DNA of 64,000 bases from Isoetes taiwanensis (lineage: Eukaryota; Streptophyta; Lycopodiopsida; Isoetales; Isoetaceae), in the NCBI GenBank assembly GCA_021234155.1, contig JAJEKV010000077.1, forward strand, positions 60,001 through 124,000. The letters are read 5' to 3'. Position numbers and translations under genes: made by a program. The notes below the pieces were generated by a model that made no database searches, was not told where the DNA came from, and saw only the letters and a program-made list of their open reading frames with translations. Shown one piece after another: positions 1 through 64,000 of the stretch (position 1 is the stretch's first letter; every line of letters starts with the position of its first letter).

Positions 1-1
1 C

Positions 2-1240
2 AAGACTCGGTCTGAAGTTAAAACTGTCACTCTATATAATCAACAAAAAGAAGACGGGACCTGGGCAGGTTTAAATGTCTCTATAGGCTCATGGATTACT
101 ATGCAGCCTAAACTGAGAGGTGAGCATGGTATTACACGTTCTAGGTTAAATGATGTGCATGCTCATTGGAAAGCCGTGAAGAAGCATTATTTTCAATCCT
201 AGTGGTAAGACAAAGGAAGGAATTGGTTGTAGAGCATGCTTATGATTCCCGGGATATCGCGTAAGGAACCAATTTCCACAAAACCTTGGTTTCCATTTCT
301 TGAAGCAAATAGCATTTGCTCTTCGATTTTAATTGATCACGGTGTCCCCGAAAGCATTACTAGTATATTACATGTGCATCATTTCCAGATAGGGCATTTG
401 CTTTTTAAGAATTGTACTATGGCAAGATTGAGGGACAGAAATATATGGTTTCATAGATTTCATTATGTCATAACGCCTAAAGGAGCTGGAAAACTGCTAG
501 ACTTGGATCCACCCAGCTTGCAGTCAATGGGCAGCGAATTTTCTGATTGCAAATTAATTATCAAATATCAAGAATATATGGCAAGAGAAGTTTACAGGAC
601 ATTAATGAAAAGAGGTGGTGTTGATTGTGCTATTAAGGTGTTTCTTCCCATAAATGCCTTTTCTTATATCTTCACTCGAAATCCTCCATGAAAATTGCTC
701 CACGAGACTTATACATTTGTCAAGGTATGTGATGAGACACTAAAAAATGTATTTGGCCAAGAATGGAGGAGAAGAGAGCATGAAACTGGAGGCCAGATTA
801 CAGAATGTGTTGTGGCCAGTGATACGATTATCTTCAGGTAGGTAAATGAGGCCCTTTTCTAGTTTTTTATTTCTTTCAAGTTCGTCCATTAGCTCACATG
901 TCAATTGTGCAATTTGTTGTTCGATTTTATGTTGTGACTTCTTAAAGGAAATGAGTGATTTGTCAGCGGCACAAACAATGAGCACTTAAAACCATTATTT
1001 GTGGCACATAATGCTTCTGAACATTTGGCAGATCTAATGTTAGGCTGGTTCTAAAATTGTATAACATAATGCATTGTTGATTTGCTGTCCAGGTACAGGT
1101 TGACAAAACAAACATTATATGCTAATTACTTCATTGAGCGAAAGAGACGTGTTCGAGACAACAACAACAATCGGACATGGAAAGCGAGGAGCACGTTACT
1201 AGGTCACCATCCATGGATCTAGAAGTTCACCGTGCATATG
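2..1240 (+). CDS. 3' part of an unrecognised gene, cut by the window edge
   Basis: I do not recognise this gene. Three open pieces run on the plus strand. The first, 2-202, contains WAGLNVSIGSWITMQPKLRG and ends at a stop. The second, 233-691, opens right after a stop and holds 151 codons from its first ATG. The third is an exon-like piece at about 723-838 ending TIIF at a GTAGGT donor, which joins in frame to about 1093-1239 (YRLTKQTLYANYFIERKRR...) after a TTGCTGTCCAG acceptor. The 233-691 piece aligns with the minus-strand ORF at 49544-50164: SITSILHVHHFQIGHLLFK here against SITSIFHAFYYDIGSLLFK there, and GGVDCAIKV against GGVCGHVKV. That makes it a dispersed family, perhaps carried by a mobile element. 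No domain is visible to me. The stops between pieces mean it is either multi-exon or decayed. Confidence 0.4.
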
Positions 1241-2520
1241 CTGAGTAGCCGAATCATCAATGTGGAGGAAGAGTGGAGTTTGCTCGAAAGTGTAGGGAGA
1301 TTCTGAATACTTTTTTAGACTTTATGGTGATTTTAGCTTCTATCCGAATGGAAAAAAAAATTGGATACCGACGTGAATATTCAATCAAATGTAAAGATTG
1401 TAAAATTCCAAAGCAATTAGAAATAATTAAAGTTTGAGAAGAAATGGATATTCAGGTTCAAGTCCTGACATTCTGAATGGTTAACTTATCGCCAAAGGAT
1501 GTGATATTCAGTTTTTCCGTTGTAAACATGCAAAGGTGGCACAGTACAACATAGTTTGCCAGGGCCCGATCAAGTATTCAAAGCTAGGAGATTTGTTCTT
1601 CTGATAATTTAGTTTGCCATATGCCACGACCATATTCCATTTGAGTTGATGCTACTAGTGTGTACTTAGACGATCTTACATGGAAATAGAGATATGATTC
1701 ACTGTTTTTGTGCATGACCAGCAGGGTAATTATGGCATGCAGAACTTCTGAACCAGTTAAAGCAACTTAATGAGATTCAGGGGTGTTGTGAAATTGCCAT
1801 GCGATCTGAGAATGCTCTGAAAAAATCTTGTTGCTTACTTGAAAACCTGATTGCATGCCGGACTTAGTTTCCTTGAATGGTTCTTTGATTCACCTTATAT
1901 GAATTTTATTGTTTTCTTTTCATGTCTCAGACTGTTTACGTAGAACTTATGCAGGCATAATTTATTTACTAGACACTTAAACCTTACCAAAGAATGTTCA
2001 AGGCAGATGCATGTCCTTGTCTTCTTGTCTTAACAACCTTCTCAACAATCTCGTTCTCATAACAAACAGATACTGGATTCCACTGATTATTTACAGTGTC
2101 TAGAATGTAGTCTACAACAGTCTTAGCTTTGTGATTCCAATCACTGTTTTAAGTGATTCCAACCAGAGCCCAGCATAAATTGCCATGATCCTGATCCAGA
2201 ATGGCTATATTACCATAACTTTATAATTTTACAAACTTTCAGCAGCAATTCTATCCTATGAAACATGGTCCATGGGTTTTTGCACATAGTTGATTTTTGT
2301 CGTCCATGGATTTTCTGCAGGCCTTCACTGCGGCATGTCCCTTATACTCCATGCTTCAAGGTCAGTGTCCTTTTCCAGAACCAAAGTAATGCAGGCAGAT
2401 TTCAAGTTTTAAGATATTGAAGTTTTAAGAGTGGCTAATAAGATCCAACAATGAAACCTGTCATAGAGTATTCCAAAGAGTGCCCACATTATACATCAAC
2501 AATTTTTCTAGCAGTTTTTT
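1241..2520. other. Intergenic, no supportable gene
   Basis: AT-rich sequence without a convincing gene. A short open stretch on the plus strand near 1737-1865 (reads ELLNQLKQLNEIQGCCEIA) looks exon-like but has no supporting neighbours. Confidence 0.4.
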
Positions 2521-2534
2521 TTGCCATGAATCTA

Positions 2535-2765
2535 TTACATCCCCACTGAAAATTGAAGGTCGGTTCTGGTTGTTGTGAAGCCACCAATTTCGTTTTGTGT
2601 GCCCAATTTTCTGAGCTCCCTATTTAGAGAGTTACTTCCTAGTGCAGTTTCTAGTCCCATCATGCTGTCCTCTGCTTCTTTTGCTGTCTTCACGTCCAAA
2701 ATTTTTCTCTGCAACCTAGCATAGAAAGAAAGGTTGATGGACAACAACGCCTTCTTGTCATCCAA
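2535..2765 (-). pseudogene. Possible Copia-type gag fragment
   Basis: The 76-codon minus-strand ORF begins DDKKALLSINLSFYARLQRK, followed by TAKEAEDSMMGLE and NSLNRELRKL. The order and spacing resemble the plant Copia gag segment, in which a DxKAL-x-I-x-L block is followed by a TAKExWxxLE block and then a block ending in LxxxL. The zinc knuckle, protease and polymerase are not visible downstream, so at most this is a small relic. The resemblance is from memory and is weak. The antisense side of 3095-3400 (reads KVFEKVKRGSMAGMIKMILS) may belong to the same relic. Confidence 0.25.
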
Positions 2766-2769
2766 GCTT

Positions 2770-4190
2770 CATTCTCTTCAGGTTTCTTTTCTTTTCCGAC
2801 CACAACCTAGAAATTTCAAGTGCCAACCGTGATTCTATTCTTCCAAATAGCATAAGGTAAACCGCCCCAAGATGTTAGCAATCTAGTATTTATTTACTTG
2901 AAGTTATGCACAAATTTTCATATGAAAATCCATTCTCTCAAATCTTTCGTTTGTTTCTCTGTTTCCTTCTTTTCTTGCAACATTGTTGAAAGCCATAGAT
3001 GTTTCAAGTAAATAATTCAGTTCCACTTTGCCAATCAAGAACTTCCCCGTGATCCCTTGGGCTTAATTGTTTCCATGTGTGCCCCCATTAGGAGTTGGAG
3101 CTGGTGGGAACATTCTGCGAGCAAGTAAGCCATGTGTTTGTGAGATCTAGTTTGAACTTGATCTGTAAAAATCATTGGCCAAATATTAGTTTGCCCAATT
3201 GCTTGGGGAGTAACGCAATATCCATCGAGGTGCTATTAGCTAATGCTCATTTCATGGACAGAGACACACTTGCCTTGGTGTGGAAATTGTTACTTCTGAA
3301 GGAGAGTATCATCTTGATCATCCCCGCCATTGATCCTCTCTTTACCTTCTCAAATACCTTTTTTGAGGAAACGCCTTCCACACTAGTGATAATCACATGA
3401 GCCGGATATGTTAAGGGACAGGCGGCAGCGGCAATTTCTCGAACCGATTAAAGCAATCATGGTCCGTAGTTAAACACTAAGTATGCTTATCACATGATGT
3501 GATAAAGGGCATGAATATCTGATGCTTCAAGTTTTATTCCTTAACAATTTCATCGAATGCAACATTCCATATCAGTCTTTCACAAAAGGATTGATAAAAA
3601 TTGGTTTAGTTTAAGTAAGTCATTTGCTTTTGCATAAAGTTCGACAAACCTATAAGAGTGAATATTCTTCTTGTAATCTTTGCTATTTTCATAAACACAC
3701 CGGAGGTCCCATGCCCATCATCTTACATGGCACCAAGTTGCATAGAGTTCAAATATTCAATATCAATTACCAATACTAGAGAAAACAGGAAGTGTAAGCA
3801 ATAGCACAATAATCATTGTAAAAGCAAACATAATTGTTATAAGCAACATAATCATTAGACGCTTAAAAGCCCGCTATGCAAGTAATCTAAAGTACCACAA
3901 ACATGCTTCTCATTTACAAACAAGTGATGCCGCGAGTTTAGTTCAGATGGATATTCATTTTTCCAAATACTCGATGTCTAATAACTACAAACTAGTTGTT
4001 TGTGACCTACCAGCACAATATCTTATCAAAGTACTTGACTAAAAATTGCCACAAAAAAAATCTTTTCAGCTGAAACTTGTTCATAATATAACGATTTGCT
4101 TCCCAACTCTACATCTCTTTTCTCTCCATTGTGCTAATTTCACAAGTGCATCTGATTTTTCCATGCCTCTCTTCTACGCTTCTTTGTGGC
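2770..4190. other. Intergenic, possible relic sequence
   Basis: AT-rich sequence with one 101-codon open stretch on the plus strand at 3095-3400 that matches nothing I know and is probably chance or the back of a decayed element. Nothing else is supportable. Confidence 0.35.
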
Positions 4191-4192
4191 CT

Positions 4193-6620
4193 CTACCAAC
4201 GTGCTCTCATCTTAGCGGAAGCTCTTATTGCCAAGTTATCCTCGTGACGACGAAGTATGCGTCTATAAAACCACATAAACATCTGCCTTAATGGATTGGA
4301 ATTTTCATTGAGAGAACAACCGCCACGTTGTGTTTTCCTATTAAATGCCATCTTCGCTTGCTTGTGTGATTTCTCCATTCCTTGCGTGTTCCAAATAGCA
4401 AGGCTGCCATACTTCTCGGCAAACCATGGACCATGCGCATATATTATGTGAATATAGTGTGTAACTTCACATTCACCCCATGCCTTTATGTATGCGCTTG
4501 TGAATTCTCGTACCACCACACGAAATCTTTCCTTATCATCTACTGTGAAGAATTGCTTCTGCAGTAGCACATTCAGATCTGAAAGTGCATTCCATGCATG
4601 GCGTTTTCTTGCTTCTCCATGTGCTCCATCTGTCCTATCCCTTTCAGCTTCTACCAATTTCCTTCCAAACTCATAAACACCATTTTTCTTATCTGAATTT
4701 AAGAGAAAATGCCTCGCTTTCTCTCCTCCAATGGACACCTTTGCAGGGACAGAACTCCTACCATTTCCTGAGCGCTTCGTGTCTTTCTCTAACTTCACAC
4801 ATCCACCATGCAGCCCAGCTTCTGAAAGTACTTTCTCTACTCTTTCTATTCCATCTTTTCGCTCATTCTCATCCCGTATATTCCACACAAAACACTCAGA
4901 GTGGAAAATCATCTTTTCAACAATACGGACCAGTGCATGAAGAGTACATATATGTACTCTTTCTAATGGGATGGGCAATATTGGATCAAAAGTGTCATCT
5001 TTAAGATGTCTATCGTGGTGCTTTTGTCGGGTCGATGACAGAGTACTTTTTTAAGCTCCCTTAGTTTTATCTTTCAACGTATAAAGGCAAAATAAACAAT
5101 TCTTGCATGTTTTTGCACCTTGAAGAACTTATATTGAACATTGCCTTCTCCGGTCTTCAAATCAAAGACCCAAATGGAAATTTACACACTAAAGAACCAA
5201 AACCTTCAACATGCAATTTCCCACTTCATTATACATTTGGATTTGATTAGACATACCTATTTTCTCAAATACCCACTTTAAGACTGCATAGTTCTCTTTT
5301 TTTAACTTGAAAGAGTCCCACCACCATGTATGGTCTTCTGATTGCACCAAAACCATCGTGGATCTCTTTTTTTTTAACTAGTTGCCCTTTGCTTCTCATA
5401 ATCGGTGAAAAGCCATGTTCATTAACGTTAATGATACCCTCTCATATTTTGTACCGTGGGTTAGCTCCATCTCATCCAATTTCAAACAAATATCTAACTG
5501 CCCAAAGAACATCTCTTTCATGTATATCATAAAATGACCATTAATTCGGCTTTCTCCAAATCAGCCCATACATTGTTTTTGAACTTAAATTAATAATACT
5601 AGAATCACTTGAGTTCCGTACCACTTTGTTGGAGAAGAATCTATGGAGTGCAAACCTCCCAATATATCCAAGACATTAGTTACTCTTTATCCTTATTTTG
5701 TCCAAGTTGCAGGCCTTAGCACGATGATCTTGTTTTGTGCCAATTGACTTTAATGCTTTTACGAAAGGGCTTGAACAGCAGCCTATACCCTTGTCTACTG
5801 ATTCCAGCTTGGTCACAAATTCCTTGCACCTGCTCAACATCAATTTTTGAGCCAATTTCCTCAAGTGCAACCTCCATGATACTCTTTTGTAAACCAATAT
5901 TGGATGGTGCATCTAACATGGCTCTCCGTTCATCCTTCGTTGTCAATGTGGTCACAACCATTTCATTTTCATTCTTCTCCATGTGCATAACCCGACGATA
6001 GCATGAATTCTCCGTGAATAAGCACCACCTCTTGGATTTAGGACGAATAATTGGTTTTTACTTTGTTTCTTTCTCACAAACCCCAAAGGATGTTTTCTTT
6101 AGCCTCGCCTCAACCTTGCTTTGCAATGATATATTCATCTTTTTATATTTCTTGGCATCAGCCTTCAATATATCACTTTCTCTATTTGCTTGTTTAATCA
6201 CAAGTTCCATCAAACAAGAATCTTGTTGAAGCCGCAAGATTCTATTCTCCAATTGCAACACTTTGCATTTTCCTTCTTCTACTTTACTCAATGAAGAATC
6301 ATTGCTTAACTTCAAACAAGAAATCTCCCCGCTGTACCAAATTATACCATGACAATTGCATATAATAATTCACCATGCTTTCACAATAGCCTAAAAGGCC
6401 CCGCTTTCCCTCACAAGCAAACTTTATGAGCCCCTCAATGATTGGAAGTCCGATGCTTTCCAAAGAAAGGATTACGAGGGTAGATTTCCCCTTTAGCCCA
6501 TATATCGCAATGTTTTGTCTCCAGTAATCTTAACAAATTTTCATCCAAATTCTTTTGTTTGAAGCCACCATTCCTTCGCTCCAAGTCCATGCATAATCCC
6601 GTGAAGGCAAAAAATGACAA
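4193..6620 (-). pseudogene. Decayed transposase-like gene (cnidarian/plant repeat-protein family)
   Basis: Read on the minus strand, coding pieces follow one another from about 6620 to 4193. A short N-terminal piece lies at 6620-6435. A leucine/lysine-rich coiled coil lies at 6315-6058 and, after a single in-frame TAA at 6060-6058, continues in the same frame to 5716 with GICDQAGISRQGYRLLFK. Smaller shifted pieces include one at about 5340-5180 (HTWWWDSFKLKKENYAVLKW) and one near 5160-5060. The last ORF, about 5025-4193, carries ILPIPLERVHICTLHALVR, ERKDGIERVEKV, HYIHIIYAHGPWFAEKYGSL and NTQGMEKSHKQAK. The order PIPL..H..LH, ERKDGIE, YIH...HGS..QG.EK matches a family of long uncharacterised proteins I remember from Hydra and other cnidarian genomes, probably transposase-derived. 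The glutamate in QGMEK could be the third acidic catalytic residue (inference). Stops and shifts indicate a pseudogene unless introns explain them. Confidence 0.5.
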
Positions 6621-6748
6621 TTTGGGCCATAGTAGTAGATCAAACCCATCTCTTAATAACTCGCTTTTAATTTATATCAATTCAAATGTTTGAATCTCAA
6701 TTGGGAGGGAGATCCAAAGAATTCAAATATTTGAATTTGAAATCGTGG

Positions 6749-6816
6749 ATGTAGAGAGTAAGGCCGAGATTCTACTCTAAATATGTAGAGAGTAAGGCCG
6801 AGATCTCTACTCTAAA
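6749..6816. repeat. Two-copy 34-bp tandem repeat
   Basis: A unit of about 34 bases containing GTAGAGAGTAAGGCCGAGAT and ending in CTCTACTCTAAAT occurs twice in direct succession just upstream of the LTR retrotransposon. The unit holds an internal inverted pair (GTAGAGAGTA against TCTACTC), so each copy can fold. Confidence 0.7.
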
Positions 6817-6872
6817 TCTGTAATTTATAAACAATGCAAAACCTTTCTCCAAAAACTATCTTACCCTCGGTG

Positions 6873-8486
6873 TGACGTTCCAAGTATTTATACCGGTATA
6901 AGTATAAATATGTTGACATCGGCCACCAAGGATACATACGCCACATGGGGTATGGGAACCTAGGTGGTTCACTTAAAAAGGGATTAAATTAGCTATGCTA
7001 ATTTAATTATTGACAATAATAACCTATAATTAAGGAACTAATATTTAAAACCATAATTAAGCTAATTATGGTTTGGGAAGGCCACGCACGGGCACCCTCG
7101 ATTGGTTAGCATGATAATGCTAATTGGGGTCAATAGGGTGGATCACCACCCCATATCAGCCACAACTCACCTTGAGCAAAGGAGCCACCCTTTTGTGACC
7201 GAAGAGTGAGCCACCTTGAGCAATTGGACGCCACCCTCTCACACAAGTTGAACACCAAGATCAAGAAGATGGAGATCCCCAATGACAATGGGTCGAAATG
7301 GAAACACGTGGGTGGCTAGTGTAGTTGTGAATTCTAGGATGTTTCCGCTGGGCACCGCTTGGGTTGTTGGTCTATTATCTCTCGGTTTACTCGAGGAACT
7401 AACCCTTGATTGTAAAGGTAGGTTCTCTATATATTTCGATTCCGCTTTGCTTGTAATGGATGGATTGGTGGTTGTTAGCCTAGTGTTACCTCGAAATGGG
7501 GAATTAAGGGGGTAGAGACCTCTCGAGGCTATTTATTGTAGTATGCTCCTAGATAGAGCCCTCAGATTATCCCTTTAAAAATGCGGCTGTGGCACAAGAG
7601 CCCACCGGTCATAGATGCTATGGTAATCGCTTAGCACCGGCATAGGAACACAAAGGGTGAAGTGGGGGTGGGGTCTTGCACGAACATAAAAGGCTCCCGA
7701 GACTCCTACAGTGAGCTAGGCCTGATAGCCGGGTCACGAGGGGCCGGGTATGGGTCCCGACACTGGTGTAGAGGTGTGACCCGTGATGGGGCACCTTTGC
7801 ACTTTGAGTAGATTTAGGGTGAGTAAGTCTCTGCACGGATGCGGGGTCGCCGATGCGCACGTATTCTCTAGCTCACCCATGGAACCACCGTGGATTCCGA
7901 AGGGGACGCCCCGACCCCTCATGGGACCGGGCTTCATGAACCCCCGGAGTAGGCTCGCCAGGTGATGCCTCGAGCCCTGCTCTCCGGAAGGCTATAGCGG
8001 CCATAGCGTGGAATTGACCCATCTCGCAAAGTGTGCAATGTGAGGGGGCGGATGGAGTGGACCACCCTAGCCGATGTCCTATGCCATTAACGCCGTGTTA
8101 TACCTCTCGTCACGATCTCTTGAGGCCAAGCCGCCGGGCCATCTCACCGTGAGCTCCAACCGGGTAGAACCTTGGGTTTGGGGTGTTTTCTTAGGTTTAG
8201 ATGCATATGCTTTGCCGCTGGTATTTGATGGATGTGCCACCCTTCGTGGTGGTTATTTATATATATAATTTATGCCGCGGTGCTAACCCTTGTATTCACG
8301 CTCACGACGAGGGGCCATTGAAGGCGTAATGGGCGAATGACCCTCGTGTCCTTCACTTGAGCCGCCTTATTATAGACGGCCCGAAGTTAGACTGGAGGGT
8401 CCCGCTATGGCAAGTTGGTTGCCATGGGAGGGGAAAGTCCCCGCATGTATACCGACCAGGGTCGATATGTTCGTGGAGCCGCCACA
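6873..8486 (+). repeat. 5' LTR
   Basis: Starts TGACGTTCCAAGTATTTATA and ends GGAGCCGCCACA. It aligns over its full length with 18612-20213, with many small indels. A TATA box (TTTATATATATAATTTATG) lies at about 8258-8276, giving a likely transcription start near 8300 and an R-U5 of about 190 bases. LTR-LTR differences are concentrated at CAG/CTG sites, so they should not be converted into an insertion age. Confidence 0.9.
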
Positions 8487-8503
8487 AAGGGTATCAGAGC
8501 CGG
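8487..8503 (+). promoter_or_regulatory. Primer binding site (tRNA-Met type)
   Basis: GGTATCAGAGCC begins three bases after the LTR end. It is complementary to the 3' end of plant initiator methionine tRNA, the usual primer of Ty3/gypsy and Copia elements. This supports the placement of the 5' LTR boundary. Confidence 0.85.
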
Positions 8504-9179
8504 ATTTCTGTTATCAAATCATAAAGACCGACCAAACCCTAACTCGCTAGTTCGGTAGTTAGAGAGAGAATTAAGCAAGAGTGATTGTTTAAGTCTTTCA
8601 TGTTTGATTTAGTGCTAGGTTAAGGTAACGACTATAAATTCTAAGGAAGTCTAGGTCACTGGAGGACCCAAGTTTCGAGGAGCCATAACTTTTGTAGGTA
8701 GCTCCTGTGAAGGCAAAACGGCTCCAATGGATCTGCACCTCTCAAATACCCTAGGGGGCACGCCTCCCGAGGCAAAATCCGACAACAAAGTCACCGAAAA
8801 AAAAAGGGGCCGAGGTATCCGAGGGTGTTTCTTTTTGAAAATAAAACGCCAGATAAACACGCCAAATCTATATAATGGCCGTCACGCTACAGATTTTATA
8901 CTGCTACTGAAATTTTTTTTTTTTAAAAAATATATATTTTTTTGAAAAATTTAATAAAAAGTTAAAAGTTAAAATTTGAATTTTGAAATATCTTTCTCGG
9001 GCGCAGGTTTTCTCTCGAACACCCTTTTCCGCCATAGTCACGGACCTAAGCTCCAAACCGCCATAGCCGACTTCCACGCTTCCCTTTGCATCCGCCTCTA
9101 CCCCTCGATGCCCCCATTTTCTTAGCGCCGAATTGCCTTGCTTGAGCTTCACCTTCCTCCTTCCTTGCTGTTTTGTTAG

Positions 9180-10200
9180 TATAGCCATGCCGCCGCTTCA
9201 AGCTAACCGTGGATTTGAAGAAGTTGAGCGTGTCCCGCTTATTTGCCGTCCCTAGTCGAAAGCATCTTGGTCGAGGAAGACCCTATGATAGATACCATTC
9301 TTAACCTTTTTTGTCAAGCACTTTGTCGAGGGCCGACGAAGTCCCCTACCCTATCTTCCACTTCAACGGCTTCCTCCTCAAGTTGAATGAAGCCGGTCGA
9401 TTACACTCTCGGGGAGCAGCCGACCATGCATGGGTCGGGTTAAGTTTTATCCCCGCCAGACTGTGATGACGACCCCCGCAGAGCTTAGTTCTAATGAAGC
9501 CCGTGAGGATCATGCATCTTGGCGAGAGTGGAAGACTTACACCGATAGCCGCTGCTCCACCGTACATAAGAATGGAACGCTTTTATTACTTGGGGAAAGG
9601 TCGTGATACTTACGCATCGAATACTTTAATCTTCCTACCTTCTTGGAATGAAGACCTTAACAACTTTATCTTTGAGAATGTCCCGCCAAGGTTTAGTCAA
9701 GGCCACCGAACTCCGGGCAGAGGACATACAGCACGCCCGCATGTACCACATTAATCGAGATTGCTCCTACAGATACAAATGCGCCCGACAAGGAGGCCGT
9801 GGAGGAAGAGAGAGAGCTCCAAGAGGAAGGGGGGACCTTCATAGCCGCTACAGAGTGAGAATCAAGAGGGGGGCCAAAGAAGATCACCAACAGGACCTAG
9901 GGAGTTGTCCGTAATGTTAATCCCCGTGAAAACCCTCGCCGACGTTAACCGATCGGGCAGACCCATCTGCAAGCAGCCGAAGCCGCAAGGTAATCGGAGA
10001 CTAAAGAGAACAAAGTCCCGCCTATTAAGAGTGGGGTGCACTATAAGACCCGGACCGCAAAGCAGATGCAACAATCGCCAAGAAGACATCGCCGTAGACG
10101 AGCACATCGTTGAGCGGACAAGGCATCCCTAACACAAAGCGGGTAAGTCCATTCCGCCGCTTAAGGCACTTTTAAGCCGCTGAAACCCCACAAAAGGACC
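9180..10200 (+). pseudogene. Extra ORF of the retrotransposon, part upstream of the histone fold
   Basis: A broken plus-strand reading frame precedes the histone H3-like domain. Readable pieces are a start near 9187 (MPPLQANRGFEEVERVPLI), a piece from 9467 (MTTPAELSSNEAREDHASW), an acidic piece near 9770-9840 (DKEAVEEERELQEEGG), and a strongly basic piece near 10030-10100 (KTRTAKQMQQSPRRHRRRR) that leads into KPHKRTGTVALR. The run of basic residues is what one expects of a histone tail, and RTAKQ faintly recalls the start of H3. I see no gag zinc knuckle or protease here, and I cannot assign the N-terminal 200 codons. It may be a separate ORF or a long N-terminal extension of the H3-like protein. 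Confidence 0.4.
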
Positions 10201-10480
10201 GGCACGGTAGCACTTCGAGATACGTAGCATCGAAGACTACCGAGCCATTGATCCGCCGGGCTTCCTTCCAAAAAATTTGTAACGAGAGATTGCTCAGACT
10301 TCAAGACCGACCTAAGGTTTTCAAGCTTTTATGATCCTTGCCTTTACAGTGAAGTCGCCGAGGCGATCTTATTGAACTTTTTGAGCGACGCTAACCTTTA
10401 TGGCCCATACACGCCAAGAGGGTCACTATTATGCCCAAGGACCTTCACCGCACGGCGATCCGGGGGAATTTAGGTGATGA
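10184..10480 (+). pseudogene. Histone H3-like domain inside the retrotransposon
   Basis: Blocks of the histone H3 fold appear in order on the plus strand: KPHKR (10184-10198), GTVALR (10201-10218), TTEPLIRRASFQKI (10236-10277), REIAQ (10283-10297), DFKTDLRF (10297-10320), EVAEAILLNFLSDANLY (10351-10401), IHAKRVTIMPKDL (10407-10445) and IRG (10458-10466). These correspond to the alpha-N, alpha-1, loop-1, alpha-2, loop-2 and alpha-3 segments of H3. From GTVALR to IRG the DNA is 266 nt; canonical H3 needs 267, so the whole fold is present. The blocks lie in different frames because of single-base gains and losses, some at expected CAG codons (REIAQ and DFKTD share one base). The fold diverges clearly from canonical H3, and the tail upstream is not the canonical one, which resembles H3 variants such as CENH3. 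Orientation matches gag-pol. Function is unknown; chromatin targeting or packaging is speculation. Confidence 0.75.
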
Positions 10481-10496
10481 CACAACCGCCTTTTTC

Positions 10497-10640
10497 TCAA
10501 AAAAAAAAATTGTAACTTATCCATGTACTAGTCCCATTTTTGGGGTTGTGAATATAAAAACATTTTTTTTTTTGAAATATAATATTAAGTAAATAAAAAT
10601 TTTAATAATAATTTTGGGAAACGTACAAAAAGTATAAAAC
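10497..10640 (+). promoter_or_regulatory. A-tract followed by internal TATA-box promoter candidate
   Basis: After the histone-like ORF comes an A-rich tract (10499-10509), then an AT-rich stretch and GTATAAAACCCC with TATAAAA at 10633-10639. The following GCCATTAGGGTTTC and pyrimidine-rich leader resemble a plant core promoter and 5' UTR. An ATG follows at 10721. This suggests a separate transcription unit within the element, unusual for a retrotransposon. Confidence 0.45.
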
Positions 10641-10720
10641 CCCTTTTGGCCATTAGGGTTTCATTTTTTCCTTCTTGTTCCAAATTCTTCTCCTCCTCCT
10701 CCTTTGCGCCTTCACTCCTC

Positions 10721-12070
10721 ATGGCTCGCCAACCCCTCAAAGCAGGGTATGTGGATCTGAGAGCATTGGGACCCCATGTTCCCTTTGATCTTTCACCCCT
10801 ACCGCTTCAAAGTAGATCTTATCTCCAACATGCAGCCCACCCGTTATTATTCGCCTTCCTTCGGGCCTCTATGGAGAGGAGATTGTGCCTCATGCTGCTG
10901 GTAATGATGACGATGAGCAGCCTTTACCTCGACTTCCACACCTTACACCAGATGTTAGGGGATGATCATGCCCGTAACGCCATCAAGGGCATCGACGGCG
11001 AGGGACCTGACCTCCCTATTGCCACAATAGATCGGGAAACCTGCTTTTGAGGTTCGATTCAAGACCGCCATTATTATGGACCAGTACATAGAGGATGAGG
11101 AGATTCCTGCTGAGCATTCTTCTACGCCTCTACCTCCTGACCCAGAAGATGACGAAGTCGTCGATGAGCAGGATTTTGTGAGATGGAAGGAACTTGCTAC
11201 AGGCCTCGCCAATTTAATGTAGGCCCTGAAACTTGAAGGGTTAAACCTTCTTCCTATAGTACTCTTGAATAACCAAGAGTACCTAATCCTTGACGATATC
11301 ATGTGGGCGTACAATGTTCTTACTGGGGTCCGCCAGCAGAAAGTAGAGGTTCTCTATGATCTTGCGGAATATTGCCAAGATGACTTCATCGACTTCACTA
11401 CACCTGGTGCAACCTACACGTAGAGAGCCTATTGGCATATCGGGCCGAGGAACAAGAGCCCGCTGAGACTCTTCAATCACTTCTCGCCAAGATTCAACAC
11501 CCCCAACCTCCGTGAAGAGCAATTTATGGCACCGACACGGTCTTTCTTCGAGATCCGGCCTCGAAATCACTATGGGCTTAGGGGATCAAGACGAGGAAGA
11601 CCTTTGGGACACCAAGGTCAGCCTTAGGGATGAGAGGGAAGAAGAAGAAGAAGAGAAGCTCCCCATCGACTTGGAGAAGGAAGCCGAGACCTCCACCGAC
11701 CCCTCAAGCTAGGGCAATGGGCAAACCATGTGGCCCGATTCTTTCTCTCGCCTTTCCGCCAAGGAGAGGTGCCGTTCTTTTCCAAGAATTTAGGGCCATC
11801 TTCCTCAAGCTTTTGGTGGGCCCCCGAGCCATATCTACTTCAGCCGGCCATAAGAAGATTGATTATCGTGGTCACCACTATTACTCCGGGTCCAGAGATT
11901 TGGCTATAGCAAAGATTGGGAGACGGGCAGGCTGCGCTTAACATGCGCCTCCTTGTGGCGCCTTTTTGGCTACTTGCTTACCACCGAGGCAGCAGCTCGA
12001 GTCCGCCTTTCTCGCTAGCCCTAGCACCACTTTGATGCTATCGCCCACCTCCTCACCAATGGACGAAGAC
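10721..12070 (+). pseudogene. Second extra ORF of the retrotransposon, unrecognised
   Basis: I do not recognise this protein. The ATG at 10721 (MARQPLKAGYVDLRALGPHV) sits behind a TATA box and a pyrimidine-rich leader. A +1 shifted continuation from about 11050 to 11420 is clearly protein-like: an acidic piece (MDQYIEDEEIPAEHS), then DEQDFVRWKELATGLANL, one stop, and LDDIMWAYNVLTGVRQQKVE. Pieces near 11510-11940 read in several frames. About 12070-12230 resembles a 3' UTR (AT-rich, no coding). No zinc finger, protease or polymerase motif is visible. It may be a captured host gene or a clade-specific accessory ORF. Confidence 0.35.
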
Positions 12071-12429
12071 GAGGGACCTAGCTCCTAGATGATTGTATTA
12101 TGTATTTTGCATTCTGAAATCACCGTAAAATTTTCATTGGCAATGTCTTAAGCCATGGTTATCACTGTGATGTGTTATCCTTTATGATTACCGCTCATTG
12201 TATCAATCAATATGTAATGCCAATATAATTTTGAATGGATCTCTTCCATGATGCGCCATTATATCTCTTGGAATTCTTGGTACTATATGCTCATCGCCCG
12301 CTTTGCGTAAGAAACATTGAGGAGTAATGGAGAGAGGATCACGTAACGTATATTCGTGGATGACCAAGGACCTCCCCGAACAGATTACGGCAAAGGTACC
12401 TAAGAGTATCCTGAGCGAGAAAATGGAGA

Positions 12430-13010
12430 CGCGATGAGGGAATCTGGCAGAGCCGAAGAACCATATGATCCGGACAAGGGGATGGCGATAGTTACCCTCC
12501 TCCGAGAACGGGCTTTTGATGATTTGAAATGGACCCTCCACCGCACATGGGACTACCGAATATGTCCGCATGAAGCCTTCGAGGATGCCAATGATCACCT
12601 CCGCAAATCTTCTACGCTATGGAGGCTTTTCAACCTTCTCATCATTAGCCCCACTTGGGATTATCAACCCGCTATCATCCAGTTTGGCACGCTTACAAGC
12701 TCGTCCGAAATGCGGCGTGAGAGTGTGCGCCATTCCGCCATGTATCCCTTTGCAAACCCCTAAGCCGAATCCTCCACTTTGTGTTCCTATGTTCAGTATG
12801 AAATAAGGAAATGGCCTCAGATCAGGCCCCTTTATGTATTATATAACTATAAGTTTATAACCGTGTTCCGTGATGAACTTTTTAATGTAACCGCTATTTC
12901 GCTTTGTAATTTGAATCTTCCGTCCTTTTCGTTTCACTTTGTGTTTCTCGATACTACCCAAAATGACTTTGTTATAACACTTACTCGTTATCGTGACTCT
13001 TCTTATATCA
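12430..13010 (+). other. Third open stretch of the extra region
   Basis: The 109-codon open stretch at 12434-12763 contains RAFDDLKWTLHRTWDYR and DANDHLRKSSTLWRLFN. The composition is protein-like and the orientation agrees with the rest of the element. It does not resemble gag and I cannot name it. It lies directly before the gag start. Confidence 0.3.
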
Positions 13011-14600
13011 TCGTGATGTTTAATATAGACGGTGACGCAATGCCACCGCGCAGTACACCCTCAAACGCCACCGGTTAACACCAACAAGAATTGATGCTAA
13101 TGAAAAGACAAACAGGCGAAGTTATGTGCCTATGTGTTGCATGCTAACCCACCACAAAAGATGTACAAGAAGACGGACCGAGTTGCCTCCCGTTTAGTCG
13201 CTTAGTCCGCCTCCGAGTCCCACCACAAACCAGCCCGGTACCCTCGCGCAAAGAGGCCCCAGCCAGAGTCCTCTACGACAGTGCCACCTCCTCAAAGTCT
13301 GCCACTTCAGTGTCATCCGAATCATCCGCATCATCAAACCAAAGCCCGAGATAAGGAGTACCGCAAGACAGATACTGCTTGGCCCAGTTTGATGGGAAAT
13401 CTAGAGGCTGCTTGAATGCCTAATCTTGGCTGAAGGATACGTGAAAGGTTGCCACCACAAACCCACGCCCCGATTTGGTGGAAGGGCTACGCCGCCAGAG
13501 CCAAAACATCCGACGGAGTTCAAAGTCTTATGTGCCCCGCGAAATGCCAACAGATCCGCTTTCTCCTCAAAGTCCGCCACTTCAGTCATCATCTGAATCA
13601 TCCGCGATCATCCGGGTGGCCATGCAAAGCCGAGATAAGGAGTACCGCAAGACAGCTTGATACAAACCATAACTAGTATATGGAAGAATAGGAAATTGGC
13701 CCCGCTTTGATGGGAAATCTAGAGGCGGCTTGAATGCCGAATCTTGGGCCGGACGAAATGAAGGAGTTCGCAGTCCTATGGCATGACAGAGAAGGATACG
13801 AAAGGTTGCCACCACAAACCTTACCGGAGCTGCCCGCATTTGGTGGAAGGGCTATGCCGAGCCAAACATCCGGACAGAGTAGATGCAACTTCGTAAAGTT
13901 TGCCAAGGCCTTCAAATCGCATTATGTGCCCCCGCGGCACATAAATGCCAACAGATCCGTGACTTTCTAAAGTTGGAGCGAAGAGTATGTCCGCATTGTG
14001 CTTACACGGATGAGTTTATGCTGCCCGACCGTATGTACCTGGTATGAATGAGAAAAGGGCAGTGGAGGGCTATATTGAGGGTTTGGCACCATCGATCAAA
14101 CGGATGGTTAAGGCCATCGACCAAATCGCTTGCGTAATTAGGCTAAAGCATTGAGCCTCGAGGAGGACATACCAAGGAATCGGGATCCGCCCCGCTTCCT
14201 TACTCGCAGCCACGGCCGCCCACACCTTTACAAACCCCGTTTCTCCAAGTCCGGGCCCCCTCGCCAGAAACTCTTACTTGCCGCCAGAGAAGAAAGTCGC
14301 TTTTACAACGCCAGATAAGCAGAACAATGCTGGTAAGGAAGTTCGAAACCTCTTACAGTCCATTCCTAAAGAGGCCAGAGAACAGCTGCGCCGAGATAAG
14401 GCATGTTACAGGTGTATGAGGCCTGGACACTTCATGCACAATTGCCCATATGTTACCCCTGATCGCCCACCGGCCATGGCCGACCTTGACTGGGACGATA
14501 TTGAGTCAACATTACCTGCTGACGAGGACGCTCCCGAGTACATTCACGGTGCATCTCATATCCTTGCAGCTATAGAAACTGGCAATGCTGAAAGTCACCG
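13010..14600 (+). pseudogene. gag: gag of the chromovirus
   Basis: Structural protein forming the virus-like particle. The likely start is the ATG at 13039 (MPPRSTPSNATG). Gag-domain pieces lie in shifted frames: a tryptophan pair in ARIWWKGYA (about 13835-13860), QQIRDFLKLE near 13950, and VPGMNEKRAVEGYIEGL with PSIKRMVKAID near 14030-14125. A CCHC zinc knuckle (C-X2-C-X4-H-X4-C, CYRCMRPGHFMHNC) lies at 14404-14445 inside the open frame 14278-14673. A 5' part of gag is duplicated in tandem (13288-13564 and 13565-13970). Frameshifts are frequent, many near CCG/CG where CAG/CTG would be expected. Confidence 0.8.
13288..13970 (+). repeat. Tandem duplication inside gag
   Basis: CCTCAAAGTCYGCCACTTCAG begins both units. 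The first (about 277 bases) lacks two segments present in the second (about 405 bases), around TAGTATATGGAAGAATAGG and GAACGAAATG-like sequence before GAAGGATACG. Apart from these gaps the units are close to identical. It is either a real recent duplication or an assembly join of two element copies. Confidence 0.65.
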
Positions 14601-14960
14601 GCCATTTTTCCACCATAGGCCAAGTAGACAAGAAGCCTTTTGTAATTTTTATGGATACCGGGAGTACACATAATTTTGCTTCTCCTAGAATGGCCCAGTC
14701 CTACAAACCGAAACCCTAAGGTCACGAATCGAGGCCCGCCACTTTAGCCAAAGGTAAGGTTAGACATACTCATGGTCGCCGATCAACCTTAAGATGCAAA
14801 AGCGCCAGCACTGGGCCAAGGGTGCCGAAGTTAATGGATATTGGCAAATACGACCTCATTGTTGGAATGGAATTTTGGCATCCGCAAAAGCCAACATAGA
14901 TCATGAGAAGAGAGAAGTTACCTTCAACGCAGCTTAATGGAACCCGCGCAGAACTATAAA
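14600..14960 (+). pseudogene. pro: Aspartic protease of the chromovirus
   Basis: The retroviral-type aspartic protease signature DTGSTHNF begins at 14654 in the frame KKPFVIFMDTGSTHNFAS, which is shifted relative to the gag zinc-knuckle frame. The C-terminal block (KYDLIVGMEFW) follows at about 14850-14880, at a typical distance. The enzyme cleaves the Gag-Pol polyprotein. Confidence 0.8.
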
Positions 14961-15239
14961 AGGTGAACCATTCAACCCTATCATGCGCCTATGTCCATTC
15001 GACAGCTTAGATAAAGCTATACGCTAAACAAAAGCTCCTCCTCATATTAGACTTGCTTCCATTGAGTCCATTGTAAGCAAAACCAAGTAATCAACACCTT
15101 GCCACGGGATTGCCAAGATTCTCCATGAATTTAGCCGATCTTTTCCCGCATTTAAATCCGTAAGCTTCCTCCTTTAGGGGTAGAATGTGAGATAGCTTTT
15201 TAGAGCCCTGTACTAAACCCACCAAAGAAGGCCCTCGCA

Positions 15240-15960
15240 CCGCATGAGTCTTCCGTGAGTTGGCGAGCTTAAGAAACAACTTCAAGAGCTGCTAAACCTA
15301 GGTTTTATTCGACCTAGCTGCTGCCCTTTGGCCTCTATTCTTTTTGTGAAGAAAAAGGACGGCTCCTTGAGAATGTGTATTGATTATCGGCAACTCAACA
15401 AGCATACTATCAAAAATCACTATGCTTTGCCAAGGGCGATGATCCGATGGATCGCTGTAAGGGGTCAAGTATTTTCAAAGATTGATCTTCGCCAGATACC
15501 ATCGATAAGAATTAAAGAGGAAGACATCCATAAATCTGCTTTTCGCACTAGATATGGGCATTATGAGTTTACCGCTATGCCTTCGATTAATCTAATGCCC
15601 CGCAACATTTATGCGGTTGATGAATGATGTTTTCCGACAATACTTGGATGACTTTGTTGTTATTTTCTTTGACGACATTCTCATCTACAAGAAGACCTCT
15701 ACAGAGCATGAGAAACATCTTAAATTGGCTCTACAAAAGTTAAGACGCCATCGCCTTTTGCCAAGTTCTCTATGCAAGTTTGCCACCCAAAGGTTGATTA
15801 CTTGGGTCATATTATTTCAGCAGAGGGAATTGCTACAGATCCCGCGAAAGATAGAGGCCGGTAAGGGAATGGCCTATTCCGTGAAATGTCTCCTAAGTCC
15901 GCAGCTTGGGATTAGCAGATATTACCGAAAATTTGTAAAGGATTTTGCAAGGATTGCAGC
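15240..15960 (+). pseudogene. pol: Reverse transcriptase of the chromovirus
   Basis: The open frame 15328-15627 holds [20 protein letters not shown] and later [20 protein letters not shown]. The open frame from 15611 holds the catalytic box as FFDDILIY (15664-15690) preceded by YLDDFVV. Both are core motifs of Ty3/gypsy RT. The break between the frames lies at two sites where one base of an expected CAG codon is missing (ACCATCGATAAG near 15505 and GCCCCGCAAC near 15600). RT copies the element RNA into DNA in the particle. Confidence 0.9.
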
Positions 15961-16480
15961 CCCTCTTACAAATCTTACCAAGCATGAGAAGGTGAAGGAT
16001 TGGATGGAGCACCGAAGACTAAGGTTCGTGGAAGTTTCCAGCAGCTTTAAAGATGCCTTTAACCTCGCACCCGCTTCTCACGCTGTCCGATCCCGATAAG
16101 GATAAACTAGTGGCCACAGATGCCGCGAAAATTGCCACCGGTGGGGTTCTAATGCGAGGGGAGGGTTATTGCTTATGATTCAAAGAAGATGAATGAGACG
16201 TAACAACGATATCCTACCCATGACCAGAATTGCTAGTCATTGTTCAAGCTTTTATGCAATATGGAGACACTACCTCCTTGGTAGAAGGTTCCAGCTTGAC
16301 ACACGATCACCAAAGTCTCCGATATTTGACCACCCAACCCAATCTCAACCTCCGCCGAGGAGATGGATGGAATTTCTTGAAGAATATGATTTTGAGATCA
16401 TGTATAAGCCCTGAAAGCACAATGTGGTTGCGGATGCATTATCACGCCATCCCTTGGTAACCCGAACCCATTGTAATGCG
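15960..16480 (+). pseudogene. RNase H domain of the chromovirus
   Basis: LVATDA with TGGVLMR (about 16108-16160) is the first RNase H strand with its catalytic aspartate. Further on come DHQSLRYLTTQPNLN (about 16305-16350), EEYDFEIMYKP (about 16378-16410) and VVADALSRHPL in a shifted frame to about 16457. This is the usual end of the RT-RNase H connection in Ty3/gypsy elements. Frames are broken several times. Confidence 0.8.
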
Positions 16481-16599
16481 ATTTCGACACTCACAAGTGA
16501 GTTTGGTAAACGATAGAACAAACTTTAGCCACCGATCCCGAAGTTCTATGAAATTTGAGTAGTCTAAATAAGGAGGCACGCATTTATAAAGAACGCGGA

Positions 16600-17620
16600 C
16601 GCTTCCTCCCATCATATAAGAAAGAGGGCAATTTGTTGTATCACAAGGACAAGTTGTGTGTACCTCATACTTCCTGGTGCGTAAGTTAATCCTCCATGAC
16701 ACGCACAACAGCCCTATAGCCGGACATGCCGGTTTTATGAAGACCTACTTTAAAATCCGGCCCAGCTTATTTTTGGCCTTCGATGAAGAAGGACATTGCC
16801 GTACATTAAGCAAAGTCAAGTATGTCGCCAGACCAAGGCGTAACAATTAAGGACTCCGTGAGAATTGCAACCTTTGATGTGCCCAACGCTAAGGGGAAGT
16901 GATAACCATGGATTTTATAGTGGGCCTTCCACGCATTCGTGGATATGATGGGTTAATGGTCGTGGGTCGACAAATTGTCAAAAATGGCTCATTTCTTGCC
17001 ATGTCGCACCACCGGACACCGCCTTTGATAATCGCTCGCTTTTTTGCAAAAGAGATCTTCAGGTTGCACGGAATGCCACGGTCATTGTATCCGATGCAGA
17101 TCCCAAATTTGTAAGTGCATTTTGGAAAGATTTCTTCACCACCATACAAACCAAGCTTGCTATGAGTACACCTTATCATCCTCGACGGATGGTCAAACAG
17201 AGCGCACTAATCGTATTATAGAGGATATGCTACGGTTATGTGTGGAGTAAGCAATCCCAATGGGTCGACTATATTTATCTCGCTGAGTTTGCCTATAACA
17301 AGATGAAACAGAGTCTTCCGCATCGTCTCCTTTCATGATAAACTATGGTTATCAATGCCTCACCCGCACACCGGCATAACCCCTCGTTTCTAAAGTGGAG
17401 GTCTCCCAACAGCCCTTTTGGAAATGCAGCCTTAGTTGAAGAGGTTCGTGGTTACTTGTTAGCACGCAAATGCCGTAAAAGTGTAGCGGATAAACACGTA
17501 ACCCCACGAATCTTCCAAGTGGGCTTAATCCGCTTGGCTTAAAAATCAAGGTAAAACAAGCCAAGCTTAAAATTGGTAACCGCAAGAAGTTAGCACCCGC
17601 ATGGGCGGGACCATTCAAAA
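16600..17620 (+). pseudogene. Integrase of the chromovirus
   Basis: The zinc-binding histidines appear in LILHDTHNSPIAGHAGF (about 16686-16740). The DDE catalytic core follows. The first aspartate lies in VITMDFIVGLPR (about 16900-16935), the second region near 17080-17105 reads DADPKF in a shifted frame, and the glutamate lies in DGQTERTNRIIEDML (about 17185-17230). LAPAWAGPFKITE (about 17590-17630) and LKIHKVFHASLLKK (about 17670-17710) mark the C-terminal linker. Integrase inserts the cDNA into host chromatin. Confidence 0.85.
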
Positions 17621-17830
17621 TCACCGAAATTTATTGGAGAACAAATATCGCTTGATCTGCCGCCCCGCTTGAAGATCCACAAGGTCTTCCACGCGAGTCT
17701 TCTAAAAAAAGACACCCCCTGATCCGCAGAGAGGTTTTGGAAACCCCAACCCTCCTCGAAATGACAGAGGAGCAAATGAGATAGTGCCCTCAAGCTCTCC
17801 TTGACCGGCTTATAAACGTAATTCGAGGAC

Positions 17831-17925
17831 TCAAAAGTTGCAATACCGGGTCAAGTGGAAGCACTTGCCGGTGGAGGATGCTACATGGGTGATGGAAACG
17901 CACTTTGAGAAGCACTATCCGTGAT
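17831..17925 (+). pseudogene. Chromodomain at the integrase C-terminus
   Basis: The frame LQYRVKWKHLPVEDATWVME followed by THFEKHYP has the chromodomain pattern Y-x-VKW-x(6)-D/E-x-TW with its aromatic residues. It ends at a stop shortly after. Chromodomains of chromovirus integrases bind modified histone H3 tails and direct insertion into heterochromatin. Its presence alongside an H3-like ORF in the same element is striking. Confidence 0.8.
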
Positions 17926-17929
17926 TTTA

Positions 17930-18590
17930 TGCGCCAATCTCAAGGTCAAGACCATCAACGATGCTATCAACCCCGCCCCCGGCGGTAAGCTTGAAGACTT
18001 GATTCGCCGAGAATATGTAGAGGGTAGATGCATCCTAGTTAACAACTACTACCGATGATGGGATCACCTTTGTGTTCCTTAGGACGGGTGTAATCGCCAA
18101 TGTGGACATGACCGCTAACCGCTTGTAAAGCATGTAGTTCATAGCCGCATTCATCTCGGGGCTATAATAGGAACCCCGACCATTCCTTACGCCACAATGA
18201 ACTACGAACTATAGGCATGATAGGTTCCTCGTGTACATAAATTTTCTTTTATTTTCTTATAGGGTGGACCCTTCAACCACAACCTAATTATTTTATCTAT
18301 ATAAACTAATATATTACCATGTGCGCCGCTGAGCAAAGACGCGACCCGGCCCATGTTAGGGGTTGTTGATGACCCGATTTCTTCGCTTTATGTTATCTAC
18401 ATGTTCTCGCTTTGTTGTTGATCTTGGACCTTGGTCCTTGCACTTTTAATTATGATAAGGATGTAAATTGCACTTTTGGTGCTTAAACCGTTGTAAACTT
18501 GAAAGCTTTAATATATTACCTTCAAATAAGGAATTTCCTTCTTGTCATTTATTATATTTGTATCTAACCTCAATGCCGAGGACAAAGATT
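17930..18590 (+). other. 3' untranslated/internal region of the chromovirus
   Basis: A short protein-like piece (GKLEDLIRREYVEGRCILVN near 17985-18045) follows the chromodomain, then AT-rich sequence without coding signal up to the purine tract. Confidence 0.4.
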
Positions 18591-18591
18591 A

Positions 18592-18611
18592 TTTTTAAGG
18601 AGGGGAGAATG
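18592..18611 (+). promoter_or_regulatory. Polypurine tract
   Basis: TTTTAAGGAGGGGAGAATG lies immediately before the 3' LTR start TGACG. This purine-rich run is the expected primer for plus-strand synthesis. Confidence 0.8.
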
Positions 18612-20213
18612 TGACGCCCAAGTATTTATACTGGATAAGTATAAATATGTTGACACGCCACCAAGGATACATACATGCCACATGGGGTATGGGAACCTAG
18701 GTGGTTCACTTAAAAGGGATTAAATAAGCTATGCTAATTTAATTATTGACAATAATAACCTATAATTAAGGAACTAATATTTAAAACCATAATTAAGCTA
18801 ATTATGGTTTGGGAAGGCCACGCACCACCCTCGATTGGTTAGCATGATAATGCTAATTGGGGTCAATAGGGTGGATCACCACCCCCATATCAGCCACAAC
18901 TCACCTTGAGCAAAGGAGCCACCCTTGTGACCGAAATGAAGCCCACCTTGAGCAATTGGACGCCACCCTTCTCACACAGTTGAACACCAAGATCAAGAAG
19001 ATGGAGATCCCCAATGACAATGGGTCGAGTCGAAACACGTGGGTGGCTAGTGTAGTTGTGAATTCTAGGATAAGCCCTCGCTGGGCACCCGCTTGGGTTG
19101 TTGGTCTATTCTCTCTGTGTTTACTCGTGAGGAACTAACCCTTGATTGTAAAGGTAGGTTCTCTATATATTTCGATTCTGGTTTTGCTTGTAATAGATGG
19201 ATTGGTGGTTGTTAGCCTAGTGTTACCGAAATGGGGAATTAAGGGGGTAGAGACCTCTCGAGGCTATTTATTGTAGTATGCTCCTAGATAGAGCCCCAGA
19301 TATCCCGCAAATGCTGCCCGTGGCACAAGAGCCCACCGGTCATAGATGCTATGGTATTGGCTTAGCACCGCACAAGGAACACAAGGGTGAAGTGGGGGTG
19401 GGTCTTGCACGAACATAAAAGGCTCCTCGACTCCTACAAATGAGCTAGGGCCCGATAGCCGGGCCACGAGGGGGCTGTATGGGTCCGACACTCCCGGTGT
19501 AGAGGTGTGACCCGTATGGGGCACCTTGCACTTTGAGTAGATTTAGGGTGAGTAAGTCGGGTACGATGCGGGGTCAGCCGATGCACGTATTCTCTAGCTC
19601 ACCCATGGAACCACCGTGATTACGAAGGGGACGCCTCCCGACCTGCCTCATCTGACCGGGGCTTCATGAACCCCGAGTAGGCTCGCCAGGGTGATGCCTC
19701 GAGCCCGCTGCGTCTCCTGGAAGCTATAGCGAAGCCATAGCGTGAATTGACCCATCTCAAAGTGTGCACGTGAGGGGCGGATGGAGTGGACCACCCTAGC
19801 CGATGTCCTATGCCAGCCAACACCAGGTTATACCTGTCTGGCGATCTCTTGAGGCCAAGCCGCCGGTTTACCCTCACAGAGTCTAACCGGGTAGAACCTT
19901 GGGTTTGGGGTGTTTTCTTAGGTTTAGATGCATATGCTTTGCCGCTGGTATTTGATGGATGTGCCACCCTTCGTGGTGGTTATTTATATATATAATTTAT
20001 GCTTTGGTGCTAACCCTTGTATTCACGCTTCCGGCGACGAGGCTTCATTGAAGGCGTGGGCGAATGACCCCTCGCGTCCTTCACTTGAGCCGCCTTATTA
20101 TAGACGGCCCGAAAGTTAGGACGGAGGGGCTCCGCTTATGGCAAGTTGGTTGCCATGGGAGGGGAAAGTCCGTATGTATACGGTCAGAGGGTCGATATGT
20201 TCGTGGAGCCACA
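18612..20213 (+). repeat. 3' LTR
   Basis: Starts TGACGCCCAAGTATTTATAC and ends GTGGAGCCACA. It aligns with the 5' LTR over about 1.6 kb. A TATA box lies at about 19981-19997. The purine tract sits directly upstream. Confidence 0.9.
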
Positions 20214-20339
20214 CCGGGATGATCTCGACAACGGTGCGCAAGAAAGGGTTGGAGATCGGCCTCGAACACCTCGACCTCGAGTAGCTCACTCCACCTGGTC
20301 TAACCAGATCTATTTTCGATTTTGAGAAATCTCAAAAGT

Positions 20340-20450
20340 ACACGTGGCGCCATGTCCTCCCATCTCAACGATTTTTAGGTATATGAAAAATGGGTATTAA
20401 CTATCTTCTTAGCCACGTGTTGAAAAATATTACCTCTCTATAAATTTGGA
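20340..20450 (+). promoter_or_regulatory. Promoter-like stretch with two G-boxes and a TATA box
   Basis: TACACGTGGC near 20339 and GCCACGTGTT near 20415 are ACGT-core G-boxes, and CTCTCTATAAATTTGG gives a TATA box near 20436-20443. It sits just beyond the 3' LTR and points toward the open stretch at 20650-20967. Binding by bZIP/bHLH factors is known for such boxes; function here is inferred. Confidence 0.35.
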
Positions 20451-20645
20451 GATTTAGAAGAGTTAGAGAAAGATATTGCCTCGTGTGAAAATAAGGTCTT
20501 CTACTATACCTCCACGTTTTAGCTCTAATGCATACGCTTTCAGTTACAGTAATGTGTACAAACGTGATCGTATGCTATCGAAATTGTTAGTTTGTGCTTC
20601 AAATTTGCCTTTGATCTGCAGGGCATATGTCAGTACATACTGAAA

Positions 20646-20967
20646 TTACTTGCATATATTTGTGATTGGTACAATTGTTTGCTTACCGTTACGTCCTTGC
20701 TGTTTTCGACATGACTTGGATACACAATGTCTTTCATGCGTCGAATTGTTAATGTGTCGTAATTTACAATTGTCGGGTGTGTTTCCTTCTTCGGTCTTCT
20801 TCGCTAAGAATGCTAGTGTTGCATTTGATGTGGAGAGATCGCCAAATGCCTCAATCGTGACACGCAAATGCTTTTTGAACAAAACTCTTGGCTTGTCCCC
20901 TATGAAATCTAGATTAGTTTGTATTGTTGGCAATGACAAAATAAGAAATAGATTTTGTTACTTTTGA
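20646..20967. other. Open stretch on both strands, unassigned
   Basis: The plus strand is open for 105 codons (20650-20967) and the minus strand for 97 codons (20646-20939). The minus-strand reading (RVLFKKHLRVTIEAFGDLS, then NATLAFLAKKTEEGN) looks more protein-like. The plus strand has the promoter-like context upstream. I recognise neither, so the strand is undecided. Confidence 0.3.
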
Positions 20968-21382
20968 AGAATCTGTTTTGCAACTCATCATGTATTGGTT
21001 CTTGTTCTTTCCGTAATGTCAAGTTTGCCATGTCCTCTTCTTGGTTGCCGCCAACATTTGTAGCGACGCCTTCCCCGCAAGATCTTGTGGTTCCGATGAT
21101 GACACTTTAAGGGAAAAACTTAAAGGCGAAGCTACTTGCAACAACAATTGTATAGACAAGTCAAGAAGGAACAATCTTTAGATAAGAACAAACAAACTTT
21201 GGTTTCCACAACCAATGGATTTGGGCATCCAAATCTCCACCCAACCGGATCCAAGACAAGAACTAAGGCAATTTCCAAGGGAAAAAATGAAAGGAATTGA
21301 TCATAGCTTATTATCCCTTCTACTATGATCAAACCAATCTTACAATAGTATGGGCTCAATTCAATCACCAAGGAATACAATC

Positions 21383-21715
21383 TTAGGCTTAACCGAAAAG
21401 CCGATATCCCCACCAGGCCGCCGAAAAGCGAGGCGGACTCCGCAAGATCTTTAGCCGGATCAAGGAGTTACAGTGTCCGCCTTGGGCAACAACGATCGGG
21501 GACCCGGTTCAATCAGGCCGAGGTCGAAGGTTCTTAGGCTTAACCGAAAAGCCGAGATATCCCTGGCCGATCCGAAGCCGGAACGTAGAGCAGCCCGTAA
21601 GTCCCGCCGCAAGAGCTTCAGCCGGATCAAGGAGTTACAAGTGTCGCCTTTTGGGCAACAAATGGGACGTGGACCCGGTTCATCAAGCCGAGGCCGAAGG
21701 TTTGTTGGTGCCGGA
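21383..21715. repeat. Two-copy tandem repeat of about 150-165 bp
   Basis: Two units begin CTTAGGCTTAACCGAAAAGCC (about 21383 and 21532). Both continue through AGCCGGATCAAGGAGTTACA and GGACCCGGTTCA to AGGCCGAAGG-like ends. The GC-rich units differ by small indels at CCG/CTG-like sites. The surrounding 21.1-22.3 kb looks like repeat-derived sequence. Confidence 0.7.
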
Positions 21716-22348
21716 TTCGCAGAGCCGCCAAACAAAGCTTGAGATCCCACACCGGATTCAAATCCAATGATGTCCCTCTATCGGATTCTTGCATCATCGC
21801 CAAGATTTGTAGACTCCCCGAACCGGCCGTTAACTCCCCGATTAAGCCCACCGCATACCTTTGTTGGAGAAAAAAGGTGGTCGCCTTTGCTATTTCGATC
21901 ACCTCCCAAGCCTTTTTCCTCCGATATGGCATTCGGCTTCTGTTATTTCGCTTTGTCGTCGATTTCTCCTTTTGTTGCAAAAAATAGTTGGCCAAGGTTT
22001 GCACGAGGTATAAATCCTTTTCTATAAATACATTCCAATAAAAAATAGTTTGTTTTAAAAATAAAAACCCAAAGATAAATTCTAAAAAAGGAATCTCTAG
22101 CCCAAAGGTTAAAAAAACCAATAGTTTTTCACAAAAAAAAAGCGAAGTTCATCACGGGAAAAATAATTTAACGCCCAAAACACGGAAAACCTTAGCGATA
22201 TTCATACGCTAAAAACCAAAAGTTTTTCACATGAAAAACAATCAAGAATGACGGCCGCCGATTATCAGATATACCCCTGATATGCCAGAATATGCCAAAA
22301 CCAACCCTCCCCCTAACGAATTGCCCCCTTAACAGGGGCAATCCAAAA

Positions 22349-22511
22349 ACAATTGCTAAATGTTTATAAAAATGTAAAATAAAAAATCTGGAATGTTGTC
22401 TAGAATGGAACTTTATATCATATGAATGAAACCGTGCCTTAAAAAAAAAACAATTGCTAAATGTTTATAAAAATGTAAAATAAAAAATCTGGAATGTTGT
22501 CTAGAATGGAA
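22349..22511. repeat. 62-bp direct repeat
   Basis: CAATTGCTAAATGTTTATAA through GTTGTCTAGAATGGAA occurs at about 22351-22411 and again at about 22451-22510, identical over about 60 bases and separated by about 40 bases that include an A10 tract. Confidence 0.85.
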
Positions 22512-22519
22512 GGTAAAAT

Positions 22520-24870
22520 ATAGAATCGACAGTCAAAAATTCAGATTATTAAGTGATAAAGGCTTGCAGAATGCAAGTAAAAAGTTTTGTATTCAGATTT
22601 CAAAACGTTTTACAGTGAGAAAAACAAACATCAAAAGAACTTTTAAGTTCCACTTCCACTGATTTTCTTCACAATGACAGATACATCCAGAGAAGAATCA
22701 CCTTAAGCCATTACAACATTACTAGCTAAACAACCCTCAAGAACCTGAAAAGCAAACAAATGGTTAGTGAAGTTTAAAAAAAGACACTAAAACCATAAAG
22801 AAAGGTAGTTACCTGTTGCATGTCGGACATTCTCGCAAAAAACTATACAAAACATAAGCTACGACCAAAAGCCGAAAAGTCGCCCGCACCTACGATCTCA
22901 AAAATATAATCGAATCTCATGTCAAAATAAAGCATGCAAGCCATGATCTTGCATTGCTTATCTCCGCATCCGACACGCTCATGTAGACTATGTGTATTCT
23001 CAAAATTCCTAAAAGTGTGCTTGCATTGTCGCGACAAAAAGGACATGCAATCGGGCTTTAAGAAGTCACATGGAACATTTAAAATGTGAATGCATCATGA
23101 TTTTCGGAAAAATTAGTGGTGCAAATGAGGATGTTTCAAATAACACATTGGGAATGTAATTACGTACAAAAAACATATTTTGATTTGTTAGCTCTTCAAC
23201 CCAAGCTTGTTTTGCTTTTTCTCAAACCTACTGCAATCCGACGAAGCAATAAAAGTCATGATCCTAAAAATGAACTTCACCATCACTAGATGATTGGAGT
23301 CGCATATTATTCACCCCAGATAGATCACACTTCGAGAAATCTAACAAGAGGAATAAACTTTGACGAACTTCTTTTTGCAGGCTTAATTGGCCTGTAAAGT
23401 TTTTCAGTTATAAATCCCATCCCAGTGAAAGTCGCAAAGCAAACAACTCAGCCTACTCAAAAATCTACTGCAAAGATGATGTTGATAAGTATCCAAGCCC
23501 AATCTTGTTGCTATTACTTAACAAAAGGACAAAGTCCACTAAGTCGTCTGAGGATGGGTTGTCAAAAGTATCCTCATTTTGTTTTCTATAAAAGAATAGT
23601 GTGCAGCTGACGTCATCTTGTTATGTGGTAGCCAGGCTATTTATGCCCAACTGATAAAATAAAACACAAGATGTGTCCACTCGGGCTACAAACATCCTGT
23701 AATAATTAAAACACAAATACCTCCGCTAACCATCCCTTCCATGGAGGGACATCGACTGATGTGGATGAGCTTGGGTCTGGAATCTCGAAAACCCAGTTTG
23801 TCTAATGGCAAGCTCATGCACAAAAAATAAGGCTTGGTTAAGCTTATTCTAACGTGTGTGGCCACAAAATCTGTCGGTTGCCTTCAACTCGGTTCCTTCA
23901 TAGAAAAAATATAATTCAGACAAACACGTGTAGCATCTGTTATCCTTACAGATTTTCTGAGTCAATATTGATGTTAAAAAGTCCTAACTAAACATTTCTG
24001 GATGAAAATGGCAAGGTTTGGGATGCAGCACTGTCTTTCACAAGGAATACAAAAGGGTCCCATCCCTCAGGTTCTTGTGAAAAATATAAGTATACACCTT
24101 CATAGCCCGCAATACCATTGTACAATGCAAAGGCAATAATAAGTCCTTGCTCTCTTTAACTTAGGGGTTGCATTTCCTGTTCGAGACAACTTATAACAGT
24201 TTCTTGCAGCATCTCCTAAAGTCGACAAAGAAATACTTAAAAATGCCTATAACATTGTATGGCAATTTATGTACTCTGCATTGTAGACACTCTGATAACT
24301 TTGAGATGGGAGGCGAGATTGCATCCTGTTTATTGTGGTTCTGACCACACACATTGTGTGTGAAAAAACTATCCTGCAGACGAACAGTTGATACTGCTCT
24401 AGATATCATCTACTTATCTCCAGAATATGATGGGTACCAAATTCAATGTGAAAGTACGTCCATGTCCACGGGCTAAACAATAACATTCCATCAATGCAAA
24501 CAGAAAGAAATTAGACCTTGCCTTGCATGCAGCTTCTTGAATATGTCCAGAAGAAGGTATGCCTTCCCCAGGTGCACTTCTATATTTTGCATGTTATACC
24601 TATCAAACAGCCTTCAAATTTATTCAAACTAATTTCATGGATCAAGAAAAAGCTAAGTTGGTCAATACCTAGATTTGTAAACCATTCCTGGACTTTTTCT
24701 GATTCCAATGTGCCCCTGATCAACAAGCCTTCTGTATGGTGCAGATTATTGTATGATAATATTCAAGTATCTAGAAGACTGCTTCTTCTTTGTGGCTGTG
24801 TACATTTTTATATTTTTTCTCCTCTCTATATTAATCAAAATAAAAAAAATCAATCCTTTAGGATATAGAT
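22520..24870. other. AT-rich intergenic sequence
   Basis: No convincing gene. The open stretch at 24518-24868 (plus) is hydrophobic and AT-driven, and I do not support it as coding. No RNA gene is recognised. Confidence 0.4.
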
Positions 24871-24879
24871 TGTGTCAAC

Positions 24880-25560
24880 TTTCCTTTGTTTTCTCAAGAT
24901 CCAACAATCTGCTCAGATCATAAGACTGTCAGCTTTGCAGACTATTCTCTTCCTGGTACAATTTGGTGTTGCATATCTCCAACAAAGTACCATATATTTT
25001 ACAGTAAACCCAATCAGCAGTTCCATCTTTCCTGTTTTTTACTCAAGCTACAAACATTTAGCCAATGACAAATTTTGCATTGGTTTCTCTAGCCCATCCA
25101 GAAATAAACTTGGTTTTGGAATCCTTTGCAAACCGCAAGGAAATCCACAAATGATATGGTATGCTGATGTCCCAGTAGAGCCAAGTTCTCGCTTTTATTA
25201 AAACATTACCAAGTGTTAGTTTTGCAACCAGGAAATAGCAATCAAACAGTCTGGCTGCTGGTGCAAATGTGGCAAGGTGGAAGTTACAGATATTGGAACT
25301 TTTGTTCTATATGATGTAGCATGGCAAAGTATGGTATCTGACTGACACTCTATTCATGGGGCAATCATGCACTAGCATTTCTGATATCACAAAAAGTGAG
25401 GAATTCTTGGCTTAAGTTCACTGCTTATGGCTGTAAAATTGAGTCCTATGTTGCTCACCTCAGTTGGAAGCCATGGCTACAGTCGACCAGCACTGGTAAC
25501 GTGTTTCTTGACTTCAACAGTTCTGATGGCTTTACATTTTCATTCATTCTGGACTTATGA
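24880..25560 (+). pseudogene. Degenerate B-lectin (G-type lectin) domain gene
   Basis: On the plus strand FCIGFSSPSRNKLGFGILCK, then MIWYADVPVEPSSR (to about 25192), has the spacing of the B-lectin motif in which an F-x-GF block precedes a W-x-AN/D-x-P block. After a gap and a frame change, DIGTFVLYD and AWQS (25289-25330) and then DTLFMGQS (about 25343-25366) match the later G-N-L-VLYD...VWQSF...DTLLPGQ segment of the same domain. SYVAHLSWKPWLQST follows near 25447. Stops separate the pieces, no signal peptide or kinase domain is visible, and nothing is intact. In plants these domains form the outer part of receptor-like kinases that sense sugars. Assignment is by motif memory only. Confidence 0.45.
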
Positions 25561-25569
25561 AGATGGTCG

Positions 25570-26100
25570 AGATTTATCAAATGCTTTTATGTGAATACAT
25601 CCTCAGGAGCTCTCCATATAGCCTACACCCTTCTCTACAACTTATTTATTTCTATACACTTACAACAAATAATCCGCAAGTAACAGTCCCTATTAATACC
25701 TACAAACGAGTGCACTGGTCTCACGAGTTACTTTCTCCTTTAACACAAGTAATTTGTGGCCTCCTAATCTTGCTTCTCTTTTCAAAATGCCTATTTCTCT
25801 TTATTGGTGCTCTTATCTTACTTAATAATACTCCTACTCATTATTTCTACCATTCCTCCATCTTCAATTGCTGTTGCCCTCATGTTGTCCCAGAAGCACC
25901 TGATGCCCAATAAGTATCATACTCCTTATGCAATACATGCTATAATTTTTACCATCATGATGTTGGACTTGGTGAATATGAGCTTACATTCGATTATTTT
26001 AAATACTTGCTAAGTTTAATAATACTGTTACAGGGATAAAGTATGAAGTTAGCATTAGGAAAGGAAATTAAATTGATTAGTTGACATTGCAAAACTGGGA
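25570..26100. other. Intergenic, hydrophobic open stretches
   Basis: Open stretches at 25557-25913 and 25804-26013 translate to leucine/isoleucine-rich, AT-driven sequences without recognisable motif. They may extend the lectin pseudogene but I cannot support that. Confidence 0.3.
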
Positions 26101-26111
26101 AATAAGCAGTT

Positions 26112-26117
26112 TTTATT
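26112..26117 (-). terminator. Polyadenylation signal of beta-tubulin
   Basis: AATAAA on the minus strand about 140 bases past the tubulin stop codon is a typical plant poly(A) signal position. Between stop and signal a 17-base unit GTGTGTGTGGGGAAGAT occurs twice (about 26222-26255). Confidence 0.5.
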
Positions 26118-26256
26118 GCATCAAACAAAAGGGACCAAAAAAAGAGCTAGGTTATCAAAAACAGGAAACCAGTCTATCTATCTAAGCAAAATACTCAAAA
26201 GAGTTTCCCTTTTTTTTTTTCCGTGTGTGTGGGGAAGATGTGTGTGTGGGGAAGAT

Positions 26257-28730
<2,474 letters not shown>

Positions 28731-28769
28731 ATTAGCAGGGTTGCCTAACCCGAGCTGCCCACTTTCCTG

Positions 28770-29300
28770 CGTTTCTAGCTATGCCACGTGTCGTGCCATG
28801 TCAGTTGTAATCATTTTTAGCCGTCCGATTCTGTATTTTTTTTATCGTAGGGTCAGGGAAATTAAAAAAACAACTAATTGTCTGCCGGAGTTTTGGCGAT
28901 ATAGCCTCTTTGCCTCCGTCGGAGCAAGAGGTAGCCAGAGAGGGGAAATTCGAAACCCCTGGAAAATAAGGCCCTATCATACCCTATGCGAAGCTTCAGA
29001 ACCGCAGTGAAAAAACCGCAGAGATTTAAAAACTTGCGGTTGATGTCCCGAAGCTTGGGCGTTTGTTTGAAATTATATTTATTTAATAGGGCTCAAGCAG
29101 CCGTCAAGATCAGAGCAAGTTTTGAAGGATTCTCTGCAACTGAGCTCGCCGAGATCTTACGAAAATACCAGAAGATCTACAACAGTAGGATTGCCTTCTA
29201 CTCCATGATGATAGTTTTTCGAGTTTTTTTCATCTCTATACGCCTCTGATTTTTTGTTATTTTTTGTTCTCCTCCGTTTGTCCCAATCCATGTGTCATAT
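28770..29300 (+). other. Region between tubulin and the cullin pseudogene
   Basis: Contains one G-box (GCCACGTGTC near 28784). The open stretch at 28986-29249 (reads KIRASFEGFSATELAEILRK) is protein-like but does not match cullin or anything I know. It may be an unrelated or very diverged 5' piece of the downstream pseudogene. Confidence 0.3.
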
Positions 29301-29312
29301 TTGTTTTTGCAG

Positions 29313-30852
29313 ACCTTTGTTTGGAAGGCGATTGAGCTACATGATAAGTATCAAAATATGTGAGCGAATGCTTCCCTCAATCATTCTTTTTCATAAGGTT
29401 TATATTTTCCTGGGTTGTTCATGCTTCAAATGAGAAACTGCCGTGACATAGTTTCAGTTCCAGCCAGAGCAAATATTTTGCATGGAAATGTCTTGAACCT
29501 TTGTGTATTGACAACTGGAGATTGCAGGCACTGAAAGAAGCATTTGAAGTGTTTTCCAACAAAGGAGTTGCTGGAAGTACAAGTGCAGAGTTGCTTGCAC
29601 ATTTTGTGATAACCTGTTAAAGAAGGATGCATATGAGAAGCTTACTAATACCCTTAAAAAAGGTTGATTACTGTGCATTATAATGGTAGCCACTTTGTCC
29701 AAAAGCATGCTGATTAATTTTACAGGATGTTAGGCTTCTTTCATATATCAGCAATAAAGATTTATTTGCCGAGTTTTTACAGGCAAGTTACTTTTACATC
29801 TGCATGGTGGTGAGGTAATGCTTGCTTCTAACGTGGAAGATGATATAATGCAGGAAAAACTTGCACACAGGCTTCTCTTTGATAAGAGTTCAAATGATGA
29901 TCATGAGCGAGCATTTTACCAAGCTGAAACAAGGTTGTGGTGGACAGTTTACAAGCAAGATGGAGAGTATGGCATGTATTAGCCCACAATTGCTCACAGC
30001 ATAAAGATTAGATATTTCCCCTTTCCTTATTGTTTTATATGTTTGCATGTGGCAGATTCAACCCTTCCAAGGGAAAACCAGACAAGTTTTGAGGACTACT
30101 TGGCTTCTAATGCAGAATCTAGTCTAGACATCGATATTACAGTGACATTGTTGACAACTGGATTTTTGCCTAGACAAATCTTTGGATCATGCTTTACGAT
30201 CTGAAATGGTATGTTACACTAGGCATTGTGTGGAAACAAAGACTTGAAATATATGTTTACATTATCCAATGTCTCTAGGTAAAATGTGTCGAGACATTTA
30301 AGTTCTGACAAACAAAGACAAAGCATTGGAAGCTAACTTGGATATACTAACTCGGAACATGTAACGTAATTGGAAAGTTTGAACCCAAACAGATCGAGCT
30401 TATTGTTACCACCTACCAGGTATAATTTTTCATAGATAGTGTTACTCCCATAGATCTTTACTCCCATAGAATGTGTACTATAAGGTACAGTGTTACTTCC
30501 TTTTCATTCATCAGAGAAGCTCAGTTATTCGGATATTAGGGGTACTTCCTTTTCACTCATCAGAGAAGTTCGGTTATTCGGATATTAGGGGGCAGTTAAA
30601 TCTCACTGATGATGCCCTCGCTATCATATGCCAAATACAAGATACTGTTAAAGGTGCCAAATACAAACTGTTTGCCAAAATGATATTTTCGAATTCACTG
30701 CAAAATTTACTAAGAATGAGATGAATAAAGGTCTTTTTATTCAATGTAGATTTATTTGTCCTTTTTTTCTAATTGTACCTGTCAATTGCAGATACCTCTC
30801 CCGCCGATGGATTAAAAGAAGAAGTGATTGAGGATGTTGATAAGGATAGGCT
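29313..30852 (+). pseudogene. CUL1: Cullin-1 pseudogene, unprocessed and 5'-truncated
   Basis: Cullin-1 is the scaffold of SCF ubiquitin ligases. Exon remnants follow the family order: TFVWKAIELHDKYQN (29313), ALKEAFEVFSNKGVAGSTSA (29530), LLSYISNKDLFAEF (about 29732), KLAHRLLFDKSSNDDHER (about 29855), [15 protein letters not shown] (about 30067), [12 protein letters not shown] (about 30136), KCVETFK (about 30285), GKFEPKQIELIVTTYQ (about 30375), QLNLTDDALAII (30592) and VIEDVDKDR (about 30822). Intron-like gaps with AG/GT borders separate them, so this is a DNA-level duplicate, not a retrocopy. The N-terminal half and the C-terminal neddylation region are absent. Stops and shifts (for example in LARENQT-adjacent exons and after IPLPP) rule out a normal protein. 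Matching is from memory of the family. Confidence 0.85.
30487..30591 (+). repeat. Short tandem duplication inside the cullin pseudogene
   Basis: A unit of about 54 bases (ACTTCCTTTTCAYTCATCAG, GAAGYTCRGTTATTCGGATA, TTAGGGG) occurs twice. It duplicates sequence around an intron end and adds to the evidence that the gene is dead. Confidence 0.75.
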
Positions 30853-30859
30853 ATGAACA

Positions 30860-32090
30860 CCTTGTATAATGGTACCTGGGTTAATTTGCAAAAATGTTTC
30901 AGAGCCATGAAGGATGCAGCATCTTTGCAAGATACTGACTGGAGCAAGAGATTTAGGAGCTGCAGCATATACATAACCAACAAACAAGCTGAAGTAGCAA
31001 AAACGAGTGAGGCAATTTCTTCAACATTTGTTACTCTTGAAACTATATCCTAGTGAGACAAGCTAAAGTTTTCGTATCTCCTTCCTTGTATCAAAATACC
31101 TCTGATAGAATCCATGAATTCTTGATGGAAAAGTTGCAAGTTGTGGAATCAGAGCGCCATGGGCCTTACAAGAAATCCATCTTAATTTGTTTCTAGATTA
31201 AGCTCCATTCTCTTCTGGTCTATATCATCTCTTTGAAGGCTGCTCCTTCTTCATGCAGTCTACATGATTTTTTTTTTCCTGGATTGAGAAGGAAAAATAT
31301 ATGGAATTGATCATCACCAACATAATACCTTTTTTCTCTATGCCTTTTTATTCTGGAGAAGAGAATATTGCAGTGGAAAAATGGATCATGTAGTATAATA
31401 ACTAAGTAAGTTTAGCTCCAATGTTGTAACAAATAAGGTAGTATCTAATTAGCTTTCGAAACCTGAAGCTAGTGCATGACTTTTTATCAACTTAGATTTC
31501 TTTTTTATATAGTAAGAACTATTTGGCATGTTGTAAAAGCTTTCAACATTCTTTTATCCAAAAGCCATTCCCTTTAATATGCAAACCTGTTGTTAATAAC
31601 CTTATGAAAGAATTGCGCACTTCTATATTAAAAATAATGAAGGATAAGATACATGTCCAAGATAAAGAATAAGAATAAGAATGACTAGCAGAGATTAGTA
31701 TTTGCTAAAAAATCAATTGCAAGATGTCCATATTCGCAGCCCTGAAATATCAATCAATGCAAAGAGGTCCACAAGCAATGTAGGGCTTAAGGTCCATTAT
31801 TGCGAGTATAGATATGTCCCAACCCCTAAAGCGGTTTATCAACAATTTGACATGAAACCTTTGACAAGTTTATTTGTTGAAGAATGCATGGATCACCTTG
31901 CCGGGTTGAGTTAAGAGAATCCCTTTAAAACTAAGGTTTGTAAGGTCGATAATGTTTTTGTTCATATTTTTTGCTAAAAGAAGACAGGATAAAGGGTTGA
32001 CCAAGAACACCCATAGATGGCCCTGATTTCAATTAATGTGGTTGTTTTCATTATGGTTTTATCATTATTTCTAAACGTGTAAACCGCGTG
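30860..32090. other. Intergenic
   Basis: AT-rich sequence. The open stretch at 30853-31053 continues past the cullin homology but matches nothing I know. Nothing else is supportable. Confidence 0.35.
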
Positions 32091-32139
32091 AGTGCAACGT
32101 TGAATTACCCTAAGCATATGGGGCCACAAAAAATGGGTT

Positions 32140-32465
32140 TTGGCATTGATAATACATCTTGTGATGGGATATGCGTTTGGTTGCAATCCCATGTAGGTGA
32201 CACTAGGTCACTCATTCGCATTACTCTTATTGATTATTAACGCGATGTAGGTGACACTAGATCACTCATTGCTGAATTACTCTTATTAATGTGATTCTAC
32301 GGTGGTAATTGTAAAAATATTGCCCGATTGTTGACTTTAGAAACCAAGTAACTCTGCGTTGAACTATGAGATACTAGACTTGATTGCCAGCTTTGTTTAT
32401 GATAATACATCTTGTGATGGGATATACATTTGGTTGCAATCCCATGTAGGTGACACTAATCGAAG
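32140..32465. repeat. Dispersed direct repeats
   Basis: TGATAATACATCTTGTGATG, followed by GGGATATRCRTTTGGTTGCA and CCCATGTAGGTGACACTA, occurs at about 32147-32212 and about 32400-32458. The tail GATGTAGGTGACACTAGRTC recurs near 32245. The unit is about 65 bases and was probably copied along with a mobile element. Confidence 0.75.
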
Positions 32466-33049
32466 ACTTAAATTTTTTACCTTCATCTTGTTGACAATCT
32501 TTACCATTTTAAACATCAAAGCATACACCAAACCAAAATGAAAGAGTAGGAACAATAGTTATAAGCACGTCAAAAAAGACTATAAAATTACACCAAGCTA
32601 AAATGGGTAGGGACAATGCTTTTAGGCCCCATCCCCATCGCGATTCATACAACAGGTCACAACCATGCATACCATTTGGCAATTGTTCATTAAAACTTTC
32701 AACATAGCCACCTACCATGTAGCTAAAATGCCTGACGAATTTGACCTTGCCAAAGTTATTTTCTTTTCAAGAATGTTAAGCACTACCAGAAATAATACAA
32801 ATGAAGAAAGAATAATAAAAATATATTGGTGGTCCACGCAAAAATTGTTAATGATTGAAAATTAGTTTAGTTATGTGCTCTATTGTTTTAAATTATTGGG
32901 GGTACTTGAATTTGTTTCCTTACTCTACCCATATAACTTCCACTAACCAACATTAAGGTGAAATAAAATTATTGGCTAGTCCATGAATTTGTTTCCTTAC
33001 TCATATAACTTCCACTAACCAACATTAAGGTGAAATAAAATTATTGGCA

Positions 33050-34660
33050 CTTGGGTTCCACAAGATCTTCAAAATGGAGTTTATCGGCTCTATGAAAGGG
33101 TTTTTGCTAAATTTCTAGCATCGTGCTCAAATCACTAGCAATATTGGAGTTCGTCCGTGGTTGCCCCTTTATCTCCTACACTCTTTGGTTTGTACATTGA
33201 TCAATTGGAAGAATGGCGATAATCATGGCGGCGGAGGTCCACATTTGGCACACTATATCATTAGGCAACTTATGTATCTCTTTGATGATGTTTCATTTCT
33301 TGCACATAACACATTAGCATGCAAAGAACATTTACATGCTCATAGACATGAGGTTTCGTGAGAACACAGTGTCCTTGAAAGATCAAGCAAAAGACCAAGC
33401 TTTTTGGTAGTTCAATCTTCGCCACAATGTCCCCCTATGCACTATGATATACCGCCAAGTTGAAGTTGTTTAGATAGAACAAGTATCTTGGTGTAGAATT
33501 TCCAGAAGAACACACTTTGGGGAAACGATAAAATTACCAAGTGGGTGGTTGCCGGATGGAGAGCACTCTATGCAATGCAAAACAATTGTTTTCAAGCAAA
33601 TTCATGATTGGCCACCTTTAAAGCCCACTTGTTTCTACGGCTTTGGTAGAGCCCGCTTTACCGTATGGTTCTCAAGTATGGGGCCCGCCATTAGTGCTTA
33701 TTGCTTGGGAGAGCTTGGAGCGGTAAAAGTCCTTTCTCACTTACAGCCTTGAGTTAAAAAAAACAACGGTGCTATGCTATTCTTTTACAAGAGACAGTGT
33801 TTTGGCCTCTTCAACATTCCGCCATGAAGCCATCTCCACTATATATCCGCAAGGTGCACCACATGGATGATGTTAGGTATCCCCATTTGCACTTGCCATG
33901 GTGAATCTCCTCGGCTTTGAAACGATGTTGGAAAGAGCATTGCACTACATGGTTTGCCCGTTAAGCAACCGTGTTCTAATCGCCTGATGCTTGCCGCTTC
34001 GGATCCCTCGAAGCTTTTGCAACAATATCTTAATGGTCGCTTTTCTCAAAAGATATGGGACGCAGCTACTTTGGCCCAAGTGAAAATTCGTCATTATCAT
34101 GCACACATAAATCCCACTTTGGCACCGTGGCCCCAAGCTTATTTGCTTGCTTCATTGTCCAGAACAAGCTTGTAGCTATTGCATCAATTCGCGACAAAAT
34201 CCCAAATGTGCTACTTTATTGAGACAGTAGATGGGAGCTGCCGCGAATTGCCGCGCATAAGCTAATGACTATGTGCCCCGATTCACCAGTGTTATTGAAG
34301 ATGAAAGCCATACTCTTCGAAGTTGCCCCGCTTTTGAGATAGTCCGGAATCATTTTTTCGAATGATCTAGCATTCCATTCCACGCCTACAACTTCTCACA
34401 CCACCATCCGTGCATGACTTGGCATTATACATACTTGAGGTTCTAGATAAATGTCCGCAATTCTTGAGCCCCCATTGGTCATTATCTAAGCTTGTCTAGT
34501 ATCATCATTAACGCAAAAGTTTTTCCCTTGAAAACCTTTCGGTAAGGATGGGTTTTTAATCCTAGTAGTAATGATTGTACTAGCCCATTGTATGGGTCCC
34601 ATGACCTATTGGTCTCCTCGTGGGACGTTAAAAACTATTCTATTCTATTCCATATATGGT
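33050..34660 (+). mobile_element. RTE-like LINE, 5'-truncated and degenerate
   Basis: Reverse transcriptase remnants lie in broken frames: VYRLYERVF (about 33077), PTLFGLYIDQLEEW (about 33177-33216) and YLFDDVSFLAHN (about 33270-33310, in place of the usual Y-x-DD box). A C-terminal zinc-binding-like block, VIEDESHTL (about 34292-34318), also occurs in the larger LINE at 44.6-47.3 kb. The 3' end runs through CCTTGAAAACCTTTCGGTAA and GTATGGGTCCCATGACC and ends in a TATTC repeat near 34636-34655. Ending in a short tandem repeat instead of poly(A) is typical of RTE-type LINEs. Confidence 0.75.
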
Positions 34661-34669
34661 CAAAAGATT

Positions 34670-36360
34670 TCTTCATGACCAAAAACATTGAACTACATTT
34701 TTAAATTATTCAAATTTCAAATATGCCAAAAACACATGGTATCTCTTTATGCCCTCCAAATTAATTATATTTCATTCCTATTTGTGAGTGCCAAGCATAT
34801 TCACCCTTATTCTTTAATCTACGCAAAGTTCCTCGTTTGTGGGGTATGGAAGTATGGAATTTGCTATATTTGTATATAACAAGATTTGCAAAATACTATA
34901 AGATTTGAGGTAATATACTATATGGTGTTAATTTTGTGCGCAAAAAAACATAATTATAGGGGCTCTCGCGCCCCCACGCCACCCCGTGTGAATATGCACC
35001 CAAACCAAAGGGGTTTGAAGGGGGATTTAATTTAAAGGTAATGTAATGGTTTAATGTAATGGTTTAATTTAATTTAATATAATGGTTTTTGTTATAGGTT
35101 GTTTTTATCCCCTTCTGGCAAAGAACAAACAACGCGGACTTCACACTTGGATGAGTTGATGTTATATATGTCGGATGTAAAACATGTAGCAATATCTAAT
35201 AAGTAGCAATATAACAAAAAAAAAAACAATAATATGAAGCCTAAGAAACTATAATATTTTTAGCATAATGTTTGTAGCATTTGATTCTTGGGCGTAGACA
35301 TGTCCATAATGGTAGACATTCAAAGGAAGGATGAGTTTTTAAGTTTTTAACCTTATAGAATGGGCGTGATATAAAGTAGATATAAAAATTGGTGCATTTA
35401 GAAGACATAGGCTTAACGAACCTATTTCATAGTTAATTTTCTGCAAAAGTACAACTCGACAAATCAGATATCTAGCATAAGTGCATGAAGGTGACATCAA
35501 ACATGCCAAAGGATAATGGTGCAAATCAAACATTCAAGACGATGTATGGCTACATTATGGAGCAAGAGCGTTAGATTCATTTCATAAAGTAAAAAGCATT
35601 TCAACTTCAAGTATGAAATTTCTTTACATTGCAACAACACCTTTGATAAAACAAGAAAATAATTATATATGGCACCGTACCATAGATTCACTGTGAGCAT
35701 CATGGCGAATGGAATGGTATCACATGTTGGATTAAATAAAATCGGTGCTTGTTCTTGAACACTACATTCAAACACAAATCTATCCAAGCGCCTCCCTCGC
35801 CCCCATCTATCTCCTCAAGCCAAAATTGCCGCTCCATTGCCGAGTGATAAGGTACCGTGAGCATGATGATTTACATTCATTCTCGCATTTCCGTGCTAGA
35901 ATAATGGATATCCGCGAATCCCTCCATAAATGCTTGGTTAAAGAGCGACCTCTAGAAGCTAAGAAACGTGCTCTTTGCATCCGCATTACCATGATCCTTC
36001 TTTTTACCTAAGATCCCTTTCTCAGCAAACTCAAACATCTACATCTTTAACTTGCCAAAGGAGCAAACAAGAAGAACATCATAAGATCAAAGCATTCTAG
36101 TTTGGTAATATCGCATGGATAAAAGTATTCGTAAATATATCCGAAAAATATTAAATAAGATAACATTAAAGAGCACCTAAGGCTGACATATGGAAAGGTC
36201 TTCGGTCCGTAATAAATAAGATTTTCTTTGCCAATCCACAAGCGATGCAAAAAGAATGGCAATCCATCCACAACAAAGAGCAGCAGATGGATTGCAAACT
36301 ATTTGAATAAGAATCATGTTAGAAACCCATGAACATTAAAAAAAAAACAAATATACCGCA
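34670..36360. other. Intergenic, AT-rich
   Basis: No supportable gene. A simple TAATGGTTTAAT repeat lies near 35040-35095. Several short open stretches are AT-driven. Confidence 0.4.
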
Positions 36361-36364
36361 ATTG

Positions 36365-36776
36365 TTAAGTTCTACCAAGCACCTTAATTGCAATACGCTT
36401 CGCCTGTGGAAACACAGTGCTCTCTCCCCGTTCATTGCTCTTTTCTGAGGAGGACCAGATGGATGAGTCTATACCGGAAATAATTATTGGGGTATCCATA
36501 TTCTTTTTTGATGTAATGACCGAAGGAGCTATTGCTAATAGGGACCCACGTGAAAGAGTTGCGTGACTGAACATCATCATACTTACATGCATCATTAACC
36601 GATGAGATTGTAGAGCAGGCACTAGGACTGTGGATTGCTGCATTTCTCTGGGAACACTTGAAGTAGCAGAACCATGAGTTAACATAGCACTTGGTGCAGT
36701 AATTGTACCCAACCAATCATTCTCAACAGGATCGTAACCGTAAGTTCCGCTGGGTAATATAACCTGAAGTTGGCCG
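36365..36776 (-). CDS. Exon candidate of an unrecognised gene
   Basis: I cannot name this. After a CCAACTTCAG acceptor near 36763 the minus strand reads VILPSGTYGYDPVENDWLGT and stays open for over 130 codons, through MQQSTVLVPALQSHRLMMH and NMDTPIIISGIDSSIW, to a TAA near 36366. A donor-like AAG/GTGCTT lies just before the stop. Composition (Ser/Met/Val-rich, low AT bias) is protein-like and CAG/CTG are intact. A relation with the ORF at 37016-37507 on the same strand is possible. Confidence 0.35.
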
Positions 36777-37015
36777 CGAACGGGAATAAAAATAATACCC
36801 CCGCAAAAGATTTAAAAATTCCAACCCAGCTTAAGCTGCTTAGCCGATAAAAGAAGATCCGCCGGCACTTTTGATTTCACAGTCCTCTCGCACTTTTGGG
36901 CCAATGTTTACAACAAGTTCAGTCTGCTATAATGAACCACTAATAACTTATTATTCAAAGACAAACAAAATAAAATCGAAGAATTAGAATGTAGAAACCA
37001 ACTCTTACGCCCCAC

Positions 37016-37507
37016 TTACGAGAGAATGCATCCTTGTTGACAAACTCTAGGCACTATTCCATGTCCAAATAGCACTATTCCATGTCCAAATAGCCATTTC
37101 CATCTCAAATGCGCCATTTTGAAGAGCTTCGCTTGTGGTTTTACATTTCTTATAGTTTCGGCTCCTTGACGCCACCTTGCCATCGCCATTTGCATCCATT
37201 CTTGAAGAAATCTTCCATTTCTTTCTTCCCTTCTTAGGTTTGATTGTGATAGAATAAAGATTCGATTCTCCAGGCTACAGTCGTCTCCGATCCGCCAAAG
37301 CCTCCCACAAATCATATGCCTCTTAAGCCCCTGAGAAGCATACATCGCTTCGCATAACAAAAGAAGTGAAAATGTGTGACAAACTCTAGAAAAACAGGAG
37401 AAAAACAAGATTTTGTGAAGAAGAATAACGGAAAGGGCTTGCTCGGCCTTCTTAAGGAAAGGAGGTTCCTTGATGAGGGATAGAGTTGGACTTTCGACCA
37501 AAGACAT
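37016..37507 (-). CDS. 163-codon ORF, unrecognised
   Basis: One uninterrupted minus-strand frame starts MSLVESPTLSLIKEPPFLKK. It has a hydrophobic stretch near residues 25-50 (LSVILLHKILFFSCFSRVCH), then basic and tryptophan-containing sequence. Near the C-terminus LFGHGIV appears twice because a 21-base unit (CTATTCCATGTCCAAATAGC) is duplicated at about 37051-37092. I recognise no domain. It may be the first exon of a gene that continues to 36776-36365, or a chance ORF. Confidence 0.3.
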   Translation of the reverse strand: MSLVESPTLSLIKEPPFLKKAEQALSVILLHKILFFSCFSRVCHTFSLLLLCEAMYASQGLKRHMICGRLWRIGDDCSLENRIFILSQSNLRREERNGRFLQEWMQMAMARWRQGAETIRNVKPQAKLFKMAHLRWKWLFGHGIVLFGHGIVPRVCQQGCILS

Positions 37508-37509
37508 TC

Positions 37510-38018
37510 CCGATACGCTGGAGGGTGTTTGGATTGGGAAGCTTGAGGGCGAGACTATTATGATAACCCTAGAAAAGAAGAGCTCGACATATGCATGCCA
37601 AGTTTGAAAATTCGTCTAAAAATGGTGCATTGGAAAAGGGCTTCCATTGTAAACCCTTGGATTAAAGACTCCTAGGGTCAATCTTGGCCATTAAGATGGG
37701 TAAGGGGAGCAAAAACCATTAAGAATGTGGAACTAAAACATAAAAATACCGCGCGCACTCTAGATATACTGATCAGTACATCTCGTGGAATACGCTCTCA
37801 AAATCATATGAAAACCATATTAAAAAGTGTATAAAAATACAAAAGAAACCCCCTGTTATTATGCTACATATACCCCACATATACAAACCAATAACTTCTT
37901 CCAACCTCTTCATATGTCCAAAACCCTAGCTTTTCCCCAAGCCTACACTTTTGCTAGTTTATTCAATTTCTTAAAATAGAGGTCGCAATGTGATATCTAA
38001 TGTATACTATTTTATATC
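37510..38018. other. Intergenic
   Basis: No coding or RNA feature that I can support. Confidence 0.4.
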
Positions 38019-38301
38019 ACTAAATAAGTTTTATTTTTTTTTTTTGTTGAAGGACGTCAGACTTTATTCAATCAAAGAGGCAAATACAAGTATAAATGCA
38101 GAGACAGGAATAAAATCTCAGCGGATAAGCGGAGACCCACCGAGTGAAGCAACCTGCCTAAGCATAAGAGTGCACATCCAAAAACTCCTCAAAAATCAAT
38201 CGCCTCTTGCGAGGGGCAAGTGAAGAACAATGATACGACTTTACAATGTAACCTTGAACTTCTTGGAGAACACGATTATCTTTGACTAAATAAGTTTTAT
38301 T
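38019..38301 (-). mobile_element. SINE-like retroposon with perfect 17-bp target duplication
   Basis: ACTAAATAAGTTTTATT occurs at 38019-38035 and again at 38285-38301. The 249 bases between start with a T12 run on the plus strand, which is the poly(A) tail of an insert in minus orientation. The insert has no long ORF on the minus strand and no visible A/B box that I can confirm. It is therefore either a SINE or a 5'-truncated LINE copy. The perfect target duplication indicates a recent insertion. Confidence 0.8.
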
Positions 38302-38654
38302 GTATTATTATGTCAATAAGACGTTGCAATTGCAACATCCATCACAAGACGCCATGTTTGTGGCGATGTGTATTTCATTCTCATGATGATGTTGATCAAC
38401 GTCGTACAGATGTCGAAATAGACATTGCTAAACGCCCTTTTTTCTTACTCTTCAATGCCCAGCATTTGCATCGAGTTACTTAAACCTAACCAATCGCTAT
38501 ATGTGATATTGCAGGAGCCTTTAGTAGTGGCATTAGCATCATATATCAGAAGGTCTATGCATAGACATGAGAGCTTTAATTGTGTCCCTCGTTGCTACAC
38601 TGACATATACAAATGTACAGTTTATCATCGTGCTTTTTACTGCTAACTTCAAAA

Positions 38655-38756
38655 ATTCTTCGGGGCATGGTTTTTTTTAAATCTTGGACAATAATAGACG
38701 TGTTATATTCCCATAGGCCTTTTGGTCTTCGTGGAGAATAGAATTCAATTCAATTT
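38655..38756 (+). mobile_element. 3' tail of a third RTE-like LINE
   Basis: CTTCGGGGCATGG through CCCATAGGCCTTTTGGTCTT to GTGGAGAATA aligns with the 3' ends of the LINEs at 34.6 and 47.3 kb and ends in an AATTC repeat. Upstream coding remnants are not recognisable. Confidence 0.6.
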
Positions 38757-38759
38757 TGT

Positions 38760-40900
38760 TATGCTGATGCAAAAGCATTATATATATAAGCTACTACAAA
38801 TGCGGGTCAAGATAAAACTTGTGCTATTTTTGCTAGTACCTTCGTGTGTGTACAATTCCTATTGTTGAAAAATAAATAGATATATATGAAACTATCTACC
38901 CATTCACCTTATTCAAGTTATACATAAACAAATATAATACCAAGTTCTCCTAAAATTTTGTAAAAAAATTCATCAACAATAAAGTTGGTTACAAAACTTT
39001 TGAGGCAAATTATAGATCCCTCATGCATCTCAACTTAGAACGTTCAATCTAGGCATACAAAAAGACGATCACAATCTAACACAGAAAATGAAAATGACAT
39101 ATAAACTACTTAAGGGACTTACACGTCTTTATTGAATTGTGGATCCATAAATTTGGTTGGACACTATGTAAGTCAAAGATGCTATGGCAAGCTCTATGCT
39201 CTAAGTTATTTGTTATTATAATTGAGGCTTTGAGTTGTAGATAATCTCTATTTAATTCACAATTTTCAAGGTTGTTTTTCTCCATATTTAAACATCTAGA
39301 TATTACTATTGGAAAACCATCAAGTACATCAAAAAATAGTATTCTTGTTATTATTGACATCCTCCCCCAAACCATCAAGCACATCAAGAAATAGTATTCT
39401 TGTTATTATTGACATCCCCTTCTTTTGTCTTCAATTTGAAAAAGAGAGTGTGTTTTACTTAGATTGAGAAAATTTTGAAATGTTGAAATTGCAAAATTTA
39501 AATGTTATACTTGTAAGACTAATCTTTTTATTTTGAATTGAGTATAAATTAGGATAGTATATGCTTCACTGAAGGCTACTTCATTTAAGGTGTAATGACC
39601 ATTGTTAAATGGGTTCATAACATAAGATAGATTTCCACTCGATGATGCACCATTACTTGTTTGTTAGGAAAGTGTTCCGAAAAGAATGATCTCATGATGC
39701 TAGCTAGAAAGCCGGTTTACCACTACAAACAATTGCGTACTCGATGTCCCGATGGCCCCAAATTTTTTTTTTTTTTTTTTTTTTTTTGCAAATACTAATA
39801 AGATTGTCATCAAACTTAAAATAAGTATTCAAATGAGATGAAGCATGTGCAATCCTCTACACCATCCAAAAACTTACTATAGGCTTGATGGTTGTGGTTG
39901 CAAAGAGGAAATGAATTTTGTGTCTCTCTCATCGTACCAATAATTTTCCCCTTTGTTTAGACTTTTAAAGGGTGGTAAAAACATGAGTGGTAGGGAGCGG
40001 AGAGGGGGTTGCAGCTAATGTAAGATGCATAGGGCATGTGCTTGCATAGGGTCAAGGGAAATTATCACTTATATGGAATTTTCTTAAAAAACTTTCCCCC
40101 AGATTTCATATACCCCTCCCTTAAGTTTGCCTTTGGCCCGGAAAAAATCCCTCCCTTACACTCACATGGTTTGTATTTTTCTAAGTGCATCCCCCAGGTT
40201 TCTTATATACAAGAGGGGGTTTCTCCGGCATGTTTGCATATGCATACATACAAGTTTGGATGTAGGACCAAAATGACTTAAAAAATCCATATATTACCTG
40301 GGTCTTTTTTCACACCTTATGCACGTTGGTGCTATCCTTTTACGTATATCCCTTGGTGTTTGAATGGGCAATTTTCCATGTCGATTCTAAGTTCTCTGTA
40401 GATTTCAATCTTGACATGGATAGTCTTCGAAAAGGGCGAATGCAAGAAGAACAAGCAACATCATCTTGGTTCATGCGATCAGAATGTCGTTTTTGAAGTA
40501 TGGCTTCACACATGACATAAGGTACGTAACGAAATAAGATTAGGGCACTTTTATTGCGATGAAATGGATTGCTCAATAGACCCAGTAGAGTTTAGTCAAG
40601 AGATCCTATGTACAGCTCAGTCAAGAGATCCTATGTATGAAAACTTTAGTAGGGACATAAACTTCCAATGATTGTTTAATGAAACAATTATTTTAAAGAT
40701 TCTTTGGGGTTGGCAAGTTATGGGAATGAAGGGAATGGAGGTCTATATTCTCTATAATCCACAGCTAAGCCGACTGATGCCAGTCAGGGGCCCAAGGAAG
40801 TTACGTTAGTGATACTTCTCAATCTAAAGACACCTATGACACTGGGGGACGAAGGCGATGTGAAGGCCCAACTAAAAAAAGGGGGAGGAAGGGAGGGAAG
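38760..40900. other. Intergenic, AT-rich
   Basis: No gene. A 36-base direct repeat (CATCAAGYACATCAARAAAT then AGTATTCTTGTTATTATTGA) lies at about 39322-39356 and 39376-39410. A T25 run lies near 39762-39787. Confidence 0.5.
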
Positions 40901-40929
40901 TGCCGGTCAACCGGTGCTCACTACTAAGG

Positions 40930-40940
40930 TGTATATAATA
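40930..40940 (+). promoter_or_regulatory. TATA box of the MYB gene
   Basis: GTGTATATAATATGC at about 40930-40944 lies about 90 bases before the MYB start codon, a normal core-promoter distance. Confidence 0.5.
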
Positions 40941-41024
40941 TGCATGTATGTAATATGTACACATATTAGAGGCAAGTTGGGGAGCCTTGGGACGAGAGCC
41001 CAAACTGCAAGGAAGAGGGGTACC

Positions 41025-42142
41025 ATGAAGAAAGCTGCTAGAGGCCTGTGGTCTCCAGAAGAGGATGCCAAGCTCACTGCCTGTTTGCAGCAGAATGGTA
41101 TGGTTCGATGGAGCGCTGTGCCCAGATTGGCAGGTAAATATACTCTGCTTCTGCCAGCCATTCCAAGCCATATCTTGCAGGTTATGTACCACCAACTGTT
41201 TTTTCATTTCAAACGGCGTTCTTAATACCATGATAATCCCTTTTTTTCATCATCTTCGTTGTTCATAATATTTTCTCTTTGTTTCCTCCTGCAGGGCTGA
41301 AACAAACTGTCTTCTTAATGCCCATGCTAATCTGAAATCTATATCCTAAAATCTGTATATATCCTAAAATCTGTATATATCCTAAAATCTATATCCTTTT
41401 GTTGTTTCCGCCTGCAGGCCTGAAACGTTGCGGCAAAAGTTGCAGGCTACGTTGGGTGAATTATCTGAGACCGAATCTTATTCGCGGAAAATTCACTGCA
41501 CATGAAGAAAGGACAATTATTTGCCTCCACGAACTGGTCGGCAACAGGTTAGCCTAAAATCGCTCTGCGTATTTTGTTGAAGTTCCAAACTAAGAGAAAG
41601 AAAACGTGCGGTTCAGATGGGCCTACATTGCAAGCCATTTTCCAGGCCGAACAGATAACGAGATCAAGAACTTCTGGAACACTTACATGAGAAAGAAAAG
41701 AAAGCAGGGGGAGAGACTAAGCACCCATGGTGGTGGTGGTGGTGATGGTGGTGATGATGATGATGATTGTGCGGAGGCACGGGCACAGGCAGCAGCATCC
41801 ATGATGCATGTGGTTGTGCCCGCGTTGTCAATGAATAGATCCGGGGATGAGCTCGGAATCAACCGGGCGCAGCCAAGCTGTTCTAGATCAGAGGCTCCTG
41901 CTGCAATTCCAAACCAAATGGAGTATCCTTTGTTTGACGCTAATTCATCATGCCATGGATCTGCTCTACCAAACCCGTTCCTTCCTCACGTCCACCCTTG
42001 TGGAGCTCCTATATTTGAGTCCCAAATCCAAGCCCCTTACTCCCACTTGCCTGCCTTTGGCCCTGTCGAGACAGATCCTTTTACCCTCAATTCCTTTCAC
42101 ATGGGTCCCCACTTTCTCCCTGGTTGGGATTACATAATTTGA
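41025..42142 (+). CDS. MYB: R2R3-MYB transcription factor, intact, three exons
   Basis: Sequence-specific DNA-binding activator or repressor in the nucleus. Exon 1 is 41025-41133 ([20 protein letters not shown]...; donor GTAAAT), exon 2 is 41418-41547 (acceptor CCTGCAG, donor GTTAGC), and exon 3 is 41617-42142 (acceptor GGTTCAG). The sum is 765 nt, 254 residues. Repeat R2 has its tryptophans in LWSPEED, RWSAV and RLRWVNYL. R3 has phenylalanine in place of the first tryptophan, as usual, then RWAYIA and [21 protein letters not shown]-like sequence ([16 protein letters not shown]) is diagnostic of plant R2R3-MYBs. The intron positions (after PRLAG and within GNR) are the classical ones. The tail has a poly-Gly/Asp run (about residues 113-123) encoded by GGT/GAT repeats. 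The subgroup is undetermined. Confidence 0.95.
41283..41440 (+). repeat. Duplicated splice acceptor and tandem repeat in MYB intron 1
   Basis: TTGTTTCCKCCTGCAGGSCT followed by GAAAC occurs at about 41279-41303 and about 41403-41426. Between them CCTAAAATCTGTATATAT is repeated about three times with a period of about 21. The second copy is the acceptor that keeps the MYB frame. Using the first one would give a stop after about 14 extra codons. Confidence 0.75.
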
Positions 42143-42149
42143 CATTCAT

Positions 42150-42900
42150 ATTCACACTCTTTATTTCTCACTTTGCCTTCAAGTACGGTGGAGCCTATTT
42201 ATGACATTGCTATTTCTGTACAAAATATGTATCCATTTTAATAATGTAAATATTAGCTTCCTGCTTTTTATATTTGTTCATTTCTTGAGTCTAAACTTGT
42301 AGGATGCTATAATGTCACTATCCTTCACTAACAGGTGTCGTGCATATATAAGTAAAGACAAGTACTTTTATTTCTTCTCTCTATTACTTTATGGCATAAC
42401 AACTCTGTCATCGAACAATATGTTTGTGCAATCTTTTATATTGCCCTCAACACATATTGCACTCATTATTCCATGATTATACAACTAGGAAAGGCCAAGT
42501 GTAGCTATATATCTTGCAGATATCCCAGTGATCTCGTCAAATCTCTCTAATAATTTATAATTTCATACACAAAACCCGAGGATCTAAAGTTTGCCATACA
42601 CACACGTGGATGGAGGAAGCTAAAGACATGTCCACGTCTTGGATGGGGAAACATCTTCAATTGGTACATTGAATGAGTGGAGCGGCACACCAAGCAATGC
42701 AATTCATGCTTTAGAAGGAACTTCAAGAGAACAGTACACACATTAGTCTAGAACATCTACAGGTCATAGCAAACTTAACTGACGACACGCAAACACAATC
42801 AAGTCAAGCAATGATTAAGATAAGACTGTGAATGGTGGAGAAATCGCCCAGAAATTTTGGGTTATTTCAGATGCAGAAGAAAAATCTTGATGTTTCAACT
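42150..42900. other. MYB 3' flank and intergenic
   Basis: AT-rich 3' UTR and downstream sequence, no supportable gene. Confidence 0.5.
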
Positions 42901-42902
42901 AA

Positions 42903-43293
42903 TTCGCGTACACGAAACATCTAATTCGCGTACGCGAAATAGTGAAAAACAACAGAGAAAAAAATTCGCGTCTTGGCGCTTTATCTTTTTGGCGTACGCG
43001 AAAAGTTTTTCACAGACGGAACAAGAAAAACCGCGACGCAAATTTTTTTTTTTATTATTTTTTTTCGCGCACGAATTTGAATTTGAATTTCGCGACGCCG
43101 AAACCTTTCCGAATCACAGACGCTAAACTTTTTTCGCACAGACGAAAAACAAAGATAAAGCGAGTAGCAACGAATTTGAAATTTAAAAACCGCGTACGCG
43201 AAAAAAAAAATTTCGCGTACGAATTTGAAATTGAATTTCGCGTACGCGAAACCTTCTGAACCGCGTACGCGAAACTTTTTTTGCATACGCGAA
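42903..43293. repeat. Cluster of a 14-bp CpG-rich palindrome
   Basis: TTCGCGTACGCGAA is its own reverse complement. Exact copies lie at 42925-42938 and 43237-43250. Near copies lie at 42903, 42991, 43064 (CGCGCACG), 43089, 43133, 43190, 43212, 43261 and 43281, about eleven in 390 bases. Spacers are A/T-rich, often GAATTTGAAATTGAATTT, itself nearly symmetrical. CpG density is far above the flanks. It is not coding, although chance ORFs run through it on both strands. Confidence 0.85.
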
Positions 43294-43299
43294 ACATTA

Positions 43300-44550
43300 T
43301 AAAGCGGGCAACAATTTTATTTTATTTATTTTATTTTTTTTATATGCATTAATAAATGTAAATATCCAATTGCTTAGACAAGGAGTCTTTTTTGATAAAG
43401 TATTAGCCATTGGGACGAAGGTATGCCCTTTGTGAAGAAGACATGTAGGAGGAAATGGGACTAAGCATTTAGTTCTTAAAGTTGTTGAAATATGAATAAA
43501 ATAAGTATTGAAGTTGTGTAAAGAGCTAAATGCCAACAAGACAAGGTTTAATGTTGGCTCAAAAGGTGGGCCTCGAAACAAGACCCAATAATAATAAAAT
43601 ATGATGGATATGGAATTTAATGCTTTGATTTGACCATGGAGGGAGCGGCAAGGTCCTAGTGCATTTTCCTAGGTAATCTTGAGCCACCAACATTTATCAT
43701 AGAGGATATTTCTTAAGAAAATGAGGAAAACAGAATGAGAAGTATTACTCTAATGAGAAAATCCGTGATCTTTAGGGTTTGATAACGTATGTGACGTTAG
43801 CGCTTGCGCTCAAAACAGAGCATCACGTTCTTGATATAACCAGGATTGATGCGCCCGGGATCACTGCCAGGGTAGCTGCAATTACAGATAAAATGGGAAA
43901 ATAAGTTTGTGGCTTTAATCTCATGCATTGGGCTACGATTCAGTAAGGCTTTAAGGATACAAATATGGAAAAGCAATGCAAAGGCAAGGTGTTTTGCAGC
44001 CAAAAGGAGATATATTGATAATAGTACTCAAAGATTATGTCAAGAAAGCCGCTCCATTTAGGCAAAGATAATTATCGCAAAAGCCCATAGGCAAAGATAA
44101 TTATCGGTATGAACTTGTACAAGGAAAATTGTCCATCGATGCATTTGGTTCTTGAGCAAATAACAAAGTGAAATAGATGAAGTTTTGAGCATGAACAAGA
44201 TGTTTTGTCCGTGGTATGAACTTGTACATTAATTAAAAAAATTGTCCTAATGGATGCAAAAAAAATGGATAGCATGAGCAAATACAAAATGGCAAAGTTG
44301 AAAGTGAAATATTCACTAAAAATAGTTAGTGCCTCCGATTTTTTATTTAGGGCTTGACTATATGCTTTTAAATATACTTGACGTAATATTATGGGTCAGA
44401 ATAGACTTATTACAGTTAAAGGCTGGGAACAAGAAGGTTAAAGAATGTATATTTGGATTGAATAGTTAATAGCGTAAATTATGCATATCGCTCACTTGAA
44501 TGAGTGTAAAAAAATGCAAATCGCTTTTATCTACTAGGTTTGATCGTGGG
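43300..44550. other. Intergenic with small repeats
   Basis: No gene. AGGCAAAGATAATTATCG occurs at about 44059 and 44091, and GGTATGAACTTGTACA at about 44106 and 44213. Confidence 0.5.
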
Positions 44551-44559
44551 GCAAAGGGG

Positions 44560-47342
44560 TACATTTGGTGAAAGGCGATAAGCCAAGAAACACCAATGTA
44601 CCTTTTGGAGATATGCATCTCATCAATCGTTTCCGGGTGGGCACCGACAGTCGGGATGAGGAGGTTGACTCAGATCACCTCCCACTTTATTTGGACATGG
44701 CTTGGCAAGCCGCCGTAACCCCCACTATGCCAGCCCTCGCCATCCTCGCTTCTGACCGGATTATGAGCAGCGGAGGACTACGCCGAGATGCTCATGGACG
44801 CCCGCCAAAGCAATTTCATGGACCCCCACACTAGAGAGCGTGACAAAGCCGCTTGATCGAAAGCTATTACGGATGCAAATGGGATGTGTTTTGGCAGACC
44901 CTCCCCGCCGCCGCCAGTGGACAACAACCTTTCGCGAATCGGTGGTTTGATGCGAGTGTAAAGAACGAACGCCCCGGGCTAACGCTCGATCCGGATCACC
45001 CGCCAGTAAAAGCCACCACACAAGCATCCCGCACCCATCCGGTTGAGACAAAGGCGCAAAGTACCTTGCCGTGCACCGGGGAGATGTTCGGCCGGGCCGA
45101 CACTCATCCTCGAACCTTTTACGCAGAGTGCCAAGGCCGCCTAGCCTACGTGGGACATCACACCCCGGAGTGGGAGCAAGATTGCAGCCATTCTATGACC
45201 CACCGTGGACGCTGGTGACACCCATACCCCCCCACAGATGGCCCCGCGGAGGAGGATATTGTGGAGGGCCCGCGAACGGGCGGGCTAATGGGAAGGCAAA
45301 CACCTCTATGGTATGCGCACCGAAGTTACTCAAATGGGCGTGGCGTACCGGTGCCGATCCTCACCACCCCTGCTCAACAGCATTGCGGGAAGGTTTCCAA
45401 CAATGGACCATGCTGGTGGTTGTCCCCATTCACAAGGCGGGTAACCCACACCGCCCCGCCAATTACCGGACGATCATGGCCGCCAAGATTTGCCAAACCG
45501 CTATCGGCATTCTCGAAAGCAAAGCAGCTGACCTTACCGGGCGTAGGCGCTGATGTGCGAGCCCTCAAACAAGCGTGCTTTAGACCGCCACTCAATGGTT
45601 GACCATATCTTTACATCGCGGGCACCGATTGAAGACATCCAAACCATCGGTGGGACTTGTATTGTTGTTTCGCGGACTTCGCTGGCTTTCGACACGGCCC
45701 CCGAAAAGCTATGGGCTAGATCAAGGCCAACTCACGCCGCTGCCTCGCGTAATGCCATATACGTGCTGTATGAGAGTTGTTTTGGCGTGATGCGTACCGA
45801 CGGGCCAAGCATTCACCAAGAGTATCCGCTGTCCCCGCAGGGCTGCCCTCTCACCAACACTTTTGGCCTCTACATTGACCGCTTAGGAGCCCCTCTTATC
45901 GAGCATGGGGATGGCATACAACTTTTGCACTGTGTCGTCCGCCAGCTCATCTATGCAGACGATGTTGACCTTCCGCCCACACCCCGTGGCTATGCAAATC
46001 CCATTTGATGCCCTAGACACATTCCCGCCGGCCAGCTACGACATGCGCTGCGAATCCGCCAAGACCGTGGTGGTTCTCATATCCTCTTCACGCCACCCCC
46101 GCACTCACATATCGAGGCCACCTGGAGGTCACGCCCACCTACAAGTACCTAGGGGTGGAGTTCCCCCTCGCCAGCTAGAGACGCCCATCCGCTTTTGTGG
46201 CAAAGAGGCCGAAGGCTTTATGCCATGCACTAACACCACCAAGCAGAGCTCTATGATTGGGGCCATCAACACATCCGCTTCCGGGTCGCCGGTCGAAATC
46301 GCCCTTCAGATGGGGTCGAGGTTTGGGGGTCCGACGCCTTTTAGCTTACTGAATGACTTGGAGCAGTGTGTATAAGCATTTTTGGCACGGCACTTGGGGT
46401 GAAACCTCCAGCCCCCATCGATTCTCGCCGCAGAAACCGGATTCTGCCGCCGCCAGGGTGCATCTTGATAGACACATCGCCTATTTTCGTAAAAGTGGTT
46501 AATATGGGGTGCTCCGCCCCGCACCGGGCTTACGCCGGGCAATAATTCCAGCAATGCCTGGCCCTGCTGAGGGGTAAGAGAGATCGTTGGTTCGGCCAGA
46601 TGGAACGTGCAGAGCAATGATGCGGCCGGTGGACATAGAGGCCGATCGCGATGTACCGGGCGGAATAATGGACGCTTGCTTCCTTGGCAAGCTCGACCCC
46701 TGCCTTCTAGAGGAGGTCAAAATGGCCCATTACAAGGAGCACATCAACCCCATTCAGTGGCCCGCAGCTCTACCTCCTCCCAAACCGCCTCGAAAAGCAC
46801 GCTCATTGCCTCCATTCGCGACAGTGCCCACCATCTCCGCATTGAGATGGGCAGTGGATTGGGGAGCCCCGCCAGATGTGCTTTGTCGGGCTGCCAAACG
46901 GGTGCCATTGAGGATGAGTCTCACACTTTCCGTGAGTTGCTCAAAGATTCAATCGATCCGGCCGATATCGCCCCTTAGTACCACGGACTTGCCCCTACAT
47001 TTGCCGATGAACACACCGGCCAAGATGCGTTCGAGTCGCATACATTTATGAGGTAATCGATCCGCGAGCCCACCTTGCCCCCTCACCGCCGCCGGGACGA
47101 CGCACTATGGGTACATGAGTGTATATATATTTGTGTGTTTTTGCATTTTGTATGTTGGAACAGTTTGTCAGCAGGCTGATTGCTGCCACGGTTTTTCCCT
47201 CGAAAACCCTTCGGAGCGGGGGTTTTTTAATCCGGGTAGTAATCTGCTTGCGGCGCTTTTGTATTGGGTCCCATAGACCGATTGGTCTCTGTGGACGATA
47301 AAAATACCTTCCTTCCTTCCTTCCTTCCTTCCTTCCTTCCTT
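44560..47342 (+). mobile_element. RTE-like LINE, 5'-truncated
   Basis: The longest LINE copy here. VDSDHLPLYLDMAW (about 44660-44705) is the end of an apurinic-type endonuclease (SDHxPL). RT blocks follow: VVVPIHKAGNPHRPANYRT (about 45415-45470), VDHIFTSRAPIEDIQ (about 45598-45645), ISPQGCPLT-like PLSPQGCPLTNTFGLYIDRL (about 45826-45885) and the catalytic LIYADDVDL (45946-45972). ESHTF (about 46918) is part of the C-terminal block shared with the copy at 33-34.7 kb. The 3' end shares CCCATAGACCGATTGGTCTC with the other copies and finishes in a CTTC repeat (47304-47342). Frames are broken, often at CCG/CG. Confidence 0.85.
47304..47342 (+). repeat. CTTC microsatellite at the LINE 3' end
   Basis: About nine tandem CTTC units. 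The position at the LINE terminus indicates it is the element's tail and not an independent microsatellite. Confidence 0.85.
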
Positions 47343-47344
47343 GC

Positions 47345-49030
47345 ATCATTACCAACTTGTTGCTAATGTTTGCATGTTTGGCTGCAAGTACGGTATTTCT
47401 TCTGCATCTGTCTCCTTTGTGTCAGTTTTGATCAAGTCTAGTAGTATAAGAGGTGGATAACAGAGAAAAACATTCTCAAATTGAGGTATGCTGATTAAGC
47501 AAGTAGTTGATGGAGCAGGTCGAACATGGGAAACAGGGTGAAACATTATGATAACTATTATGGTTCAATTATGAATTGCCTGAAACAGTTTACTAGCAAG
47601 CTTTTCTTGTATTTGTGATGCTAGTTTATAGCCCAAAAATGTGATATATTTTTGGATATGCTTTATATGGCCTTAATGGCAAACAGACCACAGCTTTTTA
47701 TCTTGTAAGATGTTATTTGACATAATAAGGGAATATCTATTTATATAGAGCCTTGTAGGGTTATTCTTAGAGACAAATGTTAAAGAAAATAGGTGGTTGT
47801 AAGTGGTTGCTTTGGTTTGGAAAGCTTTAATCTGCATATGTAATTACATGAAAGTGGAATGGGTGCGGCAAAGGGAGCCTCTACTAAAAAAGGCTAGGTC
47901 TGTGACACAAATAAGTCTAGTGTTGTAAAGCACTGAATTTAATGAAGACTTGTATGTAAAATTACAGAAGTAATACAAGTTTTGAAATGGTTTTTCCTTG
48001 AGAAAGGATGTTTCGATAGATTACTTATTTCTGTTGTGCATATATGTACTGAAAAGCCTTAGGGATCTAGGCTTCAAATGTGAATAAAAAAATGGATAAT
48101 GATATTAGCATTGGTGGTCATATAAGGCAAGGGGAAGATCCCAAGATATCTATAGAATCTTGCAAGGTTGTTTAGAGTTTGCATATATTGATTATGTGCA
48201 TGGGATAAAATCTTGAAACTAAAGTTTCTGAAATATGCAGTAAAGCTGGGAATGCATTGGCTCAAAGAGAGTTAGTGACATAACCATGTTTGTAAAAGAG
48301 TACCAAAGGCAGGTCCAAGATGGTGGGCAGGGTAAAGATTGCCAATAATATTATTATGATGAAATGGAACAATTGAAACATATTGTATCTAAAAGGTTAA
48401 ATGGAAGTTTGATGGACCTCATTAAGTTCAATTTTTCTTGTTAATTCTCCTGAGATCAAGGAATAGATGTGCCGTCTTTGAACTAAAGGATCTCATGTAT
48501 GGATAGATAATAGTACCAAGGGATTGACCGAGGTATGTAGAAGTGGCTAGTATGGCTTTTGTCAAGGCTAGTGCGGTCTTTTTTTTTTTTTTTCATGCTT
48601 GTAATTTGCTGACATGTGGTGAATGGCAAACTAGTGCTCCATGATTACTGTCGTATGTTGTATTATGGTCTATGGGTATACTTGCACTAGTAAGGACATA
48701 GTGCAACTAAAAGTTTTTTATTAAGAAAAAACCAACACTTTACACGCCTCAAAAATATTTCACAAAGCAACATCCCTCTGCATGATTTTCACTCTCTTTC
48801 CATGCGCGCACACTTCACACAGCCTTCAAAAAGCCACTCCCCGAATCCATCTATATTGTGGGCTTAAACGGCTTGCCCTTCTTCTTGTTGAGCTTCAAGG
48901 GCCTTTACACAACACCTGCTTTTTCTATAGCCGCTTAGGCACGCTGCGGATTTCCTTTTACGCCTTACCGGGTTCCCATGATCAACGTTAGTCCGATTTG
49001 GAGGATCCAACATCAAGCTTTCCGTGTTAG
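47345..49030. other. Intergenic
   Basis: AT-rich sequence with a T16 run near 48580. No supportable gene. Confidence 0.45.
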
Positions 49031-49039
49031 GAACAACGC

Positions 49040-50164
49040 TTAGAACAACATCCGAATAGGAATATCCCAACAGAATATCCTAAATAGAATAGCCTGAACA
49101 GGAATATCCTGAATAAGAATATCCTGATGATCCACAGTGTTTGTCTGAGTTCCTGCTCCTTCTAACGTATCAAGCACCTGCACAGTCTGATTGAGCCTGA
49201 TTATGAAATCTATCTCGTTAACTAAGGCAGCCAAAGTGCCCATTGTTGGAGTTAACGATGCCATCAACCTTGGCCGATTATCCGAAAATGCCTCGCTCAA
49301 GTTGTCACCCTATCAAAGGAAAAGGCAACCGAAGTCTCGGGTTCAATTACAACGCCGATGCACATGATGCAATCATCGCACACGGTGCACACCATGACAA
49401 ACAAATTGCCCGCGACAAAAAGACCTTGATCGACTTGGCTCGGACGATGTGTCTCTGTATATCTCCTCTATCGCATTGGCAACATTCTGAACTACAACGC
49501 CCGCATTCGCCTTTAATCAACAACACCATGCTCTAAGAGTCTGCTATGTGTTGGTTACCAGATGCACTGGCATAGTTACTGGCGCTGGCCTCAGAGTTGT
49601 TCTCATTTTGTTGACGCCCACGGTAAACATTTTTGATGTCTTCTTGACATTCTTGGCATCCTTGAACAACGCAATAAATATATCGATGGCTACATTTACC
49701 TTCACATGTCCACATACTCCGCCTTTCCCCTTCAAAGCAGTGAAAATTTCATGTGACAATCTCATCTTAGCAAGAAATACAGAACTGGAATCCATTGGCC
49801 AGGAGCTAAGCTGTGATATTGGGGGCAATGGTAAGTCCACAATTTTGCTTTTCCGATGGTAATATTCATATCTTAGAAACGAAATCCCTCTTCCCTGCAG
49901 TTGCACTTCCGTTTGACCTTTAAACAACAATGATCCAATATCATAATAGAAAGCATGGAAGATGCTTGTTATGGAGCTCGATGGCTCCAGGTCCAACACG
50001 TTCGAAATACAGAGCCCTGAGATACCAAAGACCCAATTAGTTGATTTCGTAAATAAATAGTGAAAGACAGATTGAAACTCACAATTAGCATGTAGCTCAG
50101 GGAAATTGCGTCGACCTCTTATTTTTTCTTTTCCCATATCTGTGGGCGTGTATAGATGCCTCAC
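49040..50164 (-). pseudogene. Second copy of the unrecognised gene family of 1-1240
   Basis: The 206-codon ORF 49544-50164 starts near MGKEKIRGRRNFPELHANCE and aligns with 233-691 (see that entry). Further minus-strand pieces in other frames continue to about 49040: NAGVVVQNVANAIEEIYRD (about 49500-49445) and ASLTPTMGTLAALVNEIDF (about 49260-49205). No known domain. The pieces may be exons or a decayed frame. It differs from the first copy at most residues, so this is not a recent duplicate. Confidence 0.4.
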
Positions 50165-50169
50165 CTAGA

Positions 50170-50620
50170 TATATACTTGCCCTCTAACCTCAAATCCAAC
50201 AACAATAGCCTTCCAATGATATGAAATCACATTTCTTCGGCCTTTGATCACCCGGTGAGGGCCTCTTCAGTGGGTCGAATTGTCATGAAGCTACCAAGAG
50301 ATGTATTAAAGCTGCCGAAATGATTCTCAATTGTAACAAAGCTAATCGCCATCTGAAAGGAACTGACAAGCTAATTTGTAATTATTGCTTCCCGCCTACC
50401 GAACCTCCAGGGCAGGTAGGTAAGAAAAATGCCGAACTTGTACCTTGACGACACCTGGCATGGGATGGTAGGCATGGATGAAGAAAAGCCTGTTCGCATT
50501 TTGATTGGCCGCGCGATTTCCACCGTGGCATCGAGTTTGGGACAATAAGTGATCCCATCAAACCTCTAATGACTAGCCTCAAGAAGCAGATTTATATGCT
50601 TATCTCGAAATGCGGATAAA
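50170..50620. other. Flank of the gene-like region
   Basis: An open plus-strand stretch near 50275-50400 reads NCHEATKRCIKAAEMILNCN and is cysteine/histidine-rich, but I cannot match it to a zinc finger. Nothing else is seen. Confidence 0.3.
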
Positions 50621-50629
50621 TCATATAAG

Positions 50630-51030
50630 AAGCTTTTTTTCACCTCATTCCATGCAGAAATGAGTGCTCTCAAGAGCCTTAAAAGAGGGACCATAGAAGA
50701 GTATTGCTATGGAGTAGTACTCACAACACAGTTATTGGTATTGAACCTGAAAAGCTTTTTCACCACATTCCACGTAGATGAGTCCCTTCAATAACGAGAG
50801 GCCTCGGTACATAGTTGTAGGGCCATAGAAGAGAGGTCATGGAAGAGTATTTGATGCTCTAGAATGTCTGCAAAAAAATGTCAATAATTATTATGAAAAG
50901 ATTTTTACCACATTCCACACATAAATATATCCTCTCAAGGATGGGAAGACCTCAATACATGATTTTAGGCCACAAAAAAAGAGGTCATGGAAAAGTCTTG
51001 ATACTTTAGAATGTCTGTAAGAAAATAGCA
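50630..51030. repeat. Degenerate tandem repeat, about three units
   Basis: Units of about 120-150 bases start AAAAGMTTTTTNACCNCATT at about 50631, 50751 and 50898. They run through CCTCTCAAG-like and GAAGAGGTCATGGAA-like segments to TAGAATGTCTG. Units two and three are the closest pair. No coding potential. Confidence 0.65.
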
Positions 51031-51039
51031 TGGCCTACA

Positions 51040-53400
51040 TTATGAGTTGGAAGCCTGGTGACTTCGTTTTCTCTTCTAGTATATTTTACATGAATTTAGC
51101 TATTAGTATTTTGATTTATAAGGCTAAATCAATAATGTATGTTCTCCCTTCTCCTTTATCTCTTCTACATTTCTAACATGATATGTCCACTAGTGCTTCT
51201 TCTTCATTGCCTCCCCACACGAAGTTGCAAATTGTCCCTTCCAAATCTGTTACTTTTTCTAAAGGGGCTATAGATGTTGATGCTGCACTCAGCTACTATT
51301 ATCATTCCAGTCATTGATAGTTCTGCGACCGTCCATCGCTTCAGATGCTTTTGTAATTCTAATATCATCTCATCCCATATTTTTGTTATAGATATATATA
51401 TATTAATTTCCATTGGAATTTGTAGAAAATGAGAGTATTCTTTTTACTTGTATGATTTTCCACAAAAGGCGCTCTAAACAACTAAGATGAGGCCCTTCCA
51501 AATTGTGCAGAACATTTCTTCCAGTTGATGAGGCATTCCAAAGCTAAGAAATAGAATAGAATATATTGTTTAACATCCATAAAGACCAAGAGGAAAAAGT
51601 TATCTAAGCGACATTTGCATTGTTCTCTTGCTAATGTGGCATGATGTAAATCCTCCTCCTCCTCCTCCATGTGCAGACCTTCTAACAGACCATCTCCCTT
51701 GAGGCCTATAAGAAAAGCTTTTCCAGTGGATATACCTCTTTCAGTGGGCTCTTCCAGCAATACCCTTTCCAATGTCGATACAGGAGTTCATTGAGTAAAA
51801 AAGAGACATGTGCAAAGTGATGTAATTTTGTAATGCTTTAGTCAAAGATTTCCTGCATCCCACTTTTAAAATCATTTTGTACAACCTAGTACTATGGTAT
51901 GCTTTTGTACAATCCAATTTATATATATCACTCTTTGACCTCTATTTTAGCCAAATACATACCCTCAAATGCACTTGCATGCAGAATGTTCCTTCCAGGG
52001 AGGACTCCTGACTAAACGGAGGACATAGTTCTTGCCAGTATAGGTTTTATTTTCTCCATCATTCCCTTCGCCTTTTAGATGTTCTAAACTTAAATCCAGC
52101 ATCATCATCAGTTTTTTAGCCGATGCCTGATGAAATGTTGGCCAATAGATAGATAAGCACATTCAATCGGGGAATCTAAATTAGGTCTTAGAGATGGCTT
52201 TGAAGATAGCCAAGATCCCATTGAAGATGTTGGGATAATTGAAGATGATAATATATCATATACCAGGGGAGACATATTATATCAAAGATGTAGACAACAT
52301 CAAATGATCCATAATCAAGGGGGCGAATGAGTATCTAAAGGGCAAGAAAGATTTGGGATCAGGCCCATAACTGGCCATTCTAGATGGATTAACAACATAA
52401 AAGTGGTGAGGATGGTGGCCATAGAGCATAATTTTATATTATGTCCAACTTATCAAGCCACGTCACCACATCATTATTTATTTGGATATATGGATGAAGA
52501 AAGTTGAGTCATCTAGGTTAATTCAAGTCAAAGAAATGCACTCTAAACTCGGTATGGGTTGAGCATCTGCAATGTCGCCAATAATGAATAGTGGGTGCTA
52601 GTTAATTCGGCCATTGGATTGTGCCCAAATTAATATGGGATGATGATCCACCCATAAATAAATGGATCAAATTAAAACAAAAAATAGTGCAAGAGATTAA
52701 TTCATTTTAATCAAATATATGCAATTCCTAAATTCCACTTGACATTGAAATTTCTAACTACTTGTGGGTTGTGGATTTACATTGCCCAAACTGTATGTGG
52801 AACAAAATAGCAATCAACATGAGATGATGATGTGAATCAATATGCAGACCACCCAATTATTGCCAACTCTTTAATGCTCATGCAGTCGTGCCTCGTAATG
52901 ATTCATAATGTTGTTTACCCCTTTTTTGGGGATTTTGCTCCTACTGCCCAAATTGCAAACGAGATTTGCAACACAAACCCATAGATGTGGATAGGCCATG
53001 GCATTTCTAGAGAATGGAATGAAGATATTATAATGTTCTTGTGTAATGAAGATGTCTCTTAGATCCTCGTGGATCGGAAGAGGCTATTGTCAGCCTCGGG
53101 GCCTCAAATATATGACTATGACCAGATGGGGACAAGTAACCTGAATCCCTTTCCTGGGATGTTAGGTGGGCCACACCTGAAAGGGATCTCAGCTAACTTT
53201 CCCCCATAAAATAGAAGTTGCGGAAGGGTTGGCAAGAATGCTTTGGACATATGTAGCAATGGAAAGTGGCAAAAATAAAAAATAAGAATGTTAAGCAACA
53301 AAGTGGAAAGTGGAAAAATAAGAACATAAAGCAAGAAGGGTGCCAAGGCATAAGGTTTTAGTAATGGTGGCCCAAAATATAAGGGTTAGAGTTGCGCCTC
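51040..53400. other. Intergenic, unassigned open stretches
   Basis: Minus-strand stretches at 51482-51772 (with a run of glutamates, MEEEEEDLHH) and 51965-52162 (EGNDGENKTYTGKNYVLRLV) are protein-like in places but unrecognised. The rest is AT-rich without features. Confidence 0.3.
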
Positions 53401-53404
53401 AAAA

Positions 53405-53830
53405 ATTTTTTTTTTTTGGCCCACCGAGCAAAGGTCCGCTTTGTTAGAATTCGCGGGCGGGCATGGTTCCGACCAAAGGCGCATGTACCAGAATCCGATG
53501 CCGCCAGGTCTTTGAGGATATTGTGGAACTGAGATGCTGCTCCCTGTGGCCTTCATCGGCTTTAGTTGCAACTAATCTGCTGACATTGGGGCTCCGACAT
53601 GAGGGTGCTAACCCTGAATTTTGGTCTTTGATTCTGTTTCTCCATTGTGGTCCGTTTCCCCTTTCGATCCCAACCTCGCTTCTCGCTTTTCTCGCCTTTC
53701 CAAAGAACGTAGTACATGCCTCCCCGGCCCTTCATCGGTTGGAAGTAGGATTTGAGGTCAGCCAGATTTCTAGGAAGTTGATTCAACTTATTATCAACTG
53801 GGTGGGCTCAACTCGCTGAAGATTGCCTTG
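53405..53830. other. Possible retroposon scrap after a T12 run
   Basis: A T12 run at 53406-53417 is followed by about 400 GC-richer bases open on both strands (53463-53819 plus, 53562-53786 minus). The abrupt composition change suggests an insert in minus orientation. I found no matching target duplication and recognise no protein. Confidence 0.3.
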
Positions 53831-53839
53831 TTGGGTGTT

Positions 53840-54765
53840 TTTCCTATCTCCATTTGTTAGGTGTTTTGCAACCAGTAGTTCGTAGTTTTGCCAGCAACAC
53901 TGAGCCTGAGATAGGATTACAGTATCAGAATTTTGCCTGTTGTCTGCTTCCCAGGTAAAGAAATTCTTCTGCATATTCAAGTAGGAATATGTCGGTGATT
54001 CCAGTTATATGGCTTGTGGATTGTTCGAAGGCTCGTCAGCTATGCTCTTTGATTGCTTGATGGTGGAACGATTTCTTCCCCAGTTTGTGTTTTATGTGCT
54101 GGAGACGGTACAAACACATCAATCATTTGTGGCATCAATGGACTTTCTTGGAAAGTACGTCAGTTGTGGAGCTGCGGTTCTAATTCACAAGGCACCCAAA
54201 AATTTAAATCTCAAAAATAACCACTACCAAACCACTATGATAGTGGTTTTCTATGCAAAAATATTTTTCCTCAAGAAAATCCACCTATTATAGTGGTTTT
54301 TAGAATGAAAATATAGTTTTGTATGCTAGTTTATACTCTTATATGGTTATTCGAAATGATGAAGGTTTTTTATCAAGGTTTTTGGTACCAGTTTGACATG
54401 TCATGGTGGTTAATTATGCAGTTTGCAATGTTGAAAGTAAGAAAGGGATGTGGAATTATTTTTTATATATGTAGATGGTTTTGAGAGCGGTTTTAACTGA
54501 CAATACCTCAATGTTTCTATCTATAGTTTAATAAAGTCTTTTCGTTTGTGGTTTTTCATCCTAATTCTTTAAGCAAACACGACTTGCCGAAATGTTAGTG
54601 GTCCTTTCGGGAAAAACTATAATGTTTCTAGGCATAGTTTGACAAGGTCTTTTCATTCGAGGTTTTCCATGGTTTTTAATAGTCTTTAAGATGGTTTGAT
54701 GGTCGACTTCTGCTATTTCTTCTTGAGAAAGAATGCTAGTGGTTTTTGGTTAAGGAACACATGGT
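53840..54765. other. Intergenic
   Basis: AT-rich. ACCACTATGATAGTGGTTTT near 54232-54251 can form a small hairpin, and TATAGTGGTTTTT recurs near 54289. No gene. Confidence 0.4.
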
Positions 54766-54769
54766 TATT

Positions 54770-56210
54770 TTTTTTTTTGAAGAATATAAGAATATATTAA
54801 ACCACTAGAATGCGATCAAGTACAATGATAAGTGTGGTGCTAAGAAATGAAGTGCCCATCATGATCCACAATCTGTAGGAATGTCGACCAAATTTCCCGC
54901 TTTAATCGCGCTGCATAAGCTTGAGACTTGGTAAGCCCGCCACAACTTATGCCTCGTGATCTAACCAACCGAAAAGGGCTAAGCATTTGATTCTCGAAAG
55001 ATCTTCGCCTCTGTCTTTTTCCAAATCAGCCACAAAGCCAAGCTCGTGATAAATGAAATGTCCGGGCCGCTTGCCACGCCTAACCAAGCTAGGAACGACT
55101 CCCAAGAGAATCTTCGACCGCACAGTTGAAGTCCCAAAGAGGGCTCTCACCCGACCAAGCCGACCCTACCTCATTGCATAGGACAAAGCAAAGGTGCTCA
55201 ATGGTCTCTCGTCGCCTCCCACATAAAGGCATGTTTTTTGCCACCGAGGCTTGAACAGGTGGACTCGGACATTCACCACGAGGTTGCGGTGCAAAGATTC
55301 GCCACAAAAGGGTACGGATTTTAGGAGGAGGCAATGTATTCCACGCCCACTTCCACATGGCGGGCCACTTACCTCCCCGAAGCTTAAGCCACCACTTATC
55401 CAAAGGCGACAACGGTCCTCGGGGCGAAGCCCATAAGCCGATGCTACAAACCGAGATGCATCAAGTCCACTATGTGACTTCCAAACGCCGATTGACTTGA
55501 GAAGACCCGCAAGAATGGAATAGTATTAGCAATTCGCTCAAGTCCATATGTCCCATCGCAAGGCCAAATCGTTCCCTAAAAACTCCCACGGTGCCGGATG
55601 ACCCTCCCAATACCGCCACGGATGGATGTTACCCCGCAGCAAATCCATCGGGCGCCGAAAATTCCTGGGTGTAGGGAAAGGCCAAGGGAGATGCGTAATC
55701 CAAGGGTACCCAGAAAGGGCTTATGAGGCTACCATACACCGCTAGGGCCAATGAAAGAGAACCTTGACCACCTTCCGTGCCTTTTAGGAGACCCTTAAGA
55801 AAAGGCTGGGCATGAGGGAATGGCCGCAAATCCTCAAACAAGAGCCCACGACAATCGAAAGTGAATTGGGTCACTTCCTAAACACAATAGAGTGGCGGCT
55901 AACCGCGCAACAGAGCCAAACCTGGGATTGTTGTTCCGCAACAACCGCCAAATGAATTTTGACACCGTAATCCTTCTCGTGCAACGACACATCAAGCATA
56001 CCCAAGCCCCCGCCTTTCTCCGGGGACGCGACACACTTCCACCATGCGACCTTTCATCAGAGGCCCCTCCTCATTTTCTCCCCAAACAAAATTAATGGTG
56101 TCATCCAACTCCCTTAACCACACTTTCTCGGCGCAAGTATGCGGAGGTCACAAACATGAGTGCTACAGAAAGCACCGACTTGGCTATCGAATCCCACAGA
56201 GCAAGTATAT
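54770..56210 (-). mobile_element. L1-like LINE, 3' part, degenerate
   Basis: On the minus strand NFVWGENEEGPLMKGR (about 56090-56045), then GLGMLDVSLHEKDY, is the thumb/connection region after L1-type RT. HPWRYWEGHPAPWEFLGND (about 55625-55570) follows. MWKWAWNTLPPPKIRTLLWR (about 55360-55300) and RRRETIEHLCF (about 55215-55185) match the RT-associated zinc-binding domain of plant L1 LINEs. A T11 run at 54772-54782 on the plus strand is the poly(A) tail. The RT core and endonuclease are missing, and the frames contain many stops and shifts. Confidence 0.75.
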
Positions 56211-56421
56211 TCCCTTGATTAACTTCCATCGAGTAACGTAGTTATGCACATTAACATTTACTATGGTGACATACACCAATATTCCTACAATGTAAATATT
56301 CTTCAAGTAATTAATGAACCATGACTTGGCTAATTACAAAGGGCCAAATTGGTTGGCATGACTTTTGTCTTTTGTTTTGAAATTTTGTGCATTAACAACC
56401 TCAAAAAAAAAAAAAAAAAAA

Positions 56422-58617
56422 ACCCGAACTAGTTAAAACTAGACCGGACATATCCTCGGTCAATCCCTTGGCGTTTATCCTCCCATTACTAGAATGAGCC
56501 TTTCTAGCATGGTACCCCATGTCCCATCCACATCAAAAACATCGGTCGAGATAAGCCATAAACTTTCTCATAATATTTGTCTTTGAAGCTTGTTACATTT
56601 GAAATCCCTAGAATATTAAAGCCATTGCCGGATAAGCCATTTTAGTACACAATATGCCTTTAGACATTAAAGTCATTATATTAGAGTGTAACAAAGTACT
56701 TATTACACAAGTTTATAATGTATGCAATCGCCTTTCTTATTTTGAATCCACTGACCATGTTCATAATGTCAAAATGACCATGTTCATAATGCTAAAATGA
56801 CATTTACAATTAGTTCATGCTACATAATTGATGTCAACCATCATGCAACCTTTGTCTAAAATTTCATAAAGCTTACCACAACTGTAGAATATAGCTCACT
56901 ATAATTTGTAGAGTATAGCCCACAATCATTCATTACACTTAAAATAGTTTAAGATCTATTCAGAGTTACACAAAAGATATAAAGTAGCAAATCCCTAAAC
57001 TTGTTTATCTTCAAATACTCCATATTCCTTCAAGCGTAAAAAAACTTTTGAAAGCATAAGCTACAATGAGAAGAGAGTCCCAAGACTGCAGCCAACCATG
57101 CAAACATTAGCGGTAACCCGGTAAGATGCAAGGGCCAAAGGTACATTAGGACTCTCGGTTTATCACCGATCACCCATTGTGCCTTTTGCCCTCGCTAATT
57201 TAAGCAAAGAAGGATATGAAGTTGGAAATTTATGCCCTCAAAGATTCACGGTTCATAAGAAATCGAGTTTTAACATGCCCAATCCCTCAAACTATTATAA
57301 CAAGGCTCTTGCCATTGTATAATTATATAACCAAAGACACTAGAGTGTATGCTTTCTATGTACAGAGTAATGAGAGAAGCATTATCCTCTTAACCAAGTC
57401 AGTATTAACGCTATATATAATAGCAAATGCAAAAAAAAAGAACTTGTAGTTGTTCTGATCCAAGTCCAGGTTATCTTCATCTTGAATTTGCAATGATAAA
57501 CCCGTAGAAGCATTCCTAGTAGCCATCGTTATGCCTCTTATGACCAAGCTTACGCCTCAACTAAGCTAAATCCGAAATCTAAGAACTCAAATGAGCCACC
57601 TAGATATAGAGATTTTAATTGTAGAAGCCGGGCGGTCAGATGCAATCCGCAATCTGCTACATGCAATCTACATCTGAGATAGGCTTTTATCAAGAAAACG
57701 CCTATTGTATTGAAGCGACAAATCAGCTAAGGCAAATTACATTCTGCGTCCATCTGAGATAGGCCATTTGCCGAATCGCCTCTCTATCAGATTAGGTTTC
57801 GGTGACTGGAAAAGTTACGCCCATACAATAGAATACATGTTAGGGGTTAAATGTAACCGCCTACCATACTTTTGTACTATGTACTTGTGAGTATGGCCCG
57901 ATTTTTATTGTTATGCATATACCACAAAGATATTTTGTGAAAGCTCAAAACCACAACCTTTTTCCAAGGTGCACTCCAAGGGGAATCTTAGTCGAAGACA
58001 TCCCAAGGCCTTAGATAACTATTCCCTAAGTATTCCGAAGATATTTCTTTTGTATATTGAACGTCCATCATGCTGAACCAAAGTAGAGGGTCCATTCAAG
58101 TATACAAATTCAAAGCATCCCCATGGTTTTGGATAGTAGAACATGCTATACACAATGTACACGTCAACACCCAAGTGTTGGCACCATCAAGTTAACATGT
58201 ACACACCATTATTGTAGACACACCATTTTCTGCTGGTTATACACCATGGTACATTTGTGTCATCCCAAGTCCATCATCATTTTTCAAGGTATATTTCCCT
58301 TAAGGCCATATTCTACTATTGCCCCGTGAGAGTCATTTTTTACGTAGCAATCACATTCCCGCATCTAGAATTTTAAGGAGATAATCATCCGTAGTTTTTC
58401 TAAACTATTCAATCACTAAAGTCCACATCCAATCTAGTTAGAATGTAGACCACTCAAGTCCCTAGCCATGGAGCATTGAGGAAACCCATATGGCCATATC
58501 ATTGGTTTAATTTGTGCAAGTTTTATTCCATACACCATAACACCCACTACTAGTGCTCGATTTCAAAACCTTCCCAAGCTTGGGAGATGGAGCATGCAAC
58601 AAATAATCATAATAAAA
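56422..58617. repeat. 2.2-kb direct repeat, copy A
   Basis: Begins CCCGAACTAGTTAAAACTAG after an A20 run and ends AATCATAATAAAAAA. It aligns end to end with 59649-61818. Long blocks are identical, and nearly all differences are at CAG/CTG positions. There is no convincing ORF on either strand. The 68-codon open stretch at 58123-58329 recurs only because the DNA is copied. There are no TG...CA LTR ends and no primer site. Confidence 0.85.
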
Positions 58618-58619
58618 AA

Positions 58620-59645
58620 CCCTACCACCTACCGTGGGATATGGGCATAACACCAATTTAGTTAATCATGAGACATGGGGATGGCTAACCCCACTATCAC
58701 AAAAGGGGGTTATGCCACATCCCATATTAGCCTACCTAATTGGAATGAAAAACATATTTTCAAGAGGGTCATATCTTACCTTAGTAAAGATTTAGCAATT
58801 GCAACACCGCACGTGTTGTCACGTAGTAGTCCATATATTTGCAAGAAATCCCCATTAGACATCCATACAAATGGAAATCCTTATAGGTAGCGTGAACCAA
58901 GTGGCGTTTAAACCGGCATTGGAATTTTGTTTGGCCCTCATCGACAAACATTTTCCTAATTATGCATAGTATCCATCCAACCGGCAATGGACTTGTGTCG
59001 CCTAGTGATGAACACTTTCCTTTTGCACTTTTTCCTTTTTGTGCAAGAGCCTGTATTTAGCCAAGAAGATAAAGAAGTATTTAATGAAAACATATTTTCA
59101 AGCTAGTTGTATCTTACCTTATTGAAGATTTCGCTATGGCAACGCCAATCGCGGTTGTCATATGGTGGTTTGTATATTTGCAAAGAAATCTTTAGAAATC
59201 CATGCTAGTGGAAATCCATGGTTCCAAAAAAGTGGATAGTGTACCACACCGGCAAAGGTATCCAACCGGCTCTTGGCTCGAACTATGTGCACCTAGTGGC
59301 CAAACATTTTCCTAGTCATGTATAGTGTCCACCTAACCGAATGGACATGTGTCGTGCCTAGTGGCAAATACTTTTTTTGTACATTTTCCTTTTGTGCAAA
59401 GAGCCCCGTGATTTAGCCAAGTATATAAAGAAGCAAGTCAATTGCATTTAGCCAAGTAAATAAAGAAGTAAGTCAATTGTATCCGAAAGCAATCCAAAGA
59501 TATTTCTTTTAAGCGTAATGATTTTATGTTTCAATATTTTCGCCTCCTAGTTAGTATTCTAGGAAAACATACCTTGCTCATGACAAACGCCCATGGGGCA
59601 TGCGGCAACACCGATGTACCAATGAGAAGAAGTTCCTAAAAACAC
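58620..59645. repeat. Spacer between the 2.2-kb repeats, itself a 345-bp tandem duplication
   Basis: ATGAAAAACATATTTTCAAG near 58745 recurs as ATGAAAACATATTTTCAAGC near 59088. The following about 330 bases correspond, including TCCAACCGG, the segment around CATTTTCCTA, and TTTTGTGCAAGAGCC. Divergence is much higher than between copies A and B. No ORF or RNA gene is seen. Confidence 0.7.
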
Positions 59646-59648
59646 GGC

Positions 59649-61818
59649 CCGAACTAGTTAAAACTAGACTGGACATCCCACCTCGGTCAATCCCTTGGCA
59701 AGATTATCCTCCCATTACTAGAATGAGCCTTTCTAGCATGCTACATGTCCCATCCACATCAAAAACATCACAAAGATAAGCCATAAACTTTCTCATAATG
59801 TTTGTCTTTGAAGCTTGTTACATTTGAAATCCCTAGAATATTAAAGCCATTGCCGATAAGCCATTTTAGTACACAATATGCCTTTAGACATTAAAGTCAT
59901 TATATTAGAGTGTAACAAAGTACTTATTACACAAGTTTATAATGTATGCAATAATCCTTTCTTATTTTGAATCCACAAACCATGTTCATAATGTCAAAAC
60001 AGCCAAGTTCATAATGTTAAAATGACATTTACAATTAGTTCATGCTACATAATTGATGGCAACCATCATGCGAAAATTTGTCTAAAATTTCATAAAGCTT
60101 ACCACAACCTCAGAGAGTATAGCTCACTATCATTTGTAGAGTATAGCCCACGATCATTCATTGCACTTAAAATAGTTTAAGATCTATTCAGAAATTACAC
60201 AAAGATATAAAGTAGCAAATCTCCGCTTGTTTATCTTCAAATACTCCATATTCCTTCAAGCAGAAAAAAACTTTTTGAAAGCATAAGCTACAATGAGAAG
60301 AGAGTCCGGTACCTGCAGCCAACCATAACCCGGTAAAGATGCAAGGGCCAAAAGGTACATTAGGACTCTCAGTTTATCACTGATCACCCATTGTGCCTTT
60401 TGCCCTCAGTTAATTTAAGCAAAGAAGGATATGAAGTTGGAAATTTATGCCTACAGCATTCATGGTTCATAAGAAATCAGAGTTTTAACATGCCCAATCC
60501 CTCAAACTATTATAACAAGGCTCTTGCCATTGTATAATTATATAACCAGCACTAGAGTGTATGCTTTCTATGTACAGAGTAATGAGAGAAGCATTATCCT
60601 CTTAACCAAGCTGTATTAACGTCATATATAATAGCAAATGCAAAAAAGAACCTGGTAGTTGTCTGGATCCAAGTCCAGATTATCTTCATCTTGAATTTGC
60701 AATGATAAACTGGGTAGAAGCATTCCTAGTAGCCATCAGCATGCCTCTTATGACCAAGCTTCGCCTCAACTAAGCTAAATCCGAAATCTAAGAACTCAAA
60801 TGAGCCACCGCAGATAGAGATCGGAATTGTAGAAGCCAAGCCCGCCGTATGCAATCCGCACTGCTACATGCAATCCGCTACAGATAGGCTTTTATCAAGG
60901 AAACGCCTCTATTGTATTGAAGCCGATACCCACTAAGGCACCACCGCCAGCGATCCGCTATGATAGGCCATTTGCCGTAAATCGCTTCTAATCATTAGGG
61001 TTTCGTACTGAAAAGTTACGCCCATACAATAGAATACATGTTAGGGTTAAATGTAAACCGCCACCATACCTTGTACTATGTACTTGTGAGTATGGCCCAG
61101 ATTTTTATTGTTATGCATATACCACAAGATATTTTGTGAAAGCTCAAGACCACAACCTTTTTCCAAGGTGCACTCTAAGGGGAATCCTAGTCAGAAGACA
61201 TCTCAAGGCCTTAGATAACTATTCCTCTAAGTATTCCGAAGATATTTCTTTGTATATTGAACGCCCATCATGTCAACCAAAGCAGAGGGTCCATTCAAGT
61301 ATACAGCTTCAAAAGCATCCCTGGTTTTGATAGTAGAACATGCTATACACAATGTACACGTCAACACCCAAGTGTTGGCACCATCAAGTTAACATGTACA
61401 CACCATTATTGTAGACACACCATTTTCTGTTGGTTATACACCATGGTACATTTGTGTCATCCCAAGTCCATCATCATTTTTCAAGGTATATTTCCCTTAA
61501 GGCCATATTCTACTATTGCCCCAGGAGAGTCATTTTTGACAGAAGCAATCACATTCTGCATCTAGAATTTTAAGGAGATAATCATCCATATTTTTTCAGA
61601 AACTATTCAATCACTAAAGTCCACATCCAATCTAGTTAGAATGTAGACCACTCAAGTCCCTAGCCATAGAGCATTGAGGAAACCCATATGGCCATATCAT
61701 TGGTTTAATTTGTGCAAGTTTTATTCCATACACCATAACACGACCAGTGCTAGTGCTCAGATTTCAAAACCTTCCCAAGCTTAGGGAGATGGAGCATGCA
61801 ACAGCATAATCATAATAA
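59649..61818. repeat. 2.2-kb direct repeat, copy B
   Basis: Partner of 56422-58617. It ends in an A-rich tract (AATAAAAAAAAATAAA...). The offset from copy A is about 3.2 kb. It retains more CAG/CTG in the right half, for example CTCAGTTTATCACTGATC near 60368 where copy A has CTCGGTTTATCACCGATC. Confidence 0.85.
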
Positions 61819-61829
61819 AAAAAAATAAA

Positions 61830-64000
61830 AAAAAAAATCTCATCATTGTTCTCAATTGCTTTAAACGGTTATGGCCCAGTGCAATGCAAGTTCCACATTT
61901 GCAATACGCCATCTCCAAATCTCAACTTATAAAATTTGATGTTAGTGTAGAGTAAATCTTTAATCAAGAGCTCCCAAGATACGAACTCCAAGTTTATTTC
62001 ACTAGAGAATTTATACATTATCACTTCTGTTATTTCATTTCTAACGTTTACAACGACTGTAGTAGAAGTTTCGAGAGCATTGACCATAACACTGTTTGAT
62101 CATTGAGCCGAATTATCTCTACGTATCTCCACAATGCTTGGTTAAAAAACATATTGATCATGTCTACATGTTCTAAAGTGACCCACGATTTTAGCAGGCA
62201 AAGTTTCTGCTTCTAAAGGGTTTGAAAGATCTGCCTTCCGGGCCAACACCTCCCTCTATATCATGACACAGGCAAGGTCCCGGGTCGACCGACTTAGGAT
62301 ATGAGTCTCCAAACGCAAAACCATGTGTCTTCCTAGGTTCTTGAAGGGTTTACGATTGAGGTCGAAGTTTTGGTCGCTTGCACTTGGGACATGGCCGAGA
62401 AGTTGCAGTTAAAAATGTGAAGCACCGGGAATTGACGGTATGGAGTTTGGATTTATCCTCCTCCTGGGAACTGAGGATCTGGCCGAGAAGTATGTGCAGT
62501 TGCAACTAGGTAAACAACATTCTGCATACATTACTAATAAAAAAGGGCAGGGACACAATGGTTCACCCTAAATACAGTATATTGTGTTTCGGTATTAATT
62601 AAGAGCAGATCATCAGAATCTACTTTCACATGCCCAAATAGAAAGTCAACAGATGATTGAAAGACAACATGAATTTCTCGCTAGATCCTATATGTACATG
62701 TTAAACTACTAGCAAGCACTAGCATACCATTCGAAGATCGTGCCAAGAAGTAAAGCATAGGCAATTTGTTAGTAATTAGACTCGCTCCATATACACTTTG
62801 TAAAATGAAATTACTAGGTTAAATTTCACATGATTTTCATTAAGTTTTGGATATCTTAGGTTCATCTCCAAAGGAAATTTTGAAGTTTGATGTGAAAGAG
62901 TAAAAATTAAACAGGTTTCATACTGAATTCAGAGCAACTAAGACATCCATAGATGTATGGTGGCATGCCACCTGCGACCACATTTCATTGTGGACTGGTG
63001 GGGCCTCTACCGGGCGGATCATCACGGTCCCGCCTCAGCCAAAGCCATATCAAGACGTAAGATCATATATGGCGCAGGCAAAGTGCACCATTCTTGACTT
63101 TGCACGCTTTTTTTCGAAAAGTTTTCTTTGTTTTGTTGACCTTTGGTTTAGTTCTTCAAAACGCCAACGCTCACATCGCCTTTGAATGAACTTGCTATAG
63201 GTAGTTTGGTTTTATCTTTATTTTCTTTGATTCTCGCTAACAATGCTTGTTTTTTTTGTTAAATGCAAGTGCAAATGGATGTCTTAGGATGCATGCAAGG
63301 TATTGTGGCGGTGAGGGAATGCTTAATCCGTATTTTTCCTTTTCCGAGTTCATTTTTTCTTTATTTAATGTTGTTGGTTTTAAGTTTTTTGCATACAGTA
63401 ATATTGTTCTTTTGCTACAATCGGGTTTGAACTTTGAGTAAGAAGTATAAAATAAAGTGAATGTAAAGTTTGAATGAGTATTTGAAAACATTGATCCAAA
63501 AATTTTAGTGTTAAATAAGATAACCGGCTTGTAGGGTGTGAAATTTGAAGTACATTAATTGGCTTGCCCTTTTCCATTCTAGAATATAGGGTATGTCACG
63601 TGGCATCGATAAATCACTTTTGTGACACACTTTTGGTGTTGTATGGGGCACATTCTCGGTGGGACCGGTGGGGCCCCGCAACCGGTGGGAGCCGGAGCGG
63701 GCCATCACCCACACCGAAATGTGCGAATTAATGAGCATGCCCCCACAACATGGAAAGGGGGAGCAAATTTTTTCCCAGTAGTTTTTCTTCTTGGCGGAGG
63801 TTTGGCAATGGCGATGAGTGGGTGGCGCTCGGCCTCGACGGCTATGGCAATCGGGCCTATTTGCATTCCCCGGCGCCGAGCGTGCTATGGCGCCGCCCCT
63901 ATTATTCAAAGATTTTTGTTTCTTTTATAGAGATTTTCTAGTCGAACCTCTACTGTTTCACCTAAAATAAGTGTCCAGATCCTCCGTTTCTCGAGGAAAA
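61830..64000. other. Window end, no supportable gene
   Basis: Mixed AT-rich sequence. The 62220-62510 segment has moderate GC and two similar GGCCGAGAAGT...GCAGTT pieces. The 63600-63900 segment is GC-rich with open frames on both strands (63511-63909 minus, 63622-63930 plus) and a CACGTGGC box at 63597. I recognise no product. Confidence 0.35.

Follow-up and report, generated by a model that had tools for sequence, protein, structure and literature searches.

A chromodomain retrotransposon of Isoetes taiwanensis appears to have captured and maintained a histone H3 variant

Why should sequence resembling histone H3 lie between the 5' LTR and gag of a retrotransposon? The question arises from a 64,000-nucleotide stretch of the Isoetes taiwanensis genome (the window), in which a first-pass annotation had read blocks of H3, in H3 order, at 10184-10480 on the strand of gag-pol. 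A frameshift-tolerant alignment of a plant H3 to positions 10000-10600 bore this out, scoring 218 with 74 of 129 residues identical, whereas 100 dinucleotide shuffles of the segment reached at most 51 (mean 33, sd 5) and the best H3 score elsewhere in the window, on either strand, was 56. By query, the segment scored 221 with H3.3, 215 with H3.1, 121 with CENP-A and 114 with Arabidopsis CENH3, 50 with H4 and 26 with a scrambled H3. The blocks are nevertheless spread over three frames with about 10 shifts, leaving no single open H3 frame, and Pfam Histone matched one of three open window pieces, at an E-value of 0.0057 that is under its cut-off. When neutral decay of the window copy alone was simulated, 452 of 459 matched runs gave mismatches less conservative than the actual ones, but neither the share of positive BLOSUM pairs (as high in 168 of the 459) nor the total score (as high in 140) stood out.

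The H3-like blocks are enclosed by a Ty3/gypsy element of ~13.3 kb on the forward strand. Its 5' LTR of ~1.6 kb (6871-8487), which starts TGTGACG, pairs by blastn with 18610-20210 at 89.9% identity over 1648 columns, placing the 3' LTR at 18610-20212. A primer binding site, GGTATCAGAGCC, can be read at 8490-8501 and resembles that for initiator tRNA-Met; a polypurine tract, AAGGAGGGGAGAA, stands ahead of the 3' LTR at 18597-18609. Gag (13065-14673) carries a CCHC zinc knuckle (zf-CCHC, E 0.0043, under cut-off), with Ty3_capsid and Retrotrans_gag matched in a relative. Pol (14720-17930: protease, reverse transcriptase (RT), RNase H, integrase, SH3 and chromodomain) is broken in the window, where RVT_1 passed its Pfam cut-off (E 3.1e-08), pieces of RNase H, H2C2 and SH3_Tf2-1 fell under theirs, and the PDB chain nearest to the RT was that of Ty3. 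One relative has the complete set in the Ty3/gypsy order of gag, protease, RT, RNase H and integrase, although the integrase family rve itself lies just under cut-off. The chromodomain that the first-pass annotation had ascribed to the element was confirmed in this one scanned relative, at the integrase C-terminus (PF00385, E 6.3e-08, 32.9 bits against a cut-off of 25.1); a remnant can be read by eye at 17810-17930 in the window. On its LTRs, primer binding site, polypurine tract and domain order, and the chromodomain of its relative, the window element is a broken copy of a Ty3/gypsy chromovirus.

Extra sequence amounting to 4.5 kb separates the 5' LTR from gag (~13065). We considered a nested DNA transposon as its origin and rejected it, having found no convincing terminal inverted repeats; the candidate arms, 14-24 nt long, were for the most part A/T-rich or imperfect. 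Gag contains internal repeated segments that are 70-78% alike (13288-13880). Other features read by eye in the window are a beta-tubulin-like gene (26257-28462, reverse strand) and an R2R3-MYB-like gene (40809-42142, forward strand), both as open exon-sized pieces, and GC-rich ORFs with a YADD motif at 44853-47051, apparently a remnant of a non-LTR reverse transcriptase.

Alignment to open frames of other copies showed that the coding unit is larger than the H3-like unit first placed at 10184-10480: the fold is there (10183-10470), but as the C-terminus of an ORF1 that spans 9190-10473 and is interrupted by frameshifts and stops in the window copy. In unbroken copies ORF1 is the first ORF after the 5' LTR, with open frames of up to 485 aa and a protein of roughly 440 aa. 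It runs from an N-terminal region of ~200 aa (ORF1N; 9190-9700 in the window, end approximate) through a variable Q/E-rich linker and a basic stretch to a complete H3 fold at the stop codon. The H3 N-terminal tail, in modified form, lies within ORF1 at 10080-10182 (start approximate). An acidic ORF2 of ~460 aa follows between ORF1 and gag (10721-12088); it is broken in the window and open for at least 430 aa in several copies.

We then looked for this arrangement across the assembly (1.658 Gb, 1110 contigs). With the DNA of 10120-10480 as query, the best 40 of 537 candidates were scored; besides the window these were 39 places at 79-85% identity. When the H3 ORF of one copy was used instead, the best 150 of 8765 loose candidates all matched, at 77-100%; by eye, 116 of these 150 had no stop within the match, 34 had one, and 37 lay in stop-free open frames of at least 400 aa. 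Pfam Histone (PF00125) scored 149.5 bits (E 6.8e-44) and 148.7 bits in two copies, far over the cut-off of 26.4; the histone match whose absence the first-pass annotation had named as a refutation is thus highly significant. Against the PDB, the best chains for the element H3 were H3, led by histone H3.3 (E 1.4e-51), and H3 was the best fit among the histones compared. Two AlphaFold models were poor (pLDDT 40.5 and 59.9), so the fold assignment rests on sequence.

Fourteen copies, selected mostly for long open frames, were read over ~9.8 kb each. ORF1N and H3 were found in all 14, as were LTR matches (one a fragment), ORF2 in 13, and gag and RT within reach in nine; the remaining five may be non-autonomous or longer. 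An 11-base primer-binding-site word directly follows the LTR in nine of the 14 and stands at another place in one more. The copy without ORF2 passes from the H3-bearing ORF1 to gag-pol, with Pfam domains for Ty3 capsid, protease, RT, RNase H, integrase, SH3 and Chromo. We also searched with ORF1N, scoring the best 150 of 2829 candidates, and followed four copies absent from the H3 search results. H3 lay downstream in all four: two were complete, one was frame-broken before the fold and cut at the end of the stretch, and one had a truncated H3. H3 was likewise present in copies whose ORF1N was only 62-78% identical. Other copies of the family thus carry the segment, whether picked mostly for long open frames (14/14) or by ORF1N (4/4), and the second refutation named in the first-pass annotation, copies lacking it, failed as well.

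Why, then, does the window copy read as broken? Differences between its LTRs are clumped: counted in 25-column bins they have a variance/mean ratio of 3.91, where 2000 simulations gave a maximum of 1.53, and long perfect stretches separate the clumps. A CG lies near 23 of the 25 wide clumps (random mean 12.7, maximum 20), and only seven differences are isolated substitutions. Against the ORF1 of another copy, the window ORF1 is identical in 1097 of 1331 columns (82%), with 46 gap events, a transition:transversion count of 82:67, and a CG close to 31 of its 36 wide clumps, against a random mean of 22.7 and maximum of 30. Three control pairs of other copies, which are somewhat closer to each other (88-91% identical), showed 1, 0 and 0 gaps, transition:transversion counts of 79:29, 104:53 and 93:39, and CG counts inside the random range. 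Two direct repeats of 2.2 kb elsewhere in the window (56423-58619 and 59648-61822, 90% alike, perhaps the LTRs of another element) show a similar pattern: their variance/mean ratio is 2.82, with simulations not exceeding 1.38, and a CG accompanies 23 of their 36 wide clumps (a random mean of 9.2 and maximum of 16), though they have 19 isolated substitutions, of which 17 are transitions.

We infer that the breaks in the window copy probably are consensus errors at methylated repeats, because its differences are clumped and linked to CG and its gap events are in excess of those in other pairs. True decay of an old, dead insertion would fit the ~10% difference between the window LTRs and the greater distance of the window ORF1 pair than of the controls. 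Decay is nonetheless improbable given how strongly the LTR differences are clumped, how nearly all wide LTR clumps lie at CG with so few isolated substitutions, and how many gap events the window ORF1 shows (46) when no control pair has more than one.

To ask how the H3 has evolved, as the first-pass annotation had suggested, dN/dS was calculated as Nei-Gojobori pairwise means over unbroken stretches only, so these ratios, like the copy counts, lean to conservation, since copies were chosen by similarity and broken stretches were excluded. Over the 89 codons of the fold, 28 of 30 top-ranked copies gave a dS of 0.439, a dN of 0.020 and a ratio of 0.047. A lower-ranked set, which softens but does not remove the similarity bias, gave 0.055 at a dS of 0.70 (19 of 20 copies), and the ten-kb copies gave 0.029 (14 of 14; eight places in common with the top-ranked set and one with the lower-ranked). 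For comparison, RT gave 0.036 (nine copies), the H3 tail with adjoining linker 0.106-0.126, ORF1N 0.104-0.116 (14 of 30 and 12 of 14 copies usable) and ORF2, also under purifying selection, 0.10-0.15 (11 of 30 and 7 of 13). The seven copies nearest the window gave 0.32 for the fold (four used), 1.2 for the tail (five) and 0.9 for ORF1N (three), but at a dS of 0.016-0.13 they are too close or frame-damaged to be informative.

With 0.029-0.055 in three partly overlapping sets, the H3 fold is under strong purifying selection, and we are very nearly certain that the H3 is encoded by the element and selected. A single very recent burst as the cause of its retention is disfavoured because mean dS is 0.44-0.70. 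A neutral captured fragment, nothing but a pseudogene, had been favoured at first because of the ~10 breaks in 270 nt of the window copy; it was rejected on the fold ratios and the unbroken state of other copies.

A query of the assembly with canonical H3 returned, among the matches listed, 15 host-type genes at 97-99% identity and 135 other places at 72-87%, the latter in open frames of 111-567 aa. Five of the 135, read over ~550 bases each, represent a second H3 type with its own recurrent substitutions and different tails. We built a maximum-likelihood tree of 34 rows (24 element, three host, four CENH3 and three other H3), in which all 24 element rows form one group (support 97/90; 98% of bootstrap trees) that attaches among canonical H3, with every element row outside the CENH3 group (support 100/99). 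The tree thus recovers a variant with its own history, as the first-pass annotation had supposed, and groups it with canonical H3, not with CENH3. Much of the divergence and of the odd tail read in the window copy stems from local scrambles, which look in part like consensus error. E77 of the three host genes is common to 16 of the 24 element rows, seven others having D and one Q. A single capture of a host-type H3 appears to be the simplest reading of these sequences.

Database searches found H3 as the recognizable part of ORF1. A read-through of the broken window ORF1 matched H3 proteins, the best 120 of 1742 covering 24-30% of the query, the H3 part, and ORF1 minus H3 matched nothing among 978 candidates. 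H3 alone gave 50 matches, none above 62% identity; a CENH3-like protein of Diphasiastrum complanatum was among the protein-database matches. Scans of two copies each found no Pfam family for ORF1N or ORF2. A Foldseek search with the low-confidence ORF1N model reached a best E of 1.8, and a profile match of ORF1N to an acetyltransferase in the PDB (E 0.06) was taken as chance. Whether ORF2 might be a chaperone for the element H3 is a question we raise here. No relative of the RT piece, the LTR word or ORF1N was found in viral contigs. An exact 20-base LTR word occurs once in a Flavobacteriales metagenome-assembled contig (2681-2700), through chance or contamination.

The tail of the element H3 could be read 72 times in other loci, with certain places entering twice and 50 distinct sequences in all. 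Every one of these tails lacks both ARKS and KSAP over the 34 aa next to the fold, whereas each of three host H3 genes fetched has ARKS twice; TGGK, the K14 block, is kept in 62 of the 72. One copy of the second type has an ARKS ~50 aa upstream of the fold. The element H3, being the C-terminus of ORF1, does not have the free N-terminal tail with ARTK, ARK9S and ARK27S of canonical H3. Within the fold, the 20 first-type rows all depart from host H3 at positions 64, 86, 87, 102 and 105, and 19 of them at position 60; at position 107 every one of the 24 element rows does so. The 24 rows without exception retain K56, K79, C110, H113, K115, K122, D123, R128, R129 and R131, although single lower-ranked copies depart at K79, K115 or D123; we take these residues to serve in contacts with DNA or between H3 and H3'.

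On this evidence, an H3 variant has been captured by a chromodomain retrotransposon, which has kept it as a fusion to an N-terminal domain of no known family. What would the element use it for? H3K9 methylation is probably the mark read by chromovirus chromodomains, and H3K9 and H3K27 methylation recruit silencing. Chromodomains read histone marks and target heterochromatin (PMC9289625, PMC2864245). We propose that the ORF1 protein would be made from the element, that its H3 would pair with host H4, the contact residues looking kept, and that it would be deposited on element chromatin or new cDNA. Because the ARKS motifs are absent from the tail, such nucleosomes would be unable to carry K9 or K27 methylation and would block silencing marks, and the element could thereby be held open to transcription. 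Its copies could also be hidden from its own integrase. Engagement of nucleosomes or H4 by the element H3 is probable on the kept residues; anti-silencing through an H3 without the K9 and K27 motifs is a conjecture that we place somewhat below even odds. To the full reading, in which the fused H3 both shields copies from heterochromatin and hides them from a K9-reading integrase (self-avoidance), we give a probability of roughly 0.3. Deposition by the normal H3 chaperones is uncertain, since the H3 tail is internal to the ORF1 protein and not a free N-terminus, and residues 86-87, 102, 105 and 107, being unlike host H3, speak against the proposed reading. Loss of K9 and K27 could also be a simple result of fusion and tail decay.

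Several other uses of the same protein have to be weighed. The H3 fold of ORF1, with H4 or as a DNA-binding cap, might compact the cDNA or ride host histone importins into the nucleus. Conservation of both the fold and the basic linker would suit such a role, as would residues that look kept for DNA contact, and an element-specific fusion is what one would expect of a particle or pre-integration component. However, gag already supplies a Ty3 capsid and a zinc knuckle, and packaging or import leaves the loss of both ARKS motifs unexplained; we regard this as unlikely. A fused H3 might instead stay off the element itself and, by sequestering host H4 or the H3 chaperones ASF1, CAF-1 and HIRA, weaken host chromatin at large. 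Viral singlet histones are considered to act through the nucleosomes of the host (PMC9145170), which offers some precedent for such a decoy. The element H3 keeps its core yet differs from the host at positions 86-87. These positions lie, we presume, near a chaperone-facing stretch. The constrained tail (dN/dS of about 0.11-0.13) suggests more than a core decoy, and we consider this role improbable.

Some chromoviruses target centromeres, and as a chromovirus protein the H3 could in principle compete with centromeric H3 or direct the element to centromeres, but its position outside the CENH3 group, its score of 221 to canonical H3 versus 114 to CENH3 and the absence of the CENH3 loop changes make this very improbable. 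Least credible is that an active element carries a functionless host H3 fragment as a passenger and that the window copy is a pseudogene of the ordinary kind: broken copies, with a stop in 34 of the best 150 places, and fungal transposons in which captured H3 then decayed (PMC6710886) would fit it, but not the low fold ratios at such mean dS, the 116 stop-free matches, the conserved tail, or H3 retained where ORF1N has diverged to 62-78%.

Transposon silencing by hosts works largely through histone H3 marks. If the proposed shielding by a selected, element-encoded H3 is true, losing the two sites for such marks would answer that defence directly, and whether mobile elements can rewrite their chromatin becomes testable. 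Studies of chaperone choice and tail function would also gain a natural H3 variant that has recurrent changes and well over 100 copies.

The nearest comparison in function is VANC of the VANDAL transposons, which is not known to be a histone. It is a transposon-encoded anti-silencing protein, a role that for the present element is only inferred, and it acts sequence-specifically, unlike the H3 described here (PMC5735166, PMC10398659). In layout, the element recalls the additional ORFs (aORFs) of plant LTR retrotransposons, extra sense ORFs beside gag-pol as ORF1 and ORF2 are here; according to a review, aORFs between pol and the 3' LTR are the commonest, whereas ORF1 and ORF2 are 5' of gag, and the word 'histone' is absent from its main text (PMC7264820). 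A Ty3/gypsy lineage of Phalaenopsis likewise keeps an acquired host-type regulatory domain, an AlkB-like 2-ODD, in an additional ORF; that protein is an RNA demethylase and its element was compared with the Tat family, whereas ours is a structural chromatin protein in a chromovirus (PMC9289625). Viral singlet histones (bracovirus H4 and DNA-virus H3-like proteins) are also host-like parasite histones (PMC9145170, PMC5423620) with an altered or longer N-terminal tail that are thought to act within host nucleosomes, but they come from DNA viruses or polydnaviruses and H4 is the best studied, whereas here a retrotransposon carries H3.

We found no earlier description of a retrotransposon-encoded histone in the literature searched, which left most subscription papers and preprints outside; captured host genes and mobile-element histones as such are known kinds. 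The nearest precedent is the H3-like gene (H3L) of hAT DNA transposons in the fungi Pyrenophora tritici-repentis (PMC3538342) and Pseudocercospora fijiensis (PMC6710886). There, as in the present element, the transposon took up an H3-like coding sequence from its host and amplified it along with itself. The fungal carrier is a DNA transposon with copies that are near-identical or inactivated by RIP, whereas the Isoetes element is a chromovirus in which H3 is fused to an ORF, has lost the ARKS motifs and has been held by purifying selection over a mean dS of 0.44-0.70.
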